Source: Lotus japonicus (lineage: Eukaryota > Streptophyta > Magnoliopsida > Fabales > Fabaceae). Taken from it: a DNA stretch of 64,000 nt. The notes under the pieces are model-generated. The model saw only the letters and a list, made by a program, of their open reading frames with translations, ran no database searches and was not told the DNA's origin. Every line of letters starts with the position of its first letter. Position 1 is the stretch's first letter. The DNA lies in contig NC_080043.1 in the NCBI RefSeq assembly GCF_012489685.1, forward strand, positions 41,865,127 through 41,929,126, given 5' to 3'. This document shows positions 1-64,000 of this stretch, piece after piece. A program made the position numbers and the translations under genes.

Positions 1-325
1 TGAACCTTCAGAGCGTCTGGATCTTCAGAGCGTCTGGATCTTCAGAACGTCTGGCCTTCAGAACTTCAAGTGATCTGAATCCATATCAAAGCTTAACTAT
101 CTTCAGATCTTCTGAAGCTTTTCTACTGTTCAGATTGAACATAGAGAGTGCGAAAGCATTGCGTAGATTACTCTTTGAGCATAGTGCTTCTAATTTGTGT
201 GTAATTAGATCAGAGTCAGAGCCTGTCATGTAAACACTCAGAAAACAACGTTAGAGTACCATAATTGTTCATACATAATAGTTAACATGTAATCATCAAA
301 ACATAGAGTTGTACTTGATCTTACA
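1..325 (-). repeat. 3' LTR of SIRE A, partial
   Basis: Matches the right-hand LTR at about 18970-19297 almost base for base. On the minus strand it begins TGTAAGATCAAG at 325, directly behind a polypurine tract. It lacks about 13 bp present near 19271-19283 and has an extra copy of a short CTTCAGAGCGTCTGGAT-like unit at its left end. The rest lies beyond the window start. Confidence 0.88.
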
Positions 326-345
326 ATCTCCCCCTTTTTGATGAT
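326..345 (-). promoter_or_regulatory. polypurine tract of SIRE A
   Basis: On the minus strand the bases immediately before the 3' LTR read AAAAAGGGGGAGAT. This is a typical plus-strand primer site for Copia reverse transcription. It sits where the element structure predicts it. Confidence 0.8.
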
Positions 346-1068
346 GACAAAACCAAGTATTTTGATGAACAATTCTTAAACAATAAACTGAATTCACTCA
401 GAGTTTAGAGAAAAGAGATAAACTTATCCTAAGGTGAATGGTTTATTTTGCTCATTCTGAATCCAAGTCACAGCTTGATTTTGAGCTTAGCTCCCCCTGA
501 ATCTAAGACTCAATGAAAACATTAGTAATATCTTGATTCTGAGCTAAATAATGAAAGAGTTCAGAGTGAGAAAATATGACATAGATAGTATAGGAAGATC
601 GGAGCGCATAATTATTCAGATTCATGAGCAGAGTAAGGGTATCAGAGTCAACCAATATCACTTCAGAAGAAGTGAAAATGTATTCCTTGTATTTGCCCAG
701 TGACACATCTATGGTCATAAAGGTGGAACTCTTGAATTCTCCAAAAGAAAAGGAAATCACACTAACACAGCCTACACATCAAAAACTGGGTTATACTCCC
801 CATTTTTGTCATAAGAAAAATGCATGGGGTGTGAAAAACTTAGCTTGAAGTACAAGGTAGTCCCCCTTAGAGAAGGTCTAAGTTTTAAAAAGATGGAGAA
901 AAAGGATAAATAAAAAGATTAAAGAAAGGTTTAATTAAATTAATGAATGAATTAATGCATATGCAGAACGTTTACCACCGGCCAAGGAATTAAAGGTAAG
1001 CTTCTGTTACCAATAAGGAATCCTTGAGAAACTGCTTCAGCATTAACTTCTTGAGACTGAACTGAGCT

Positions 1069-1075
1069 TATAAAA
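1069..1075 (+). promoter_or_regulatory. TATA-box-like site of the antisense ORF
   Basis: TATAAAA lies about 60 bp before the ATG at 1132, on the strand opposite to the host retroelement. Together with an AATAAA at 1555-1560, just past the stop codon, it gives the ORF a self-contained transcription-unit layout. Seen only as motifs; not proven active. Confidence 0.45.
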
Positions 1076-1131
1076 AGCGGTTAAAGCATAACATTCTTCA
1101 CATCTCATTTGCACTGGAAATCATCATTGCA

Positions 1132-1521
1132 ATGGCATCTTACATAGCGTGCATCAAGGAACTAAGGAAAAGAGCCTTTGATGAAGATCTCTTTATCAAC
1201 GTGCGCCATCCAGAGGAGCCAAGTGTCTATTGTCTGACGAATCAGCTATTAGGCATGGGCCTAAGTCTAGAGATGCACAACATCCTCAGAGGCTTCCTTT
1301 CGTTTGTGGAGGAGCTTCAAGATCTCTTCCAACGGGAGCTGGATAACTCTGCCAAAATACGAGCGGCGGAGACTGCACTGGAGATAATGATGGAGGGTCC
1401 TGAGAGGCAGGAAATGCGCCAGAGCTTGGTCCAACTAGAGTATGGGCAGCATCGTCTGGAGCTCGAGAAAGCGGCGATGTGTAGGCAGTGTAGAGCATTG
1501 AGGAGAGATCCTCCTTTTTAA
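1132..1521 (+). CDS. antisense ORF in the 3' region of SIRE A
   Basis: This 129-residue ORF runs on the plus strand, opposite to the retroelement that contains it and converging with the extra ORF. It starts with ATG in the first good context, uses no internal stops, and looks like real protein: mixed helical sequence rich in E, R, L and Q, with a likely helix or coiled coil over residues 45-120 and a conserved-looking HPEEPSVYCL stretch near residue 26. It ends with a CxxC (MCRQCRAL) and a basic tail. A TATA-like box precedes it and AATAAA follows at 1555. Antisense ORFs are known in some plant LTR retrotransposons; I do not recognise this protein and assign no function. Confidence 0.5.
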   Translation: MASYIACIKELRKRAFDEDLFINVRHPEEPSVYCLTNQLLGMGLSLEMHNILRGFLSFVEELQDLFQRELDNSAKIRAAETALEIMMEGPERQEMRQSLVQLEYGQHRLELEKAAMCRQCRALRRDPPF

Positions 1522-1728
1522 ATGTATTGATGCATATGTATGAATGAAGTTATCAATAAAAAAAAACTTGTTTGTTGATTAATGCGTATGAGAAAAACTC
1601 AGGTTATAATGAACACGTAATTATGCAAGCACATAATAAAAACGATAAACTGATAAAAGAAACATAGTTCAAAACGAAAACATAGTAACATAGTAGAAAG
1701 AAAACAGAAGAAAAGAGAGTTCATAAAG

Positions 1729-4469
1729 CTAAGGCTTGGATGTTCTCTTTAGAAGTTCTGTGCACATCTCTTGAAGACTCAGGAGAAGAGCCTCTTGGGA
1801 ATCAAGTCTTCTTTCAATCACATCAAGTCTGGAGTCTTGAGCAGACAGAGCAGCTTGATCAGAGTGAGGAACTTGAGCAGAGGTGGAGGCTATGTCAGTG
1901 AACGGAGTGATCACAAGTGCTTGATTTCTGATAGCATCAGCTTCAGCTTGTAGTCTAGCAGCTTGTTCCAAAGCTTCCAACCTTGCAGCTTCACGTTGTT
2001 CAGCTTCAAACCGTGTTGCATCTTCTTCTTGCTCTTTCTTCTTTCTTGCTTCTTCAATAGCAGCATAGAGCTGATCTCTTAACATCTGTTCATTCAGTGC
2101 TTCTCTTCTTCTGAAACGTTGACTAGCAACTTCAACACTTTGATTCTTTTCAGCAGTAAGGAAACTCATCATCACTGGAACTTGGTCAAGCATCCAAGAA
2201 CATAGACGATCCCAGTCTTAGCAACCATGTCTGGTTTCTCATTGAGGTCAGTGCGACCATGCACATTGCGAACCCTTAAAGATGCTTCATGATTAAATAA
2301 GTTGATGCAATCAAAGAGGGTGTTTGGTCCAGAACAGGTGTAGGGAACGATTGAGAGGTTGGTTTCAGGTGATGAAGAATGATTGCTACTAGTAGCTTCA
2401 AAGATAGTGTGAGGAGAACCAATCTGCAGAGTCTGATGTGCAGAGGTATTGGTCTCAGGGTTTGGATGAGAAGTTTCAGTCTCAGGATTTTGTGATTTGT
2501 CTGAGGAGTGGTTTGAGACTGACTTGTCATTCTCAGGAAGAGGAGAAAGAGGAGGAGGAGGAGGTGGCACAGAGGTTAGAGGGACCGCTTGGATTGGAAA
2601 ATCAGGAGAAACCAGAGGTTCTGGTCTGGGTCCAGGGTAGCGGTTTGGACTTGGAACATTTATGAAATGTTCAAGAATTTCTGAAATCCTTTCTCTGGCA
2701 ATTTGAAAGAATTGACGAGTGGCTTCAGATTTATTTGATGGAGAGGAAAAAGGAACATTTGTAGGAAAAGAGACAGAGGGAGCAGGAGAGAGAATTTCAC
2801 GATCAGAGTGATCACGTGAATGTGGTTCAGAGTTGGTTTTATCAGAGGCTTGTGTTTCAAGGACTTTTGGTTCATAGGTTTCTGGATTATATGGAAGGAT
2901 AATGGGTGAGGTAGATGCAGAAGGTTTGCGAGTTTAGAGCAATTTCCAGAGGGGTTCTTCCTCAATGGAAGGTTGAAAGAATGAAGCCCTAGGTGGTGAA
3001 ATGTGTGAAGTTGATTGATCAACTGGTGTGGGCTTAGGGTTGGATTCAACAGGAATTGCATCAAGAAAATTTAAATCATCTTCATCTGAAAGAACAACAA
3101 ACTTACTTGAAGCTCAAACTGCAGATCTTGTGACTCTAGTAGAAATTGTAGCTCTAGTAGGCTCCTAAGTTGGTTCCAGATGAGTGACTTGGGTTGCAAT
3201 TCTGACCTTCTTTGCCGTCTTCTGAGGTGGTGGTTCATCATCATCATCATCACCATCAGAGGGATCCTTTGTCTCAGATGTTTCCTCTTGCTTCCTCTTG
3301 GTCTTCTTTTTCCTAGGAGACTCAAAGTCCGGAGGTTCTGGAAGATTTCTGAAGAATTCATCCACATCAATCTCAAAAAATTGCTGCTTCAGATCATCAA
3401 GATAGAACCTGATAGCCTCTAGATCATCAGCCTTTGACCAGAGAGGGTAGTCCTTCAGAGGGACTCTTCTTCTTGACTTTGCAGTAGCAGGGTTAACTTC
3501 AGCTTTTGTTTCTATCAAGCTCATCCTCTTCAATGATGTAGGAGTGAAGACATCTCCAACAATAGTTGTTAGGTCTTCAGTGCATCCAACTTTGGTCAGA
3601 GCATTTATCAATCTGCTCTCAATGAAGAAGTCGGATAGCAATCTGCCAAAAGGTATGTATTTGATTGCAGACTTGGGTGAAGCAGTAGTTCTTGACTTTC
3701 TGATGCATTCCTTCAGATAGGAGAATAGAAAGTAAGGTAGACAGACTTTGGTGTGCTCCTTGATGAAGAAAAGCAACACCTTCTGAGTGAAATTGGTATA
3801 ATCTGGAGAACTTCCCTTTAGCCTTTAATTGATGCAGTTCAGTAGGATCTTGTGCCAAATTCTTAGATTAGGATGAAGATCCTTGGTCTTGTAATCATTT
3901 TTACCCGGTTTCCATGTAGAGTAAAGAGCCTTGTTGACCTTCTCTTTGGTTCTTGTCTTGACTTTTGTTTTCTGCAGCTGAAATCTGTAGCCATTGCTGG
4001 TTTATGCACCCAGAAGCCTTGCAAACGATTTCTCATAAATGATGATCCTCTTTCCCAGAACAAAGGACACAACTTGATACTCATTGCAATCAGCATGCTT
4101 CCAGAATTCCTTCACCAGCTTGTCATAGACTGAACCATGTAGTCTTTGGAAATACCCTTCCCAGCCTTGAGCCTGCACTTCAGGACGAAGATCGATCCCA
4201 TTAGCAGCAATATTGTCGAGGTCAAATCGCCATTCAGCAAGAACTTGAAGTTCTTCTGGAGGGAAAACACAAGTAACTGCACAACTCCTTTGAGATAAAG
4301 GAATAATATACTCAGCATCTTGAATTTGTGCTTGAGAAACCTCTGTCGATCTGGGACGAAGAACTGGACCTACTTGACCCGTTGGAAGACCCACTACCAT
4401 CCTTGGGAACACTCTTCCATCGGCGGAATCAGTCCTTTCACCGGAATCAGCTCTTTCAGATCTCACCAT
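1729..4469 (-). pseudogene. extra (third) ORF of SIRE A, decayed
   Basis: Downstream of pol, on the element's own strand, a coding region starts at the ATG at 4469 (MVRSERADSGERTD) and runs to about 1729 through several frameshifts and stops. Its first third (about 4469-4005) has the PPEELQVL...WRFDLDN...FYDKLVKEFW-like layout of the 'putative plant transposon protein' domain found in extra ORFs of this lineage. The middle (3779-3165) is basic with an acidic, PRKKKTKRK-like patch that could be a nuclear signal. The C-terminal piece (2193-1729) is an E/A/R-rich coiled coil. It corresponds in position to 27817-29853 of Copia B. The role in the element is unknown; such ORFs have been called env-like by position only. 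Confidence 0.65.
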
Positions 4470-4505
4470 AGTTGAAGGTTGGATGTTTTGGGTAGAAGAG
4501 GAGTG

Positions 4506-4508
<3 letters not shown>

Positions 4509-4537
<29 letters not shown>
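4509..4537. repeat. (GA)n microsatellite
   Basis: About 14 GA units, in the leader just upstream of the SIRE A extra ORF start. Read on the minus strand it is a CT-rich leader. Confidence 0.9.
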
Positions 4538-4542
<5 letters not shown>

Positions 4543-5036
4543 AAGATAAGGGTTTTTGCAAACAGGAGAGAGAAGCGAAAAACAAGAGTGATGGAAAACG
4601 TGTGTGCGTAGTGGTTTTTAGAAAGTAACCGTTGTTGATTGTAAAACAAAAGTAAAATCAACGATTAAAAATTAAAGACATCATTATGAACAGTTAATAC
4701 ACAAAACATGTAACGCCCCGATTTCTCGAGTGTCACACAGTAAACCAAACATCACCATTTTCGTAAAGAATTTTCGCCGTTCAATTATTAATCTTGACTT
4801 AATGACAAAAGTTCAATTATTGCGAAACTCTTGAAAACTTTACGATATAAATCTGCGGAATAAATAAGACATGTATTTCTGAATAAAGTAACTCGTAAAT
4901 AAAAGAAACCATAATCAAGTACATAAATGAACCCTTGGGCTAACGCCCTACATCAAAAGAAATCCCTGAAAATAAAAACTGATAAAAGATAGTTCAGCAT
5001 TACGAAAACACTCAACCCCCAGCATGGCAACATCAG

Positions 5037-5564
5037 TCACTCGTCGAGCCAACCGCACTGTCTCTGGCGTTTCTTCGCAGGAGCCCTGACCTCTGGTGCA
5101 TCTCCATTTCCCTCCGTCTCGGCATCCCCAGGTGCATCAGCTATTGTAGCGTACCGTGGAGCAAGGTCCTCCATAGGCTCAGTAGGAACTGGAAGGGACT
5201 CTAGAGGCGGAGCCGGAAAGTCGCCAATGCGTGCCCACCAATCTGGTGTCCCGAACGCCCGTGAAGAACCCTCCTCTCCTGCAGCCCGCTGTGGAGAGTT
5301 CGAGCAAGAACCCTCGTCTCCTAGATGCAAGAAACGACATGGTGCGAAGGGCATCTTGACCTTGCCCCATTCCATGATCTGAGTCTCGACGACATTCCCA
5401 TGCCAGTCACGTCCCGTGATCGTAGCACTGCCGACGTAGATGCGACGTACCTGGGCAGAGTCGGTCTGCCAGGCGTTGTCCTTATGCTGGTCATGCAAAT
5501 CTATGGTCCACGAGACCACTGCACTCTTGACCTTCACCATCTGGGCCCCCCCCCAGAATAGCAC
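5037..5564 (-). CDS. ORF inside the outer giant LTR, unknown product
   Basis: An uninterrupted 175-codon frame on the LTR's inferred sense strand, in a stretch clearly richer in G+C than its surroundings. The N-terminal half is mixed and fold-like (VVSWTIDLHDQHKD, then RRIYVGSATITGRDWHGNVV); the C-terminal half is acidic and proline-rich and ends with a basic KKRQRQCGWLDE. I recognise no domain. It lies near the LTR end that reads GGGGCGTTACA. It may be a coding exon carried in the LTR or a chance frame in GC-rich sequence. Confidence 0.3.
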   Translation of the reverse strand: MLFWGGAQMVKVKSAVVSWTIDLHDQHKDNAWQTDSAQVRRIYVGSATITGRDWHGNVVETQIMEWGKVKMPFAPCRFLHLGDEGSCSNSPQRAAGEEGSSRAFGTPDWWARIGDFPAPPLESLPVPTEPMEDLAPRYATIADAPGDAETEGNGDAPEVRAPAKKRQRQCGWLDE

Positions 5565-5757
5565 ATAAACAAATAACAGGGTCAGATCTCACGTTCGCAT
5601 ATAAACATTCACATATCCATGTAATTCTCATAAATAACAAGATTCAATAAGGAAAATTCTTAAGTTAAGTCACGGTCAGTCACCTAAGTTTCAGTTAGAC
5701 TAACGACCTCACAATTCACACAACCACCTCAGCACCAATGGCCATATTCACGATCAT

Positions 5758-7475
5758 TGTAACACCCCGATTTCGGTGGCATCACTTTAGTAACCAAAAA
5801 TAAACTTAATGCGGAAAACGTGAATATTTTTTTTTCGTCGATATAATATAAACAAGACTAAAATAAATAAAACTCAATTGCGAAAGACAACAGAACTAAT
5901 ATACAATATAAATTACAGCCCCCGCTGTAAGTAGCAACCTCGTCACGAGTAACCTCCAGTGACGGAAAGTAGAAAAGTGTAACGCCCGTAGGCAATATGT
6001 ACAGACTGAAAGTAAAGGTTAAGTGTCCTCAACACAAACCTCAAAAATGAGAACGAGTTAGCCCAATCGGCCTAAAAGAAGACCTCCTAAGTCCAACCAA
6101 CTCTCTGTGATTCCCGTAAAGAAACCACACAAAAAACTATAGGTGGGAAACTACCCTGTCCCCAAAGAATCAAATGATGGTCAGAGCTAAGACTCTACTC
6201 CTACACTAGTCCTATCTCGAGGAGCTCACACCAGCACTAAAACCTACATGCTAGCATGATCGTCGTCTGAATCTGAATCCAGAACGACCAAGTCTATAAG
6301 CACTATCCGTCCTTCCCTCGCAACCGCAATGCGCTCCGGTGCTGAACTCACGGGCTTTGGGCCCGAACCATGATCATCAATGATGGCAACGGTGGGTGTG
6401 CTGGACTCTGAAGAATGCACTCCCACAGGCTCCTCCTCTGAGGGGTCCTCATCATCCGAAGACGACGGTGGCGGTGGTGCTCCTACTCCTGGCCCGCAAT
6501 GCACTCCGGGCGGCAAGTTGAAACTGACACTGCTCCTCCTCAGTACTCCTTCCATCAAGTGTCCTACTCTATCTACCCGATCCTCCATGATCCTCCCCGA
6601 GTACGTCGCACGATGGTGTAACACCCCGATTTCGGTGGCGTCACTTTAGTAACCAAAAAGAAATTAATGCGGAAAAACGTGAATTATTTTTTTTTCGATA
6701 ATAGACTTATAAACTGCAAGAAATGAAACTCAACAATAAACGATAATCAGAACTAATATACAATATAAATTACAGCCCCCGCTGCAAGTAGCAACCTCGT
6801 CACGAGTAACCTCCAGTGACGGAAAGTAGAAAGTGTAGCGCCCGTAGGCAATATATACAAACCAATAGGAAAGGTTAAGTGTCCGCAACACAACCTTCAA
6901 AAATGAGAATAAGTTGGCCCAATGGCCTGAAAAGAAGACCTCCTAAGTCCAACCAACTCTCTGTGATTCCCGTAAGGAAACCACACAAAAAGCTATAGGC
7001 GGGAAACTACCCTGTCCCCAAGGAAACAAATGACAGTCAGAGCTAAGACTCTACTCCTACACTAATCCTATCTCGAGGAGCTCACACCAGCACTCCAAAC
7101 TATGTGCTAGCATGATCGTCGTCTGAATCAGAATCCAGAACAACCAAGTCTATATACACTACCCGTCCTCCTCTCGCAACCGCGATGCGCTCCGGTGCTG
7201 GACTCACGGGCTTAGGGCCCTATCCATGATCATCTATAACAGCAATGGTGGGTGAACTGGACTCTGCAGAAGTCCCTCCCACCGGCTCCTCCTATGAGGG
7301 ATCCTCCTCATCCGAAGATAACGGTGGTGGTGGTGGTCCTCCTACTCCTGGTCCGCAATGCACACTGGGTGGCAAGTTGAAACTGACAGTGCATCTCCGC
7401 AGCACTCCTGACGTCAAGTATCCTACCCTATCTACATGGTCCTCCATGATTCGCCTCGAGTACGTCGCTCGATGG
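5758..7475 (-). repeat. 859-bp tandem duplication of one LTR end
   Basis: 5758-6616 and 6617-7475 are direct copies, both beginning TGTAACACCCCGATTTCGG and both ending near CGATGG. By eye they differ at roughly one base in ten, with small indels. The second copy runs on into the rest of the LTR. The divergence says they are not a fresh duplication. Confidence 0.85.
6244..6624 (-). CDS. short ORF in the duplicated LTR end (first copy)
   Basis: A 126-codon minus-strand frame with a proline run and acidic stretches (SSSDDEDPSEEE, DSDSDDDHASM) and a conserved-looking SFNLPPGVHCGPGVG segment. The second copy at 7292-7579 keeps the same protein-like segment (SFNLPPSVHCGPGVG) but is broken elsewhere. 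Retention of the segment in two diverged copies hints that it was once coding. No known domain. It ends at the LTR terminus, so the original exon may have continued into the internal region. Confidence 0.3.
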   Translation of the reverse strand: MLHHRATYSGRIMEDRVDRVGHLMEGVLRRSSVSFNLPPGVHCGPGVGAPPPPSSSDDEDPSEEEPVGVHSSESSTPTVAIIDDHGSGPKPVSSAPERIAVAREGRIVLIDLVVLDSDSDDDHASM

Positions 7476-7579
7476 CTAGCGGGGTCCACCACCCACGAAC
7501 CGGGGTCGTCCTGGTCTATCATCTCGTATCTAATCCCCCCCGAAGGGTGGACCATTGTGAACCAGTCCGCTATGGACAT
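7292..7579 (-). pseudogene. short ORF in the duplicated LTR end (second copy)
   Basis: Counterpart of 6244-6624. It extends further upstream with WFTMVHPSGGIRYEMIDQDD and then shares RATYSRRIMEDHVDRVG and SFNLPPSVHCGPGVG with the first copy. Beyond 7292 the frame is lost to small changes. Confidence 0.3.
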
Positions 7580-10500
7580 CTCACAAAGGCGTTGTCCGCC
7601 AAATCACACACAGAAGACGCGAGGGTCAACTCCAAAGAATTATGTAGATAATAAATCCAATAGGTACAGATAAGAGATAGCCACTTAGGCTTATAGCTAG
7701 AGATAACATCCTAGGGTTGCATATTCCATAATGAATGTAACAACAGTAATGACAAATAGCATGCATCAAATATGATTAACAATTATCAATCACACTCAGC
7801 AACTAAGTCAGTATGCATGTTGCATGAAATGATATGACGGTTAACCCAGTTAACCAAATGCATTCCGGAAAGGGATGAACATCAAACGGATCAGCCCTAA
7901 CACCAGCCACGGTGGGACCATTTCGGCCCGCGTGCCTCTTACTCCAACAACAACGGTAGTCAGATCAGCAGTAAACCCGAAGGTCTGCCATTTCGGTCTG
8001 CTGCTAAGAGTCGCCTACAAGCGCTCTTACGCGGAAATCCGGTCTTATGACCATTTTGGAATCCACTGAGGTCCGAAGTCCGTCTCCTGTTAATACCTCA
8101 TTAATGGTGCATGAATGCGAAATGATTAGCCAAACAACGTCTCCGACCTCACTCGACACGTCGCCACGTGTTCTAGGTAAATTAATGTCTCTAAAAGCTT
8201 ACCCTAAGGTAAAGTCGATTCTGCGACAAAAGACACTTCTTCACAACGACCCAATAACTCATGATGATCTCCAAATCATCCGGCTCATCTCCATCCGATG
8301 GTCAAAACTGCTCAACGAGCAAAGAGTATCAACATACTCGGAAAGTACCTGTTTTCCTGCTTATCTCTCGGATAGCCCAACAACACAACTGCTCCCAGAG
8401 CACAAGAGTATCAACATACTCAAAACTTATCAATCTCCTCAACACTTGGATCCGACGACACTTCTCATTTTTCCAAAACTAAGATTTGAATCCTAAGCTT
8501 CCTTTCGAGTTTGTTATCATTATTTGAAGATTTAGAGGTTGTTTAATGTCTTATGAATTTTCCTTATAAAATAATTTCCATTTAGTCTTATCGCAAATCT
8601 TATGAGTTTTCAACATCCCATAATCCCAATTAACTCCCCGAGAATGTCTCGATCCTTTATAACCATAACAAGGCCCGAATCTCATTCGTCCTATCAAACT
8701 TTCCCCAAAATCTCAAAATAAAATCGGCATGACCTGCCCGCTATTCTCACTACTCAGAATCACAGATATCAGTGAAAAGACATAATTAAATCAGCACAGT
8801 CAACAAACATGTCATATATCAACACATCCTAGAATGATCACGTAGCACTTAGCATATAAAGCATGCATCACACATCCTAGATTACCCACTTAGCACGTAC
8901 CATGTAATTCAATATCAAAAACAGTCAGTAGATGAATCATCTACATTGTCAGCCGAAGCCTCAGAAAACATTTTTCCAATCAAGCACAAACAAGTGCATA
9001 AACAGTAAATCAATGTCGAAAGCATCGACCCTAAGCATTAACTAAGGATTCAGTGAGTAGCCCTCACCTGTAGATTCTCCAGGGTTCCCGTCTAGCGTTC
9101 CTTCACAATCAATGCCTTGCTCTTCAGGAAAATCCTCAAAAGCACCTTTAGAGTAAAACCACAGAATTCCATCAAAAACTATCAGAAACTCAGTAATCAA
9201 TACCCACTAAGGTTACACGAAGTAGTATATACTCCGGGGTACGATAATCTAGAGCGAAAGGACAAGTTTTTGAAACAAGAATTTTTCTTCCTCCCCCCTT
9301 AGGGTGCTCGGCCACTATTAGTAATTAGGTGGGTCGATTTTTCTTCGATCAAACTTGGTTCCTAGGTTATTATTAGTCGTAACTAAGGGTATTCTAAACT
9401 CGGAAAAATTATCGGATCGAAAACTGTCGCAGGGGTATTTTGGTCAATATTTTAGCTCAGAATTTCAAAACTGAAATTTCGAAAAGCAAATTGGATGGGG
9501 ACGTCACCAACGACGTTTATGACAACTAATCCTACTAGCACTAAGCTAAGGCGATAGTTTTCAGCCCAAAGGACGAAGCTTTGCCCCAAAATGGGTATTT
9601 TAAGCAGAATTGAAACTCGACGGTAGTTTTTCGAGAATCGGCGCAGTATTATTAGATAAACATGCTCTTGGGCACGTAGGGAAGATGTTTAGATAGAAAA
9701 ATGAAGTTACCAGGATAGTTTTGCAAAAACCTCAAAACTATGAGCACAGAAAGACATAGAGAAAAGCTATGGAAAAGACGATCAGAGGTAAGGATTAGCG
9801 ACTATACCTCGATACCTTCAAGCAGCAACTGTCGAATCAACGATCAAGCAAGAAATGAAGAAAATCTCTTCTTCCTCCTCCTCCAATGAAGATCGAGGCC
9901 TTGAGAGAGAAAATGGTGAAGTTTTGCCATTTTTTTCTCATTTTCTTGCTATATATAGAGGTTGGAAAAACGCGGGAAAATGAAAGTTTCGCGATTCCGA
10001 TTTTTCCGACTTCATTCTCTGTGAATTCTAAGATAGGTTTTGGCGACATAAATCCAAAACTCAAAAGAGGTTTCCTTGTATTTTAGGTGACTAATGCAAA
10101 GTCGGTGTAAAACTATTTTACCCAATAAGTTACTTTTTGCATTGAATGTCGGAAGAGAAAACTTCCTTCTGAAGAAAGATTGAAAACAGCAAGAGAAATG
10201 GGTGTACGCGTGTGGAATCTTCATTTGAAGCTCCGAATAGAAAAAGTCTTCATCGTCGGTTGATTCTAGGGTTCTTAAACTATCAGGGTTCTAGTTTCGG
10301 CAAACTTCCGAGGATTGGAATCGGACGTTCGTAGATCCTAGGGTTTCGCCTTGAAACGCTCGTTATATATGGATTAAGAGAAGTTCTAACATTTCTCTGA
10401 AGGTTTTTGGAATTAATTTCCATCGTGACTTTAAGTGAAAACTAGCTATTTACTAGGGTTTCTGCCCTAGGTTTAAGCGTATATCGATCGTGCTATACCT

Positions 10501-10684
10501 TTTATCGATTTTGATACAATCCTTAGAATTTTCCTGAACTTTCTCCTTCACAAATCTATTTCATTTAGTAAACTCTTGTTCAGGTTTCCCTTCACGATAC
10601 ATCGACCCTAATCGTGAATAAGAATTTTATCCACTTGGCATAAGCTTAAAAACTTAGGTCTTACAATCATCCGCAGATGAACAA

Positions 10685-10805
10685 TTCTCGGAGAGGACAC
10701 ACCGTACAACCCTCAATCATGTGGGGGGACACACCGTCCGCCCACAGAATCACAAGGTGACCGCAGTCAACCAAATCACGTGGGGACACACCCTACAACC
10801 CACAA
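10685..10805. repeat. degenerate tandem GGGGACACACC-type repeats
   Basis: Three loose copies of a roughly 40-50 bp unit containing GGGACACACC and CCC(T/G)CAA/CCCACA motifs, within the outer giant LTR just right of the inner insertion. No coding signal. The remainder of 10806-12040 is LTR sequence in which I see nothing further. Confidence 0.4.
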
Positions 10806-12043
10806 AACGCCCTCGCGTGCAAGTAACCGTTTGTCTCTAACGGTACCATCGTTCTCATGGTCCATAGTCCTCACTAGACCTATGTTCCAATTACATCACA
10901 TTTTACTTGCAAGCGATTAAGTTCTCATTTCTCTTTGTTAGGGCTATATTAGTCAACCTAGAGTCTTAACATCTTCACAAGACTTATACAACTTAATCAC
11001 AATAATAACCACAGCACCAAAAGGAATTACAGCTAGATGAGCGACCTTTTGGCAATAACCAAGTTAAGCATATATAAGCTATACTAAGCACTTAGTCATG
11101 TTCTCATGTATAGCAATACTTCAGTTATGGCAACTTCATAAACCAAGCCAACACATAAACTTGTGCTTGATATGGAAGTAAGAAAACTTGCCGAGAACCA
11201 CAGAAATGGCTCGGCTGAACCCTAAAGGGCTCAAGGGTTTTCAAAAAAACACTTTCTTCCCTCCATATCAAGTTCACAAGCCAATGTCCAGCCAATCAAC
11301 AATAAGCAATTTCTCATAAAATTCCAGAACTGATCATGTTACAATTTGCATGTTAAAATCATGTGAAAATCTAGGCAAATTTGGCATAAAATCATGGTTT
11401 TCATACACAAGACCTAGGGTCATTTGTCAAACATTAACCTACTGATCATGGCATCACACAAGCTTCACAAATATGGTAAAAATTCCAGTAGCAATCAGCA
11501 ACAATCAATACATCAAAAAGCTAAAGAAAAATCCACCAAAACCCAAGTTTTGGGCATGGCCGAGAGCACCATAGCTCTAGGTTTCTCTCCTTTTTTTTGA
11601 AAAACATTTGGCCATCGTCTAGGCCATTTTACAGCAGCAAGAGATCATGCTATTCATCATCACAATCAGCCCTAAGCATACCAAACAACACAGAATTCGT
11701 TCTAGGCAAAAACATGGCAACATAGTCAAGTTTTGGCATCTATGGCATGTAAGCATGGCATCAAGCTTTGATCATATTTGTGGCTGCACATATAACACAC
11801 CCTAAGCATGATTTCTACCCTCAACCGTCATACATCATCAATCTAAACCTACTCAGATCATAGGCATGCAAATCAAGGAAAAACTTCCATCATGTAGAAA
11901 CCTAGACTCTACCCACTAGATCCACCCCTTACCTTAGTCTTAGTGTTTTGAGAAGAATAGGAGAAGATAAATGATTCAAAGAGGATGATCCTTGCTCCCT
12001 TCTCCTTGCTCGAAATCTCTTCCTCACCCTTGCTCCTCCACGG

Positions 12044-12175
12044 CTTCTTCTTCTTCTTCTTCTTCTTCTTCTTCTTCTTCTTCTTCTTCTTTTTCCTTCT
12101 TTTCTTCTTCTTCTCTTCCACGGCCTCCCTCTCTCTCTCTCTCACTCTCTCTTTCTTTCTTTCTTTTTCTGAATG
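12044..12175. repeat. (CTT)n and (CT)n microsatellite tract
   Basis: About 15 CTT units from 12044 to about 12090, followed by a pyrimidine tract with (CT)n and (CTTT)n. Inside the outer giant LTR. It makes long runs of K, E, F or S in several frames, none of which I call a gene. Confidence 0.9.
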
Positions 12176-13131
12176 TGTGATGAGAATGGAAGTGTGGAAA
12201 TGTGTTCTAACTCTGCCCTTTTGATCTCTCAAAAAAAAAACTGAAAACCCCTTCCCTTTTTACCCCTAAACCCACAGCCTCACTAGCATGTACAAGGACC
12301 TTCACAAACTTCACCAATTTGAAAGGAGACAAGGCATTAATGCTCATCATTAGCCCATAATTCTCTTGACCAAAACTGATATGCAATAACTAGGAGACAT
12401 AACCCCCAATAATCCCCTTAACGCAAGCAAACCAAGTGAACAAACACTCCTCTCCTTCCCTAAGTGAAATCGGCTAGCATACATCATGGGCTAGGTTTTC
12501 CTTTTCTCTTCTCCCTTCATAACTTGGCCCAAGCCCAACTAATTACCCTCCTAACTACTGATTAAGAGGATAAAATAAATCAAGGCAAACTCCTTCCCTT
12601 GATTTTAAAGAAATAAATTCGGAATTAAGAAAATTTCTTCTAGCAAAATTGTTAGTACAATACAGCCTGACCTTCCATCACTAAAACATGACTATCTCGG
12701 GCTACAGAGGTCGGAATGACCTGAAACCAACGAGAGAATATAGCTAACTCAAAGAGCTACAACTCCCATGAAGGAAGCTTTTCAAGATTAGGTCTTTAAG
12801 ACCTCTCAAAAATTCACACAAGGTCACGGACAGATTAGCAATTAAATCAAACTTCACTAGAAATTTCACTTTTATTCAATAAATCACTTAAGCAATACAT
12901 AAGCAAGGTTAGGGCCTTACAAAACACACGGTGCAGAATAAGCACATCTACACTCATTACAACAGATTGTCAACACGGGCACAAGGAACGATGCATCAAA
13001 ATAAACTGACACACGCTTACTGTCTTGTCTCAGAATAAGCACCAATGGGTACTTAGCATCTGACAAAGTTACCTTCTGTACTAGACATCTTCTGATAGAG
13101 AAGCATCATAGCCAGAGGTTCTGATCCATCT

Positions 13132-14889
13132 TCATACTGGACAAAAGTCCATATTCATATTTTTCAGTATAAAATTAAATCTATCATCTGCTAAGGGCTT
13201 TGTAAAGAAATTTGCCCATTGATGGTCAGTATCAACAAACTTCAGAAGAAGTACGCCCTTCTGAACATAATCTCTAAAGAAGTGATACTTTACCTCAATG
13301 TGTTTTGCCCTTGAATGTAAGATTGGATTCTTACTGAGTGAGATTGCAGCAGTATTATCACAGTAAATTGGAATGTTGCTCTCAAAGATTGGATAGTCTT
13401 CTAATTGATGTTTCATCCAGAGCATCTGAGTACTGCAAATAGCTGCTGAGATATATACTGCCTCTGCAGTGGATAATGCAATAGTTGTCTGTCTATTGCT
13501 AGCCCATGTGACCAAATTACTTCCCAGAAATTGACAATTTCCAGAAGTACTTTTTCTTTCAGTTCTATCTCCAGCATAGTCAGCATCACAGTAACCTGAA
13601 AGCTTATACTCTGATGTTTTCTTATACATCAAGCCAAGGTTAGTGGTACCTTTCAGATATCTGAGAATTCTCTTAACAGCAGTTAAATGAGTTTCTCTCG
13701 GATCTGATTGGAAACGAGCACATAAGTGTACACTAAATAAAATATCTGGCCTAGATGCAGTTAAGTATAGAAGTGAATTTATCATGCCACGATAGAGCTT
13801 CTGACATACTTTTCCATTGGCATCTTCTTTCTCCATGATGCATGTAGGATGCATAGGAGTCTTAGCAATTGTTGATTCTGTCATGTTGAACTTCTTCAGA
13901 AGTTCCTTTGTGTACTTGCTCTGATGGATGTAAGTTGCTTCTGGTTTTTGATCAACTTGTATTCCCATAAAGTACTTAAGTTATCCCATCATACTCATTT
14001 CAAATTCAGCCTGCATCATCTCAGAAAATTCCTTGCAAAGAGATGGATTAGCAGATCTAAATATAATATCATCAACATAAATTTGCACAATTAAGATATC
14101 ATCTTTGTAAGCTTTGCAAAAGAGAGTTGTATCTACTTTACCCCTTACAAACTCATTTTCCAGAAGGAATGAGCTTAGTCTCTCATACCATGCTCTGGGA
14201 GCTTGCTTCAGACCATAGAGAGATTTCTTCAATTTGAAAACATGGTCAGGGTTCTTCTCATCTTCAAAACCAGGAGGTTGGTGCACATACACTTCCTCTG
14301 AGATGTATCCATTTAGGAAGGCACTCTTAACATCAATCTGATGAAGAGTTATGTTGTGATTCACTGAGAATGAGATCAACAGTCTTATGGCTTCCAATCT
14401 TGCTACTGGAGCAAAAGTTTCAGTATAATATATTCCTTCTTGCTGACTATAGCCTTGAGCAACTACTTTGTTTCTGACTACTTCTCCTTTCTCATTCAGC
14501 TTGTTTCTGAAGACCCATTTGGTTCCAATGATGTGAACACCTTGAGGTTTCTTGATAAGGTTCCAGACATCATTCTTGGAGAATTGATTCAGTTCTTCCT
14601 CCATTGCCAGAATCCAGTCTTTGTCTTGAAGAGCTTCATCAATTAACTTTGGTTCAATTAAGGATACCATTCCCTTCAGACTAAGCAGAGTCTCTTCAGA
14701 GGGTCTGAATGCTGATCTGGTTCTGACTGGTTCATCTTTGTTTCCCAGAATCAACTCCTTAGGGTGAGAGGCAATAATTCTGCTCTTCCTCTGAAGTTGT
14801 GAATCAGAGGGACCAGCTTCCCCTGGAGTATCTTTCTCTGGCTCAGCTTCCTCCGGAGCTTTCCCTTTATCAGAAACATTTATACTCAT
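13132..14889 (-). pseudogene. pol: SIRE A reverse transcriptase and RNase H
   Basis: C-terminal part of Copia pol. The frame 14889-13981 holds the RT: GTKWVFRNKLNEKGE, LHQIDVKSAFLNGYI, KKSLYGLKQAPRAWYERL and the catalytic YVDDI. A stop at 13978-13980 interrupts it at the end of the RT, and the frame resumes at 13968-13132 with RNase H: GYCDADYAGDRTERKSTSG, ALSTAEAVYISAA, YCDNTAAISLSKNP. The protein ends NMNMDFCPV, a normal C terminus. The interior is otherwise well preserved. In the intact element this made the cDNA; here the stop disables it. Confidence 0.9.
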
Positions 14890-14970
14890 ATCTGCAAACT
14901 TTTCAACTAGCTTTGACTGATCATGGTCAAGCTTATCATCAAATCTAACATGAATAGATTCCTCAATAGT

Positions 14971-16545
14971 TTAAGCATCAGTATTATAAATTCTAAAGCC
15001 TTTAGAACGATCAGAGTAACCAAGTAATAGACATTTAGAAGATTTAGAATCAAACGTATGCAATCTATCCTTAGTATTCAGAACATAGCAAACACAACCA
15101 AAAGGATGAAAATAAGAAATGTTGGGCTTTATATTCTTCCACAATTCATATGGAGTCTTATTCAGTATGGGTCTGATTGAGATCCGGTTCTGAATGTAAC
15201 ATGTTGTGTTTACTGCCTCTGCCCAGAAGTGCTTTGCCATGTCAGTTTCTTGAAGCATGGTTCTAGCCATCTCTTGAAGAGTTATATTCTTCCTCTCAAC
15301 AACACCATTCTGTTGAGGAGTTCTTGGACAAGAGAAATCATGTGCAATTCCATAGGAATCAAACAGACTCTCAAACTTGTCATTCTCAAACTCTCCACCA
15401 TGATCACTTCTGACACGCACAATCCTGCAAGCCTTCTCGTTTTGCACTTGGGCAATAAAGGTAGAGAACACAGAATGAGACTCATCCTTGCGTGATAGAA
15501 ATTTTACCCATGTCCAGCGGCTATAGTCGTCAACAATGACCATCCCATATCTCTGGCCACCTATAGACTCAGTTTTCACTGGTCCAAAAAGGTCGATATG
15601 CAGAAGTTTCAACGGCCTTGAGGTGGAAACAACATTCTTTGCCTTAAACGGGACTTTTGTAAATTTTCCCTTTTAACATGCTTCACAAAGAGCGTCTGAA
15701 GAGAACTTCAGAGTGGGTAAGCCCCTGACAAGGTCAAGCTTACTCAGTTGAGAAATCCTTCTCATACTGGCATGCCCTAACCGTCTATGCCATACCTATT
15801 GCTCTTCATTAACAGAAAGAAGGCACTTTACCTTCTGAGTTTCCAACTCAGATAATCTGATCTTATAAGTGTTGTTCCTCCTCTTGCTGTTAAACAGAAC
15901 AGAGCCATCGATCTGACTTACAACCCTGCAAGACTTTTGATTGAAAATAACATCATAACCCTTATCAGCTAATTGACTTATTGACAATAAGTTGTGAGTT
16001 AAACCATCTTCCAACATAACATTATCAATGCATGGACTATTATCAACACCAATAGTACCAGAACCAACAATTTTACCCTTCTCGTTGCATCCAAAGCCAA
16101 CTTCGCCTCCAGGCTTAAGTTTTAGCTCTTGGAACATACACCTTTCTCCCGTCATGTGACGCGAGCATCCACTGTCCAGATACCATGATTGGTGTTTCAG
16201 TGGAGCAATCAAGGATATCTGCAACATAGATAATCTTATCCTTAGGTACCCATTTTCTGGGTCCTTTCTGTTAGTTACCCCAGAGGTTCTGACAACCTTG
16301 GGTTTCTCAACATGATAGTGTAAAGGAATTTTAGCATGATATTTAGACATAGAGAAAGTTCCCTTTTTGAGAAGGGGATCAACAACTTTAGCAGGCAATG
16401 GTTCAGGCAATATAGTACCAGAGGGTACAAAATGTTCATACAGAGGTTTAGCCTTAGGCATAGGAGGCTCATTTCTACTGGGTCTAAAATAGCCAAAGCC
16501 ATACATTCCATTTCTACTTACGCCATAGATCATTGAAGCCATCAA
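14971..16545 (-). pseudogene. pol: SIRE A protease and integrase
   Basis: 16545-15796 carries the aspartic protease region with WYLDSGCSRHMTG and the downstream LTHNLLSISQLADKGYDV segment. After a stop at about 15793 comes the HHCC zinc region (HRRLGHASMRRISQL, LCEAC) with another stop near 15673, then the integrase core at 15612-14971 with VDDYSRWTW, RSDHGGEFEN and TPQQNGVVERKN, the D,D(35)E residues being visible. A third stop lies at about 14968. The order PR-INT-RT-RH is that of Copia. Confidence 0.9.
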
Positions 16546-16553
16546 GCTTCTAT

Positions 16554-17985
16554 CTACGCTTTTAGCTTGGAATCTTTAAAAAGATTTTTCATATTTGATT
16601 CATTCTTTATATTAGAGGCATCACAAGCAAAAACTTCTTCTAACTTAATAATCTGATTTTTGAGCACAGAGTTAGAGTTTACTAAAGCATGATTATTTTC
16701 TTTCAACTCAGAAATAATTTTCTCATGTTCAGTAGAAGTTTTAGAAACAGCAGAGAAATCCTTTTTCAACCTTTTATGCTTAGTCAAGAGAGAGTTATAT
16801 TTATCCATGATTTCAGACAATGCACATTTAAGTTCAGAGGTTGAGAAGGAAGCGAATACCTCATTTTCATCGTCAGAGTTTGTATCTTCCTCTGATGCAG
16901 ATTCAGAGTTAGTTGCTTCTTTTGACTCTGATTGCTTGTCCTTGACAATAGCCATGAGTCCTTCAACAACTTCTTCGTCAGAGTCAACATCCTCTGACTC
17001 TGATTCATCAAACGTCACCATGGGACCTTTCTTAGCTTTGAAATGCTTCTTTGGCTTCTTGTCCTTTTTCAGCTTTGGACAATCACTCTTGTAGTGCCCT
17101 GGTTCCTTGCATTCAAAGCATGTGACTTCCTTTGATGAAGACTTCTTCTGACCAGATGAGGATTCATGCTTTCCTTTAGCCTTTCCAGAGCCTTTGTACT
17201 TGCTCTGCCTTTGCTTCCAGATGCGGTTGAGCCTTCTGGAGATCAGGGTTAGCTCATCTTCATCAGAATCTTCAGAGGTTTCTTCAAATTCTTCTGCTTC
17301 TGCTTGGAGAGCTTTGGCCTTTTCAGATTTGGATTTCAAGGCTATAGACTTCTTCTTCTGATCTTGATGTTCAGCACGCTTCAATTCATGACACTTCAGT
17401 ATGCTTATGAGTTCTTCCAAACTCATCTGCTCAACATCTCTTGTTAGCTCCAAGGAAGTTATTAAAGGCATCCAGCTTTCAGGAAGACCTCTAAGAATCC
17501 TCATGACATGATCAGTAGTGGTATAGCTTTTGTTGAGGGGTCTTATTCCAGCAATAAGCAACTGAAATCTGGAAAACATGTCTTCAATGAACTCACTGGA
17601 TTCCATTTGGAAAGATTCATACTTCCTGATCAAAGACAATGCCTTCATGAGTCATCTTCAAGGAATCAAAGATACCCTGAGCATACTCACGATCTGTTAT
17701 CTTATGATATTCTTCATAAAAAATAGCACTTAGAAGAATAGTTCTAGCTTTGTGATGCAGTGAGTAAAGCTTCTTCTGCTCAGCAGACATCTCTGATCTG
17801 GAGATCTTCTTGCCATCAACAGCAACTGGACGCTCGTAGCCATCCACTATAATATCCCCGAGATCTGCATCAAAGCCCAGAAAAAAGCTTTCAATCCTGT
17901 CTTTCCAGTACTCAAACCTTTGACCATCAAACATGGGAGTCTTTGCACTGTAAACATCTTTTTGCGCTTCACTGATGGTAGCCAT
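16554..17985 (-). pseudogene. gag: SIRE A gag
   Basis: Starts with MATISEAQKDVYSAKTP at 17985, the typical N terminus of this gag type (UBN2/DUF4219), and includes FDGQRFEYWKDRIESFF. A frameshift lies near 17640, after which the frame 17648-16554 continues with MSLEELISILKCHELKR and one CCHC zinc knuckle, CFECKEPGHYKSDCPKLKK. The C-terminal half is very acidic (repeated SESE/DSDEE) with a coiled coil near the end. Gag packages RNA into virus-like particles; here it is broken by the frameshift. Confidence 0.88.
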
Positions 17986-18046
17986 CTCAGTTTTTCACAT
18001 CGGCCCGGATCACTGAACACAGTTAGGTGTGGTAATCAGAACTTGC

Positions 18047-18058
18047 GCTCTGATACCA
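18047..18058 (-). promoter_or_regulatory. primer binding site of SIRE A
   Basis: Minus strand TGGTATCAGAGC, complementary to the 3' end of initiator methionine tRNA, separated from the 5' LTR end by two bases. It fixes the inner border of the LTR at 18061. Confidence 0.92.
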
Positions 18059-18060
18059 AT

Positions 18061-19297
18061 TGAAGGTATGAAAAACGATAGAAAGGGGGGGTTTGAATAG
18101 CGTTTTAAAACTTAAAACTCGTCCCACTTGAGATTTCAACAAATCTCTTCAAACACAAGGATAAAAGTGCTAAGATGAGAGTTGAGGAAAGTACACAAAG
18201 ATTTTATCCTGGTTCACTTGATAAATCCCTCAAGCTAATCCAGTCCACCCGTTAAGGTGATTTCTTCCTTCTTAGAATGAAGGCAATCCATTAATCAGAG
18301 TTTGTTCCAACTGCACTTGCAACCTGCAAAGTGACTAACAATACACTGACTTATCTATCACTTAGATTCACTCTCTTAGTCTTCTCAATGATCTAACCAA
18401 CCTTGGTCTCCTAAAGGAACAAATAAACAACTGTTTAGGAGTTTGGGTTTACAAAGAAATGCTTCTCAGAAAGCTAAAGTAAACACACTAAATTCAGTTT
18501 CAAGAAAGATTGCTAAGAGAATATTTGAATATGGCTTTAGCTTGAACAAGTTTCTTAGGCGGCATCTTTCAATCTTCAGCCTCTTTATATACTCCAAGGA
18601 TTAGGGTTTGGACGTTGCATGGAATGCTACCGTTGGAGGGCATATCTAGGATTTCCAGGTTCTGCTGTGGCTGAACACATTAGGTAAGGTCGTCAGGATA
18701 GTACAATTGCTTTTGTACTTTGGATAGTGACATGACCTTTATCCTAGTTGACTTCTGATCAGAGCGACGCTTCATGTTGGAACTTGTGAAGCTTGGTGAT
18801 CAGAGTCAGAGGGAAGCTTGGATCCTCTGACCTTTGTAACTTCTGCTTCTGAACTCAGAGGAGAAGTACTTGGTCTTCAGAGCCAGCTTACTCTTGGACT
18901 TCAGAGTCTTCACTTCTCAGCTTCTGGACCTTCAGAACTTCTAGACCTTCAGAGCCTCTGGACCTTCAAAGCTTCTGAACCTTCAGAGCGTCTGGATCTT
19001 CAGAACGTTTGGCCTTCATAACTTCAAGTGATCTGAATCCATATCAGAGCTTAACTATCTTCAGATCTTCAGAAGCTTTTCTACTGTTCAGATTGAACAT
19101 AGAGAGTGCGAAAGCATTGCGTAGGTTACTCTTTGAGCATAGTGCTTCTGATTTGTGTGTAATTAGATCAGAGTCAGAGCTTGTCATGTAAACACTCAGA
19201 AAACAACGTTAGAGTACCATAATTGTTCATACATAATAGTTAACATGTAATCATCAAAACATAGAGTTGTACTACATGATCAAAACTTGATCTTACA
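18061..19297 (-). repeat. 5' LTR of SIRE A
   Basis: 1237 bp, TGAAGGTATG...GATCTTACA on the plus strand (TG...CA on the minus). The inner border is set by the primer site, the outer by the match with 1-325 and by the Tat element resuming at 19298. Part 18885-19030 is a set of imperfect 18-bp units of the type CTTCAGAACTTCTGGACC. The family also occurs as the solo LTR 31007-32250. Confidence 0.92.
18885..19030. repeat. 18-bp tandem repeats in the SIRE A LTR
   Basis: Seven or so imperfect direct copies of a unit like CTTCAGAACTTCTGGACC. Similar, looser units occur at 1-75 and at about 31840-32035. They lie in the U3 half of the LTR, where promoter elements sit. Confidence 0.75.
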
Positions 19298-21318
19298 CGT
19301 GTTTCGTCCAATAATGACGTTGTAGGATGCCACGACATGCAATACCAAATACCGTACGCGCAGAAGCTTGGCGTTTTCATCAACACCAAAAACCGTATCC
19401 AACTCCAAGTACCCGCGCACCCAGACCTGCTCTCCTGAAAAACCTACAAAGTCCCAGCATATGACATCAAGTCCTTGTCTGTCAAATCCAACTGATCAAA
19501 TGCATCACCATAGATAATTTCTGCAGAAGTTCCCTGGTCTAAAAGAACCCTTCGCACATTAAAGCTGTTGATTCTTACCATTACTACCACCGGATCGTCT
19601 TTATGCGTCTTGATTCCCTCAAAATCTGCTGATGATATCATGATATCTGGGTGATTAAAACCAAATTGGGCTTCATACTCTCGTACTGACGTCACCGCCC
19701 TTACATGCCTTCGTCTCGCCGAAGCTGTGTCGCCACCTCCACCAAAACCCCCAGCGATCGTGTTTATCGTCCCAACTGGTGGCTCGAGATCTTTGTTGAA
19801 GGTCTCTTCCGCCCCCTTCTTCCTTGTTGCCAGCGTTTCTTTCTTGTCAGAAGTCGGTGTACGACGACGATCATCTCGCCTGCGATCGTCTTGCTGGCAG
19901 TCCCCTTTGTATCGATTCCCCTGTTGTCGTTTGCCGCACCAACGGTCACCGCGGTCGTTTAACTGCGAGCGTCCTGCCCGAATTAACCTTTCAATCTCGT
20001 TCTTTAAAGTGAAACAGTCTCCGGTGTCGTGACCCGCCGAGCGGTGGTACTCGCACCACTTCGTTTTGTCCACCGCCACTCGAGGCGGGTCGGTCTCCTT
20101 CTCGCCCGCCTCGACCGCATGCGTCGCCTTGACCTCTCGAAGTAGTCCTTTCAAATGCGCGTTTAGACTCTTCCCCGACTCCTCACGCCGGCGGGAGTCG
20201 GTCTGATGCCACGGGCGACGACGCTCGAAGCTTTCCTTCCTAGGGTACAACGGTTCATTCGCAGTCCTTTCCCCTGACTTTATCTTCTTATCTCGCCGCC
20301 TACCACCTTCTCCTTTGTCTTTACTTGGTTTTCCTTCCGACGATGCATCTCTCTGATCGCCCTCCTTTTCCGTTTTTGCACGTTTTCATTTGAAAGCATC
20401 ATCCTCCTCGTCCAAAATGTAAGTGTTTGCCCGCGCGCGGATCTCCGCCATCGACCGAGCCGGCTTTGGGCTCAACTTACTGTTCAGCTTTCCTGGTTGT
20501 AACCCGTTCTTGAAAGCACGCGCACAAGCATGCGGTTCTGATTCCTCAATTTTAACAGACGCCGTGCTGAATCGTTTCAGGTATTGCTTCAGAGTTTCCC
20601 TGTCCGACTGGCGCACGTTGTATAAGTCCTCTATCGTAACCTGCTTGCTCTTGCTCGCGGAAAACTGAACAAGGAACTTTGACGAGAAATCGCTGAAGTT
20701 CGTGATAGATCCGCGAGGCAAGGTCGTGAACCACGCCATCGCTGTGCCTTTGAAAGTTCACGGGAACATTCTGCATTTCACCGCGTCAGAAGCTGCACTT
20801 ATCACCATCTTCGTGTTGAAATACAGCAGGTGCTCTTTGGGATCGGCCTTGCCACTATATGCTTCCAGAACGAGGTTCTTCATGTTATCCGTAATAGCCA
20901 CCTCCCTTACCGCCGCCGAGAACGGCTCAAACTCCGCCACGGCTTCGGCTTCCCGCTCTCCTTTATCTTGTTGCTCGACTCGATAATACTCCAACTGCTC
21001 CTGTAAGTAATCATTCCGCTGCCGAATGTCATCGACACTTCGGATCAGACGTTGCCAATCTCGACCGGTGATCGGAGCTTGTAGCGACGGTGTTTCTCCT
21101 CGTGAGGCTCCTGGCGAGTGTGTTGGTGACCTCTGTTGCTCCGGTGAGGACGACGGAGAAGGCAAAGGAGGTGTTGGAGAAGAAGGAGGTGGAGGCGGTG
21201 GAGGTGGAGGAGGAGTCAATTGCTTGGACTCGTCGCGGCGAACCTGTTCCCGTCGTGGTCTGCCTCTCACGCGCCACTGCTCCTGCTCTCCGTCGCGTCT
21301 CCGACGACGTGTCTCCAT
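19298..21318 (-). pseudogene. gag: Tat-type Gypsy gag and start of protease
   Basis: Reading leftward from the ATG at 21318: a basic, proline-rich N terminus (METRRRRRDGEQEQ, a run of ten prolines), then the gag core (AYSGKADPKEHLLYF; after a TGA at 20758-20760, MAWFTTLPRGSITNFSDFS and RQSDRETLKQYLKRF). After another TGA at 20386 comes the linker with WCEYHRSAGHDTGDCFTLK and then the aspartic protease segment DDPVVVMVRINSFNVRRVL ending LLDQGTSAEIIYGDAF. These motifs and their order are those of the Tat lineage. The protease site reads DQGTS where DxGSS is usual. Coding is cut off by SIRE A at 19298. Confidence 0.85.
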
Positions 21319-21440
21319 CAGACTTCACAAGCGAACGAAGAATTAAACCAAAATTCCATAAAACTGAAGAGAATTGCACGGAAAATCGAACTGCTCTCAA
21401 CCAAATCACAATCCACGTGTCCGGGAATCGAAATCTACCG

Positions 21441-21459
21441 GTCCCCACAGACGGCGCCA
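21441..21459 (-). promoter_or_regulatory. primer binding site of the Tat element
   Basis: Minus strand TGGCGCCGTCTGTGGGGAC, two bases inside the LTR end at 21462. This is the primer site form usual in Tat-lineage Gypsy elements (the tRNA species is not assigned here). Confidence 0.8.
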
Positions 21460-21461
21460 AA

Positions 21462-21795
21462 TGTTCTATCCAAGAACATAGAGGTGAGGTACGGTACCCA
21501 TAGTGAGAGGATTGTGTTGTGAGAATCTAGAGAGAGTAATAGTGTAACCGCTTAGAGAGAGAAAGTAACTTAATTTCAAGTTTGTGTTTCTCAAATGAGT
21601 TAAGAGTCCCTTACAATTAGTAACCGCTCCCTATTTATAAATTTGGGAATTGGGCTTGGCGCCCTTAACTCCTCATAATGGGCCAGTTGGGCCTCCTGGG
21701 AAACGGCCCAACTCCTTGGCTTCGCACGCCGCCCCAGGCTGGCGCGCCTGGGCAAAGGACCCTAGGGTCTCGCCTAGTCCACTGCTTGACCCACA
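21462..21795 (-). repeat. 5' LTR of the Tat element
   Basis: Starts TGTTCTATCCAAG at 21462, next to the primer site. The outer end is placed at about 21793-21795 because LINE-like sequence follows. It contains a TATTTATA-like box (about 21632) and GC-rich segments. A diverged relative in the same orientation lies at 60302-60640. The outer border is uncertain by a few bases, as the partner LTR is outside the window. Confidence 0.65.
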
Positions 21796-21905
21796 TAAGA
21801 TCAAACTTATTCCTCCCTAAAACATCCTTCCTTAACCAACTCATCCGCCTCAGCATTTTCTTACCTCAAAATATGATTCACCCCACGACAAGCCACCACC
21901 AGAAG
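21796..21905 (-). pseudogene. LINE A, RNase H C-terminal remnant
   Basis: On the minus strand this reads (after the Copia B target site) LLVVACRGVNHILR, a stop, then ENAEADELVKEGCFREE and a stop. This is the end of a LINE-type RNase H domain (HIxREENxxADELAKEG). The piece joins in frame to 32366-32470 when Copia B is removed. Beyond 21796 the Tat LTR begins, so the LINE 3' tail is missing here. Confidence 0.7.
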
Positions 21906-22811
21906 TGTTGTTCCTTTTTGTGGTTGTCTGCATTTTAGCTAAGTATGTGTGTGCCAACTTGTCGGACCCGATGTCGTAAGATCTTGCTTGCGACATCTGT
22001 CTCGGAGTGTCTGTTGTTAGCTGGTTATTTGGTATTCTGTAAAGCTTCGCTCTCAAGTTAGGTTTTGCTGGAAGCTTTTGTGCGCCGTCAAGGAATATTC
22101 CGTGGTGTGTTTAAACCCGATTCAAAGGGGTTTAAATTGAAGATAAATATGGAAGTTGGAATCTGCTTTATTGTTAATTGACCGAGGATCCTCTGCAAAT
22201 TTGTTACTTGATTGGTTTTCTTTTAACAACTTCCTGATTTGTGTATGGACCGTGTGTTCTTTCAAGCCCAATGAAGACAAGGCCTGGAAGACTATATATG
22301 AAGACTCAAGACCTAGACTTGGCGGTGGAACATTTGATTGTATTAGGGTTTTCATCGAGTTCATTCTGTTTTGTACTCTTAGCAACTTTATGTCATTGTT
22401 GTAAGCTAAGAGTGAGTGTTCAGTGTGTGATCTTGAGATCTGTCTTTGTAACTCATACTTGAGTTCAATCACTGAGGCAGTGATTGCAAGAGAGTGAGTG
22501 GGAGAGCTCATACTTAGGGGGATACCTAAGTAATAGTCCACGGGTAGAGATAGGTAAGAAAAGGTAGTTGAACTGGGGCAGTTTGTGGGAGACCATTTTG
22601 TACAATTTCTCTATAATAGTGGATTATCTCTCTTGGGTGAAAACCCTACAGACGTAGGTGATATTGCACCGAACTGGGTTAACAACTTCCTGTGTTCTTT
22701 ATTGTGTTTCAGTTGTTATTTTGCTGTAGAATTTGTTGTGTTGTTCATAGTGTTGTACAAGATGTCTTAGACATCTGGTAGAACATTCCAGTTACACTTG
22801 CCAGAATTTCA
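21906..22811 (+). repeat. 5' LTR of Copia B
   Basis: 906 bp, TGTTGTTCC...CAGAATTTCA. Paired with 30211-32365 (less the inserted solo LTR). The inner border is set by the primer site two bases downstream. It includes a TATATATGAAG stretch near 22296. Confidence 0.93.
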
Positions 22812-22813
22812 AT

Positions 22814-22825
22814 TGGCATCAGAGC
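22814..22825 (+). promoter_or_regulatory. primer binding site of Copia B
   Basis: TGGCATCAGAGC, one base different from the initiator-Met site TGGTATCAGAGC seen in SIRE A. Two bases separate it from the LTR. Confidence 0.82.
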
Positions 22826-22878
22826 ATGCACCCCCTGTTCTACTTTTGGGTGAGATCTAGGGAGATAATTCTGGTAAT

Positions 22879-24398
22879 ATGGATAGTAAAAAGGAAGGAG
22901 GATCTGTTCATAGGCCACCAATTTTGGATGGCACTAACTATGATTATTGGAAAGCTCGTATGGTAGCATTTTTGAAATCTATTGATAGCAAGACATGGAA
23001 ACCCATTGTCAAAGGGTGGAAACATCCTGTGAAAATGGACAAAGAAGGAGCGTCAACCACTGATTTGAGGCCTGAAGAAGAATGGACCAAAGAGGAAGAT
23101 GATGAAGCTTTAGCAAACTCAAAAGCACTGAATGCCATCTTCAATGGAGTAGACAAGAACATGTTCAGATTAATCAATACCTGCACTGTGGCTAAGGATG
23201 CCTGGGAAATCCTCAGAGTTGCTCATGAAGGTACCACAAGAGTAAGAGTGTCAAGACTTCAACTTCTCACCACTCAGTTTGAGAATCTGAAGATGAAGGA
23301 AGATTAAACTGTGTCAGAATTTCACATGAGGGTGCGCGACATGGCAAATGCATCATTTGCACTTGGAGAACAAATGTCTGAAGAAAAGCTTGTCAGAAAA
23401 ATTCTCAGATCCTTGCCCAAGAAATTCGATATGAAGGTGACAGCAGTTGAGGAAGCTCAGGATATTGGCAGCATAAAAGTGGATGAATTGATTTGTTCAT
23501 TACAGACCTTTGAGATTTATGTGAATGAAAGGTCAGACAAGAAGAGCAAAAGTATAGCCTTTTTCTCCAACACTGAAGATGATGATGCAAGTGAGAAAGA
23601 GTCTGATGAAAATCTGTCTGAAGCAATAGCTATGCTGGGGAGAAAGTTCAACAAAGTGATGAGGAGGTTTGAAAGAAGACCCAGACCAAATGTGTCAGAC
23701 AAGCGGTTCGACATGGTAAACATTCTGGTTTTGCACGCAGAAACAAGGAAGAAGACAAGCCCAACAAAAGCAAAGGTATCCAGTGTCATGAATGCAAAGG
23801 TTATGGGCATATCAAGGCAGAATGTGCAACTTATCTAAAGAAACTGGGAAAAGGAATGGTGGCAACTTGGTCGGATGATGATACAGAAGAAGAAGAGGAA
23901 CCTCAAGTCATGGGTCTTACTGTGAAGTGCAACTCTGGATCAGAATCAAGTGATGGTGAAATATCTGAGGAGGAACTTGCAGAAACTTACAAACTTCTAT
24001 TCAATAATTGGAAAGATGCTTGTGAAAAGGGAATGAAGTTGGAAGGAGTTATCAAGAATCTGGAAATTGAGAAGCAGAATTTGCTAATATTGAATGGCAA
24101 CCTTCAAGAAGAAGTCATTGTACTGAAGTCAAAAATTGAAGGTATGGTAAAATTTGTTCGCATGTTAAATAAAGGAACTGATGTGTTTGACTTAATTTTA
24201 AAAACAGGAAAGGTTGCAAGGGACATGACAGGATTAAGGTATACTGAAGATCCTACAACTGAAGAAAATAAGAAGATCAGTAACAAGTTCATTCCTACAG
24301 AGAAGAAAACTAAGTTCAAGATGTCCATCCGATTGTCCCAACATGTTGCTCAACAAGGGTACAGGAAAATTCCCTATTCATATCCTCCTACTTAGATA
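22879..24398 (+). pseudogene. gag: Copia B gag
   Basis: Starts MDSKKEGGSVHRPP at 22879 and shows DGTNYDYWKARMVAFLKS, the N-terminal gag motif, then the UBN2 core (AWEILRVAHEG, LTTQFENLKM). An in-frame TAA sits at 23305-23307. A frameshift near 23700 moves the frame so that the zinc knuckle CHECKGYGHIKAECATYLKK is read in frame 3. A coiled coil follows, and a TAG at 24393 precedes a second knuckle, CHHCGKHGHIRPYC, at the start of the next frame. Two knuckles in one polyprotein fit this lineage. Confidence 0.88.
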
Positions 24399-27300
24399 AT
24401 GAGAAACACAACCTGGAAGTGTCACCATTGTGGTAAGCATGGACATATAAGACCTTATTGCTACAGGCTGTATGGAACACCTCAACAATGGAGAACTACT
24501 CAGATGCACACCACTGGTAATTCAAAGAGAAGAGAGTGGAAACCCAAGAAAGTTGTAAGAGCTCTTGTTGCTTACACCTCCCTGAGAGCTTCCTCTAAGG
24601 AGGATTGTTATTTTGATAGTGGATGTTCCAGACACATGACTGGTGTGAAGATGTACCTTGATAACATCAAACCTCACTCAACCAGTTTTGTCACATTTGG
24701 TGATGGTGCTAAAGGAAGAATCAAGGGATCAGGGAAGATTGTCAGTAGTGGATCTCCCAATCTGAGTAATGTTCTGCTGGTAGAAGGCTTGACTGCTAAC
24801 CTGATTAGCATAAGTCAACTATGTGATTTGGAACTGAATGTTTCATTCAACAAAGCTGGCCGCACTCTGACTAATGAGAATGAGGAAGTTGTCATGACTG
24901 GAGTGAGATCCAAAAACAACTGCTACATGTGGTCTCCACACAACAAGGCTATGTCTTCAGTATGCTTAGTATCAAAGGAAAATGAAGCAAAATTGTGGCA
25001 TCAAAAATTAGGACATCTTAATCCCACAAGCATGAAGAAGGTTATATCTAAAGAAGCCATCAGAGGCATTCCCAGATTGAAGATAGCAGAAGACAAAGTT
25101 TGTGGAGAATGTCAAATTGGGAATCAGACTAAAATCCCTCACAAGAAACTGACTCAGATTGGTACATCAAGATCTTTGGAACTGCTACACATGGATTTGA
25201 TGGGATCAATGCACAAAGAAAGCTTTGGTGGTAAAAGGTATGTGTTTGTTTGTGTTGATGACTTTTCAAGATTCACTTGGGTGAGCTTCCTTGCAAAAAA
25301 GTCAGAAACGTTTGAAGTTTTCAGAGAACTAAGTCAGCAACTCCAAAGAGAGAAGGGCTGTGGAATTGTAAAGATCAGAAGTGACCATGGAAATGAATTT
25401 AAGAATGGAAGATTTTCAGAATATTGTGGAAATGAAGGAATCAAGCATGAATTTTCAGCTCCGATTACTCCGCAACAGAATGGTGTGGTTGAACGAAAAA
25501 ACAGAACACTGCAAGAATCTGCTAGAGTAATGCTTCATGCTAAGAAAGTTCCCTATCACTTCTGGGCTGAAGCCATAAACACTGCTTGCTATATTCACAA
25601 CGGGGTAACTATACGGTCAGGAACTGATTCTACTCTATATGAGCTATGGAAAGGGAAGAAACCTACTGTTAAATACTTTCATGTCTTTGGAAGTAGATGT
25701 TACATTTTAACTGATAGAGAACAGAGGAGGAAACTTGATCCCAAGAGTGATGAAGGAGTGTTTCTAGGTTACTCAACAAACAGCAAGGCCTACAGGGTGT
25801 TTAACTCTCGCACAAAAACTATGATGGAATCCATAAATGTGGTTGTGGATGACAGAGTAAGTAGTGTGAATGAAGTCAATGTGGATGGAGATGACAATGT
25901 GCCTCAGATAGTTGATGAGAGACCAAATGATTGTGACATCAGGTCGGACATAGAACCTGAAGAAGAAAAAGGACAGGAGTCATCTAAGGAGATTGTCCCC
26001 TCAATCAGAATTCAGAAGATACATCCCAAAGAAAACATTATTGGAAATTTGAATGAAGGAGTTATCACTAGATCTAGAGACAATATAGCAAATGCCTGTT
26101 TTATCACCAAGATTGAGCCAAAGAATATCAAGGAAGCCTTAACTGATGAGTACTGGATCAATGCCATGCGGGAAGAATTGAGTCAATTTAAACGAAATGA
26201 AGTATGGGATCTCGTACCCAGACCAGAAGGTGTAAACGTAATTGGTACCAAATGGATCTTCAGGAACAAGTCAGATGAGAATGGTACTGTGACAAGAACA
26301 AGGTCAGATTGGTTGCTCAAGGATATACTCAGATTGAAGGAATTGATTTTGATGAAACATTTGCTCATGTTGCTTGATTGGAATCTATCAGATTGCTGTT
26401 AGGACTAGCATGCATTCTGAAATTCAAGTTGTTCCAAATGGATGTGAAGAGTGCTTTCTTGAATGGATACCTGAATGAGGAAGTCTATGTTGAACAACCT
26501 AAGGAATTTGTTTATCCAACCTGTCCATAACATGTTTACAAGTTGAGAAAGGCTCTGTATGGATTAAAGCAAGCACGTAGGGCTTGGTATGAAAGGTTAA
26601 TAGAGTTTCTGATAAGTAAAGGGTACAACAAGGGAGGAATAGATAAAACTCTATTTGTGAAAAGTGATGGTGGAAAAGTCATGATAGCTCAGATATATGT
26701 AGATGACATTGTGTTTGGCGGGATGTCAGACCACATGGTGGAACATTTTGTCAGACATATGAAATCTGAGTTCGAGATGAGTCTCGTTGGTGAATTAAAC
26801 TACTTCCTGGGGTTGCATGTAAAACAGATGGAAGACTCCATGTTCATCTCTCAGAGCAAGTATGTCAAGGAACTAGTTAAGAAATTTGGTCTTGAAGGCT
26901 CAACTCATAAGAGAACTCCTGCAGCTACTCATATCAAACTAACTAAAGATGAAAGTGGAACTGATGTTGATCAAAGCCTATACAGAAGCATGATTGGAAG
27001 TCTCCTTTACCTCACTGCTAGCAGACCAGATATTGCCTTCTCTGTTGGTGCTTGTGCCAGATATCAAGCTGAACCTAAAGAAAGTCATCTGATTCAAGTC
27101 AAGAGGATTATAAAGTACATTAATGGAACTGCTGACTATGGAATTTTTTATGCTCACAACTCTAATTCAAATTTGATAGGCTACTGTGAAGCAGATTGGG
27201 CAGGAAATGCAGATGACAGAAAAAGTACTTCAGGAGGATGTTTCTTTCTTGGTAATAATCTCATATCTTGGTTCAGCAAAAAGCAGAATTGTGTCTCACT

Positions 27301-27646
27301 ATCTACTGCTGAAGCTGAATATATAGCTGCTGGAAGTGGGTGTACTCAACTACTATGGATGAAGCAGATGCTGAAGGAATATAATGTCGAGCAAGATGTC
27401 ATGACATTATACTGTGACAACCTGAGTGCCATCAACATTTCAAAAAATCCAATTCAACATGGCAGGACTAAACACATTGACATTCGTCACCACTTTATTA
27501 GAGATTTGGTTGAAGGAAAAATTATCACTCTTGAGCATGTGGAAACAAACTTGCAGTTAGCGGATATCTTCACAAAAGCGTTGGATGCGGCTAAGTTTGA
27601 GGAGTTGAGAGGAAAATTGGGGATTTGTGTAATAACTGACTTATAG
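24399..27646 (+). pseudogene. pol: Copia B pol
   Basis: 24399-26402 holds the second zinc knuckle, the protease (YFDSGCSRHMTG), the HHCC region (LWHQKLGHLNPTSMKKV), and the integrase core (VCVDDFSRFTW, RSDHGNEFKNG, TPQQNGVVERKNRTLQES), then the RT start (GTKWIFRNKSDENGT). A frameshift near 26305, a TGA near 26377 and a TAA near 26527 break the RT. The frame 26543-27646 has YGLKQARRAWYERL, the catalytic YVDDIVFGG, and RNase H (GYCEADWAGNADDRKS, LSTAEAEYIAAGSG), ending GKLGICVITDL. Domain order PR-INT-RT-RH is Copia. Confidence 0.92.
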
Positions 27647-27816
27647 CAGTTATTGACACATGTCAAGGGCAACGGCTATAATTTCCTCTATTTAACCGCC
27701 CTTGATGCAGTTGAGAAAGACACATAACTGATTTGTCTTGGTTTCCCAAACCTGAATCCTTCTCTCTCTTTGCTTTCTAACGGTTATTTTTGTAATTGCA
27801 TCACGTTTCTCTCAAT

Positions 27817-29853
27817 CATGACTCAAGATTCTGGAAAGAAGATCGTCACCAGTCCCAAACCTATCAAGAACTCGCATGGAGTCAAATTCCTTGGTTTGAA
27901 GTCTGCTACTTCTACTCCCTCTAGGGTTACTCGTTTCGCTGCGAAAATTGTTTCTCCAGAATCATTTGGACCTGCAAAGAGGACAAGGAGCATGAGGATC
28001 AAGCATGTGGTCAAGCGAAGTACAGGGAAAGCATCAAGTGTTCAGGATATCTCAGAGGTTCCATTCCTGACCCACCGGCTGATGATAATCAAGAAAGGGA
28101 TGTTGTCGATGCTGAAGCAGAGCAAGTTATCCACAATGTCCTGGAGACACTTGCTGATGTTGCAACTGCACCGGATGTCGTGTCAAATGTTGAATCACAG
28201 GTTGATCGTGATTCTGAACCAAACTCTGAAGCAAACCCTAGTGAATCTGATGCAGAGAAGGAAGATGATACTAATGTTGCTACTCAGGAATCTTCAAGTG
28301 AGAAGACTCCCTCTGTTGAAATGTCTCATGAGAAAACCCCGGAGCCCTTGTCAAGGAAGGGTAAGGAACCATTGTTGATTGCCTCTGAAGAAGAGGTCTC
28401 TGATGATGAAGAAGTGCCCACGAAGGCCTCTGCTGGAAAGAAGGCTACAATGTCTACAAGCAAGCATGTTGCAGGTCAGAAAGGAGAGAAGAAGAAGGGT
28501 TTTGGTTCTCAGTCTCTCAAATCTCCAACAGCATCTCAGATCTCAGTTCCTAAGAAGAAGACAAAGAAAGAAATGAAGAAGGAGAGGATAGCTGCCTCCA
28601 CTGGAAGAAAGAGGAAGCATGTTGCTACAACAGATTCTGAACCAGAAGTCGAGCCAGATGTCCCTGACATCTCCACTTCGGCCAAGAAACGGATCAAAGG
28701 AAAGAGAATTCCTTTGAATGTGCCAGAAGCACCCATTGATAATGTATCCTTCCACTTTGCCAGTTCTGCACAAAGTTGGAAGTTTGTTGTTTAGAGAAGG
28801 TTAGCCATAGAAATGGAACTTCATGAAGATGCCTTGGAACGCAAGGAAATTATGGATTTGTTGGTTAATCCAGGTTTGATGAAGACTGTCAATGACATTG
28901 GCAGATGCTTTACTCATCTGGTTAGGGAGTTCATTGTGAACATCCCTACTGACTGTGATGGTGAGAGCAGTTCTGAGTATATGAAGGTATATGTCAGAGG
29001 AAAGTGTGTAAATTTCTCTCTTGAAGTTGTGAATGAGTTTCTGGGAAGAAGACCAGTGGCTAGACTTGATGAAGAACCTGAATTGAATAGGGTTGCTAAG
29101 ACCCTGACTGGGAAGATGGTCAAGAAGTGGCCAAAGAAAGGATTGCTCCCCTCTGGGAAATTGACTACAAAGTATGTTGTTCTTTTCAAGATTAGATGGC
29201 CACCAATCATCTCTCTGGTGTAACCCCTCCCCTTGCAAGAATGCTCTATCTGATTGGTACTGGTGGTAAATTTGACTTTGGCAAGCTTGTTTTTTATCAG
29301 ACTTTGAAGCATGCAGGCTCTTATGCTGTGAGACTGTCTATCCTATTTCCAAGCCTTCTGTCTGAACTCATAGTCAAACAACATCCTCATGTTGTGAGAC
29401 CTGATGAAACTCAAGGTAACAAACCTATGCCTCTCAAGTTTGATTATCGCTTGTTTGTTGGGACACATGATCCAGACATTATGCTATCTGCTGCAAAGGG
29501 TCCTGCCAGTACCAGTGGTACTCAGGCAGGTGGTTCAAGCAAGGATGACATCTTGGCTGAATTGAGGGCAGTCTATAAATCCTTGGTTGCTACTATTCAG
29601 GCTTCCAAGATCAGGAAGAAGAGTGTGGACAAGCTCATCTAGAGATTCCTGCTGCTGCAGAGGAAGGGAACAGTGAAGACATTGCTGAGAATGTTGAGGA
29701 TGACTCAGTTGCTCATGAGGAAGAAGAGGCTCAGTATGAAACTGCAGGCGAAGAAGAGGATGCATCTGAACGGGATAATGAGGAGACTGATGCAGAAGAG
29801 GAGGAGGATGTCACTGGCTCCACCATTTCTAGCCCACGTAGCACCTCTCTTTA
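27817..29853 (+). pseudogene. extra (third) ORF of Copia B, decayed
   Basis: Starts MTQDSGKKIVTSPKP at 27817. The N-terminal third is basic; after a frameshift near 28040 the frame is acidic and S/E/P-rich with a KKKTKKEMKKER-like patch. A TAG at 28792-28794 is followed by a folded-looking region (ERKEIMDLLVNPGLMKTV, EYMKVYVRGKCVNFSLEVV), the putative plant transposon protein domain. A frameshift near 29200 leads to PLARMLYLIGTGGKFDF and a strongly acidic tail ending PRSTSL at 29853. Same position and general plan as the SIRE A extra ORF. Function unknown. Confidence 0.68.
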
Positions 29854-30196
29854 ATTTTTTTTGGATGTATTTGCTACAGCCTTGTGTGGCTCTTTATCTT
29901 CTACATTTGCTCTTGGCCTGTAATAAGTCTGATTGTGGATTTGTTCTCCTGGATTCTCTACTGGATGGTCTATAATAGTATGATGTTCTTCATGAGTCTT
30001 TGTCAAATTATCCTAATAAGGGGGAGAAATGGTATGATTGTGATGATTGTGCTTCTGCTATGCTGAAATCTGATAGTCTGTGTTGATAGTCTGTGTTACT
30101 ACATTTGGATGTTCATAGTTGATGATGATAGCTATGTTGTTGATAATTGGGCTTTGAAGAGGTTTTACGGTAGTGTAGTGTATTAGCTAAAATTTT

Positions 30197-30210
30197 CCAA
30201 AGGGGGAGAT
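30197..30210 (+). promoter_or_regulatory. polypurine tract of Copia B
   Basis: CCAAAGGGGGAGAT immediately before the 3' LTR at 30211. Confidence 0.88.
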
Positions 30211-32365
30211 TGTTGTTCCTTTTTGTGGTTGTCTGCATTTTAGCTAAGTATGTGTGTGCCAACTTGTCGGACCCGATGTCGTAACATCTTGCCTGCGACA
30301 TCTGTCCCGGAGTGTCTATTTTTAGTTGGTTATTTGGTATTCTGTAAAGCTTCGCTCTCAAGTTAGGTTTTGCTTGAAGCTTTTGTGCGCCGTCAAGGAA
30401 TATTCTGTGGTGTGTTTAAACCCGGTTCAAAGGGGTTTAAATTGAAGATAAATATGGAAGTTGGAATCTGCTTTATTGTTAATTGACCGAGGATCCTCTG
30501 CAAATTTGTTACTTGATTGGTTTTCTTTTAACAACTTCCTGATTTGTGTATGGACCGTGTGATCTTTCAAGCCCAATGAAGACAATGCCTGGAAGACTAT
30601 ATATGAAGACTCAAGACCTAGACTTGGCGGTGGAACATTTGATTGTATTAGGGTTTTCATCGAGTTCATACTATTTTGTACTCTTAGCAGCTTTATGTCA
30701 TTGTTGTAAGCTAAGAGTGAGTGTTCAGTGTGTGATCTTGAGATCTGTCTTTGTAACTCATACTTGAGTTCAATCACTGAGGCAGTGATTGCAAGAGAGT
30801 GAGTGGGAGAGCTCATACTTAGGGGGAGGCCTAAGTAATAGTCCACGGGTAGAGATAGGTAAGAAAAGGTAGTTGAACTGGGGCAGTTTGTGTGAGACCT
30901 TCTTGTACAATTTCTCTATAATAGTGGATTATCTCTCTTGGGTGAAAACCCTCCAGACGTAGGTGATATTGCACCGAACTGGGTTAACAACTTCCTGTGT
31001 TCTTTATGAAGGTGCGAAAAACACTAGAAAGGGGGGGTTTGAATAGAGTTTTTGAATAAAGGATATACTTTTAGAACTTTTTCCAAACTCAAAGATAAGA
31101 ACTAGGTGCTAAGGAATAAGAAGTGAAGCACGCAAGTATTTTATCCTGGTTCACTTGAGATAAAAGCTCAAGCTAATCCAGTCCACCCGTGAAGGTGATT
31201 TCTTCCTTCTTCTGATGAAGGCAATTCACTAAAATCAATGAGTGTTACAACTGCACTTTGCTACCTGCTAAGTGACTAACAATACACTGATTTTCTCACT
31301 AGTATCCTCTTAAGAAGCTGATCTACCGATCCTCTTAAGACTAGCTAAACACTGAATCAACCTTGATTCAGTCCTCTCAAGATCCGACCAACCTTGGTCT
31401 CTTAAGGAACTTTACAATGTAATGTAAAAGGTTTTGGGTTTACAAGAAGTGCTTGTAAAAAAGCTAATAGTAAACTCAGATGTTTAAGAACAGTGAAGAA
31501 ATAATGCTAAGAGATTGGTTCGTATAAGTTGAATGATTTCAGCAAAGTTTCTCAGCTTCTTTCTTCTATCTTCAGCCTATAAATACTCCAAGGCATATGA
31601 TGTAGCCGTTGCTAGGGTTTTGTCCGTTGGAGTGGCAATCTTGTAATATCAGACTGCTAGGCTGCACGAGGTCGGTGGCGGACAGACTGAGGCTTGTACG
31701 ATTTTGTACTATGACAGCGGCCTGTCCTTTCACCAGCTGACTTGAGATCTGGAGTGCTTCAGATGAACGTTGGTGAAGTTTCCGATCATAGTCAGACGGA
31801 AGCTTGGATCCTCTGACCTTGCAACTTCTGCTTCTGAACAAGTTCCTCAGAACTTCTGAACGTCAGGGCTAGAATAGCTTTGGTCTTCAGATACCAACTT
31901 CTTTCAGGTCTTCAGAACTTGAGTCTTCTACTTCTGGACCGTTCCGCTGGAACATTTGGTCTTCAGAACTTCTGACTCCGGTTCTTCAGTACCTCTTGAG
32001 AGCTTCCATTTTCAGAACTTCTGAAGGATTTGCCACTGTTCTGAACGAACATGATAATCTTTATAGCTCTCTTTTTAGTATCCCTTAGTTCTTCTTCTTC
32101 TGAATGAATAGGCTTGGTTCAGATTCAGAACCTGTTTGTCACAACTAAAAGAGACAAACGTTAGGGTACCACAATTGTTCATCATCACAAACCTTAATTG
32201 TAATCATCAAAATATAGAGATGCAACCACTGATCAAACCTTGATCTTACACTTTATTGTGTTTCAGTTGTTATTTTGCTGTAGAATTTGCTGTGTTGTTC
32301 ATAGTGTTGTACAAGATGTCTTAGACATCTGGTCGAACATTCCAGTTACACTTGCCAGAATTTCA
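30211..32365 (+). repeat. 3' LTR of Copia B, split by a solo LTR
   Basis: 30211-31006 (796 bp) plus 32256-32365 (110 bp) equals the 906 bp of the 5' LTR. The gap is a solo LTR of another family with its duplicated target. Confidence 0.93.
31007..32250 (-). mobile_element. solo LTR of the SIRE A family
   Basis: 1244 bp, starting TGAAGGTGCGAAAAACACTAG and ending AACCTTGATCTTACA on the plus strand, like the LTR 18061-19297 (1237 bp), with clear similarity along the ends and body. Flanked by CTTTA at 31002-31006 and CTTTA at 32251-32255, a perfect 5-bp target duplication. The uninterrupted sequence is visible in the 5' LTR near 22697. A solo LTR forms when the two LTRs of a full element recombine. 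Confidence 0.94.
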
Positions 32366-34010
32366 GGAAGTAAAAAATCAATCATAATCAGCTCCTTAGT
32401 AAGGTTCCAAGGCCTATTATTAGCCCCGCTAGCCCATCCTACTGCGAGAGTAAAGTCACTCTCAATGCCAAGGTCCCGACATATTATTTGCGATGGAAGT
32501 AATTTTGACGGATTTGAGCCTCTAAGCCATGAAGCATCAAAGCTTCTAATCCTCTCGGTTTCAAACCCAGTTGTTTACCAAGTAGCCAATTTCTCTGAGC
32601 CCGAGTTGTCACTCCATCTTCCCCCTGCACATGCTCCAAAAAATCAACTGGAAGAGGTGTAGGTTTATTCTTACTTCCCTTAGGTCGCCCCCGCTGAGAG
32701 CTCTTCTTGGAGGAATTTGTGTTTGGTGAGTTCTTCACTACCGGAGTCACAGGACCAGCAGAAGCCTCAGGTTCAGGTGGGCATGTGAGAGGAAAGCACT
32801 GTGGAGAAGGCGACTGTGGAGAAGAAACAAGACGCACAGTAGCAGAAGGGATTGCACGTTGTCTTACTATTTGGTGTGGAGACGTGCGTACAAAAATGTC
32901 TGTTATTCCACGTTGCTCAGAAGTTGGCGAAGGAGCAAAAGTTGTTGTGAAACCAAAAAACCCGTTTTGTTGTTTTGATAGGGAAGGCAAACACACCTCA
33001 ACCCCATTAGTTTGAGATAAATTTCGTGGGTCCCAATGCTGTGGATTAGAAGGCCAACAAATAATTGATTTCTGAATTAAATCTTGAGCATCAAAGGAAT
33101 AACCTGTAACTGAATATCATTTGCCTTGATTTTGAATTTTTTTTATCTAAGATATGATTGCCATTAAACAAGATATCTTCTACTTTTAAATTATTCCTCC
33201 ACTCCTTGATCTCCTCTAACATATAACCAGAATCAATGAGCACCTGTAACTGCTCCTTCTGCTCCTCTCCTGAATTGATGGCTGCCACGTTTGAATTTGA
33301 ATTTTTTTTCTCAACCTGCTCACCCATACCCGACGGCCTAGGCATCTCCGTAACCACCGCCGGCTCCTCCTTCTACGCTGGAAAATTTTCCCCCTCCATC
33401 AGCACTACTCTAGCCGCAGGCAACACGCTATCTATCGCTGAAGCAGCACAGACCTGCAAGCCTTCTGTCACACCATCCCTATATGCCTCATCTTCCTCAT
33501 CTGATTCAACGTCCATGGCAGACTCGTATTCTTTGTCATGATGAATTGGCGTATCAAACAAACCCGCATCACCCTCTCCACCCTCATCCCCCATGCTTCC
33601 GTCATCGCAGCTCTCATCATTGTCTGAATTATAGATTTTGACCGGCGTCGACGGCATGACCTCTACTGTCCCATAGTCATATGCTACATGGTCCTTCTCA
33701 ACCAGAACAATGCATGTCGTTAAGGCAACATCCACCAACATAGTAAAACATTGTAGAATTGGATGGTGCATACGAACCAAGATGCGCACAAAGTCCGCTC
33801 TATGTCTCGACAAGGTTGCGGAATCAGACAACACATAAGCCCCTAGCCTATTTCCAATAGAGGTGAAGAAAGATTCATTCCACAAATCCAACGGAACCTG
33901 TCATAGACGAATCCAGACAAGTTATATAACCTTGCTCACCACTCTTAGAATATTCTTGGGAATCATTCGTCACCATTCTTGGAGAGGAAGAAAAGCCCAT
34001 CTAGAATAAC
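32366..34010 (-). pseudogene. LINE A: ORF1 and joined RNase H remnant
   Basis: Minus-strand L1-type LINE. From about 33960 leftward: a DUF4283-like segment (PLDLWNESFFTSIGNRLGAY, DFVRILVRM), then a long acidic linker, a serine/proline-rich stretch and a basic RGRPKGSKNK motif with the ORF1 end at about 32484. Directly after it, at 32470-32371, comes DLGIESDFTLAVGWASG and NNRPWNLTKELIMIDFLL, the start of a LINE RNase H domain, which continues at 21905. Endonuclease and reverse transcriptase are missing, so a large internal deletion joins ORF1 to the end of ORF2. Several stops are present. Confidence 0.72.
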
Positions 34011-34430
34011 CTAATTTATTTTTGGTATTTATTATTTATTTTCGTATTTATTAAATGATAATTATTCAAAATTAGGTATTTTTTATTATGATAACTATTA
34101 TTATTATAATTTTGAGCACTGTTTTTTTACACTTTATGTTATATAAGTTATATTAAATTAATCTTATTAAATGTAGGACAAAATTAGGTGTTCATAGAGA
34201 GGAACGATAAATCATTTGAGAAAGGAGACTGTTACCCTGCTTTTCTCTTCTTCTTTTATGGGTACTCAATCTGTTCTTGTAATTATTTGGCACTCCTTGT
34301 GCTTCTTCTTTATATATATAAATTGGCTTATGAACAAAGCATGGATTCAAATTATGCTATGGATCTTCTGGATTCATGGCTAGAGTATCATATTATGTTT
34401 CTTATAGACTCATAGTTTATATTATGCTTA
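34011..34430. other. AT-rich stretch without recognised content
   Basis: Very AT-rich up to about 34170, then a weak frame (34188-34415, plus) with no recognised motif. I see no element ends here other than the possible leader of the LTR that follows. Confidence 0.5.
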
Positions 34431-34435
34431 TTAAT

Positions 34436-34600
34436 CTTCAGGATTCATAAAAAAAATTGTCTTCCAGATCTTATAATGAATCTTCACGATTCACCAAAAA
34501 AAATGTCTTCCAAATCTTATAATGAATCTTCAGGATTCACCGAAAAAAATGTTTTCCAGATCTTCTAATGAATTTTCAGGATTTATAAAAAAAGTACACT
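34436..34600 (-). repeat. 46-bp tandem repeats
   Basis: Three and a half copies of a unit of about 46 bp containing GATTCACCAAAAAAAATGTC and TTCCAGATCTTATAATGAA, most copies with only a few differences. They lie in what would be the leader of the minus-strand LTR element starting at 34966. Confidence 0.75.
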
Positions 34601-34738
34601 ATGAGTTCTTCTGGACTGGTAGCGTTCATAAAAAAAAACTTCGAGAAGATGAGTAGAAGAAATAAAATATTACTTTGATTCTTGATGAGAATGGCTTGAT
34701 TCTTGAGGAGATTGATGAGCGGCTTCGTGCTGATAACG

Positions 34739-34966
34739 TGTTGAAAAATTAGTAAAGAGGGAGAGAGAGGGGGGGGGGGAAGAAAGGAGCAAGTGTGAGA
34801 CAAGTTGTTATGTGGAATGAGGTGTGGCTGCTTGATGCAACCTCATTTATTTATAGCACTAGAACTAGGTCAATTCAAGGGGAGGATACATATGGGCCAA
34901 ACCCACAAACTTTCTAGTGTAGCCCATATACCCAAATACATAAGGTCATCCAAACTATTCATAACA
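34739..34966 (-). repeat. probable 5' LTR of a small Copia (Retrofit-like) element
   Basis: On the minus strand: TGTTATGAATAG at 34966, a CTATAAATAAATGAGG box near 34855, and the end TTTTTCAACA at 34739. Just inside is CGTTATCAGCACGAAG, a leader form common in small plant Copia elements. A short frame starting MNATSPEELIVYF follows, then the 46-bp repeats. No partner LTR and no pol are seen, so it is a fragment. Lineage is inferred. Confidence 0.5.
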
Positions 34967-35386
34967 AGTTACTAATATTTCAAGGGATTTATCATTTTTG
35001 GCAGATATGAAACTAATTTCTGGAGGTTTAAAACCGCCAAAAGTAGCTTTATAATGGTAATGCATAATATGACATTTAACGGCAATAGTAATTGCCGGAA
35101 ATTATGGCCGCTAACATATGACGGCTTTACTGGCTGTTCTTGACGTCTTTACCGGCGTCTTGTATTATCACATATTATCTTTTTCTCTCTTCTTTTCTTT
35201 TCTCTTACCTCCAAATTTTATTCACTCAGAATGAGGTGTGAATTTATGTTTTTTTTTAATTTGACTTTACTATGTTATTATGTCTATGTAGACATACGTG
35301 CAAATGCAAGAGAAATTCAGAATCAAATTTAGAGATGGGAAGTGGGAACTGAACCACTTGGTAGACTAACGCAACATAAAATATTT
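34967..35386. other. unassigned stretch
   Basis: Contains scattered GCCGTTAAATG/ACGGC-like motifs (35040-35160) that resemble terminal parts of DNA transposons, but I could not find paired ends. No gene seen. Confidence 0.4.
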
Positions 35387-36148
35387 GGGAATTGTTATTC
35401 AGACCCCCCCAACAGCTATTCAGACCCTTCATTAATGTATGAAAAGTCATAAGTGTCCTTAATGAAAAAAATATAAAACAATCCTCACTCTCTTCACATT
35501 CTTTCTCTCTCATCTCTCCTTACCTCTTTCCTCTTTCTTCCACCCCCACCACCCAACACCACCCACCGCCACCATTGCCGCTACCGCCGCCGCTGCCACC
35601 ACCACCACCACAACCTCCATCTTCTGTCGTTTTTGAAGATATCCAACTTTAGGGAGTTGTTTCTGTCGTTTTTTTTTTCCTGCAAATAAACGCACTTTAG
35701 AAGTGCATAGTTAACGCATTGTTAACGTGCGAAGTAAACACACTTTTAAAGTGTGTTTTGCTGCAAATTTGTACATAACTAATATTAGATGATTTTTAAA
35801 AATCGTGAGACTACTAGAAGGTGTAGGAATTTGGAGATTCTAACTGCATATTTGAGCTTAGAATGATCATATTATCTTAACTAATAAGTGACAGTTCAAA
35901 ATTCCTTCCGAAAATTAAACAGGAAAAAAAAGAAATATATGTGTTGCGCTCGCACTTTGAAAGTGTGTGACTATCGCACTTTGAAAGTGTGTGACTATCA
36001 CACTTTGAAAGTGTGTGACTATCGCACTTTCAAAGTACTATAGTGACAGACTTTCAAAGTCGAGCGAAAAAAATTTATAAATGGCTTTTTTAGATTTTAC
36101 AAATTTATCAGTGTCTGAATAGCTGTGAGGGTCTGAATAACATTTCCC
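35387..36148. mobile_element. Mutator-type MITE, 762 bp
   Basis: Terminal inverted repeats of about 40 bp: left GGGAATTGTTATTCAGACCC, right (reverse complement) GGGAAATGTTATTCAGACCC, both continuing into AGCTATTCAGAC. Flanked by AAAATATTT at 35378-35386 and at 36149-36157, a perfect 9-bp target duplication typical of the Mutator superfamily. The inside has no transposase; it holds a CACC/GCC-rich simple repeat (about 35540-35620) and the 24-bp palindromic repeats described separately. Confidence 0.9.
35946..36062. repeat. 24-25 bp palindromic tandem repeats
   Basis: Four or five direct copies of CACTTTGAAAGTGTGTGACTAT, each containing the palindrome CACTTTGAAAGTG, then inverted variants (CACTTTCAAAGT). 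Related CACTTTTAAAGTGTG and CACTTTAGAAGTG occur at 35695-35760. All are inside the 762-bp MITE. Confidence 0.85.
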
Positions 36149-36937
36149 AAAATATTTTTGTGGTCAATTGAGTGAGAGATATCTTCTGTGGATTTTACAA
36201 CGCAAGATGAGGAATTTGATGACCTTTTCAGACGAACTCGACAATAACTAAATGCAATAATAAAACGGCTGGCTTTGGGTTCTTGTGCTCTGTCTTATTT
36301 GACAACTTTTAGAGTCTTAAATTATGCTTCCACGCCTTAATATTTTCTAAAATACTAGTAGTACCACCTTTTACAATTAAGGGGATAAATAAAAAGAGAA
36401 GGACGAAAAATTAAAAAAGATATGTTATAAAATAATCGATGTAATAAAACTTGAAGTCGGTAAGAAGGGTTAGAATTTTGTTTTTGGTACTTTAGAAGAT
36501 ATTTAGTAATGGATGAAATAATGGAGGGAATGTCAGAGCAATTATAACAAACATAATGAGAGATAAATGTAATTTGCCGTTAAATCAATTGTAATAAACT
36601 CTCTTTCCCTGAGAAAGACTTGCTAGTTCACCCTACACAACATCGATCCTTACAACCTTTAGTTTAAGCATCTAATAGCCTCTTTCAAGAGATTTTGCAA
36701 TTTCTAAACAGTGATTAGTAAGTTAAGTCGATCCTTACAAGTTACAAACAAGCTTCAGTTTAACCATCTTAGCCCTGTTGATTTTTCTTTTCTTTTGTTA
36801 TCAAAATGGCACTTAATTCCCCACGAACTGCAACTCCCACATCCCAGTTTGGCGTGTCCGTGGTCGAAGCATTGTTTGACCACCGTGCATTTGGTGGATA
36901 CCCTCCCATGTAGCCAGCATAGTTATTATGAGAGGTC
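36149..36937. other. unassigned stretch
   Basis: No element ends found. At 36790-36930 the minus strand reads a protein-like NNYAGYMGGYPPNARW followed by NWDVGVAVRGELS, a possible gene fragment that continues across the SINE at about 37090-37170 (YVGGYPPPTNMG). I cannot name it. Confidence 0.35.
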
Positions 36938-36948
36938 ATAACTCATAA

Positions 36949-37076
36949 GCACGTGTTCCTAAAGGTTAACTCAAGTGGTAAGAGCTAGGAGACATAAGGG
37001 TTTGGTTTGGAAGGGTGAAGGGTTCGAACTCTGAGGAACACTAATTTATTAACAACTAACATTTTCCTATAAAAAA
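36949..37076 (+). mobile_element. tRNA-derived SINE, 128 bp
   Basis: An A-box-like CTCAAGTGGTAAGAG near 36970 and a perfect B box GGTTCGAACTC at 37021-37031 form the RNA polymerase III promoter. It ends in a short A-rich tail at about 37070-37076. Flanked by ATAACTCATAA at 36938-36948 and at 37077-37087, an 11-bp target duplication. The head is not a complete tRNA gene. Moved in trans by LINE machinery, as SINEs are. Confidence 0.85.
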
Positions 37077-37087
37077 ATAACTCATAA

Positions 37088-37725
37088 CTACTGTTATGAG
37101 GGGCACTGCCATGTCAGGAGGGGGAGTTATGCCCATGTTAGTAGGAGGAGGGTAACCACCTACATAGGCCCTATTTGGTTACCAGATTCATTTTTTTTCA
37201 TTAATTGTGTGTTCACTAGTTTTTGCAAAGAAAAAGAGTCTCGAGAAATATTATTTTCCCGTTTCATACTTTTTGATTGGTAAACTAAAAGGTTAACAAT
37301 TAAGTTCGGTTTCTCTCGATCTTTTCGTCTTCTTCTAAACAGAACTTCTATTTCATTTTCTATCAAGCTGATTGAAAAAAAATCAGGTTATTAGTTGTTA
37401 GGAAGAGCATATAAGATTGCTCGGAAGGGGGGCACCCATGTTGCCAGGAGGGGGAGGAGCATATCCACTTGAATTGTTAGCAGGGAATCAACCTCAATTA
37501 TTGGGAGGGAACACCACCTGGTTTGCTTGGAGGCCTAGTCTGCATATCTCTCCGTTCACAACATAACCTCCTCAACCTCATCCCCAACCGGGACCCGCAC
37601 CCACATCGACGGCCTTAGTAATCTCAATTCTCTTAATTAGGAAGGGATTCTCTAATTGAACAATGTTGTGGGCCTATAATATTATTCCATAACAGTTTTC
37701 CCTTGTTTGAATATTTGCAGCATAA
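37088..37725. other. unassigned stretch with gene-fragment traces
   Basis: The minus strand at about 37420-37490 reads SGYAPPPPGNMGAPLPS, similar in style to YVGGYPPPTNMGITPPP at 37100-37170. Possibly exons of one glycine/proline-rich protein gene, decayed. No complete frame. Confidence 0.3.
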
Positions 37726-38340
37726 CACTACTAAGAAAACGTGATTTACCGACGGATTTTAGCGAGGGAAAATAATCTGTCGCTATTAGTGACGGAATGC
37801 GACGGATCGACGTATTGAAAATGAACATTCAGTTTTAAAATTTAGCGACGGAATTTTCCCCTCGCTAATTCCATTTTATTATATTACTTCCTCCGTTCCT
37901 AATTATAAGACCTAATACAAAAAATTGCGCTTATTAATAAAACATTAAATGTGTCTAATTAGTGTGTTGGTTTTTTAAAAATGCATACATTCTTCCATAT
38001 TTACCCTTTGTTATTTTCTCTCACTAATAAATGGTAGGTGGTAATTAAAAATTTGGAATTGAAAACACACCATTAATGTAAGGGTTATATATGGAAGAGT
38101 AGAATACTTTTTGCTAGATTATTGTTAAAGGTCTTATATTTAGGAACTAGAAAATTTTAAAACTAGGTCTTATAATTAGGAACGGATAGAGTATATTGCA
38201 ATTTGGCGACGGATTTATGCCGTCGCTGATGACCTCCCGTCGCAAATTCCCTCGGTAAATTTTATAAGAAGTTAGCGACGGAAAGCTAACAGAAATTCCG
38301 TCGCTAAATATATTGTTTTTAAAAATGAATAATTTTCCTT
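37726..38340. repeat. left sub-terminal GCGACGG repeats of the CACTA element
   Basis: Repeated (A/T)GCGACGGA motifs in both orientations at 37748-37860 and 38205-38305, interrupted by the Stowaway MITE. Confidence 0.85.
37887..38191. mobile_element. Stowaway (Tc1/Mariner) MITE, 305 bp
   Basis: Inverted ends CTTCCTCCGTTCCTAATTAT and CTCTATCCGTTCCTAATTAT (right end reversed), continuing into AAGACC. Flanked by TA at 37885-37886 and 38192-38193, the Mariner-type target. No coding capacity. Confidence 0.9.
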
Positions 38341-38344
38341 CTAG

Positions 38345-38405
38345 ATTCGAACCTGGGTCTTGTCTCCAAAAGGAGAGGCCTTAGCCATTTGAACTAGATG
38401 ATATT
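38345..38405 (-). repeat. tRNA-like / SINE-like fragment
   Basis: On the minus strand, CTAGTTCAAATGGCTAAGG resembles an A box and AGGTTCGAATC is a B box, about 40 bp apart. No target duplication or tail was found, so it is only a fragment or a chance match. Confidence 0.35.
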
Positions 38406-38589
38406 TATTGTAATATATTTTGAAATAAATGTATTTAAATTTACAAACACTACTAGGTTAAAATATCCAAACACTTAAACAATCCATTCACTCATGCTCG
38501 CTCATATCTGAAAGGGAATTGGGTTTAACACCCCAGTCCTTAGGCTTCCCGCCCAACTTAAAGTGGGGAAATTACCGGAAACCCTCCGG

Positions 38590-38650
38590 ATTAATATCGG
38601 TAAATGATTTGCCGATACGTATCGGTTTATCATTTCCCGATTCGTATTGA
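38590..38650. repeat. left sub-terminal CGGTAAAT motifs of the MULE
   Basis: Copies of ATCGGTAAATGATTTGCCG and its relatives, each nearly palindromic. The same motif is spread over 46159-46260 and 46610-46780 at the other end. Likely transposase binding sites by analogy. Confidence 0.65.
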
Positions 38651-39403
38651 TATAACAGCATCAGATAGGTTTTGAAACACATAATTTTCAAAACCCATTT
38701 CCCTCCCCAAATCACTCCCTCTCAAATCTCTCCCAAACTTGCGTTCCACCACTCCAAGCTTCGGTCCCATCATCATCAAAGCTTCCTCAAAGCACCGGAA
38801 CTCCCATTCCATTACATTCAAAAGGTAAGTTTGATTTTTATTGATTATCTCACATTGATTGATGATTAGAGGTAGTTGATGGATTATTAGGTGAATGTTG
38901 AACACTAGGGTAGTTGATTATTGATTAGAGGTAGGTTTTATTGACTGAAATGGCATGAAACGGTCATGGGCACGAGTGGGTCGTTTCCAGTTCTGGTTCT
39001 GGGTTACTGTAAAATCGGAAAAACATTTTCCGATTCTGTAATGGAAAATGTTTTTCCGATTCTGTAATGGGAAAACATTTCTCGATTGTAAACCAGTTTA
39101 AGCCAGTTTTTTTAAGCCAGTTTTTTTTAGTTTTCCTCCATCTATTGGGCTGAATATTTTGTACAAATTTTCAAATATTTTAGTGTCATGACACTGGGAA
39201 AGGGTGTTGATGGTATCGGCTTATTAGAACTAGGGAACTTCCTTAATGTTGCATTTTAGTTATCTAGATTGACAAATTAGAAAGGGTGTTGATGCTATAT
39301 GAGAGATGTTTGTTGCTATATGAGAGATGTTTGTACAAGTTGTAACTGTTAAAGTTGTTCAAGTTGTAATTTGATGTTAAATTTGTTTGCTTTTCATAGG
39401 AGA

Positions 39404-41730
39404 ATGAAGGGCGGGAGGAAGAGGTCTCGATCTTCTACAGTCGATGAAGCAGAGGATCGCCACGAGCGCTTGCATGCTTCTACGCAGCGCGGCGACCATC
39501 GAGCAGCTAGTCAGGCGGTTGAGGCTTCGGCCCCGTCTCCGTCTCCGTCTGCTACTCCGGCCGGGGCTCCGTCTCCGTGTCCGTCTGCTACAGCTCCGTC
39601 AGGTGGTCCATCTGCTACAGCTCCGTCAGGTGGTCCATCTGCTACAGCTCCGTCAGGTACTCCGGCTGAGCCTCAGCCTCATCCTACTCCGGTCTCTCCG
39701 ATGGTTGAGTTACCTCTTGAGGAGACATCTGGCGAGCAGTCTTCTTCGGAGCCCAGTGGCGAGGAGTCTGCTTCTGAGACTGCTTCTGAGGCCAGTGGTG
39801 AGGAGGAGGAGCCTCTTATTCTCCAGGAGGAGATTGATGCTGCTGATGTGGTGCCAGAGGAGGGGGCACAGGGCGATGCGGATGACGACCTCATCCAGAG
39901 GGTGGCACCGTTTCCCGGGGGGCCTGAGGATCTTTCGCTTCTTGCGCATTATCCTGACCACAAGGCTCCTTGGACGTGGCAGGCACTTCTTCGCACAGAC
40001 CCGCGGTACGTGGATCGTCGGACATTGAGGGTGGCCACTGTTGGGGGAAGGTATGGAACCTCCCCTGTGATGGCGATTCAGAGGCCCACACACATGTGCG
40101 ACAGCTGCTGCAGCAGACGGGTTTGTATCACCTGCCTTGGTGCGGGTTACCGGAGACAGACCCAGCTGTCATACTGGCCCTTGTTGAGAGATGGCATGAG
40201 GAGACGAGTAGCTTCCACATGCCGTTCGGGGAGATGACTATCACCCTGGACGATGTGTCGGCTCTTCTCCATCTTCCCACAGGGTCGAGGTTCTACACTC
40301 CGGGCAGAGGGGAGCGAGATGAGGTTGCAGCGCTCTGCGCCTAGCTCCTGGGAGGATCTGTTGCTGATTATCTGGTTGAGTTTGAGGCGGCGGGTGGCCA
40401 GAACATTCGGTTCATTACTCTGAAGGCCATGTACACGTCTGCTCTGGATGGTATGTCTTAATCATTACTTTATTAAGTTGTATTTATTTTTAGCGTATTA
40501 TTAATAACTGTTAACTTAATTCATTTCATTGTAGAGGGACGCTATGAGGATGCTGCTAGGATCTGGTTGGTGAACCAGCTTGGTGCCACCTTCTTTGCCA
40601 GCAAGAGTGGTGGTTACCACACTACTGTCTACTGGATCGGGATGCTTGAGGACCTCGGTCGCGTGTCGGAGTACGCGTGGGGTGCGATTGCGCTGGCATC
40701 GTTGTACGAACAGCTGAGTCGTGCTTCCCGCAGGAAGACAGCGCAGATCGGTGGGTTCACCTCCCTCTTGCTGTCATGGGCGTATGAGTACATATCCAGC
40801 AGCGTCATTATCAGGACGGAGGTCCCCGGCTACACACAGGACCAGCCTAGGGCGCAGCGGTGGTCCACGTCTCGGATCGCGCATTCCGGACTCGATGAGA
40901 GACGAGTCATGCTCGATGAGCTTACAGTGGATGATATCACATGGACCCCTTTTGAGGACCATCGAGATGTTCGACCGCGGGATCCCAGGGCCCTCTATTC
41001 CGGCTACATCAGGACACCCTACGGCCGGTCTGTGAGCCGACATCTACCAGAGCGGGTTATGCGCCAGTTTGGCTTCATACAGGACATCCCTCGACACCCC
41101 TCTGAGATCCAGACGACGGGGTCCCTTGCTGAGACCACAGATGCCGCCTATGCTGAGTTTGAGCCGCACCTCCGCCCTCAGGGGATACCTGCTACATATC
41201 CGGAAGAGGCGGTGGAGGGTTACATGAGGTGGTATAGCAGAGTGTCCCATGTGTTCATCATCTCTGAGGATAGGAGGGAGGCGCTTAGTGCCGTGGTAAG
41301 TTTGGATTTTAAACTTGTATATTATTTTTTATTTTTATTCATTCAATTGTGATTTTTGTTAATGAAATTATTTTTGTATATTATTTTTATGCAGTCTGCC
41401 ATACGTAGGGGTATGGAGTTGTTGGAGCAGTCCCTGGAGGTGCCAGGTGCTCTTGCTCCAGGGACACAGCCCCGAATCCTCACGGAGAGGGCGCTCGATC
41501 TCTTTCGACGGAGTTCCTTCGTTGGTACCCAGGGAGTTGCCTTTTCTGCTATTCGAGGAGCCGCAGCTGCGGGAGGCAGAGCTCGTGGAGGCAGAGCTCG
41601 TGGAGGCAGACCCCGTGGAGGCGGAGCTCGTGGAGGCAGAGCTCGTGGAGAGGGTGATCCTGGAGAGGGTGTTCGTGGAGGTCGAGCGCGTGGACCTAGA
41701 GGTCGCAGGGGGCGGGGTCGGGGAGAGTGA
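39404..41730 (+). pseudogene. Plant Mobile Domain (PMD) gene of the MULE
   Basis: Coding exons 39404-40450, 40535-41295 and 41395-41730, with good GT-AG borders (GGTATGTC...TTGTAG; GGTAAGTT...TGCAG). A leader intron from about 38825 to 39396 precedes the ATG. The N terminus is basic, then low-complexity P/S/A (near-perfect SATAPSGGP repeats at about 39590-39660) and acidic. The PMD follows: LVERWHEETSSFHMPFGEM, TITLDDVSALLHLPTG, WAYEYIS. The C terminus is a run of GGRARGG repeats, like RGG RNA-binding tails. Two lesions: a frameshift near 40045 in a G run and a TAG at 40342-40344. PMD proteins occur as host genes (MAIN/MAIL family) and inside Mutator and Gypsy elements; TE forms have unknown roles. 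It converges with the HROB-like gene. Confidence 0.8.
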
Positions 41731-41959
41731 TTTTATTACACTTGTTATGTATATGTTAGGACTTTTTATGTTATGTTATGACTCTTACCTCGTTTTATTT
41801 ACATGTGTTATATTTTTAGTCTTAATATTATGACTCTTATAATGAAAAAAACAGAAACAAAGACAACATAAATAATTCAAAGCATGTAGTAATCCATGAC
41901 AATAAGTTAAACGGTTACACAACCAAATTAAACATACATAAGCAACACCGAAAACAAAA

Positions 41960-42717
41960 TTATTCCTCTGTGATATCGATGAAGTCATGGGGTCCGCAAT
42001 CTTTTGGGAATACCTTCACTAGGTTGGGCAATGTTATATTAAGATAACAAACAGTTCCTCTAGTTGCAAACACAGCAACCTGCAAGTGAAATGTATACTT
42101 TAATTAAACCATGCTTATCTGTCCAAAAAATGAAGCAAGTTTCATGTTTAGGTTTCAGACCTTTTGGAGAACGAGAACAGATCCAACAGTTATGTCATTC
42201 GCAAATTCACTGTGAGTAAAGGCCTTGCGATGGATGCTAGCATCAATAGCACCCGTGGGGTCCTAAATTTTTGATATCGTTTGAGAAGTAAATAAGAACG
42301 GTTAGTCAAGGGGGACCAAAAACAAGGCCTTACAAAAGCAAGGACAAGACATACCTTGAGGGTAACTTTCGCATCTCCAAACCCATTGGGAGTGCAAGAT
42401 TTGATAACAGCAACAACATTCTCCACCCTCTCAACGTTCGCTGTCAGAGAGCCCAACGGAGTGGCTATTCCCCACTCTTGCAGGGCTGATAGCCAAGCAT
42501 GTGAGTTGAAATCAGGATCGGTTTCGGTTGATCCATGATCTAGCACACGCCTCACGATTTCCTGGGTCGGAATGAGTGGTGTGTTAGGGGTGGATCTACG
42601 GGCATACATGGCAGCCTGGATGGCGCCAGCCGGGCCAGGAATGAGAGGACGAGAGCGGCCAGAGTTGTTGCTTTGACCTTTGCAATGGCGGAGGAATGGA
42701 TTTGGGTCTTGTTCCAT
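41960..42717 (-). CDS. HROB/DUF4539-type OB-fold protein gene in the MULE
   Basis: Three exons on the minus strand: 42717-42355, 42262-42161 and 42079-41960, 363 + 102 + 120 nt, all in phase 0, giving a 194-residue frame with no stop. Splice sites are GT-AG (CAAG|GTATGT; TTTAG|GACC; AAAG|GTCTGA; TGCAG|GTTG). Motifs: IPGPAGAIQAAM (about residue 25), DFNSHAWLSALQEWG, VAVIKSCTPNGFGDAKVTLK, DPTGAIDASIHRK, VLVLQKVAVF, YLNITLPNLVKVF. These match the conserved N-terminal linker and OB fold of HROB (C17orf53; DUF4539), a homologous-recombination factor that works with the MCM8-9 helicase in animals. It is shorter than full plant homologues as far as I recall. The start ATG (MEQDPNPF) is the first that gives the family N terminus. 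Likely a host gene copied into the transposon. Confidence 0.78.
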
Positions 42718-43119
42718 TGTGTAGAATGAGGAGTAAGAAGAAGAGTCAAGACACAATAGACAGGAAGATGAGGAATGAAGAGTGAGAAGAAGAGGCAAGA
42801 CACAACATAGATTTATAGCTCAGGAGTGCGGTCAAAACATTTAAGGTGTACTGGTGGATGGTAGAAGAGTGGTTGGGGCTGGTGGTTGAGAGTAATGTCA
42901 GGATTGGTGGTGGAGGGTAATGAAAATGAAAATGACAAGAGTACATCAAATTAACATTACCAAAAGTACATCAAATTAACATTACCAAAAGTACACGCAT
43001 GAACCTGCCAATCTACGATGATTTCTAGGTTTTCATCATTAACAACAACCTGTGATAAGGGCCACATTCTACCAAATTACAGAGAGTTTACAAATTAATA
43101 TTACACAATACAAGAACAT

Positions 43120-46100
43120 TCAATCTGTGGTGATGTCCACATAGTCCGCATGACCACTAAAAGCACCAAGCCAAGCTTGGAATTGTGCATCATACATGCC
43201 TAAACGTGGACCATATAGGTTGCGCCAGTATTTGGAGGCAAGATCAGCGTGCCAATCCCACTGGGGAGCAATAGTCGGCATAGGATGTCCAGGAGTTAAT
43301 TGGAGCTGCATTTTAAAGAATAACCATAAAATTAGATAACTTCCACATACAAAAATTAATCGACAAGCTAGTATTAGATAACTTCCACATACAAAAATTA
43401 ATCGACAAGCTAGGCAACTAAAATATTAGAGTATTTGGTCAAAATATACCTGTACCCAGTGATTTATCACATGTCCAATAGCTATAACAGTATGCTCATC
43501 TCGTGGGCCGGCTCCTATCAGTGGAAAGTACGTGTTACAACCCATAGAGGATAAGGATACGAGAACTAATTGGTACTTTATGGCAACAAGGTATCCCATC
43601 TCTGGCAGTTGAAACCATTTGTCAGGGGTGGCCGGGTCACCAATAGGAAGAGTGAGACGATCATGTAAGCCATAAACAACATCTGTGCCCCACATCCTAT
43701 TATACATTAACACATTGGTCTCAAGTTCTTGTATCAATGTAGCCCTAACCCAAGGCCAACCGTCCTGACCGGCGGAATGCCCCATTAATGCAGCAATGGA
43801 TCTATAGCCACAGTTACCATCATCCTCAACATCTGTAATTGTGCCAATATATGGATGGAGAAAGGCTGGAAAGTTACACATGAAATGGCTTGTATCAGAC
43901 TTCTTCACACGCTTCTTCCTCTTTGCTGGTTGTGAAGACTTCTTTTCCTCTTTAATCTTCTTGTCAGTAAGTTCAAACGCTGAAGGATCACGAGTCAAGG
44001 ATCCTATTGCTCGACCCTTGGGTTGTTTGCTCTCCTTCAACTTAGGAGTGCGGTTGGACTTTATCCGAAGCTCAGGAGTACATAGTGTACTCCTTTCAGG
44101 ACAATATATCGCTTGAAGCTTCCTCCTTACCATACTCTGCCCTCCAGTATCCAAAGAATGGAAATAACGTGTCAGTGCCTCAACTTCTGGGTGCATCTCT
44201 CCATGGTTTAGTCCGCAAATATCTGAGCTGCCAGTATCTGCAACAGGTACATGCTCCCAACTTAGGCTCTTCCAGAATGGATGAATGGCCTCGTACGGAA
44301 TCCTCTCATAATCTACAAGTTCACAGACATGTTACATTGAATCACAAATATAAATAATTGGAAGTAGTTGAGAGGAGAGTGGTTGACCGGTAACCTGCAA
44401 GTTGACAACCGCAAGGTAGTCCATGAGTCTCTCTCAATAAGCAATCGCATCTACCGCCGCAGGCTCGCATTCTTGTCAGTTCAGCATCAATGAGTTTCAG
44501 GCATTTGATTGACACAAATCCCCTAATATTTGTGTAGAAAGGGGTCTTGAAAAGGTGATCAATTTTATTCATACTGTGCTCAAACGATGCTACTATCTCA
44601 GTGTGACGATTGGTGGTCAAACTATGCGACGCATCCCATGATGTGGCCAGGTCACCCTCAACATCAACTTCAAGCTGGCATGTGCACCTTCAGCCCTGCA
44701 AACCAACAACGCACATGTAAGAATTAATACTGTAATAATCTATGAAATGAAATACATATAACAAGTCATAACATAATTTTTGTACTTGTTACTTGTTGTT
44801 GTTCCAAAATGCATCACATGATTTGTCCATGCCTTGGCAAATTTCAACTTGTGTTTATGCTTGCACATGTTAAACAATTCAATCCAATGAGCTTCAAATT
44901 CTGGAACTGTTGGAGCATCTACCAATTCGGCTCACTTGTCCATAACCTCTTGAGCAAAATCATCCGTGCCAACATACTCTTTGCACTTTGCCAAAACACA
45001 CTTGTTGATGTGCCACAAGCATAATAAATGGGTGGTGGTGGGAAGGCTTTGTGAAGCAGCACTCAATAAGGCAAGATCTCTGTCTGTCACAATCACTCTA
45101 GGCAACCTGGATTGGTCGGAAATCAGAGACTTCATACACTCTAATGCCCAAATGTAGTCATATGTGGTCTCACTGCCAATGTAACAGAATGCTATTGAGT
45201 ATGTTTTATCCGTGGAGGTCAGGCCAACAATCTCGAGCAAGGGTAGTTTGTATTTGCTGGTCTTGTATGTGCAATCCATGATCACTACATATGGGAATGT
45301 GTTGAAAAGTTTGACGGCATTCGGATGAGCCCAAAATATATCTCTAATCACTTCCGATCCGGGTTCATTTCGTTCGAAGTGAACATACTTCTCACCGTCC
45401 AACTTCTTCAGCAAGTATTGTATCTCTGTCAGTGACCAACGAACGGATTGTCTGAACCGCTTGCAAACACCATAAATTTGTTGGATGGTAGTCAGGTTTG
45501 AAGGATCTTTTTCCTTCAAGGATGCCAACATCTTTCTAGGTGGAACCCAAGTCTTAGCCTGATTTATCACGTCCTCCTTCGCCTCACTATTCAGTCGACC
45601 AGCGTAATTGTGGCCAAGTAGTGACTCAGCTGCGAGATGGATGTGTCTACCGTCCTTCACCTTCAACCACCAACCTTTATCATCTTTCGTACGTCGTCCT
45701 TTTAGCCTAAAAGGACAACCTGTCTTTTGTGTTGACGTTCCTTCAACAAGATCCGGTTCTCTGTAGGGAATATACGCACCATGCTTCTCACACCCCAGAA
45801 TGACATATTCTTTTCTTCCCTTCGCACCACTATCAGACTTTGTTGTCACCAAAACAAAATTATTTGCCATAGAAATGTCGCGAACCCATTTCATAAGATC
45901 ATCTTTCAAAGGGAAACGCTGTTTCAGGATAAACAAGGCATAAGGCATAAAACAAGGTATAAACAAAGCATAAACAAAACATGCAAAAAATTGTGCAATG
46001 AGTACCTGATCAGTATGATACAAATGAGAGACATCTATAGATATAATCTGAGGTTCAACTAGTGATGGTTGCTCCTATGGATTCTCATTTTCCAATCCAG

Positions 46101-46146
46101 CAGCATGTATCAATTGTGATTCACAAAAAAAAAAGGACTCTGTCAT
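43120..46146 (-). pseudogene. MULE transposase fused to an OTU cysteine protease
   Basis: One multi-exon gene. Exon 1 is 46146-46006 (in-frame TAG at 46077-46075). Exon 2 starts at 45918 with a FAR1-type zinc region (FVLVTTKSDSGAKGRKEYV, CPFRLKGRRT), then the MULE core VVIMDCTYKTSKYKLPLLEI and RVIVTDRDLAL; a TGA stands at 44934-44932. A frameshift near 44680 precedes the SWIM finger (CDCLLRETHGLPCGCQLA), whose exon ends at 44395. The exon 44312-43450 has a basic linker (PAKRKKRVKKSD) and the OTU domain: catalytic DDGNCGYRSIAALMGHSAG and the histidine in INHWVQ. The last exon is 43305-43120. The transposase moves the element; OTU proteases cleave ubiquitin chains in other systems. Three lesions make this copy inactive as a full protein, but the OTU exon is intact. 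Confidence 0.85.
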
Positions 46147-46158
46147 CCCTGGAACAAA

Positions 46159-46790
46159 AACGGTAAATCAATAACCGACCCTATAACGGTAAATAAAATT
46201 CCGGTATTATAACGGAATATCATAATCCGATACATTAACGGAAATTCATTTACCGATGCAGTTCACGATACAGCAGCCTAAATTACCAACTTAACTAACT
46301 AAACTAACTACTTAAACTAACAACTAACTACTTAAACTAACTATAAATAAAGTACCAAAACTAACAACACTTACCAGAAGTTAAAAGCTTTCCCTTGGTG
46401 GTGGTGGTGTTGGTGGTGGTGGTGGTGGAAATGTGGAGATGGTGGTGGTGGTGGGAAGGTGAAATGTGAGGGAGGAGTGGAGTAATGGTAGAATAAGGTA
46501 GTTTGGGCGAGTTATGGGGGGCTGGTGGGGGGTTGTTGGAGGGAGGAGTAATGGTGGAGGGGTTGGTGGAGGGAGGAGTAATGGTGAAAAGGTGATCAAA
46601 CTGCCAGATTACCAATCGGTAAATGATATACCGATATAAATATACGAATCGGTTAATGATTAACCGATATTGTTCTTCTTGTTCTGGGTAATGGGATGAA
46701 GGTGTTCATACTGAGGAACAATAACGGTAAATGATTTACCGATTGGTATATTGACATCGGCATATCATTTACCGATGGGTAGTTTTGGAA
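46159..46790. repeat. right sub-terminal CGGTAAAT motifs and simple repeats of the MULE
   Basis: At least six copies of (A/T)CGGTAAATNATTTACCG-like sequence in both orientations at 46159-46260 and 46610-46780. Between them, 46390-46590 is a (GGT)n/(GGTGGAGG)n simple repeat. No gene. Confidence 0.7.
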
Positions 46791-46857
46791 TAAAAAAAAA
46801 GGCTGGGGCGCGTAGCCTAAGGGGTGGGGCGCGCCAAACCCAAATCCCTATCTGAAA

Positions 46858-47253
46858 CCTCTCGACTCTCACATATCACCGACCGTGCATACCTTCCTTG
46901 CACCGCCACCGCTCCCTCCCACGCCCAGCCGCCGCCGGCTGTAGGCCCCCCTCTCCCTCTCTCACTCCCAGCCGCTCTCTTGCTCTCTCTCTCTCCCTCT
47001 GCCACTGTTCCTCCGTTGCGCCGCCTCCAAGGCACACCTCCTCCACTTGCAAACCCTCCAGCCAACGCCTCCTTCATCTTGTGTGTCGAAGCCACACACA
47101 ACAACTTTCAAACCCCTTGGCGTGTCTGACTCTCACATGGCCGCGGCCTTCTCCTTCTCCACCGCTCGTCGCTCGCAAACCACCACAAGCTTAAGGGAAA
47201 ACTCGTGAACCCTCATCGTCCATCGTCGGTTAACGAAAACGAAAATTTCTCAG
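46858..47253 (+). other. GC-rich exon-like stretch (captured 5' region)
   Basis: CCGCC/CTCTCC-rich, unlike its AT-rich surroundings, and ends with a good donor site (CTCAG|GTAATTG at 47253). It precedes the PRP38-type exons in the same orientation, so it may be the leader or first exon of the captured gene. The frames in it show no known domain. Confidence 0.4.
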
Positions 47254-47378
47254 GTAATTGAAATTCTTCTTCTTCCGTTCACCATTTATTTTGGTAGTGA
47301 GACCATAGTAGAACCTGATGCTAGCTGAATCCTCTTCTATTGTTGTTCAATATTTACTTTCTTTTCCCTTCTATTTAG

Positions 47379-49824
47379 TTCTGTATGATGGGAACTTGAG
47401 GAACCAATTAGGGCACAAGCATGGGGAAATCGTCATCGAGTTCATAAAAAAGGAGGATTACAGGTAAGTATTTCCTCTTCTTTGCTCTTTAATTCTTTCT
47501 AATCAACGAACGAATGGTTTCTGTTTATGTGTTTGGTTTTCAGGTATGTGAGGATTCTTGGTGCTTTTTATTTGCGTCTTACTGGTTCTGATATAATGTG
47601 TATTGAACTTAGCTTTTGTGTTGTGATTGCAATGTAGTTCATAAAATGTTCAAACAAAGGAAAGAAACTTTTATCATATCTCATCTCATTCCATTTCGTT
47701 CTATTTTGTTCGCTCCATTGTATTTTATCAATGCAAACATAGTCTTAGATTAAACTCACAAGTCACAGCAATGAGATACCGAGACATGCAGAACATAAGA
47801 ATAGGCCAAAGGAAGTGATACTGACATGCAGAACATATTAGCAGCATATACTAGTATGTTAACAAAATGACAATCCAAATTTGCAAAGTAGTAATTAAGC
47901 TGTTTTATTGTTTTGTGTCCTTGTATTTTTATATAATAGGCAGAGGAGTGAAGCCTCCAGTCTGTACCATAATTGCACTTTTCTTAGATCTTATCTATCT
48001 TCCCCTTCTCCTTGTGTATCCTTACATAACCCAAACCATTGTTCTTATCGTTTTCACCTACCTTTGTGTCTCCATGTCCTTAATAGCTTGTTCCTTTCTT
48101 TTATCCCCCCTATTTTTTTATCGTAGCATGTTCTCTTCTAAAACATAGGAAAACAAAAATGGGTTTAGAAAAATGGAAGCAGAAAGTTGGAAACAGTAAA
48201 ATGAGAAACTATATTCCAACTAAAAACTTCTGCAGATTTCTATTAAGATGTAAATGCAGCTTTAAGCACTCACATAGGGTATCCCTATACCAAAAGTTCA
48301 TGAACTGATCAAAGTTACAGGGGAAAATCCAGAGTTCATTCCCCCTTTTTAGCTATATTGAATTGTTTAAATAACTGTCAAGGTCTTCCAATTTTCACAA
48401 TAGCTCCTTTTTTTTTGGTCAAGATGGGGGTTGCAGTAGCTCCAAATGACTTGTAATTACATCTGGGCAAGACTGGGCTTGCAGTAGCTCCAATCGGTTG
48501 GAAGGTGGAGCATACTGCAAAATGTAATCTTCGTCTGAAACCACCAAATAAGCATGTTAACTAACAGACAAAATGAAAGCATTTGGTCAAATAACAAACT
48601 GTATTTTGATTTGGAATTCCTGAAACATTTCATCATCCTTATGTGTTTGTTTGTGCAACAGACAAACAATGTTGATAGTGGGGTCTAAATAATACTCACT
48701 TTCTTTGACTGTTCCATAAAGCCAGCATAATACCTCGTCGGCAAATGCCAAGCAGACTCCTCCCTGCCAAAAAATGTTATGAGAAAGAAAAAAACCACAT
48801 TCAGCATTTTTTAGTATAAATACAATTTGTAATGCTTTGTCCTCTTCGGATCACATGGAATTATCCTTAATCAGCTATGCGATGGTTGATAGCACGTATA
48901 AGCACATACTAATAAAATGCTTTTATCTATCGTGCGTGTGTGCTTGTTAAGCTAATTTGTTGCTATTGGTGTTGCAGAGTTTTCGTTGACGCATGTGGAT
49001 GAGGTCATTGATGAGCTTCTCACGAAAGATTATTCCTATGATATTGCTATGCCGCGTATCAAGAGAAGGTAGTTGCCTCTGATGATTTTGGTTTGCTTTT
49101 GTGTGAAGAACTTACTTACATTACTATGTTTTATGTTTAGTGTTTAACTGATGGAAATAACTTTTTTTCTCTCACTAATTGGAGAATTCAAAGTTGAAGT
49201 AGGCTTAAACTGAGCGTCGCAATTTTGCTTCTTTTTGTTTTTGGGATGTACTTCTATTTGTCTGTCGAGGAGCATGTAGGGGTTAAAGTTGTGATTTTAT
49301 TAAATTCTTGCCCTCAGTTATCTCCTTTACATTTGAAATTGAGCTTTGAGCAATTTTCCCCGGTTGCTTTACCGTGCTTAGAAAAATAAAACATTGGTCT
49401 ACTGAGTTGTTTGCTTTGAGTAGTGCTTGGTTCGTTTGTGACTGTGAAATTGACGCTTTAGAATATAGAATACAAACATGTGATTTTGTGGTGTGAAGAT
49501 GTTTAGTTTTCGTCTTCTATGTTCTGTAGGTGGACTATTGAATCTCTTAGTACTTTAGAACCTAGGAGAAGTGCACTTGAAGAAGATTTTGAGGAGGAAG
49601 AGGAGAAAGAGGATAATGACCAGCCTGTTGATGAGGTTGAAGATAGGGCATATGAGAAGGTGCTTCCCTTTATTTCCTAATCAAATCTTATTTTTGAGAA
49701 TGTAGAAAGTGAGTTGTTCTTATATTTTGGTTTAATTATTGAATGATTTACAGGATTATTATCGTGGGCGAAGCCCTGCAAGGGAAAGAGATAGGGATAG
49801 AAGACGTGATAGTCATAGACACAG
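47379..49824 (+). pseudogene. captured exons of a PRP38-type splicing factor gene
   Basis: Exons 47379-47463, 47544-about 47600, 48978-49068, 49530-49659 and 49754-49824, with GT-AG introns still present. They read EIVIEFIKKEDYR, then YVRILGAFYLRLTGSDI; later SLTHVDEVIDELLTKDYSY, RWTIESLSTLEPRRSALEED and an RGRSPARERDRDRR tail. These are consecutive blocks of PRP38, a U4/U6.U5 tri-snRNP protein needed to activate the spliceosome. The N-terminal exons and the block between GSDI and SLTHVD (which should read through the YRYLEPL region) are missing, so it is a partial genomic copy. It is contained in the CACTA element. Confidence 0.82.
47605..48970. other. intron-like stretch between captured exons
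   Basis: AT-rich with no element ends or coding segments that I recognise. It replaces the missing PRP38 exons. Confidence 0.45.
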
Positions 49825-50211
49825 GTACTGTTTTTTCCTTGCTAGTATTTCACAACTTCATATGAATTGATGTAGATGTGAATCTTGTTATTGAAAAAGC
49901 TTTTACATTCTTTAGTCTTTACATTTGCGTATTGTTTTTCAATTTTTTTTGCTTGTGGAGGTGTATCTTGGCCCCTTGGTCTAGAATCTCAAATAAATCA
50001 CAGTTTTCTTATAATTATATGATTTTAGGAAAACTCTGAGCTTTCTTATCTGCAGATATGAATGAATTGTATTGGAAGCTGTTTTTGAACTTGCTCATAG
50101 CCACACACACACCATATAACTTGTCAAAGTTGTACTTATGTTTCCACTTTGGCATTCAGAGCCACCTGTGGTATAGAACTGTTTCCTATAGTAAAATTTA
50201 ATGACCCTGCC

Positions 50212-50297
50212 AGGTTTCTCTGCACTAACAGTGTGCAGCGAGAAGTATGATGGGTCAGACAATTATGTTGAATGGATAAATAGTGCCATGATCAAGG
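50212..50297 (+). other. exon-like fragment of unknown origin
   Basis: Between an acceptor (TGCCAG) and a donor-like AAG|GTCTTA, the frame reads SALTVCSEKYDGSDNYVEW and INSAMIK. It looks like coding sequence but does not belong to PRP38 or CDPK as I know them. The KYDGSDNYVEW part is a little like the N terminus of a Copia gag. Confidence 0.35.
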
Positions 50298-50580
50298 TCT
50301 TATGTATTGAAGAGTTGTGTTCATCCTTTTTAATACTTATTGGATCATCATCTTGCCTCTTTTCAATTCTTAATTTTCTTGATCTACTACAACCTGGTTG
50401 TTTCAGCAACTGGTTTCCCCAATTTTGATCTGTTTGTCCCCATATGCTATGTCTTATTGAAGATATGCGATTAAGGGAGTTTGACTGTATGAGTCATTAA
50501 GGGAGGTTGACTGCATTAGTTTTGATTATGATCTGTATTACCTACTATTAAGTGCCTTATGTATTTGGTGTTTGTATCAG

Positions 50581-50733
50581 AAACGGAACAAGGAATATTT
50601 GAGCAAGTTTTGAAAGAAGAGCTTGACTTTGTTTCTGACCCATGGCCAAACATATCTGAAAGTGCAAAGGACCTTGTTCGAAAAATGCTTATAAGAGACC
50701 CTAAGAAGCGGATGACGGCACATCAAGTTCTTT
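50581..50733 (+). pseudogene. captured CDPK exon
   Basis: A single exon between CAG (50578-50580) and GTGAGT, reading [17 protein letters not shown], then [16 protein letters not shown] and [13 protein letters not shown]. This is the C-terminal end of the kinase domain (subdomain XI region) of a plant calcium-dependent protein kinase. The split codon at its end (T|GT) matches the usual break before the HPW motif. No other CDPK exon is present, so it cannot make a kinase. Confidence 0.85.
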
Positions 50734-50969
50734 GTGAGTATGCATGTCTCAGTCTCATTGATGCTACATGGTTTGTTCTGAAATGCATCTTGGTTCCACT
50801 ATCACTATTTAGGGCTCTAGAGATCACTTTCAAGTAATGTAGTAAATAGTCCAGCTAAAGATAGGTTTCTTTTTCTTTCTTTACAATATTTTTTTCATGA
50901 TGACTGATTATCTGGTTATTGAATTGATATTGTACAGAAAAAAATTTCTTTCAGTTACCCAGTGGTAAA

Positions 50970-51383
50970 GTTAGCGACGAATTTTGTCCCTCTCTACCGT
51001 TGATAAATTAGAGAGGGAATGGATATAAAAATGTCAGGTAGTTAGCGACGGACACATCCGTTGCAAACAGCGACTGACTGCTACGTTCCGTCGCAAATAG
51101 CGACGGCTAGTTACTTCCGTCGTAAATAGCGACGTAATCTCCCGTCAGAAATAGCGACGGATTCATGAGGTAATCCTGTAAGCGATTTAGCGACGAAAAT
51201 ATATACGTTAGCGACGACCAGTTTCTGTCGCTAATAGCGACGGATTTAATTTTTCGTCGTTAATTTTTTAGCGACACCCCTAAACATGGCGGATGACGTT
51301 CCGTCGGTAAATCTTTTGCGACGGATTTTAGCTTATTTAGCGACGGATTTTAGCCCTCGCTAAATAGCTTTTTTTTAGTAGTG
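50970..51383. repeat. right sub-terminal GCGACGG repeats of the CACTA element
   Basis: More than ten copies of TAGCGACGGA or its complement, then the terminal repeat ending TAGTAGTG at 51383. Confidence 0.85.
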
Positions 51384-51639
51384 TATAAGATCCTTAGATT
51401 GCCAAGTTTTTAGATAACTCTCATTCAAAGTGATTAAGATCATCATACCATATTAGGTTAGAAGAGGATTGGTAGACCTATTGTCCGAGCTGAGAGTGAT
51501 ATCACTAAGTGGGTCATCTGAGGTGCTTTGAATGAGAAGAATCACATCTTATCCCAAAATGACCATTTGGTAGGGAATTCAGTGTGCACATTTTCACGAC
51601 TCGTTTAGAATTACTAAAGCATTTTTTGTAACACATTTT

Positions 51640-51700
51640 AATTTGGAGTTGCACCAGATGGATGTCAGGACCACTTGTCTGAATGGCGCTACTGAATGGG
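51640..51700 (+). pseudogene. Copia reverse transcriptase relic
   Basis: The frame reads LELHQMDVRTTCLNG, the RT block normally ending in KTAFLNG. Only this segment is recognisable, in otherwise unassigned sequence 51384-51807. Confidence 0.6.
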
Positions 51701-51807
51701 CAAGCTTTGGAGTCGTTCTTCTAAAACGTGATAAAGGACTTGTGGTAGAGTATATATATAACAATAATCTCTTTCCATCATGGCCATAGGCCCACACTTG
51801 TAACTCA

Positions 51808-52186
51808 CACTACAACATTTTTTTTCTTTCTTCAATAGTATAAAAGTGTAGCTATATACATGAAAAATATCTTTTAAACATTACACAACAGTTTTCGATA
51901 GTTTCATTTTCCAGCATTACCTATTCCTTTTGGCAACAGTTTCTCGTATACTCTGTAGTAAAATTGTGACAAAATTTAACCTATTATATGAAAAATGCAA
52001 CAATTATCATGTAATAATTGCTCCCAACTATTAAATACATAGCACTATTTAGTTTTCTAAGAAAATATTTTGCCTAAAATGAGCCCTCTATAGAAAACAA
52101 TCATGAACTGATTGTTAATGCATTTTTGGCAACAACTTAGCATGTTGCTAAAATCAATCTTATCAAAAGCAAAAAGTGTTGTAGTG
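51808..52186. mobile_element. small CACTA-type MITE, 379 bp
   Basis: Ends CACTACAACATTTTTTTTC and, reversed, CACTACAACACTTTTTGC. Flanked by TCA at 51805-51807 and at 52187-52189, the 3-bp target duplication of CACTA elements. No coding. Confidence 0.87.
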
Positions 52187-52189
52187 TCA

Positions 52190-55129
52190 TAGCAATCAAT
52201 TTTGCAAAATATCAAGGCTCGAAGAAAATGGATCACCCGAAAGTAATTGCTTTTCCAACTTTCATATAAATCATATGAATCATTTTTTTTTCCATTAAAA
52301 TAAAAAATAACAATTAATTGCACTCCACGGAAATATTAGATTTTTCTTTGGTTTGCCTAGCCTCGAGGCTTGACAATCACATTAAGTAGGTGTATCTCTT
52401 CCAACAAAACATTTTCTATACAAACGGCCTAGGGATTGAAACTTTGACTAAATGATTAAAAATCTCAGCTATCTACTAACTGTGGTGGACCTTGTTGGTA
52501 AATATATTTCTGTTCATATTTAGTGAGACAGTGAAACTTGCTAAGTCGAGATCCTAGCAAAAGTATGGATTCTAATGACCTATCCGCTTTAGATAAATCA
52601 AGTGAACATGCCTCTTACAAAATATCCTCTTCTTCTTACATGGGAATGTGTTAAACCCTAAATCTGATCTATATGATTGGACTCTTTTGCCTCATAAATC
52701 ACCGATCCAAGAGCCCTTACAGGTTGTCAACTAGACCGAGGTCGACCTAATGGGGTCTAGGCCCTAAAACAAGGAATCATATTTCCATGCATATGAGGTT
52801 GTCGCCAAATCGGAGGGTCTCAACTCTCTTGCCCCAACATGGCTCACCAGTAATTGGTCATTGAGGGCTCATCCTTGAGTCCATTTTGGGAGATCCTCTG
52901 GTCGTCACGACCATAGAATTTTGAGAGGGATCGTCCCGCCTAGGCATCATCAAGGCGAACCTATACTCTAGGAGGCGATCGACTAGTTAACAAGACACTG
53001 TGTCTGAAGTATGAAGGTAAAGTGTGTCTTTAATGGCTCGTATATATCCACAAGACACTGTGTCTAATCTAATGTATAAAGGAAAGGTGTGTCTTCAATG
53101 GCTCGCCACGTCTTCACTTCACCATCTGAACAGCCTCTATAACCAGTCAAGTTTTACTCTTTGATAGTACAAAAGTTAGCATACAAAACGTACTTACAGT
53201 AAAAAAAAAAAGGGTTTCCAACAAAACATACATACAAATCTCGGGGTCCTTGAACTATGGTCGAAAATCGGGATACGTCCCTAAACAAAAACTTTGCTGG
53301 TTTCCAACCTTTAACTTAGTAAACCGGGTGGGTCTCATCCCATTATCGGTTGGGGTGCTAACATGGCATGCCAACTAAGAGGTAAGTGCTGACATGTCTT
53401 TTTTTTTTCTTAATTTTTTTTCCACTGAACATTTAAACTACCCTTTCCTTTTTTTTCCCATCTTCATCTTCATCCCCCAAACCCTATCATTCTTCATCTA
53501 TGTTCTTCATGGGTGCTAGAACACAAACAAAGACGACGCAAGGTTGCAGAGATAGAGAAAGAGAGTGCTTGCGGTCAAGCTCGTCGAGGTGAAGGCTTCG
53601 CATTTGGAGCGCCATAATCGCTAGAAATTAAAACAATCATTCTTTACGGCAATGTCAGAAGCGAGAATTAACTAACGTAAATAACCAATGTAAGAACTAA
53701 GAATTAGTGGAGACAAGAAAATATATATATTGCAACTCATGATGTATTTTATTTATTAGAAGAAACTGATTGATGCATGCACATTATGTAAGTTGTCCGT
53801 GCCTTAGGGCTAAAGTTAATAATTAAAGATGACTGGAGAAAGTGGCGGGCAAAGAAGAAAAAGGAGAGGGAGGGCCTGGAGCAGTACGTGCCCTCATATT
53901 CATTACGCATCTGATAGACAAACAGTGCCTTCATATTCTATACATTACGCAACTTTACAACACCCAATTTTTAGTCTAATCATCATGCACCTAAAATAAG
54001 TGGGATGCTATTGCGTTGCCCTTCACACTGTCTATCAAAAAGGGAAAAGAGATTTTTGTGGCTCAGAATCTTTAGACCAGTTTGCGAGCTTGGAGCCAAA
54101 AGAGAAAATTTTCTCACAGGATAGATAGTAAGCAAATGAGCAGCACCTGTTTTGGTGAAAATGGATGAAAGCACCGGGGAAAATTGAAAACAACAACTTA
54201 ACCCCCTGTCTCATCATTAATTAGTTGGTAAGAAGTCATTAGGTTTTCAGGTTTGGAGAAGAAATGATTTTGAGATAAGCTACCAGTGTGTGTGTTTGAA
54301 TTTCCTTTACATTCACATAAAAAACACTTTTATCTTAGACATTAATAAGTTTTGTGTGGGAGTACTAAGTATATATTTTGGATCAACGTTATCAGAATTA
54401 ATTATGAATTAAGTTAATAGTTTAATTTAAACTTTTAGAATAGTTGATTCATTACACTGACAGCAATTTTATCCATAATATACCTTACAGTTCTCTGGCT
54501 TCAATTCATTGTGAATATATTGCCTACCTCTAGGTTAGTTAATTACTTAGTACTACTCTACACATGTATTGGTGAAGCTACTAGAGTTTAGTCCTGGGTG
54601 TAAAATTATAATTCGCATCTGGGACTAATAGTATGAAAACAACCCTTCTTAACCTCACATTCTCTCTCGAGTCATGACAAATGACATCAGAGACAAGAAG
54701 TGAGTAGATCGAGCAATTAAAAAACCCTAACTTTCTGCACTTACTATAAAGAGAATTAGTCATGGATTTATATGGGAGAATCTTAAGATAAGCTATCATT
54801 ATGTATATATCTGCACGTTTGTATGTCACCTAACAGCAAACATGTCTCTCATCATTCAAAGAATTTCTAAAGATCGTCTCTATTAATGTGAAACAACTAA
54901 TGCCATATAATGGGGTCTAGCTTTGCTTTACTTGATGACAATAATATGTCAGCGTTTAACAGATAGACTTTTAAAAACAAATTGAATTATCATGGGTTAG
55001 TTTTACTATCGGTATAATGAATAGAGTTTGAATTTTTTACCGAAGGACGCATACATGTGTTAGATAAAATAAGAGGACGAGAAGTGATTGGCAACCCTCA
55101 TCCATCGATCCTTTGAACTTGCTTCATTA
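52190..55129. other. long stretch without recognised genes
   Basis: No convincing coding region. 52994-53105 has a short duplicated unit around CAAGACACTGTGTCT...GTGTGTCTT(T/C)AATGGCTCG, which also resembles 60629-60680. 53240-53400 reads GGGGTCCTTGAACTATGG..., a form often seen in plant repeats, but I found no paired ends. Confidence 0.5.
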
Positions 55130-56035
55130 TTAGGACCATCATATTCAGAGTGCATGGACAAATTGTTGAGATCGATGGTTAAGCTATGAGAGCCCCTGAA
55201 TCAACAAACCACTAGTTGTCATTAGACTAGCGTGATGAAGGTTACATAAGTGAATTGGACACGATTGCGCTGATGATCGGCGTGTTCGGTGAGGTCGTAA
55301 ATTTGGTACACAATTTGTGGTCGTCCATTCGGAATTTCATAGTTCCCCTATTATAATGATAACGTGTGTTCCCTCTCCTGAATTTGTTGTTGTTACAGTG
55401 GGATATATTGTTGTGATAGTTGGAAGGGCTGTAGCTTGGATTGGAAAAATCGAGCTTATTGATCGTGTTGTGAACATAGTTGGTTGTCACAATTAGATTG
55501 GCCGCCAGTGCCTCTACAATTTGACATAAGCTTCATGCAATTCATGAAGCTCTTCAAAGAATCCTGAGCATGGATGGGAGCAACGATCTCCCTACACGCT
55601 ACAATAGGCCCGATTAGGACATACATGCAATATGATGTCATCATCAGACATGGCTTGTCAATGAAACTCAACTCATATGTCTTGGCCATGATGAGTTGCA
55701 AGAAAGCACCAATAGATCGAGCGTCGAGGGTTACGAATGAAAGATTCTCTTCCAGCTTCATAAAACATGTTCGAGACTTGTTAGCAACCAAACACGAAAA
55801 GATCAATCACACCTTGTGAAAGGTGTCAATCGAGGCTACCATGGGTATAACATTGTAAGATAAAGAGCCAGAAGGGTCGAGAGTATCACATAGCCATGTG
55901 GGAACCGATGAATGTATTCACTAGATTGGGCCTCATCATTGCCTTTTGGTGGACGAACTGTTGACCCCTTTAGTTATTTGAGCATATCGTAACGATTGAA
56001 GAGGAAAAAACAAGGTTACACAATGACATGTAATT
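55130..56035 (-). pseudogene. Copia gag-protease relic (part 1)
   Basis: Minus strand. 55900-55500 holds frameshifted UBN2 gag (MSDDDIILHV and IVAPIHAQDSLKSF can be read in alternate frames), 55490-55242 an asparagine/serine/tyrosine-rich gag tail, and about 55170-55210 the protease motif WFVDSGA. The upstream part continues at 60081-60198 across LINE B. Many stops and shifts. Confidence 0.62.
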
Positions 56036-56165
56036 GGGTGTTTCGTTTGAAGGGCAGGAACATGAGGTTCTTAGTAAGTTGATTGAAGCTGAACGGAGGG
56101 ATGCCCATGGCAATGGGGGTATTATTATTGACAACAGTGGAAGGGGTAACACAGAGCACTCATGA
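56036..56165 (+). pseudogene. LINE B ORF1, C-terminal end
   Basis: The frame from 56037 reads GVSFEGQEHEVLSKLIEAER and on to RGNTEHS, then TGA at 56163-56165. This stop overlaps the ORF2 start ATG at 56162-56164 in an ATGA. The rest of ORF1 was lost to 5' truncation. Confidence 0.7.
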
Positions 56166-59100
56166 AGATACTTTCTTTCAATGTTAGAGGTTTGGGGGTG
56201 GGGGCGAAGAGAAGAGTAATTAGAGAACTGGCTTGTCAAAATTATGTGGATATGTTGTGCATCCAAGAAACCAAGCTTCAGAATGCTGATAGGCGTCTTT
56301 GTAATATGTTGTGGGGTGATACTGATTATGACTGGAGAGCAAGCCCCGCAGTGGGTAGTGCAGGTGGATTGCTTTGTATTTGGAATGCGAATACTTTTGC
56401 TGTGGAGGAGGTTGTGCAGGGAAGTAGGTTCCTTGGCTTGATTGGCGTTTGGGCATTGAATCAACACAGGTGTGTCATAGTTAATGTTTATTCTGCGTGT
56501 GGTTTGGAGGACAAGAGGGTGCTATGGTCTAGGTTGCTTGAGTGGAGACAGCAGTGTCAGGACCTCTCGTGGTGCCTGTTGGGGGATTTCAATGCAGTTA
56601 GATATGCAGAGGAGAGGAGGGGTGTGGCCGAGGTGCAACCCTCTCAAAGGAGGGAGATGTCTGAATTTAACGTGTTCATTGGTACAATGGAGCTGATGGA
56701 TATACCATTAGCGGGCAGGAAATTCACTTGGCGCCGGCCAAATAATCAAGCTCAGAGTCGGATTGATAGATTTTTGATCTCTAAGGAGTGGTGTGATGCC
56801 TGGCCAAATTTCTCTCAATTGGTCCTTAACCGTGATATATCTGATCATAGTCCTTTGTTGTTAAGGCAAGCTTTCCATGACTGGGGTCCGAAACCTTTTA
56901 GGGTGCTTAATTGCTGGCTTGATGACCATCGATTAGACGCTTTTGTGAAGAAAACCTGGGCTGATTTGCGTGTCCGAGGTTGGGGATCATATGTGTTAAA
57001 GGAGAAGCTCAAGGGTCTGAAAGGTAGCCTTAAGGAATAGAATGCTCAGGTGTTTAGGGATATGAGAGCAAGGAGGGCAGCGATTGTAGAGAGTATTAAC
57101 TCCCTTGACGCCAAGGAGGAGGAAGGAGGTCTTTCTATGGAGGAAGAGGAATCTCGAAGGGAATTACTATCTAAGTTTTGGTCGGTGCTTCGTCATCATG
57201 AGTCTATTCTTTGCAAGAAGACGCGTTCGAGGTGGATCTCTGAAGGTGACCAGAATTCAGGTTTTTTTCATTCTGTTATTAACTGGAAGTGCCGTGTAAA
57301 TTCTTTAGTGGGGTTGTTGGTTGAGGGGTGTTGGGAAGAGGAGCCTCTAAAGGTGAAGGAAGTTGTTCAGGAGTTCTTTGTGAACAAGTTCAGGTCTGAG
57401 GTCTTGCAGCGGTCAAAGCTAGATGGTGTTCAGTTTAAAACTGTGTTTGTTAGTGATAATGCAGGTCTGATTGGGCCATTTGATGAGTTATAAATAAAAA
57501 CTGCAGTTTGGGCTTGTGGTGGGACTAAAAGTTCGGGGCCAGATGGCTACAATTTTAAATTTATTCAGACGTTTTGGGAGGTTTTGAAGGGTGATGTGAT
57601 CAAGGTTGTCAAGGACTTTTGGAGGAGGGGGGCTTGGCCAAGAGGGTGCAACGCTTCTTTCATCGTGTTAATTCCAAAGGTATCAAATCCTCAAGCCCTC
57701 AATGATTTCCGTCCAATATCTTTAATTGGATGCATATACAAGGTGATCGATGATAGGCAGTTTGCTTTTATTGGGAATCAGAATATGCTAGATAGTGTGG
57801 TGGTGTTGAATGAGGTTATTCATGAGGTTAAAGTAAAGAAGCGGCCTAGTATTGTCTTCAAGGTGGATTATGAGAAAGCTTATGATTCTGTTGAGTGGGT
57901 GTTTCTGCAGTATATGATGGAAATGATGGGTTTCAGCGAGAAGTGGATTGGGTGGATTATGGGTTGTTTGAAATCAGCTTTTGTGTCAGTCTTGGTGAAT
58001 GGTAGTCCAACTAGGGAGTTCAAATTGGAAAAGGGTCTCCGGCAAGGTGATCCACTTGCTCCTTTTTTGTTTTTGATTGTTGCTGAGGGACTTAATGGTT
58101 TGTTTCAGAATGCGGTAAAGTTGGAGGAGTTCCGGGGGATTACAGTTGGCTCAGGCGGTGATCTTATGGTCTCTCTATTGCAGTTTGCTGATGACACTGT
58201 TTTTTTGGGTGAAGCGTCTATTAAGAATTTGGTGGTTCTTAAATGTGTGATCCGTTGCTTTGAGTTGGTGTCTGGTCTGAAGGTGAATTTTCACAAGAGT
58301 AGCCTAGCTTCAATTGCTACTGCTTCGGGTGTTGTCCAACAGTTTGCTTCCTTTCTGAACTGCAAGGTCATGGGTATTCCTTTTGTTTATTTGGGTCTTC
58401 CGGTGGGGGGAAGACCCAGTTATGCTAAGACTTGGGAGCCAGTGTTGAAAAAAATAAGGAGTAGACTGTCTTTGTGGAAACAGAAGTTGCTATCTTTTGG
58501 AGGGCGTATTTGCTTGATCCAAAGTGTTCTATCTGCTCTTCCGCTTTTCTTTTTGTCATTTTTTTAAAATGCCAAATTGCGTGGTTCAAGCCTGCACTCG
58601 TCTTATGCGTGGTTTCCTGTGGGGAGGTAGTGAAGGAGACCGGAAAATTTCCTGGGTAAGTTGGGACAAAATTTGTCTCCCTAAGGAGGTTGGAGGGTTG
58701 GGTTTGAAAGACTTAACTTTATTTAATAAAGCTCTTCTTGGCAAGTGGATGTGGACGTGGAAGAATGAGAAAGATGCTCTGTGGTGCAGGATAATAAAAG
58801 CTAAATATGCTGATGGGTCTTTTATGAAGGAGTCAGCATGGTGGCGTGATGTGCAAACCGCTTGCTGTTTGGGTTCTTCAAATTGGTTTGATGACGGGGT
58901 TGCCAAAAGGGCAAGGGGTGCGGATTGTACAAGTATGTGGCTGGAGGATTGGACTGGAAGTGGTCCACTTCGGGAGAGATTTTATAGGCTGTATAATTTG
59001 TCAAGGGCCAAGCATGCGATGGTTAGTGATTGTGGGAAGTGGTCTCATGGTACTTGGCAGTGGACTCTTCCTTGGCGTCGTCCATTGGGTGTTCGTGAGC

Positions 59101-59780
59101 AAGGCATGTTGGAAGACTTGCTGAAATCTGCTAATACTGTTGCTCTTTGTGAAGGTCCTTTTGATAGGTGGTCTTGGAGGCCGTCACCGGATGAATTTTA
59201 TTCTGTGAATTCTGCTTATGTCTTTTTGCAGGAACCAGCGGTAGGCCTTCCTGATCGTGTGTTCAAGCTCATTTGGGACTCTTTTGCTCCTTCAAATGTT
59301 AAGGCGTTCGCTTGGCGTTGTGTGCTTGGTCGTGTTCCCTCTATGGAGAATCTGTTGAGGCGCGAAATTGTTTTGCAGAATGGAGCGGAGCTGTGCAAGT
59401 TCTGTTAAACGGAGGTTGAGTCGGTCTCACATTTATTTCTTTCCTGTCCGTTATCTATGAGATTGTGGCAAGATTGCTATCATTGGATTGGTTGCCAAAC
59501 TGTGCTTCAGGGGAGCATGAAGGATCATTTTCTGCAATTTCACTTCGGTTGGAAGGAGCTACATCTGTTGGGTATGTTATCAGTGTGGTTTGCAACAATT
59601 TGGACTATTTGGTTGATTAGGAATGGAGTTGTGTTTAGGAATGAGCAAGTTTGCTGGGCTAGTGCGTTGGAATTGGTGAGATGGCGGTCATGGCAATGGA
59701 ACAAGGCAAATTTTAGGGGGTTTGAGTATTCTTTGTTTGAGTGGCACTCAAATCCTCTAATGTGTGTGTTTTCCTCCTAA
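56162..59780 (+). pseudogene. LINE B ORF2 (endonuclease, reverse transcriptase, zinc finger)
   Basis: Begins MKILSFNVRGLGVGAKRR at 56162. The endonuclease (IQETKLQ, LLGDFNAVRYAEERRG, SDHSPLLLR) runs to a TAG at 57038. The frame goes on at 57050-57493, with a TAA there, then the RT from 57500: SSGPDGYNFKF, NDFRPISLIGCIYKVI, KVDYEKAYDSVEW, LRQGDPLAPFLFLIVAEGL and the catalytic FADDTVFLG. About 20 residues between KVI and DDRQFAF (near 57751) are missing, an in-frame deletion. A frameshift near 58566 leads to the C-terminal part with WSWRPSPDEFYSVNSAY and a CKFC finger at 59400, then a stop and the rest to 59780. Clearly inactive, but well preserved. Confidence 0.92.
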
Positions 59781-60080
59781 TTGGTGTGCTGTTTGTTGGT
59801 GTATTTGGTTTGGCCGTGGCTGGTTTGTGTTGGTGTTGGTACCAGTTTGTTCTTTGCCTTCGTTGATGGGATTCTCAGCACATGGTTTGGAAGCTGATAT
59901 GTAAATGGGGTTTCATTTGGCTGGTGAATGCCTTGACCGTTGCATAGTTCTATTTCTGCTTCTTTTAATTCTTGTCTTTAATTTTGTATTTTGTTTTTGT
60001 TTTTCTCCTCTCTTGTATTGGGATTGAAGTACCCCTTGTACTTCCTAATCAATACAAATTTTCCTTATCTAAAAAAAAAA

Positions 60081-60198
60081 CAATGACATGTAATTTTTCA
60101 CCGTGAGGGAAATGGAGATATTTTTGTGGGCATTGATGACGATAAGGGTGTCATCGAACTTTGTGGTTAGTGCGACGATGGTCTTGGAAGGGGAGTTG
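60081..60198 (-). pseudogene. Copia gag relic (part 2, N-terminal)
   Basis: Minus strand ISISLTVKNYMSLCNLVFSS across the LINE B insertion site, matching the gag N-terminal block (SLTxxNYxxWxxLF). Joined to 55130-56035 once LINE B is removed. Ends at the LTR fragment beginning 60199. Confidence 0.6.
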
Positions 60199-60301
60199 TG
60201 TAACATCCCGATTTTTGGGAGTCACTTTAGTAACTCAAAATCAAAATAAAGCATAAAAGCAGGTGTATTTTTTTTTCGTTTTTCTTTTAAAAAAAACTTT
60301 T
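60199..60301 (-). repeat. terminal fragment of a TGTAACATCCCG-type LTR
   Basis: TGTAACATCCCGATTTTTGG followed by GGAGTCACTTTAGTAACTCA. It shares this layout (GTCACTTTAGTAAC) with the inner giant LTR at 5758 and 6617. It is cut off at 60301 by the next LTR. Confidence 0.65.
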
Positions 60302-60640
60302 TGTTCTTGCCATGAACATTGAGATAGGGTGTAATACTTATAGTAGAGAGAGATTTCACTAAGAGAGAATCTAGAAAGAGAGAGAGTAACCGCTTAGAGA
60401 GAGAAAATAATTGAATCACAAGTGTGTATTGATCAAAATGAGCCAAGAGTCCCTTACAAATGACAACCGCTCCCTATTTATAGTTAGGGAGCTGGACCTA
60501 ATGTATACATTTACCTCTGTTGGGCCGATTGGGCTTCACGGGGGAGGCCCAATTCCCAGGCTGGGCAACCGCCCCTTGGCGGGTAACCCCTGGGCGTAGG
60601 CCCCCTAGGAGCTCGCCCAATCCACTAGACCACAAGACAC
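60302..60640 (-). repeat. Tat-type LTR, diverged relative of 21462-21795
   Basis: Starts TGTTCTTGCCATGAACATTG and shares GTAACCGCTTAGAGAGAGAAA, GAGTCCCTTACAA and CAACCGCTCCCTATTTATA with the Tat LTR (each also visible at 21540-21640). No primer site precedes it, so it is a solo LTR or a 3' LTR. The outer end is unclear and I found no target duplication. Confidence 0.65.
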
Positions 60641-61205
60641 CGAGCACGAAGCATGAAGACTAAGTGTGTCTTTAAGGATCAAAATAACTAACTTAAAGCG
60701 CTATTGTGCAAAAATATTTAAATCGCCGACATGGCGTTAAAAGCAATAAAATTTCACAAGTCCACAAGCGGCGGTTGCGGAGCATTTGGTCGCCACGCTT
60801 GAACGGCGGTCGTGGTGAGTTTGGTCGCCTAGTGCGCCGACACGTCAGCGAAGTAGAAAAGTTAGCGGATCTTTGAAATTTCAACTATCACTTTCGAAGC
60901 GTCACCTCACATCATAGAGGGTAGAATTTGAACTAGTCCCACGCTTCCAATGCCTCCCAAGGTTGCGTCGTTTGTTTTTTTCAAGGAAATCATTCCCTTC
61001 TGTCATTATGAGGCGCAACTCCCCATCTTCTACACGCAATGAAACGACTGCTCAAATCCTACACACGTCCTCTGCCGTCATCAGTCCCTTGCCTATAAAT
61101 CCCTCATTCTCCATCATTTGCCATTTTCGAAACCTTCACTCTCCATCCCCCTGATCGCCCTCTGAAGATCACTCCGACGCCACCGCTTTCGGTATCGCAT
61201 CCTTC
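60641..61205. other. unassigned stretch with a promoter-like segment
   Basis: 60750-60860 is rich in GCGGCGG/GGTCGCC. TATAAAT occurs at about 61092 before a pyrimidine-rich leader-like segment. No gene identified. Confidence 0.35.
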
Positions 61206-61210
61206 CCCAT

Positions 61211-61615
61211 TTGACAACTTCTCCTCCATTATGCCCACCTAAACACCGAACCAGGGGCTCATCTCGCCATCTCACTCCGCTTGTTCCCTCACGGCGCGAC
61301 CAGACGTCCTCGGTGCTAATCAGGCCTCCTTCTCCTGGCGGGATCCTACTTGACCAGTCAAAAGTCACAGCCTTTCGTCTTAGGACTTTCCAGTCCCTCC
61401 CTCTTGCTGTTCAATCCGCTCCCCTACTAGAGGCTATCAATCAGCCCTCCGATTATGAGACCTGCGACTCAATCTCAGACCTTTCCTAGGAAATCGGAGG
61501 TTTTTGCCACAAAAAACCCCTCGACAACATCCTTGCTTACGGGGGTTGCAAAGCGATCAAACGCCCTTGGTTCCGCCGCAAGGCCGACAAGTATTATGTT
61601 TCTCATCTAGACATT
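61211..61615 (+). pseudogene. unidentified ORF with one internal stop
   Basis: A plus-strand frame that begins without a clear ATG (TTG at 61211), runs to a TAG at 61487-61489 and continues in the same frame with EIGGFCHKKPLDNILAY and RPWFRRKADKYYVSHLDIV to a TGA at about 61615. The 3' half looks like real protein, and the single in-frame stop suggests a decayed exon. I do not recognise it. It may belong to an LTR element whose ends I could not find. Confidence 0.3.
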
Positions 61616-61619
61616 GTTT

Positions 61620-62385
61620 GATCTGTTGAGGCTCCTCTTATTTTATCTCTTGTATTCGTTCACACATTTTGTGTTCCCTATTTATATATAAGGAATGATT
61701 TCCTTATAAATATATTTTTGTTGATTTACTTTACATATTCTCTCAAATATTACTAATTATTAATATTATCATAAATTATTTTAATATTTTTATTAATAAT
61801 TAATCATAATTCTTTTAACTAATTTAAAATAATAAATATTCTAATAGGTTATGTTAATACTAATTATTAATAGTAAATATTATACCAAATTTAACTAAGA
61901 TTATTATTAAAAACAAAAAACAACTATGATTATTATTTAAATTAAAAATTTAAAATTCACTTGATAATGTTTAATGTTATTATGAATTAAAGTTTTTCAA
62001 CTTTAACTATCAATAGTTAATTATCTCTTTGTAGTTTTGAGTGTCAATGAATTTTTTTTGTTTCTCATTGCTTATTTCCGTGATACAATAACTTATTTTA
62101 AAAACAATATTACTTATATATTTTATAAAGTTGTTGTGTATGCTTTTGATAAAAAGACAAAAATCTATTAGCTTTTCAAATAATCAATTATTTCTAATCT
62201 AGTGTATTTTTAAGTGAAAAGAAATTTTTATATTTGTACACAAACTTATATTAATTTATTTCCTCATTGTACCCAAAAAAAAACTTATATTAATTTCTCA
62301 TTTTTAAAAATTCACTTAAAATAAAATTAACTTTTTTATTCAACTTTTAAATCACTTATATTTTAAGCAGCACAAACATGCCCAT
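61620..62385. other. AT-rich stretch without recognised content
   Basis: Strongly AT-rich with many runs of A and T; no coding region, no paired element ends. Confidence 0.6.
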
Positions 62386-62388
62386 TTA

Positions 62389-64000
62389 CACTACAAAAAA
62401 CTGTTATTTAGTGGGGGTTTTTTAGCGGGGGTTTTAAATACCGCAAATGTCGTTAACTTTTTAAAGTTACGGGGGTTTTACTAAACCCCATAATTAACTC
62501 GCGGATTTTTTTTCTAATTTTCCCTCGTTTATTTCAGATCCCTTTCCTAATTCCCTCACTCACGACTCACACCTCTCATCTCTCTGCAACTCACCTCTCT
62601 GCCACTCTCACCATGAAACCCTAGATCTAGCAACCGATCGTTGTTTCTCCACTCTCTTCTCTCACCGATCGTTCACTCTCTTCTCTCACGGATTTTTGTT
62701 TTTGAGCGCAGAATCAGTTCTTGAAGAGCGATTGAGTTCGATTCACTGCTCAACTGTTTCATGGCTTCACTGCTCAAAGGTTGGTTCATTCTTCTTCAAC
62801 CCTCTTTCTTCGTCAATCGTTCCTTCAATTTCAGCATTTTCTGTTCTCTGATTTGGTTTCGCTGCATGCATTTGCAATTCTCTCTGCAACCTTCGTTGTT
62901 GCTGCTGTAACAGTTTCGAATCATTTGAAAATTGCTTGATACTATCTATGGAATTTTTAGTTTGCGTTGGGAGTAGATACCTAATTTTCTTAGTATTTTT
63001 ATCCTGGTTTCTGAGGCATACACACTGTTCGGTAAATTGATTGACTGAATTTATAAGCATATTACCATTGAAGTTTTAATGCCTATAAACTGTTCGACAA
63101 AATTCCTGACTGGTTTTCTCTCTTTCCCTTCATGTCTCCGTTGAGTTTTTTGATGCGAATCAAGTCAGTATGATGCATCTAAGGACGGGCTGGGATCCTC
63201 TCCAATGAAATCCTCTCAAGTTTTCTCCAGTGGACATTTGTGGCGGTTTTGAACCGCCACAAAATTTTTCCAGCTGCCAAAAAGTCTGTCAATTTAATTC
63301 AGCAGCATTTTGTGGCAGTTGGAAAACTTTTGTGGCGGTTCAAAACCGCCACAAATGTCCACTGGAGAAAAATTGAGAGAATTTCACTGGAGAGAATCCG
63401 GACCCATCTAAGGACTGCATAAAATCTGAAAGTGAGACTTCATGCTTGAGAAACAAGAAAAGGATGCGAGTCAGTGGCGGAGCACAGTGCCGATTGCAAC
63501 CACAGTTTTGTCTCAGGTCCTCTCTTTCCTTATCATGACCAGCTTAAGTTGCTTTATAATTCTGTTGTAGCCTCTGTCCATAAGTTGTTTTAGAAAATGC
63601 GTGAATGAGTTTGCCTTCATATGATTGTTGAAATTATAATGCCAGCAAAATGCCTGATGAAGTGCCTCACTGAATTTCTCTCTTTTCTCTTCATGTTTGT
63701 TGAATTTGGGGCTAACATTGAGGTGCTTGTGGCGTTTGGAGAATGCTTAGAATCTGAAAATAAACGACATGCTTGCTTAGTTGATTTTGAGTATTATTAC
63801 TATCACCAATTAGTTAAGTTGGTTGTCTATCATGAAGCTTGCGGACTTTTCCTAGAAGTAAGTAAGTAGACTTCTAGACCACTCTATGTTTCAATTTTCA
63901 TGAGGGATAATCAGTTATCTAGAGATGCTAGAGGTCTCTAAGACATAGAAACAGTGTAAATAATCTCTTGCATTTAAGGTAGGTTGAAAACTCCCGTTAA
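62389..64000. mobile_element. left end of another CACTA element (partial)
   Basis: Starts CACTACAAAAAACTGTTATT at 62389, after a possible target TTA. Sub-terminal motifs follow: GGGGGTTTTTTAGCGGGGGT and GGGGTTTTACTAAACCCC. The rest looks like gene sequence with leader and introns (donor AAAG|GTTGGT near 62780; CTCTC-rich leader 62540-62700) but no product can be named. The right end is outside the window. The assignment rests on one end only. Confidence 0.5.
63187..63405. mobile_element. Mutator-type hairpin MITE, 219 bp
   Basis: The two arms, about 87 bp each, are nearly perfect inverted copies: left GGGCTGGGATCCTCTCC..., right reversed GGGTCCGGATTCTCTCC..., sharing TTTTCTCCAGTGGACATTTG and GTGGCGGTTTTGAACCGCC. 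Flanked by ATCTAAGGAC at 63177-63186 and 63406-63415, a 10-bp direct repeat, within the range of Mutator target duplications. The RNA would fold into a long hairpin. Confidence 0.88.

Follow-up and report, generated by a model that had tools for sequence, protein, structure and literature searches.

The window analysed here, a 64,000-nucleotide stretch of Lotus japonicus DNA, contains an 8,335-bp copy of a Mutator-like transposon (MULE) at positions 38514..46848 (Table 1). Scanning positions 34000-52000 for an exact 9-bp duplication next to inverted ends, with at least 15 of 24 end bases matching, returned only one pair, and this pair forms the borders of the element: TATCTGAAA is duplicated at both edges, and the end starting with GGGAATTGGGTTT is similar across about 45 bp to the opposite, inverted end starting with GGGATTTGGGTTT. 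The same scan of shuffled sequences of a second copy, L049, yielded no such pair in any of 20 shuffles. The borders proposed in an earlier, sequence-only reading are therefore confirmed. Long terminal inverted repeats, which are typical of Mutator-like elements but not universal, are absent from the window element, which has instead imperfect repeats of about 45 bp and subterminal palindromes. The left-hand palindromic units may perhaps be transposase binding sites.

Table 1. Features of the Mutator-like element and its flanks; positions are those of the window.
Feature	Position	Strand	Details
9-bp target site duplication, left copy	38505..38513	.	TATCTGAAA
Left terminal inverted repeat	38514..38558	+	Imperfect, about 45 bp
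Subterminal palindromic units	38588..38647	.	About 25 bp each
Plant Mobile Domain (PMD) gene	39404..41730	+	Exons about 39404-40450, 40535-41295, 41395-41730
HROB-like (DUF4539 OB-fold) gene	41960..42717	-	194 aa, open; exons 42717-42355, 42262-42161, 42079-41960
MULE transposase, C-terminal OTU-like domain	43120..46146	-	Several exons
Exon with OTU-like cysteine protease domain	43429..44331	-	DGNCGYR motif; His in NHWVQV
Right-side subterminal 26-bp repeats	46159..46244	.	
Right-side subterminal palindromic repeats and 69-bp inverted pair	46607..46782	.	
Right terminal inverted repeat	46804..46848	-	
9-bp target site duplication, right copy	46849..46857	.	TATCTGAAA

All three gene types claimed for the element, namely a PMD gene, an HROB/DUF4539 gene and an OTU-bearing MULE transposase gene, are present. 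According to Pfam, the window PMD sequence matches PF10536 on two pieces (E 4.7e-31 and 6.5e-15), the spliced HROB-like protein matches PF15072 (E 1.3e-29, passing the cut-off) and the transposase matches PF10551 (E 3e-23). Searches of the PDB gave no credible match for HROB or for PMD, the best PMD hit being an unrelated aminomutase at E 0.013. Only the HROB-like gene is open in the window copy. Two lesions break the PMD gene (frameshift near 40046, TAG at 40342-40344) and three break the transposase gene (TAG near 46077, TGA at 44934-44932, 10-bp deletion near 44659). None of these five lesions occurs in L040, L041 or L043, all of which span the sites.

The OTU domain of the transposase had no Pfam or NCBIfam match in the window or in the relatives tested, and sequence searches of the PDB returned chance matches only. 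Its predicted fold, by contrast, matched 23 PDB entries at E <= 0.001, every one of them an OTU domain (best E 1.8e-4, probability 1.00). In an alignment of 23 rows, Asp164 is invariant and Cys167 and His284 are nearly so; we take these, by comparison with OTU motifs, to be the putative catalytic residues. An OTU fold with putative catalytic Cys, His and Asp at the C terminus of the transposase is thus supported by the structural model. A FAR1 domain (PF03101) had no Pfam match in the window or in the Lotus proteins P0095-P0097, with matches below the cut-off only in P0101 (Glycine soja) and P0103 (Psophocarpus); a SWIM motif was recognised only by eye. P0095, a Lotus relative of the transposase, was aligned with 26 others, and OTU-bearing transposases are widespread in angiosperms, with relatives in Glycine soja, Cicer, Melia, Perilla and others. 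Therefore HROB alone, among the parts tested, has been demonstrated to be cargo newly acquired by the Lotus lineage. In public annotation, several such transposases are labelled "PKS-NRPS hybrid synthetase", which is misleading. In Tanacetum and Artemisia, a number of proteins that contain HROB only bear MULE names.

The family is multi-copy in Lotus. PMD, HROB-like and OTU-transposase genes occur together in L040, L041, L043, L044, L046+L048 and L049, and the trio is found in four diverged subfamilies with transposases down to 54% identical. Seven of the nine elements examined (the window copy, L041-L045 and L046+L048) have perfect 9-bp target duplications, a length that fits Mutator-like elements, all of them different; none was found for L040, which lacks the outermost right end, or for L049, the ends of which were not found. 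Similar copies at different sites with different duplications suggest that the element has been able to transpose. The sequence-only reading had held that the set would be a one-off accumulation if other family copies always lacked the HROB-like and PMD genes. This is ruled out, because both genes are present elsewhere and other full copies in diverged subfamilies carry the same trio between different duplications. Since other Lotus copies share the trio, the set looks lasting, not accidental.

The association extends beyond these copies. At the 29 non-host loci among L010-L039 (L011 and L012 being parts of L044 and L045), PMD accompanies HROB in 28 and an OTU end in 22. An HROB match lies 0.6-4 kb downstream on the same strand of at least 69 of the 130 OTU matches entered, compared with a mean of 0.055 under random placement; the HROB side of this count comprises 150 of 554 candidates scored. 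Counting against a fixed set, two OTU identity classes are nearly devoid of HROB among these 150 (1 of 16 and 1 of 11). None of the copies examined was shown to be open in all three genes; in L043, PMD and HROB are open and a stop lies inside the transposase. HROB is partial in L014, L017, L023 and L042, reads in two frames in L050, is cut in L051 and is absent from L052, which keeps the OTU-transposase. Internal deletions are present in L042, L045 and L052 and are compatible with aborted gap repair. Based on these sequence comparisons, we consider the window element to be a broken member of a Mutator-like family in Lotus that has probably been inherited as a unit of OTU-MULE transposase, PMD and HROB-like genes.

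In a phylogenetic tree, the HROBs of the Lotus transposable elements (TEs) form one clade (100/99), joined by the host Lotus gene (99/97), and their exon-intron layout aligns with that of the host gene, with one later intron apparently lost in subfamilies A and B. Most likely, a single capture of genomic DNA, introns included, brought the gene in from the host HROB of Lotus. An origin as a retrocopy is rejected, given that the introns align with those of the host gene. The TE HROBs keep the DUF4539 OB fold, common to host HROB/MCM8IP as described in PMC7290032 and PMC11675949, and the preceding IPGPAG block, which is also common to Lotus host HROB. They differ from host HROB in their many genomic copies, in the loss of the conserved C-terminal WTEEQLDELLAFD motif and of the acidic N terminus, a patch present in the host Lotus protein and absent from the TE proteins compared, and in the gain of a short tail resembling that of the transposase. 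The truncated end is common to the TE HROBs compared, and their tails are similar. Acidic N-terminal motifs of human HROB are reported to bind RPA (PMC7290032 / PMC11675949); because this region is missing, the captured HROB may not do the job of the host protein. Alternatively, it could be antagonistic: by binding MCM8-9 or single-stranded DNA, a trimmed decoy of this sort would block host repair or silencing nearby. Retention of the IPGPAG block and OB fold alongside loss of both termini would fit such a decoy, but the transposase-like tail would suit a recruited helper equally well, and we regard an antagonist as rather unlikely.

In the transposase tree, the subfamilies group as ((A,B),(D,E)). 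PMD identities follow this pattern too, and the HROB tree, with D and E unresolved, is compatible with it. It is an unlikely alternative to inheritance as a unit that the trio was assembled repeatedly, recombination having carried HROB from one MULE family to another and subfamily E having gained its PMD independently. In L046+L048, which represent subfamily E, PMD lies on the opposite side of the transposase on the same strand, which could mean a second acquisition; moreover, at synonymous sites E and B differ less in HROB (0.74) than in the transposase (1.18), and the position of D and E in the HROB tree would also allow such a history. The concordant grouping of transposase and PMD, the compatibility of HROB with it, and the truncated end and similar tails common to the TE HROBs argue against repeated assembly.

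Between three subfamilies, dN/dS was 0.36, 0.30 and 0.42 for HROB, 0.35, 0.27 and 0.32 for the transposase, and 0.61, 0.47 and 0.42 for OTU; for PMD it was 0.16 between one pair of subfamilies. At most 2 of 1000 bootstraps reached 1. The L046 row of the HROB alignment has two stops, which we attribute to faulty alignment around an intron absent from A and B; these codons were dropped from the counts. The ratios show that purifying selection has acted on the coding sequences of HROB, OTU and transposase among three subfamilies, and on that of PMD in the one pair compared. Between A and B, HROB introns diverge by 0.44-0.47, above the dS of 0.33-0.36. No premature stop or frame-breaking indel was found in 32 long HROB rows from 30 distinct places (the window copy together with members of subfamilies A and B), an observation that is weak alone because most are recent copies. 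That the extra genes are passengers, caught by chance and carried without function in the manner of Pack-MULEs, is accordingly improbable: MULEs are known to capture fragments of host genes (PMC9168764), two genes are broken in the window copy and HROB is damaged or missing in the seven copies named above, but dN/dS well below 1, alike in HROB and transposase, the greater divergence of HROB introns than of synonymous sites and, with the reservation just given, the uninterrupted HROB rows speak against it. The claim that the three genes form an element-level set is thus upheld by the trio in diverged subfamilies, the different duplications and these ratios, with the qualification that the OTU-transposase is itself widespread.

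For a three-gene unit of this kind, we propose that the transposase would cut and paste the element. The HROB-like protein, which is a shorter relative of a single-stranded DNA-binding protein that activates the MCM8-9 helicase, would favour long repair synthesis and so refill the excision gap from a sister copy, raising copy number. Long-tract gene conversion is reported to be defective in HROB-deficient human cells (PMC7290032). The PMD protein would counteract host silencing, and the OTU domain could deubiquitinate the transposase or some host factor. Action on the double-strand breaks or host factors of transposition, as suggested in the sequence-only reading, is a conjecture. A role of the HROB-like protein in homology-directed refilling of excision gaps is our best guess, and a tentative one. 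It is likewise possible, although we would not call it probable, that in a lineage of plant DNA transposons a host homologous-recombination factor has become a permanent working part. This would be the trimmed HROB, perhaps linked to the transposase by the common C-terminal tail; it would steer excision-gap repair toward self-copying while PMD and OTU handle silencing and ubiquitin.

Among the closest published counterparts is the Abermu MULE family (PMC9168764), which resembles the Lotus family in its element length of about 8 kb, GGG...CCC ends, 9-bp target duplication and high copy number. Its Type I elements have three ORFs, with ORF2 in the direction of the transposase and ORFR opposite. 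The window element, L041, L043, L044 and L049 likewise have three ORFs, one of them reversed, unlike L046+L048. Ka/Ks is below 1 for the three Abermu ORFs, as for the genes here, whereas the Abermu terminal inverted repeats are longer (138-145 bp). What ORF2 and ORFR do is unclear according to the authors, and neither "plant mobile" nor "protease" appears in that text. PMD also lies within the MULEs described in PMC5418596, where it was suggested to have been captured and perhaps to be anti-silencing; the elements of that study, from grasses and Amborella, have PMD-C as a fusion with the transposase, in contrast to the separate PMD gene here. As in MuDR, with mudrA and mudrB (PMC3276141, PMC9168764), the transposase and a second gene run in opposite directions; the likeness is one of orientation, since the opposed gene here is PMD and a third gene lies in between. 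Captured host sequence inside MULE ends, evident from the HROB tree and exon-intron layout, is a feature of Pack-MULEs, yet these are usually small and non-autonomous (PMC9168764), whereas full copies here are 8.2-8.9 kb with a transposase gene. In the literature covered, which consisted mostly of titles and abstracts with subscription journals thinly represented, we found no report of PMD, HROB and OTU-transposase combined, nor of a MULE lineage in which a host recombination factor is retained under selection. The three-ORF layout and PMD-carrying MULEs are both already known; what appears new within this literature is the combination pointed out in the sequence-only reading.

According to its authors, it is not clear how the cut-and-paste Abermu MULEs reached such copy numbers (PMC9168764). 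A MULE that preserves a gene linked to recombination-associated DNA synthesis would offer a directly testable answer, namely self-aided gap refilling of the host type. If true, this would be a case of host-to-transposon recruitment held by selection, the opposite of the usual domestication, and the source HROB gene remains in the same Lotus genome, permitting comparison of the two.

The element in the window (C3:41865127-41929126) is a Mutator-like transposon (MULE) copy with matching inverted ends, and the 9-mer TATCTGAAA flanks both of its edges. Palindromic repeats ~25-26 bp long come after the short ends at both sides. The closest named matches for its HROB-like protein and its transposase are Lotus japonicus proteins, which makes that species the presumed host. 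Two genes are broken: PMD (Plant Mobile Domain) has a frameshift and a TAG, and the transposase has two stop codons (TAG and TGA) plus a 10-bp deletion; none of these five lesions is present in L040, L041 or L043, three other copies that all span the five sites.

Features of the window, with side observations outside the element
Feature	Position in window	Strand	Description
MULE copy	38514-46848		8,335 bp
PMD gene		plus	
MULE transposase gene		minus	OTU-like C-terminal domain; transcribed before HROB-like gene
HROB-like gene		minus	after transposase; three exons, 194 aa
Direct-repeat pairs	1-300 / 18959-19258; 21906-22205 / 30211-30510		96-97% similar; may be LTRs belonging to other elements
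Tandem duplication	5758-7475		~860 bp; unit start TGTAACACCCCGATTT; diverged copy of start at 60199
Long hairpin	63184-63408		100-nt arms, 89% complementary; spacer 25 nt

A HROB-family search of the genome (553.7 Mb, 65 contigs) gave 554 candidates, 150 of which were scored, all above the cut-off and the window copy among them. Eight loci picked from the 150 for diversity, namely the host gene and seven copies, were read at 10 kb, with 4 kb added to one copy and one additional copy read at 9.8 kb. PMD, HROB-like and OTU-transposase genes are all present in L040, L041, L043 and L044, and L042 and L045 have internal deletions and no OTU. The 9-bp duplications of L041-L045 are perfect and each is different. 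The joined element L046+L048 (subfamily E) spans 8,930 bp. Its end bases match at 24/24 positions, its target duplication reads AAGTAATTG, and its genes run PMD, transposase, HROB on a single strand. In this subfamily PMD flanks the transposase on the other side and is read towards the interior from the opposite end of the element. The L049 copy has its three genes arranged as in the window; a search for its element ends found none. None of the copies read could be shown to be intact in each of the three genes: PMD lesions occur in L040 and L041, an OTU lesion in L041 and a stop within the transposase of L043, intron and exon stops being counted together for L046+L048 and L049.

The coordinates of OTU and HROB matches support their co-location. 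Measured between starts, a same-strand HROB match lay 0.6-4 kb downstream of 69 of the 130 OTU matches entered out of 132 (two fragments of one locus were omitted), versus a mean of 0.055 and a maximum of 2 pairs in 200 trials of random placement. By OTU identity, HROB was downstream in 47/72 matches at >= 87% (one further at 0.49 kb, outside the range), 20/31 at 67-68%, 1/16 at 69% and 1/11 at 70-78%; all pair counts are lower bounds because 150 of 554 HROB candidates were scored. The classes at 69% and 70-78% may well be without HROB. Three high-identity OTU copies with no HROB match on the list were read: the first has an HROB-like gene of full length that reads in two frames, the second an HROB-like gene deleted at its 3' end, and the third none. 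An opposed PMD lies within 3 kb of 13 of the 18 subfamily D HROB matches (assigned by profile range; 24 PMD matches entered of 129). Among the 29 non-host loci of L010-L039, HROB has PMD next to it at 28 loci and the OTU end next to it at 22; these loci are non-independent, since they are one subfamily's top scorers and L011 and L012 are parts of L044 and L045.

Transposon HROBs of Lotus form a single clade (support 100/99) that groups with the host Lotus HROB (99/97), and all of these lack the loop of Sesbania and Cajanus HROB. The host gene (C4:83447070; L010, within L047) keeps the acidic N-terminus and the C-terminal WTEEQLDELLAFD, and there is no transposase match in the 10 kb read there. 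The transposase tree is ((A,B),(D,E)) with support of 97-100. PMD identities follow this pattern (A-B 77%, D-E 62%, across 56-60%), and the HROB tree is compatible with it, leaving D and E unresolved. Read by eye, E (L046) and the host gene (L047) retain an intron before the HROB tail, and subfamilies A and B (window, L041, L043, L044) appear to have undergone a precise loss of it.

Pairwise counting estimates of dN/dS, from one copy per subfamily and distinct from a codon-model test, were 0.36, 0.30 and 0.42 for HROB (B-A, B-E and A-E, respectively), 0.35, 0.27 and 0.32 for the transposase exon, 0.61, 0.47 and 0.42 for OTU, and 0.16 for PMD (B-A pair only). Bootstraps reached >= 1 in 1/1000 for HROB A-E, 2/1000 for OTU B-A and 0 for the others. 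HROB introns of A and B diverge by 0.44-0.47, above the dS of 0.33-0.36.

Pfam missed the OTU domain of the element's transposase. An AlphaFold2 model of the region (23 rows) had a mean pLDDT of 75.7, with most of the domain near 90 or above, and every one of its 23 PDB matches at E <= 0.001 is an OTU domain, the best having E 1.8e-4. In the 23-row alignment, Asp164 is invariant, and Cys167 and His284 are nearly so. Relatives of the whole transposase are present in many angiosperms, some annotated as OTU domain-containing, and near-full-length Lotus transposases are in public annotation (protein clusters P0095-P0097; 40, 93 and 63 sequences).

Similar short DITED-type tails end the HROB-like proteins and the transposases (window, L044, L049, L046+L048). 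The HROB termini are FIDITED (A), FIDITEE (B), FTDITED (D) and FTNITED (E), and the transposase termini YVDITSD (A), YVDITTD (B), FIDLGED (D) and DLTDITED (E). In subfamily E, the two genes are alike at 24/29 bases across the stop codon (shuffles as good, 0/1000), and E transposase matches D HROB (0/500), tests that overstate the case because the segments were chosen for look-alike peptides. For the two genes of A, of B and of D, and for four other cross pairs (D-E, B-A, A-B and E-A/E-B), matches of tail DNA stayed at chance level in shuffle tests. The tail bears some resemblance to a SUMO-interacting motif.

MULEs with three ORFs (Abermu) and MULEs carrying PMD are already known, and OTU-bearing transposases are common in databases. 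Among the papers listed in our literature search, none joins HROB to a transposon; the new part of the element is the recruited recombination gene. Six HROB-bearing proteins of Tanacetum coccineum (P0038, P0039, P0040, P0043, P0047, P0079) are annotated as 'transposase, MuDR, MULE transposase domain protein', and the two placed in the tree group with other Asteraceae, apart from Lotus. They may represent a parallel, independent HROB capture by MULEs in Asteraceae.

A cut-and-paste element gains copies when a sister copy serves to refill the excision gap. The authors of the Abermu report term the rise in its copy number unclear and point to P-element gap repair (PMC9168764). Human HROB is described as binding ssDNA, activating MCM8-9 and being needed for long-tract gene conversion (PMC7290032), and MULE PMD proteins have been proposed to be captured anti-silencing cargo (PMC5418596). 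That the element's HROB-like protein is a decoy is a serious rival, because this protein lacks the acidic N-terminus. Like every functional step here, a role in gap repair is inferred: the HROB-like gene would fit refilling of the excision gap from the sister copy.
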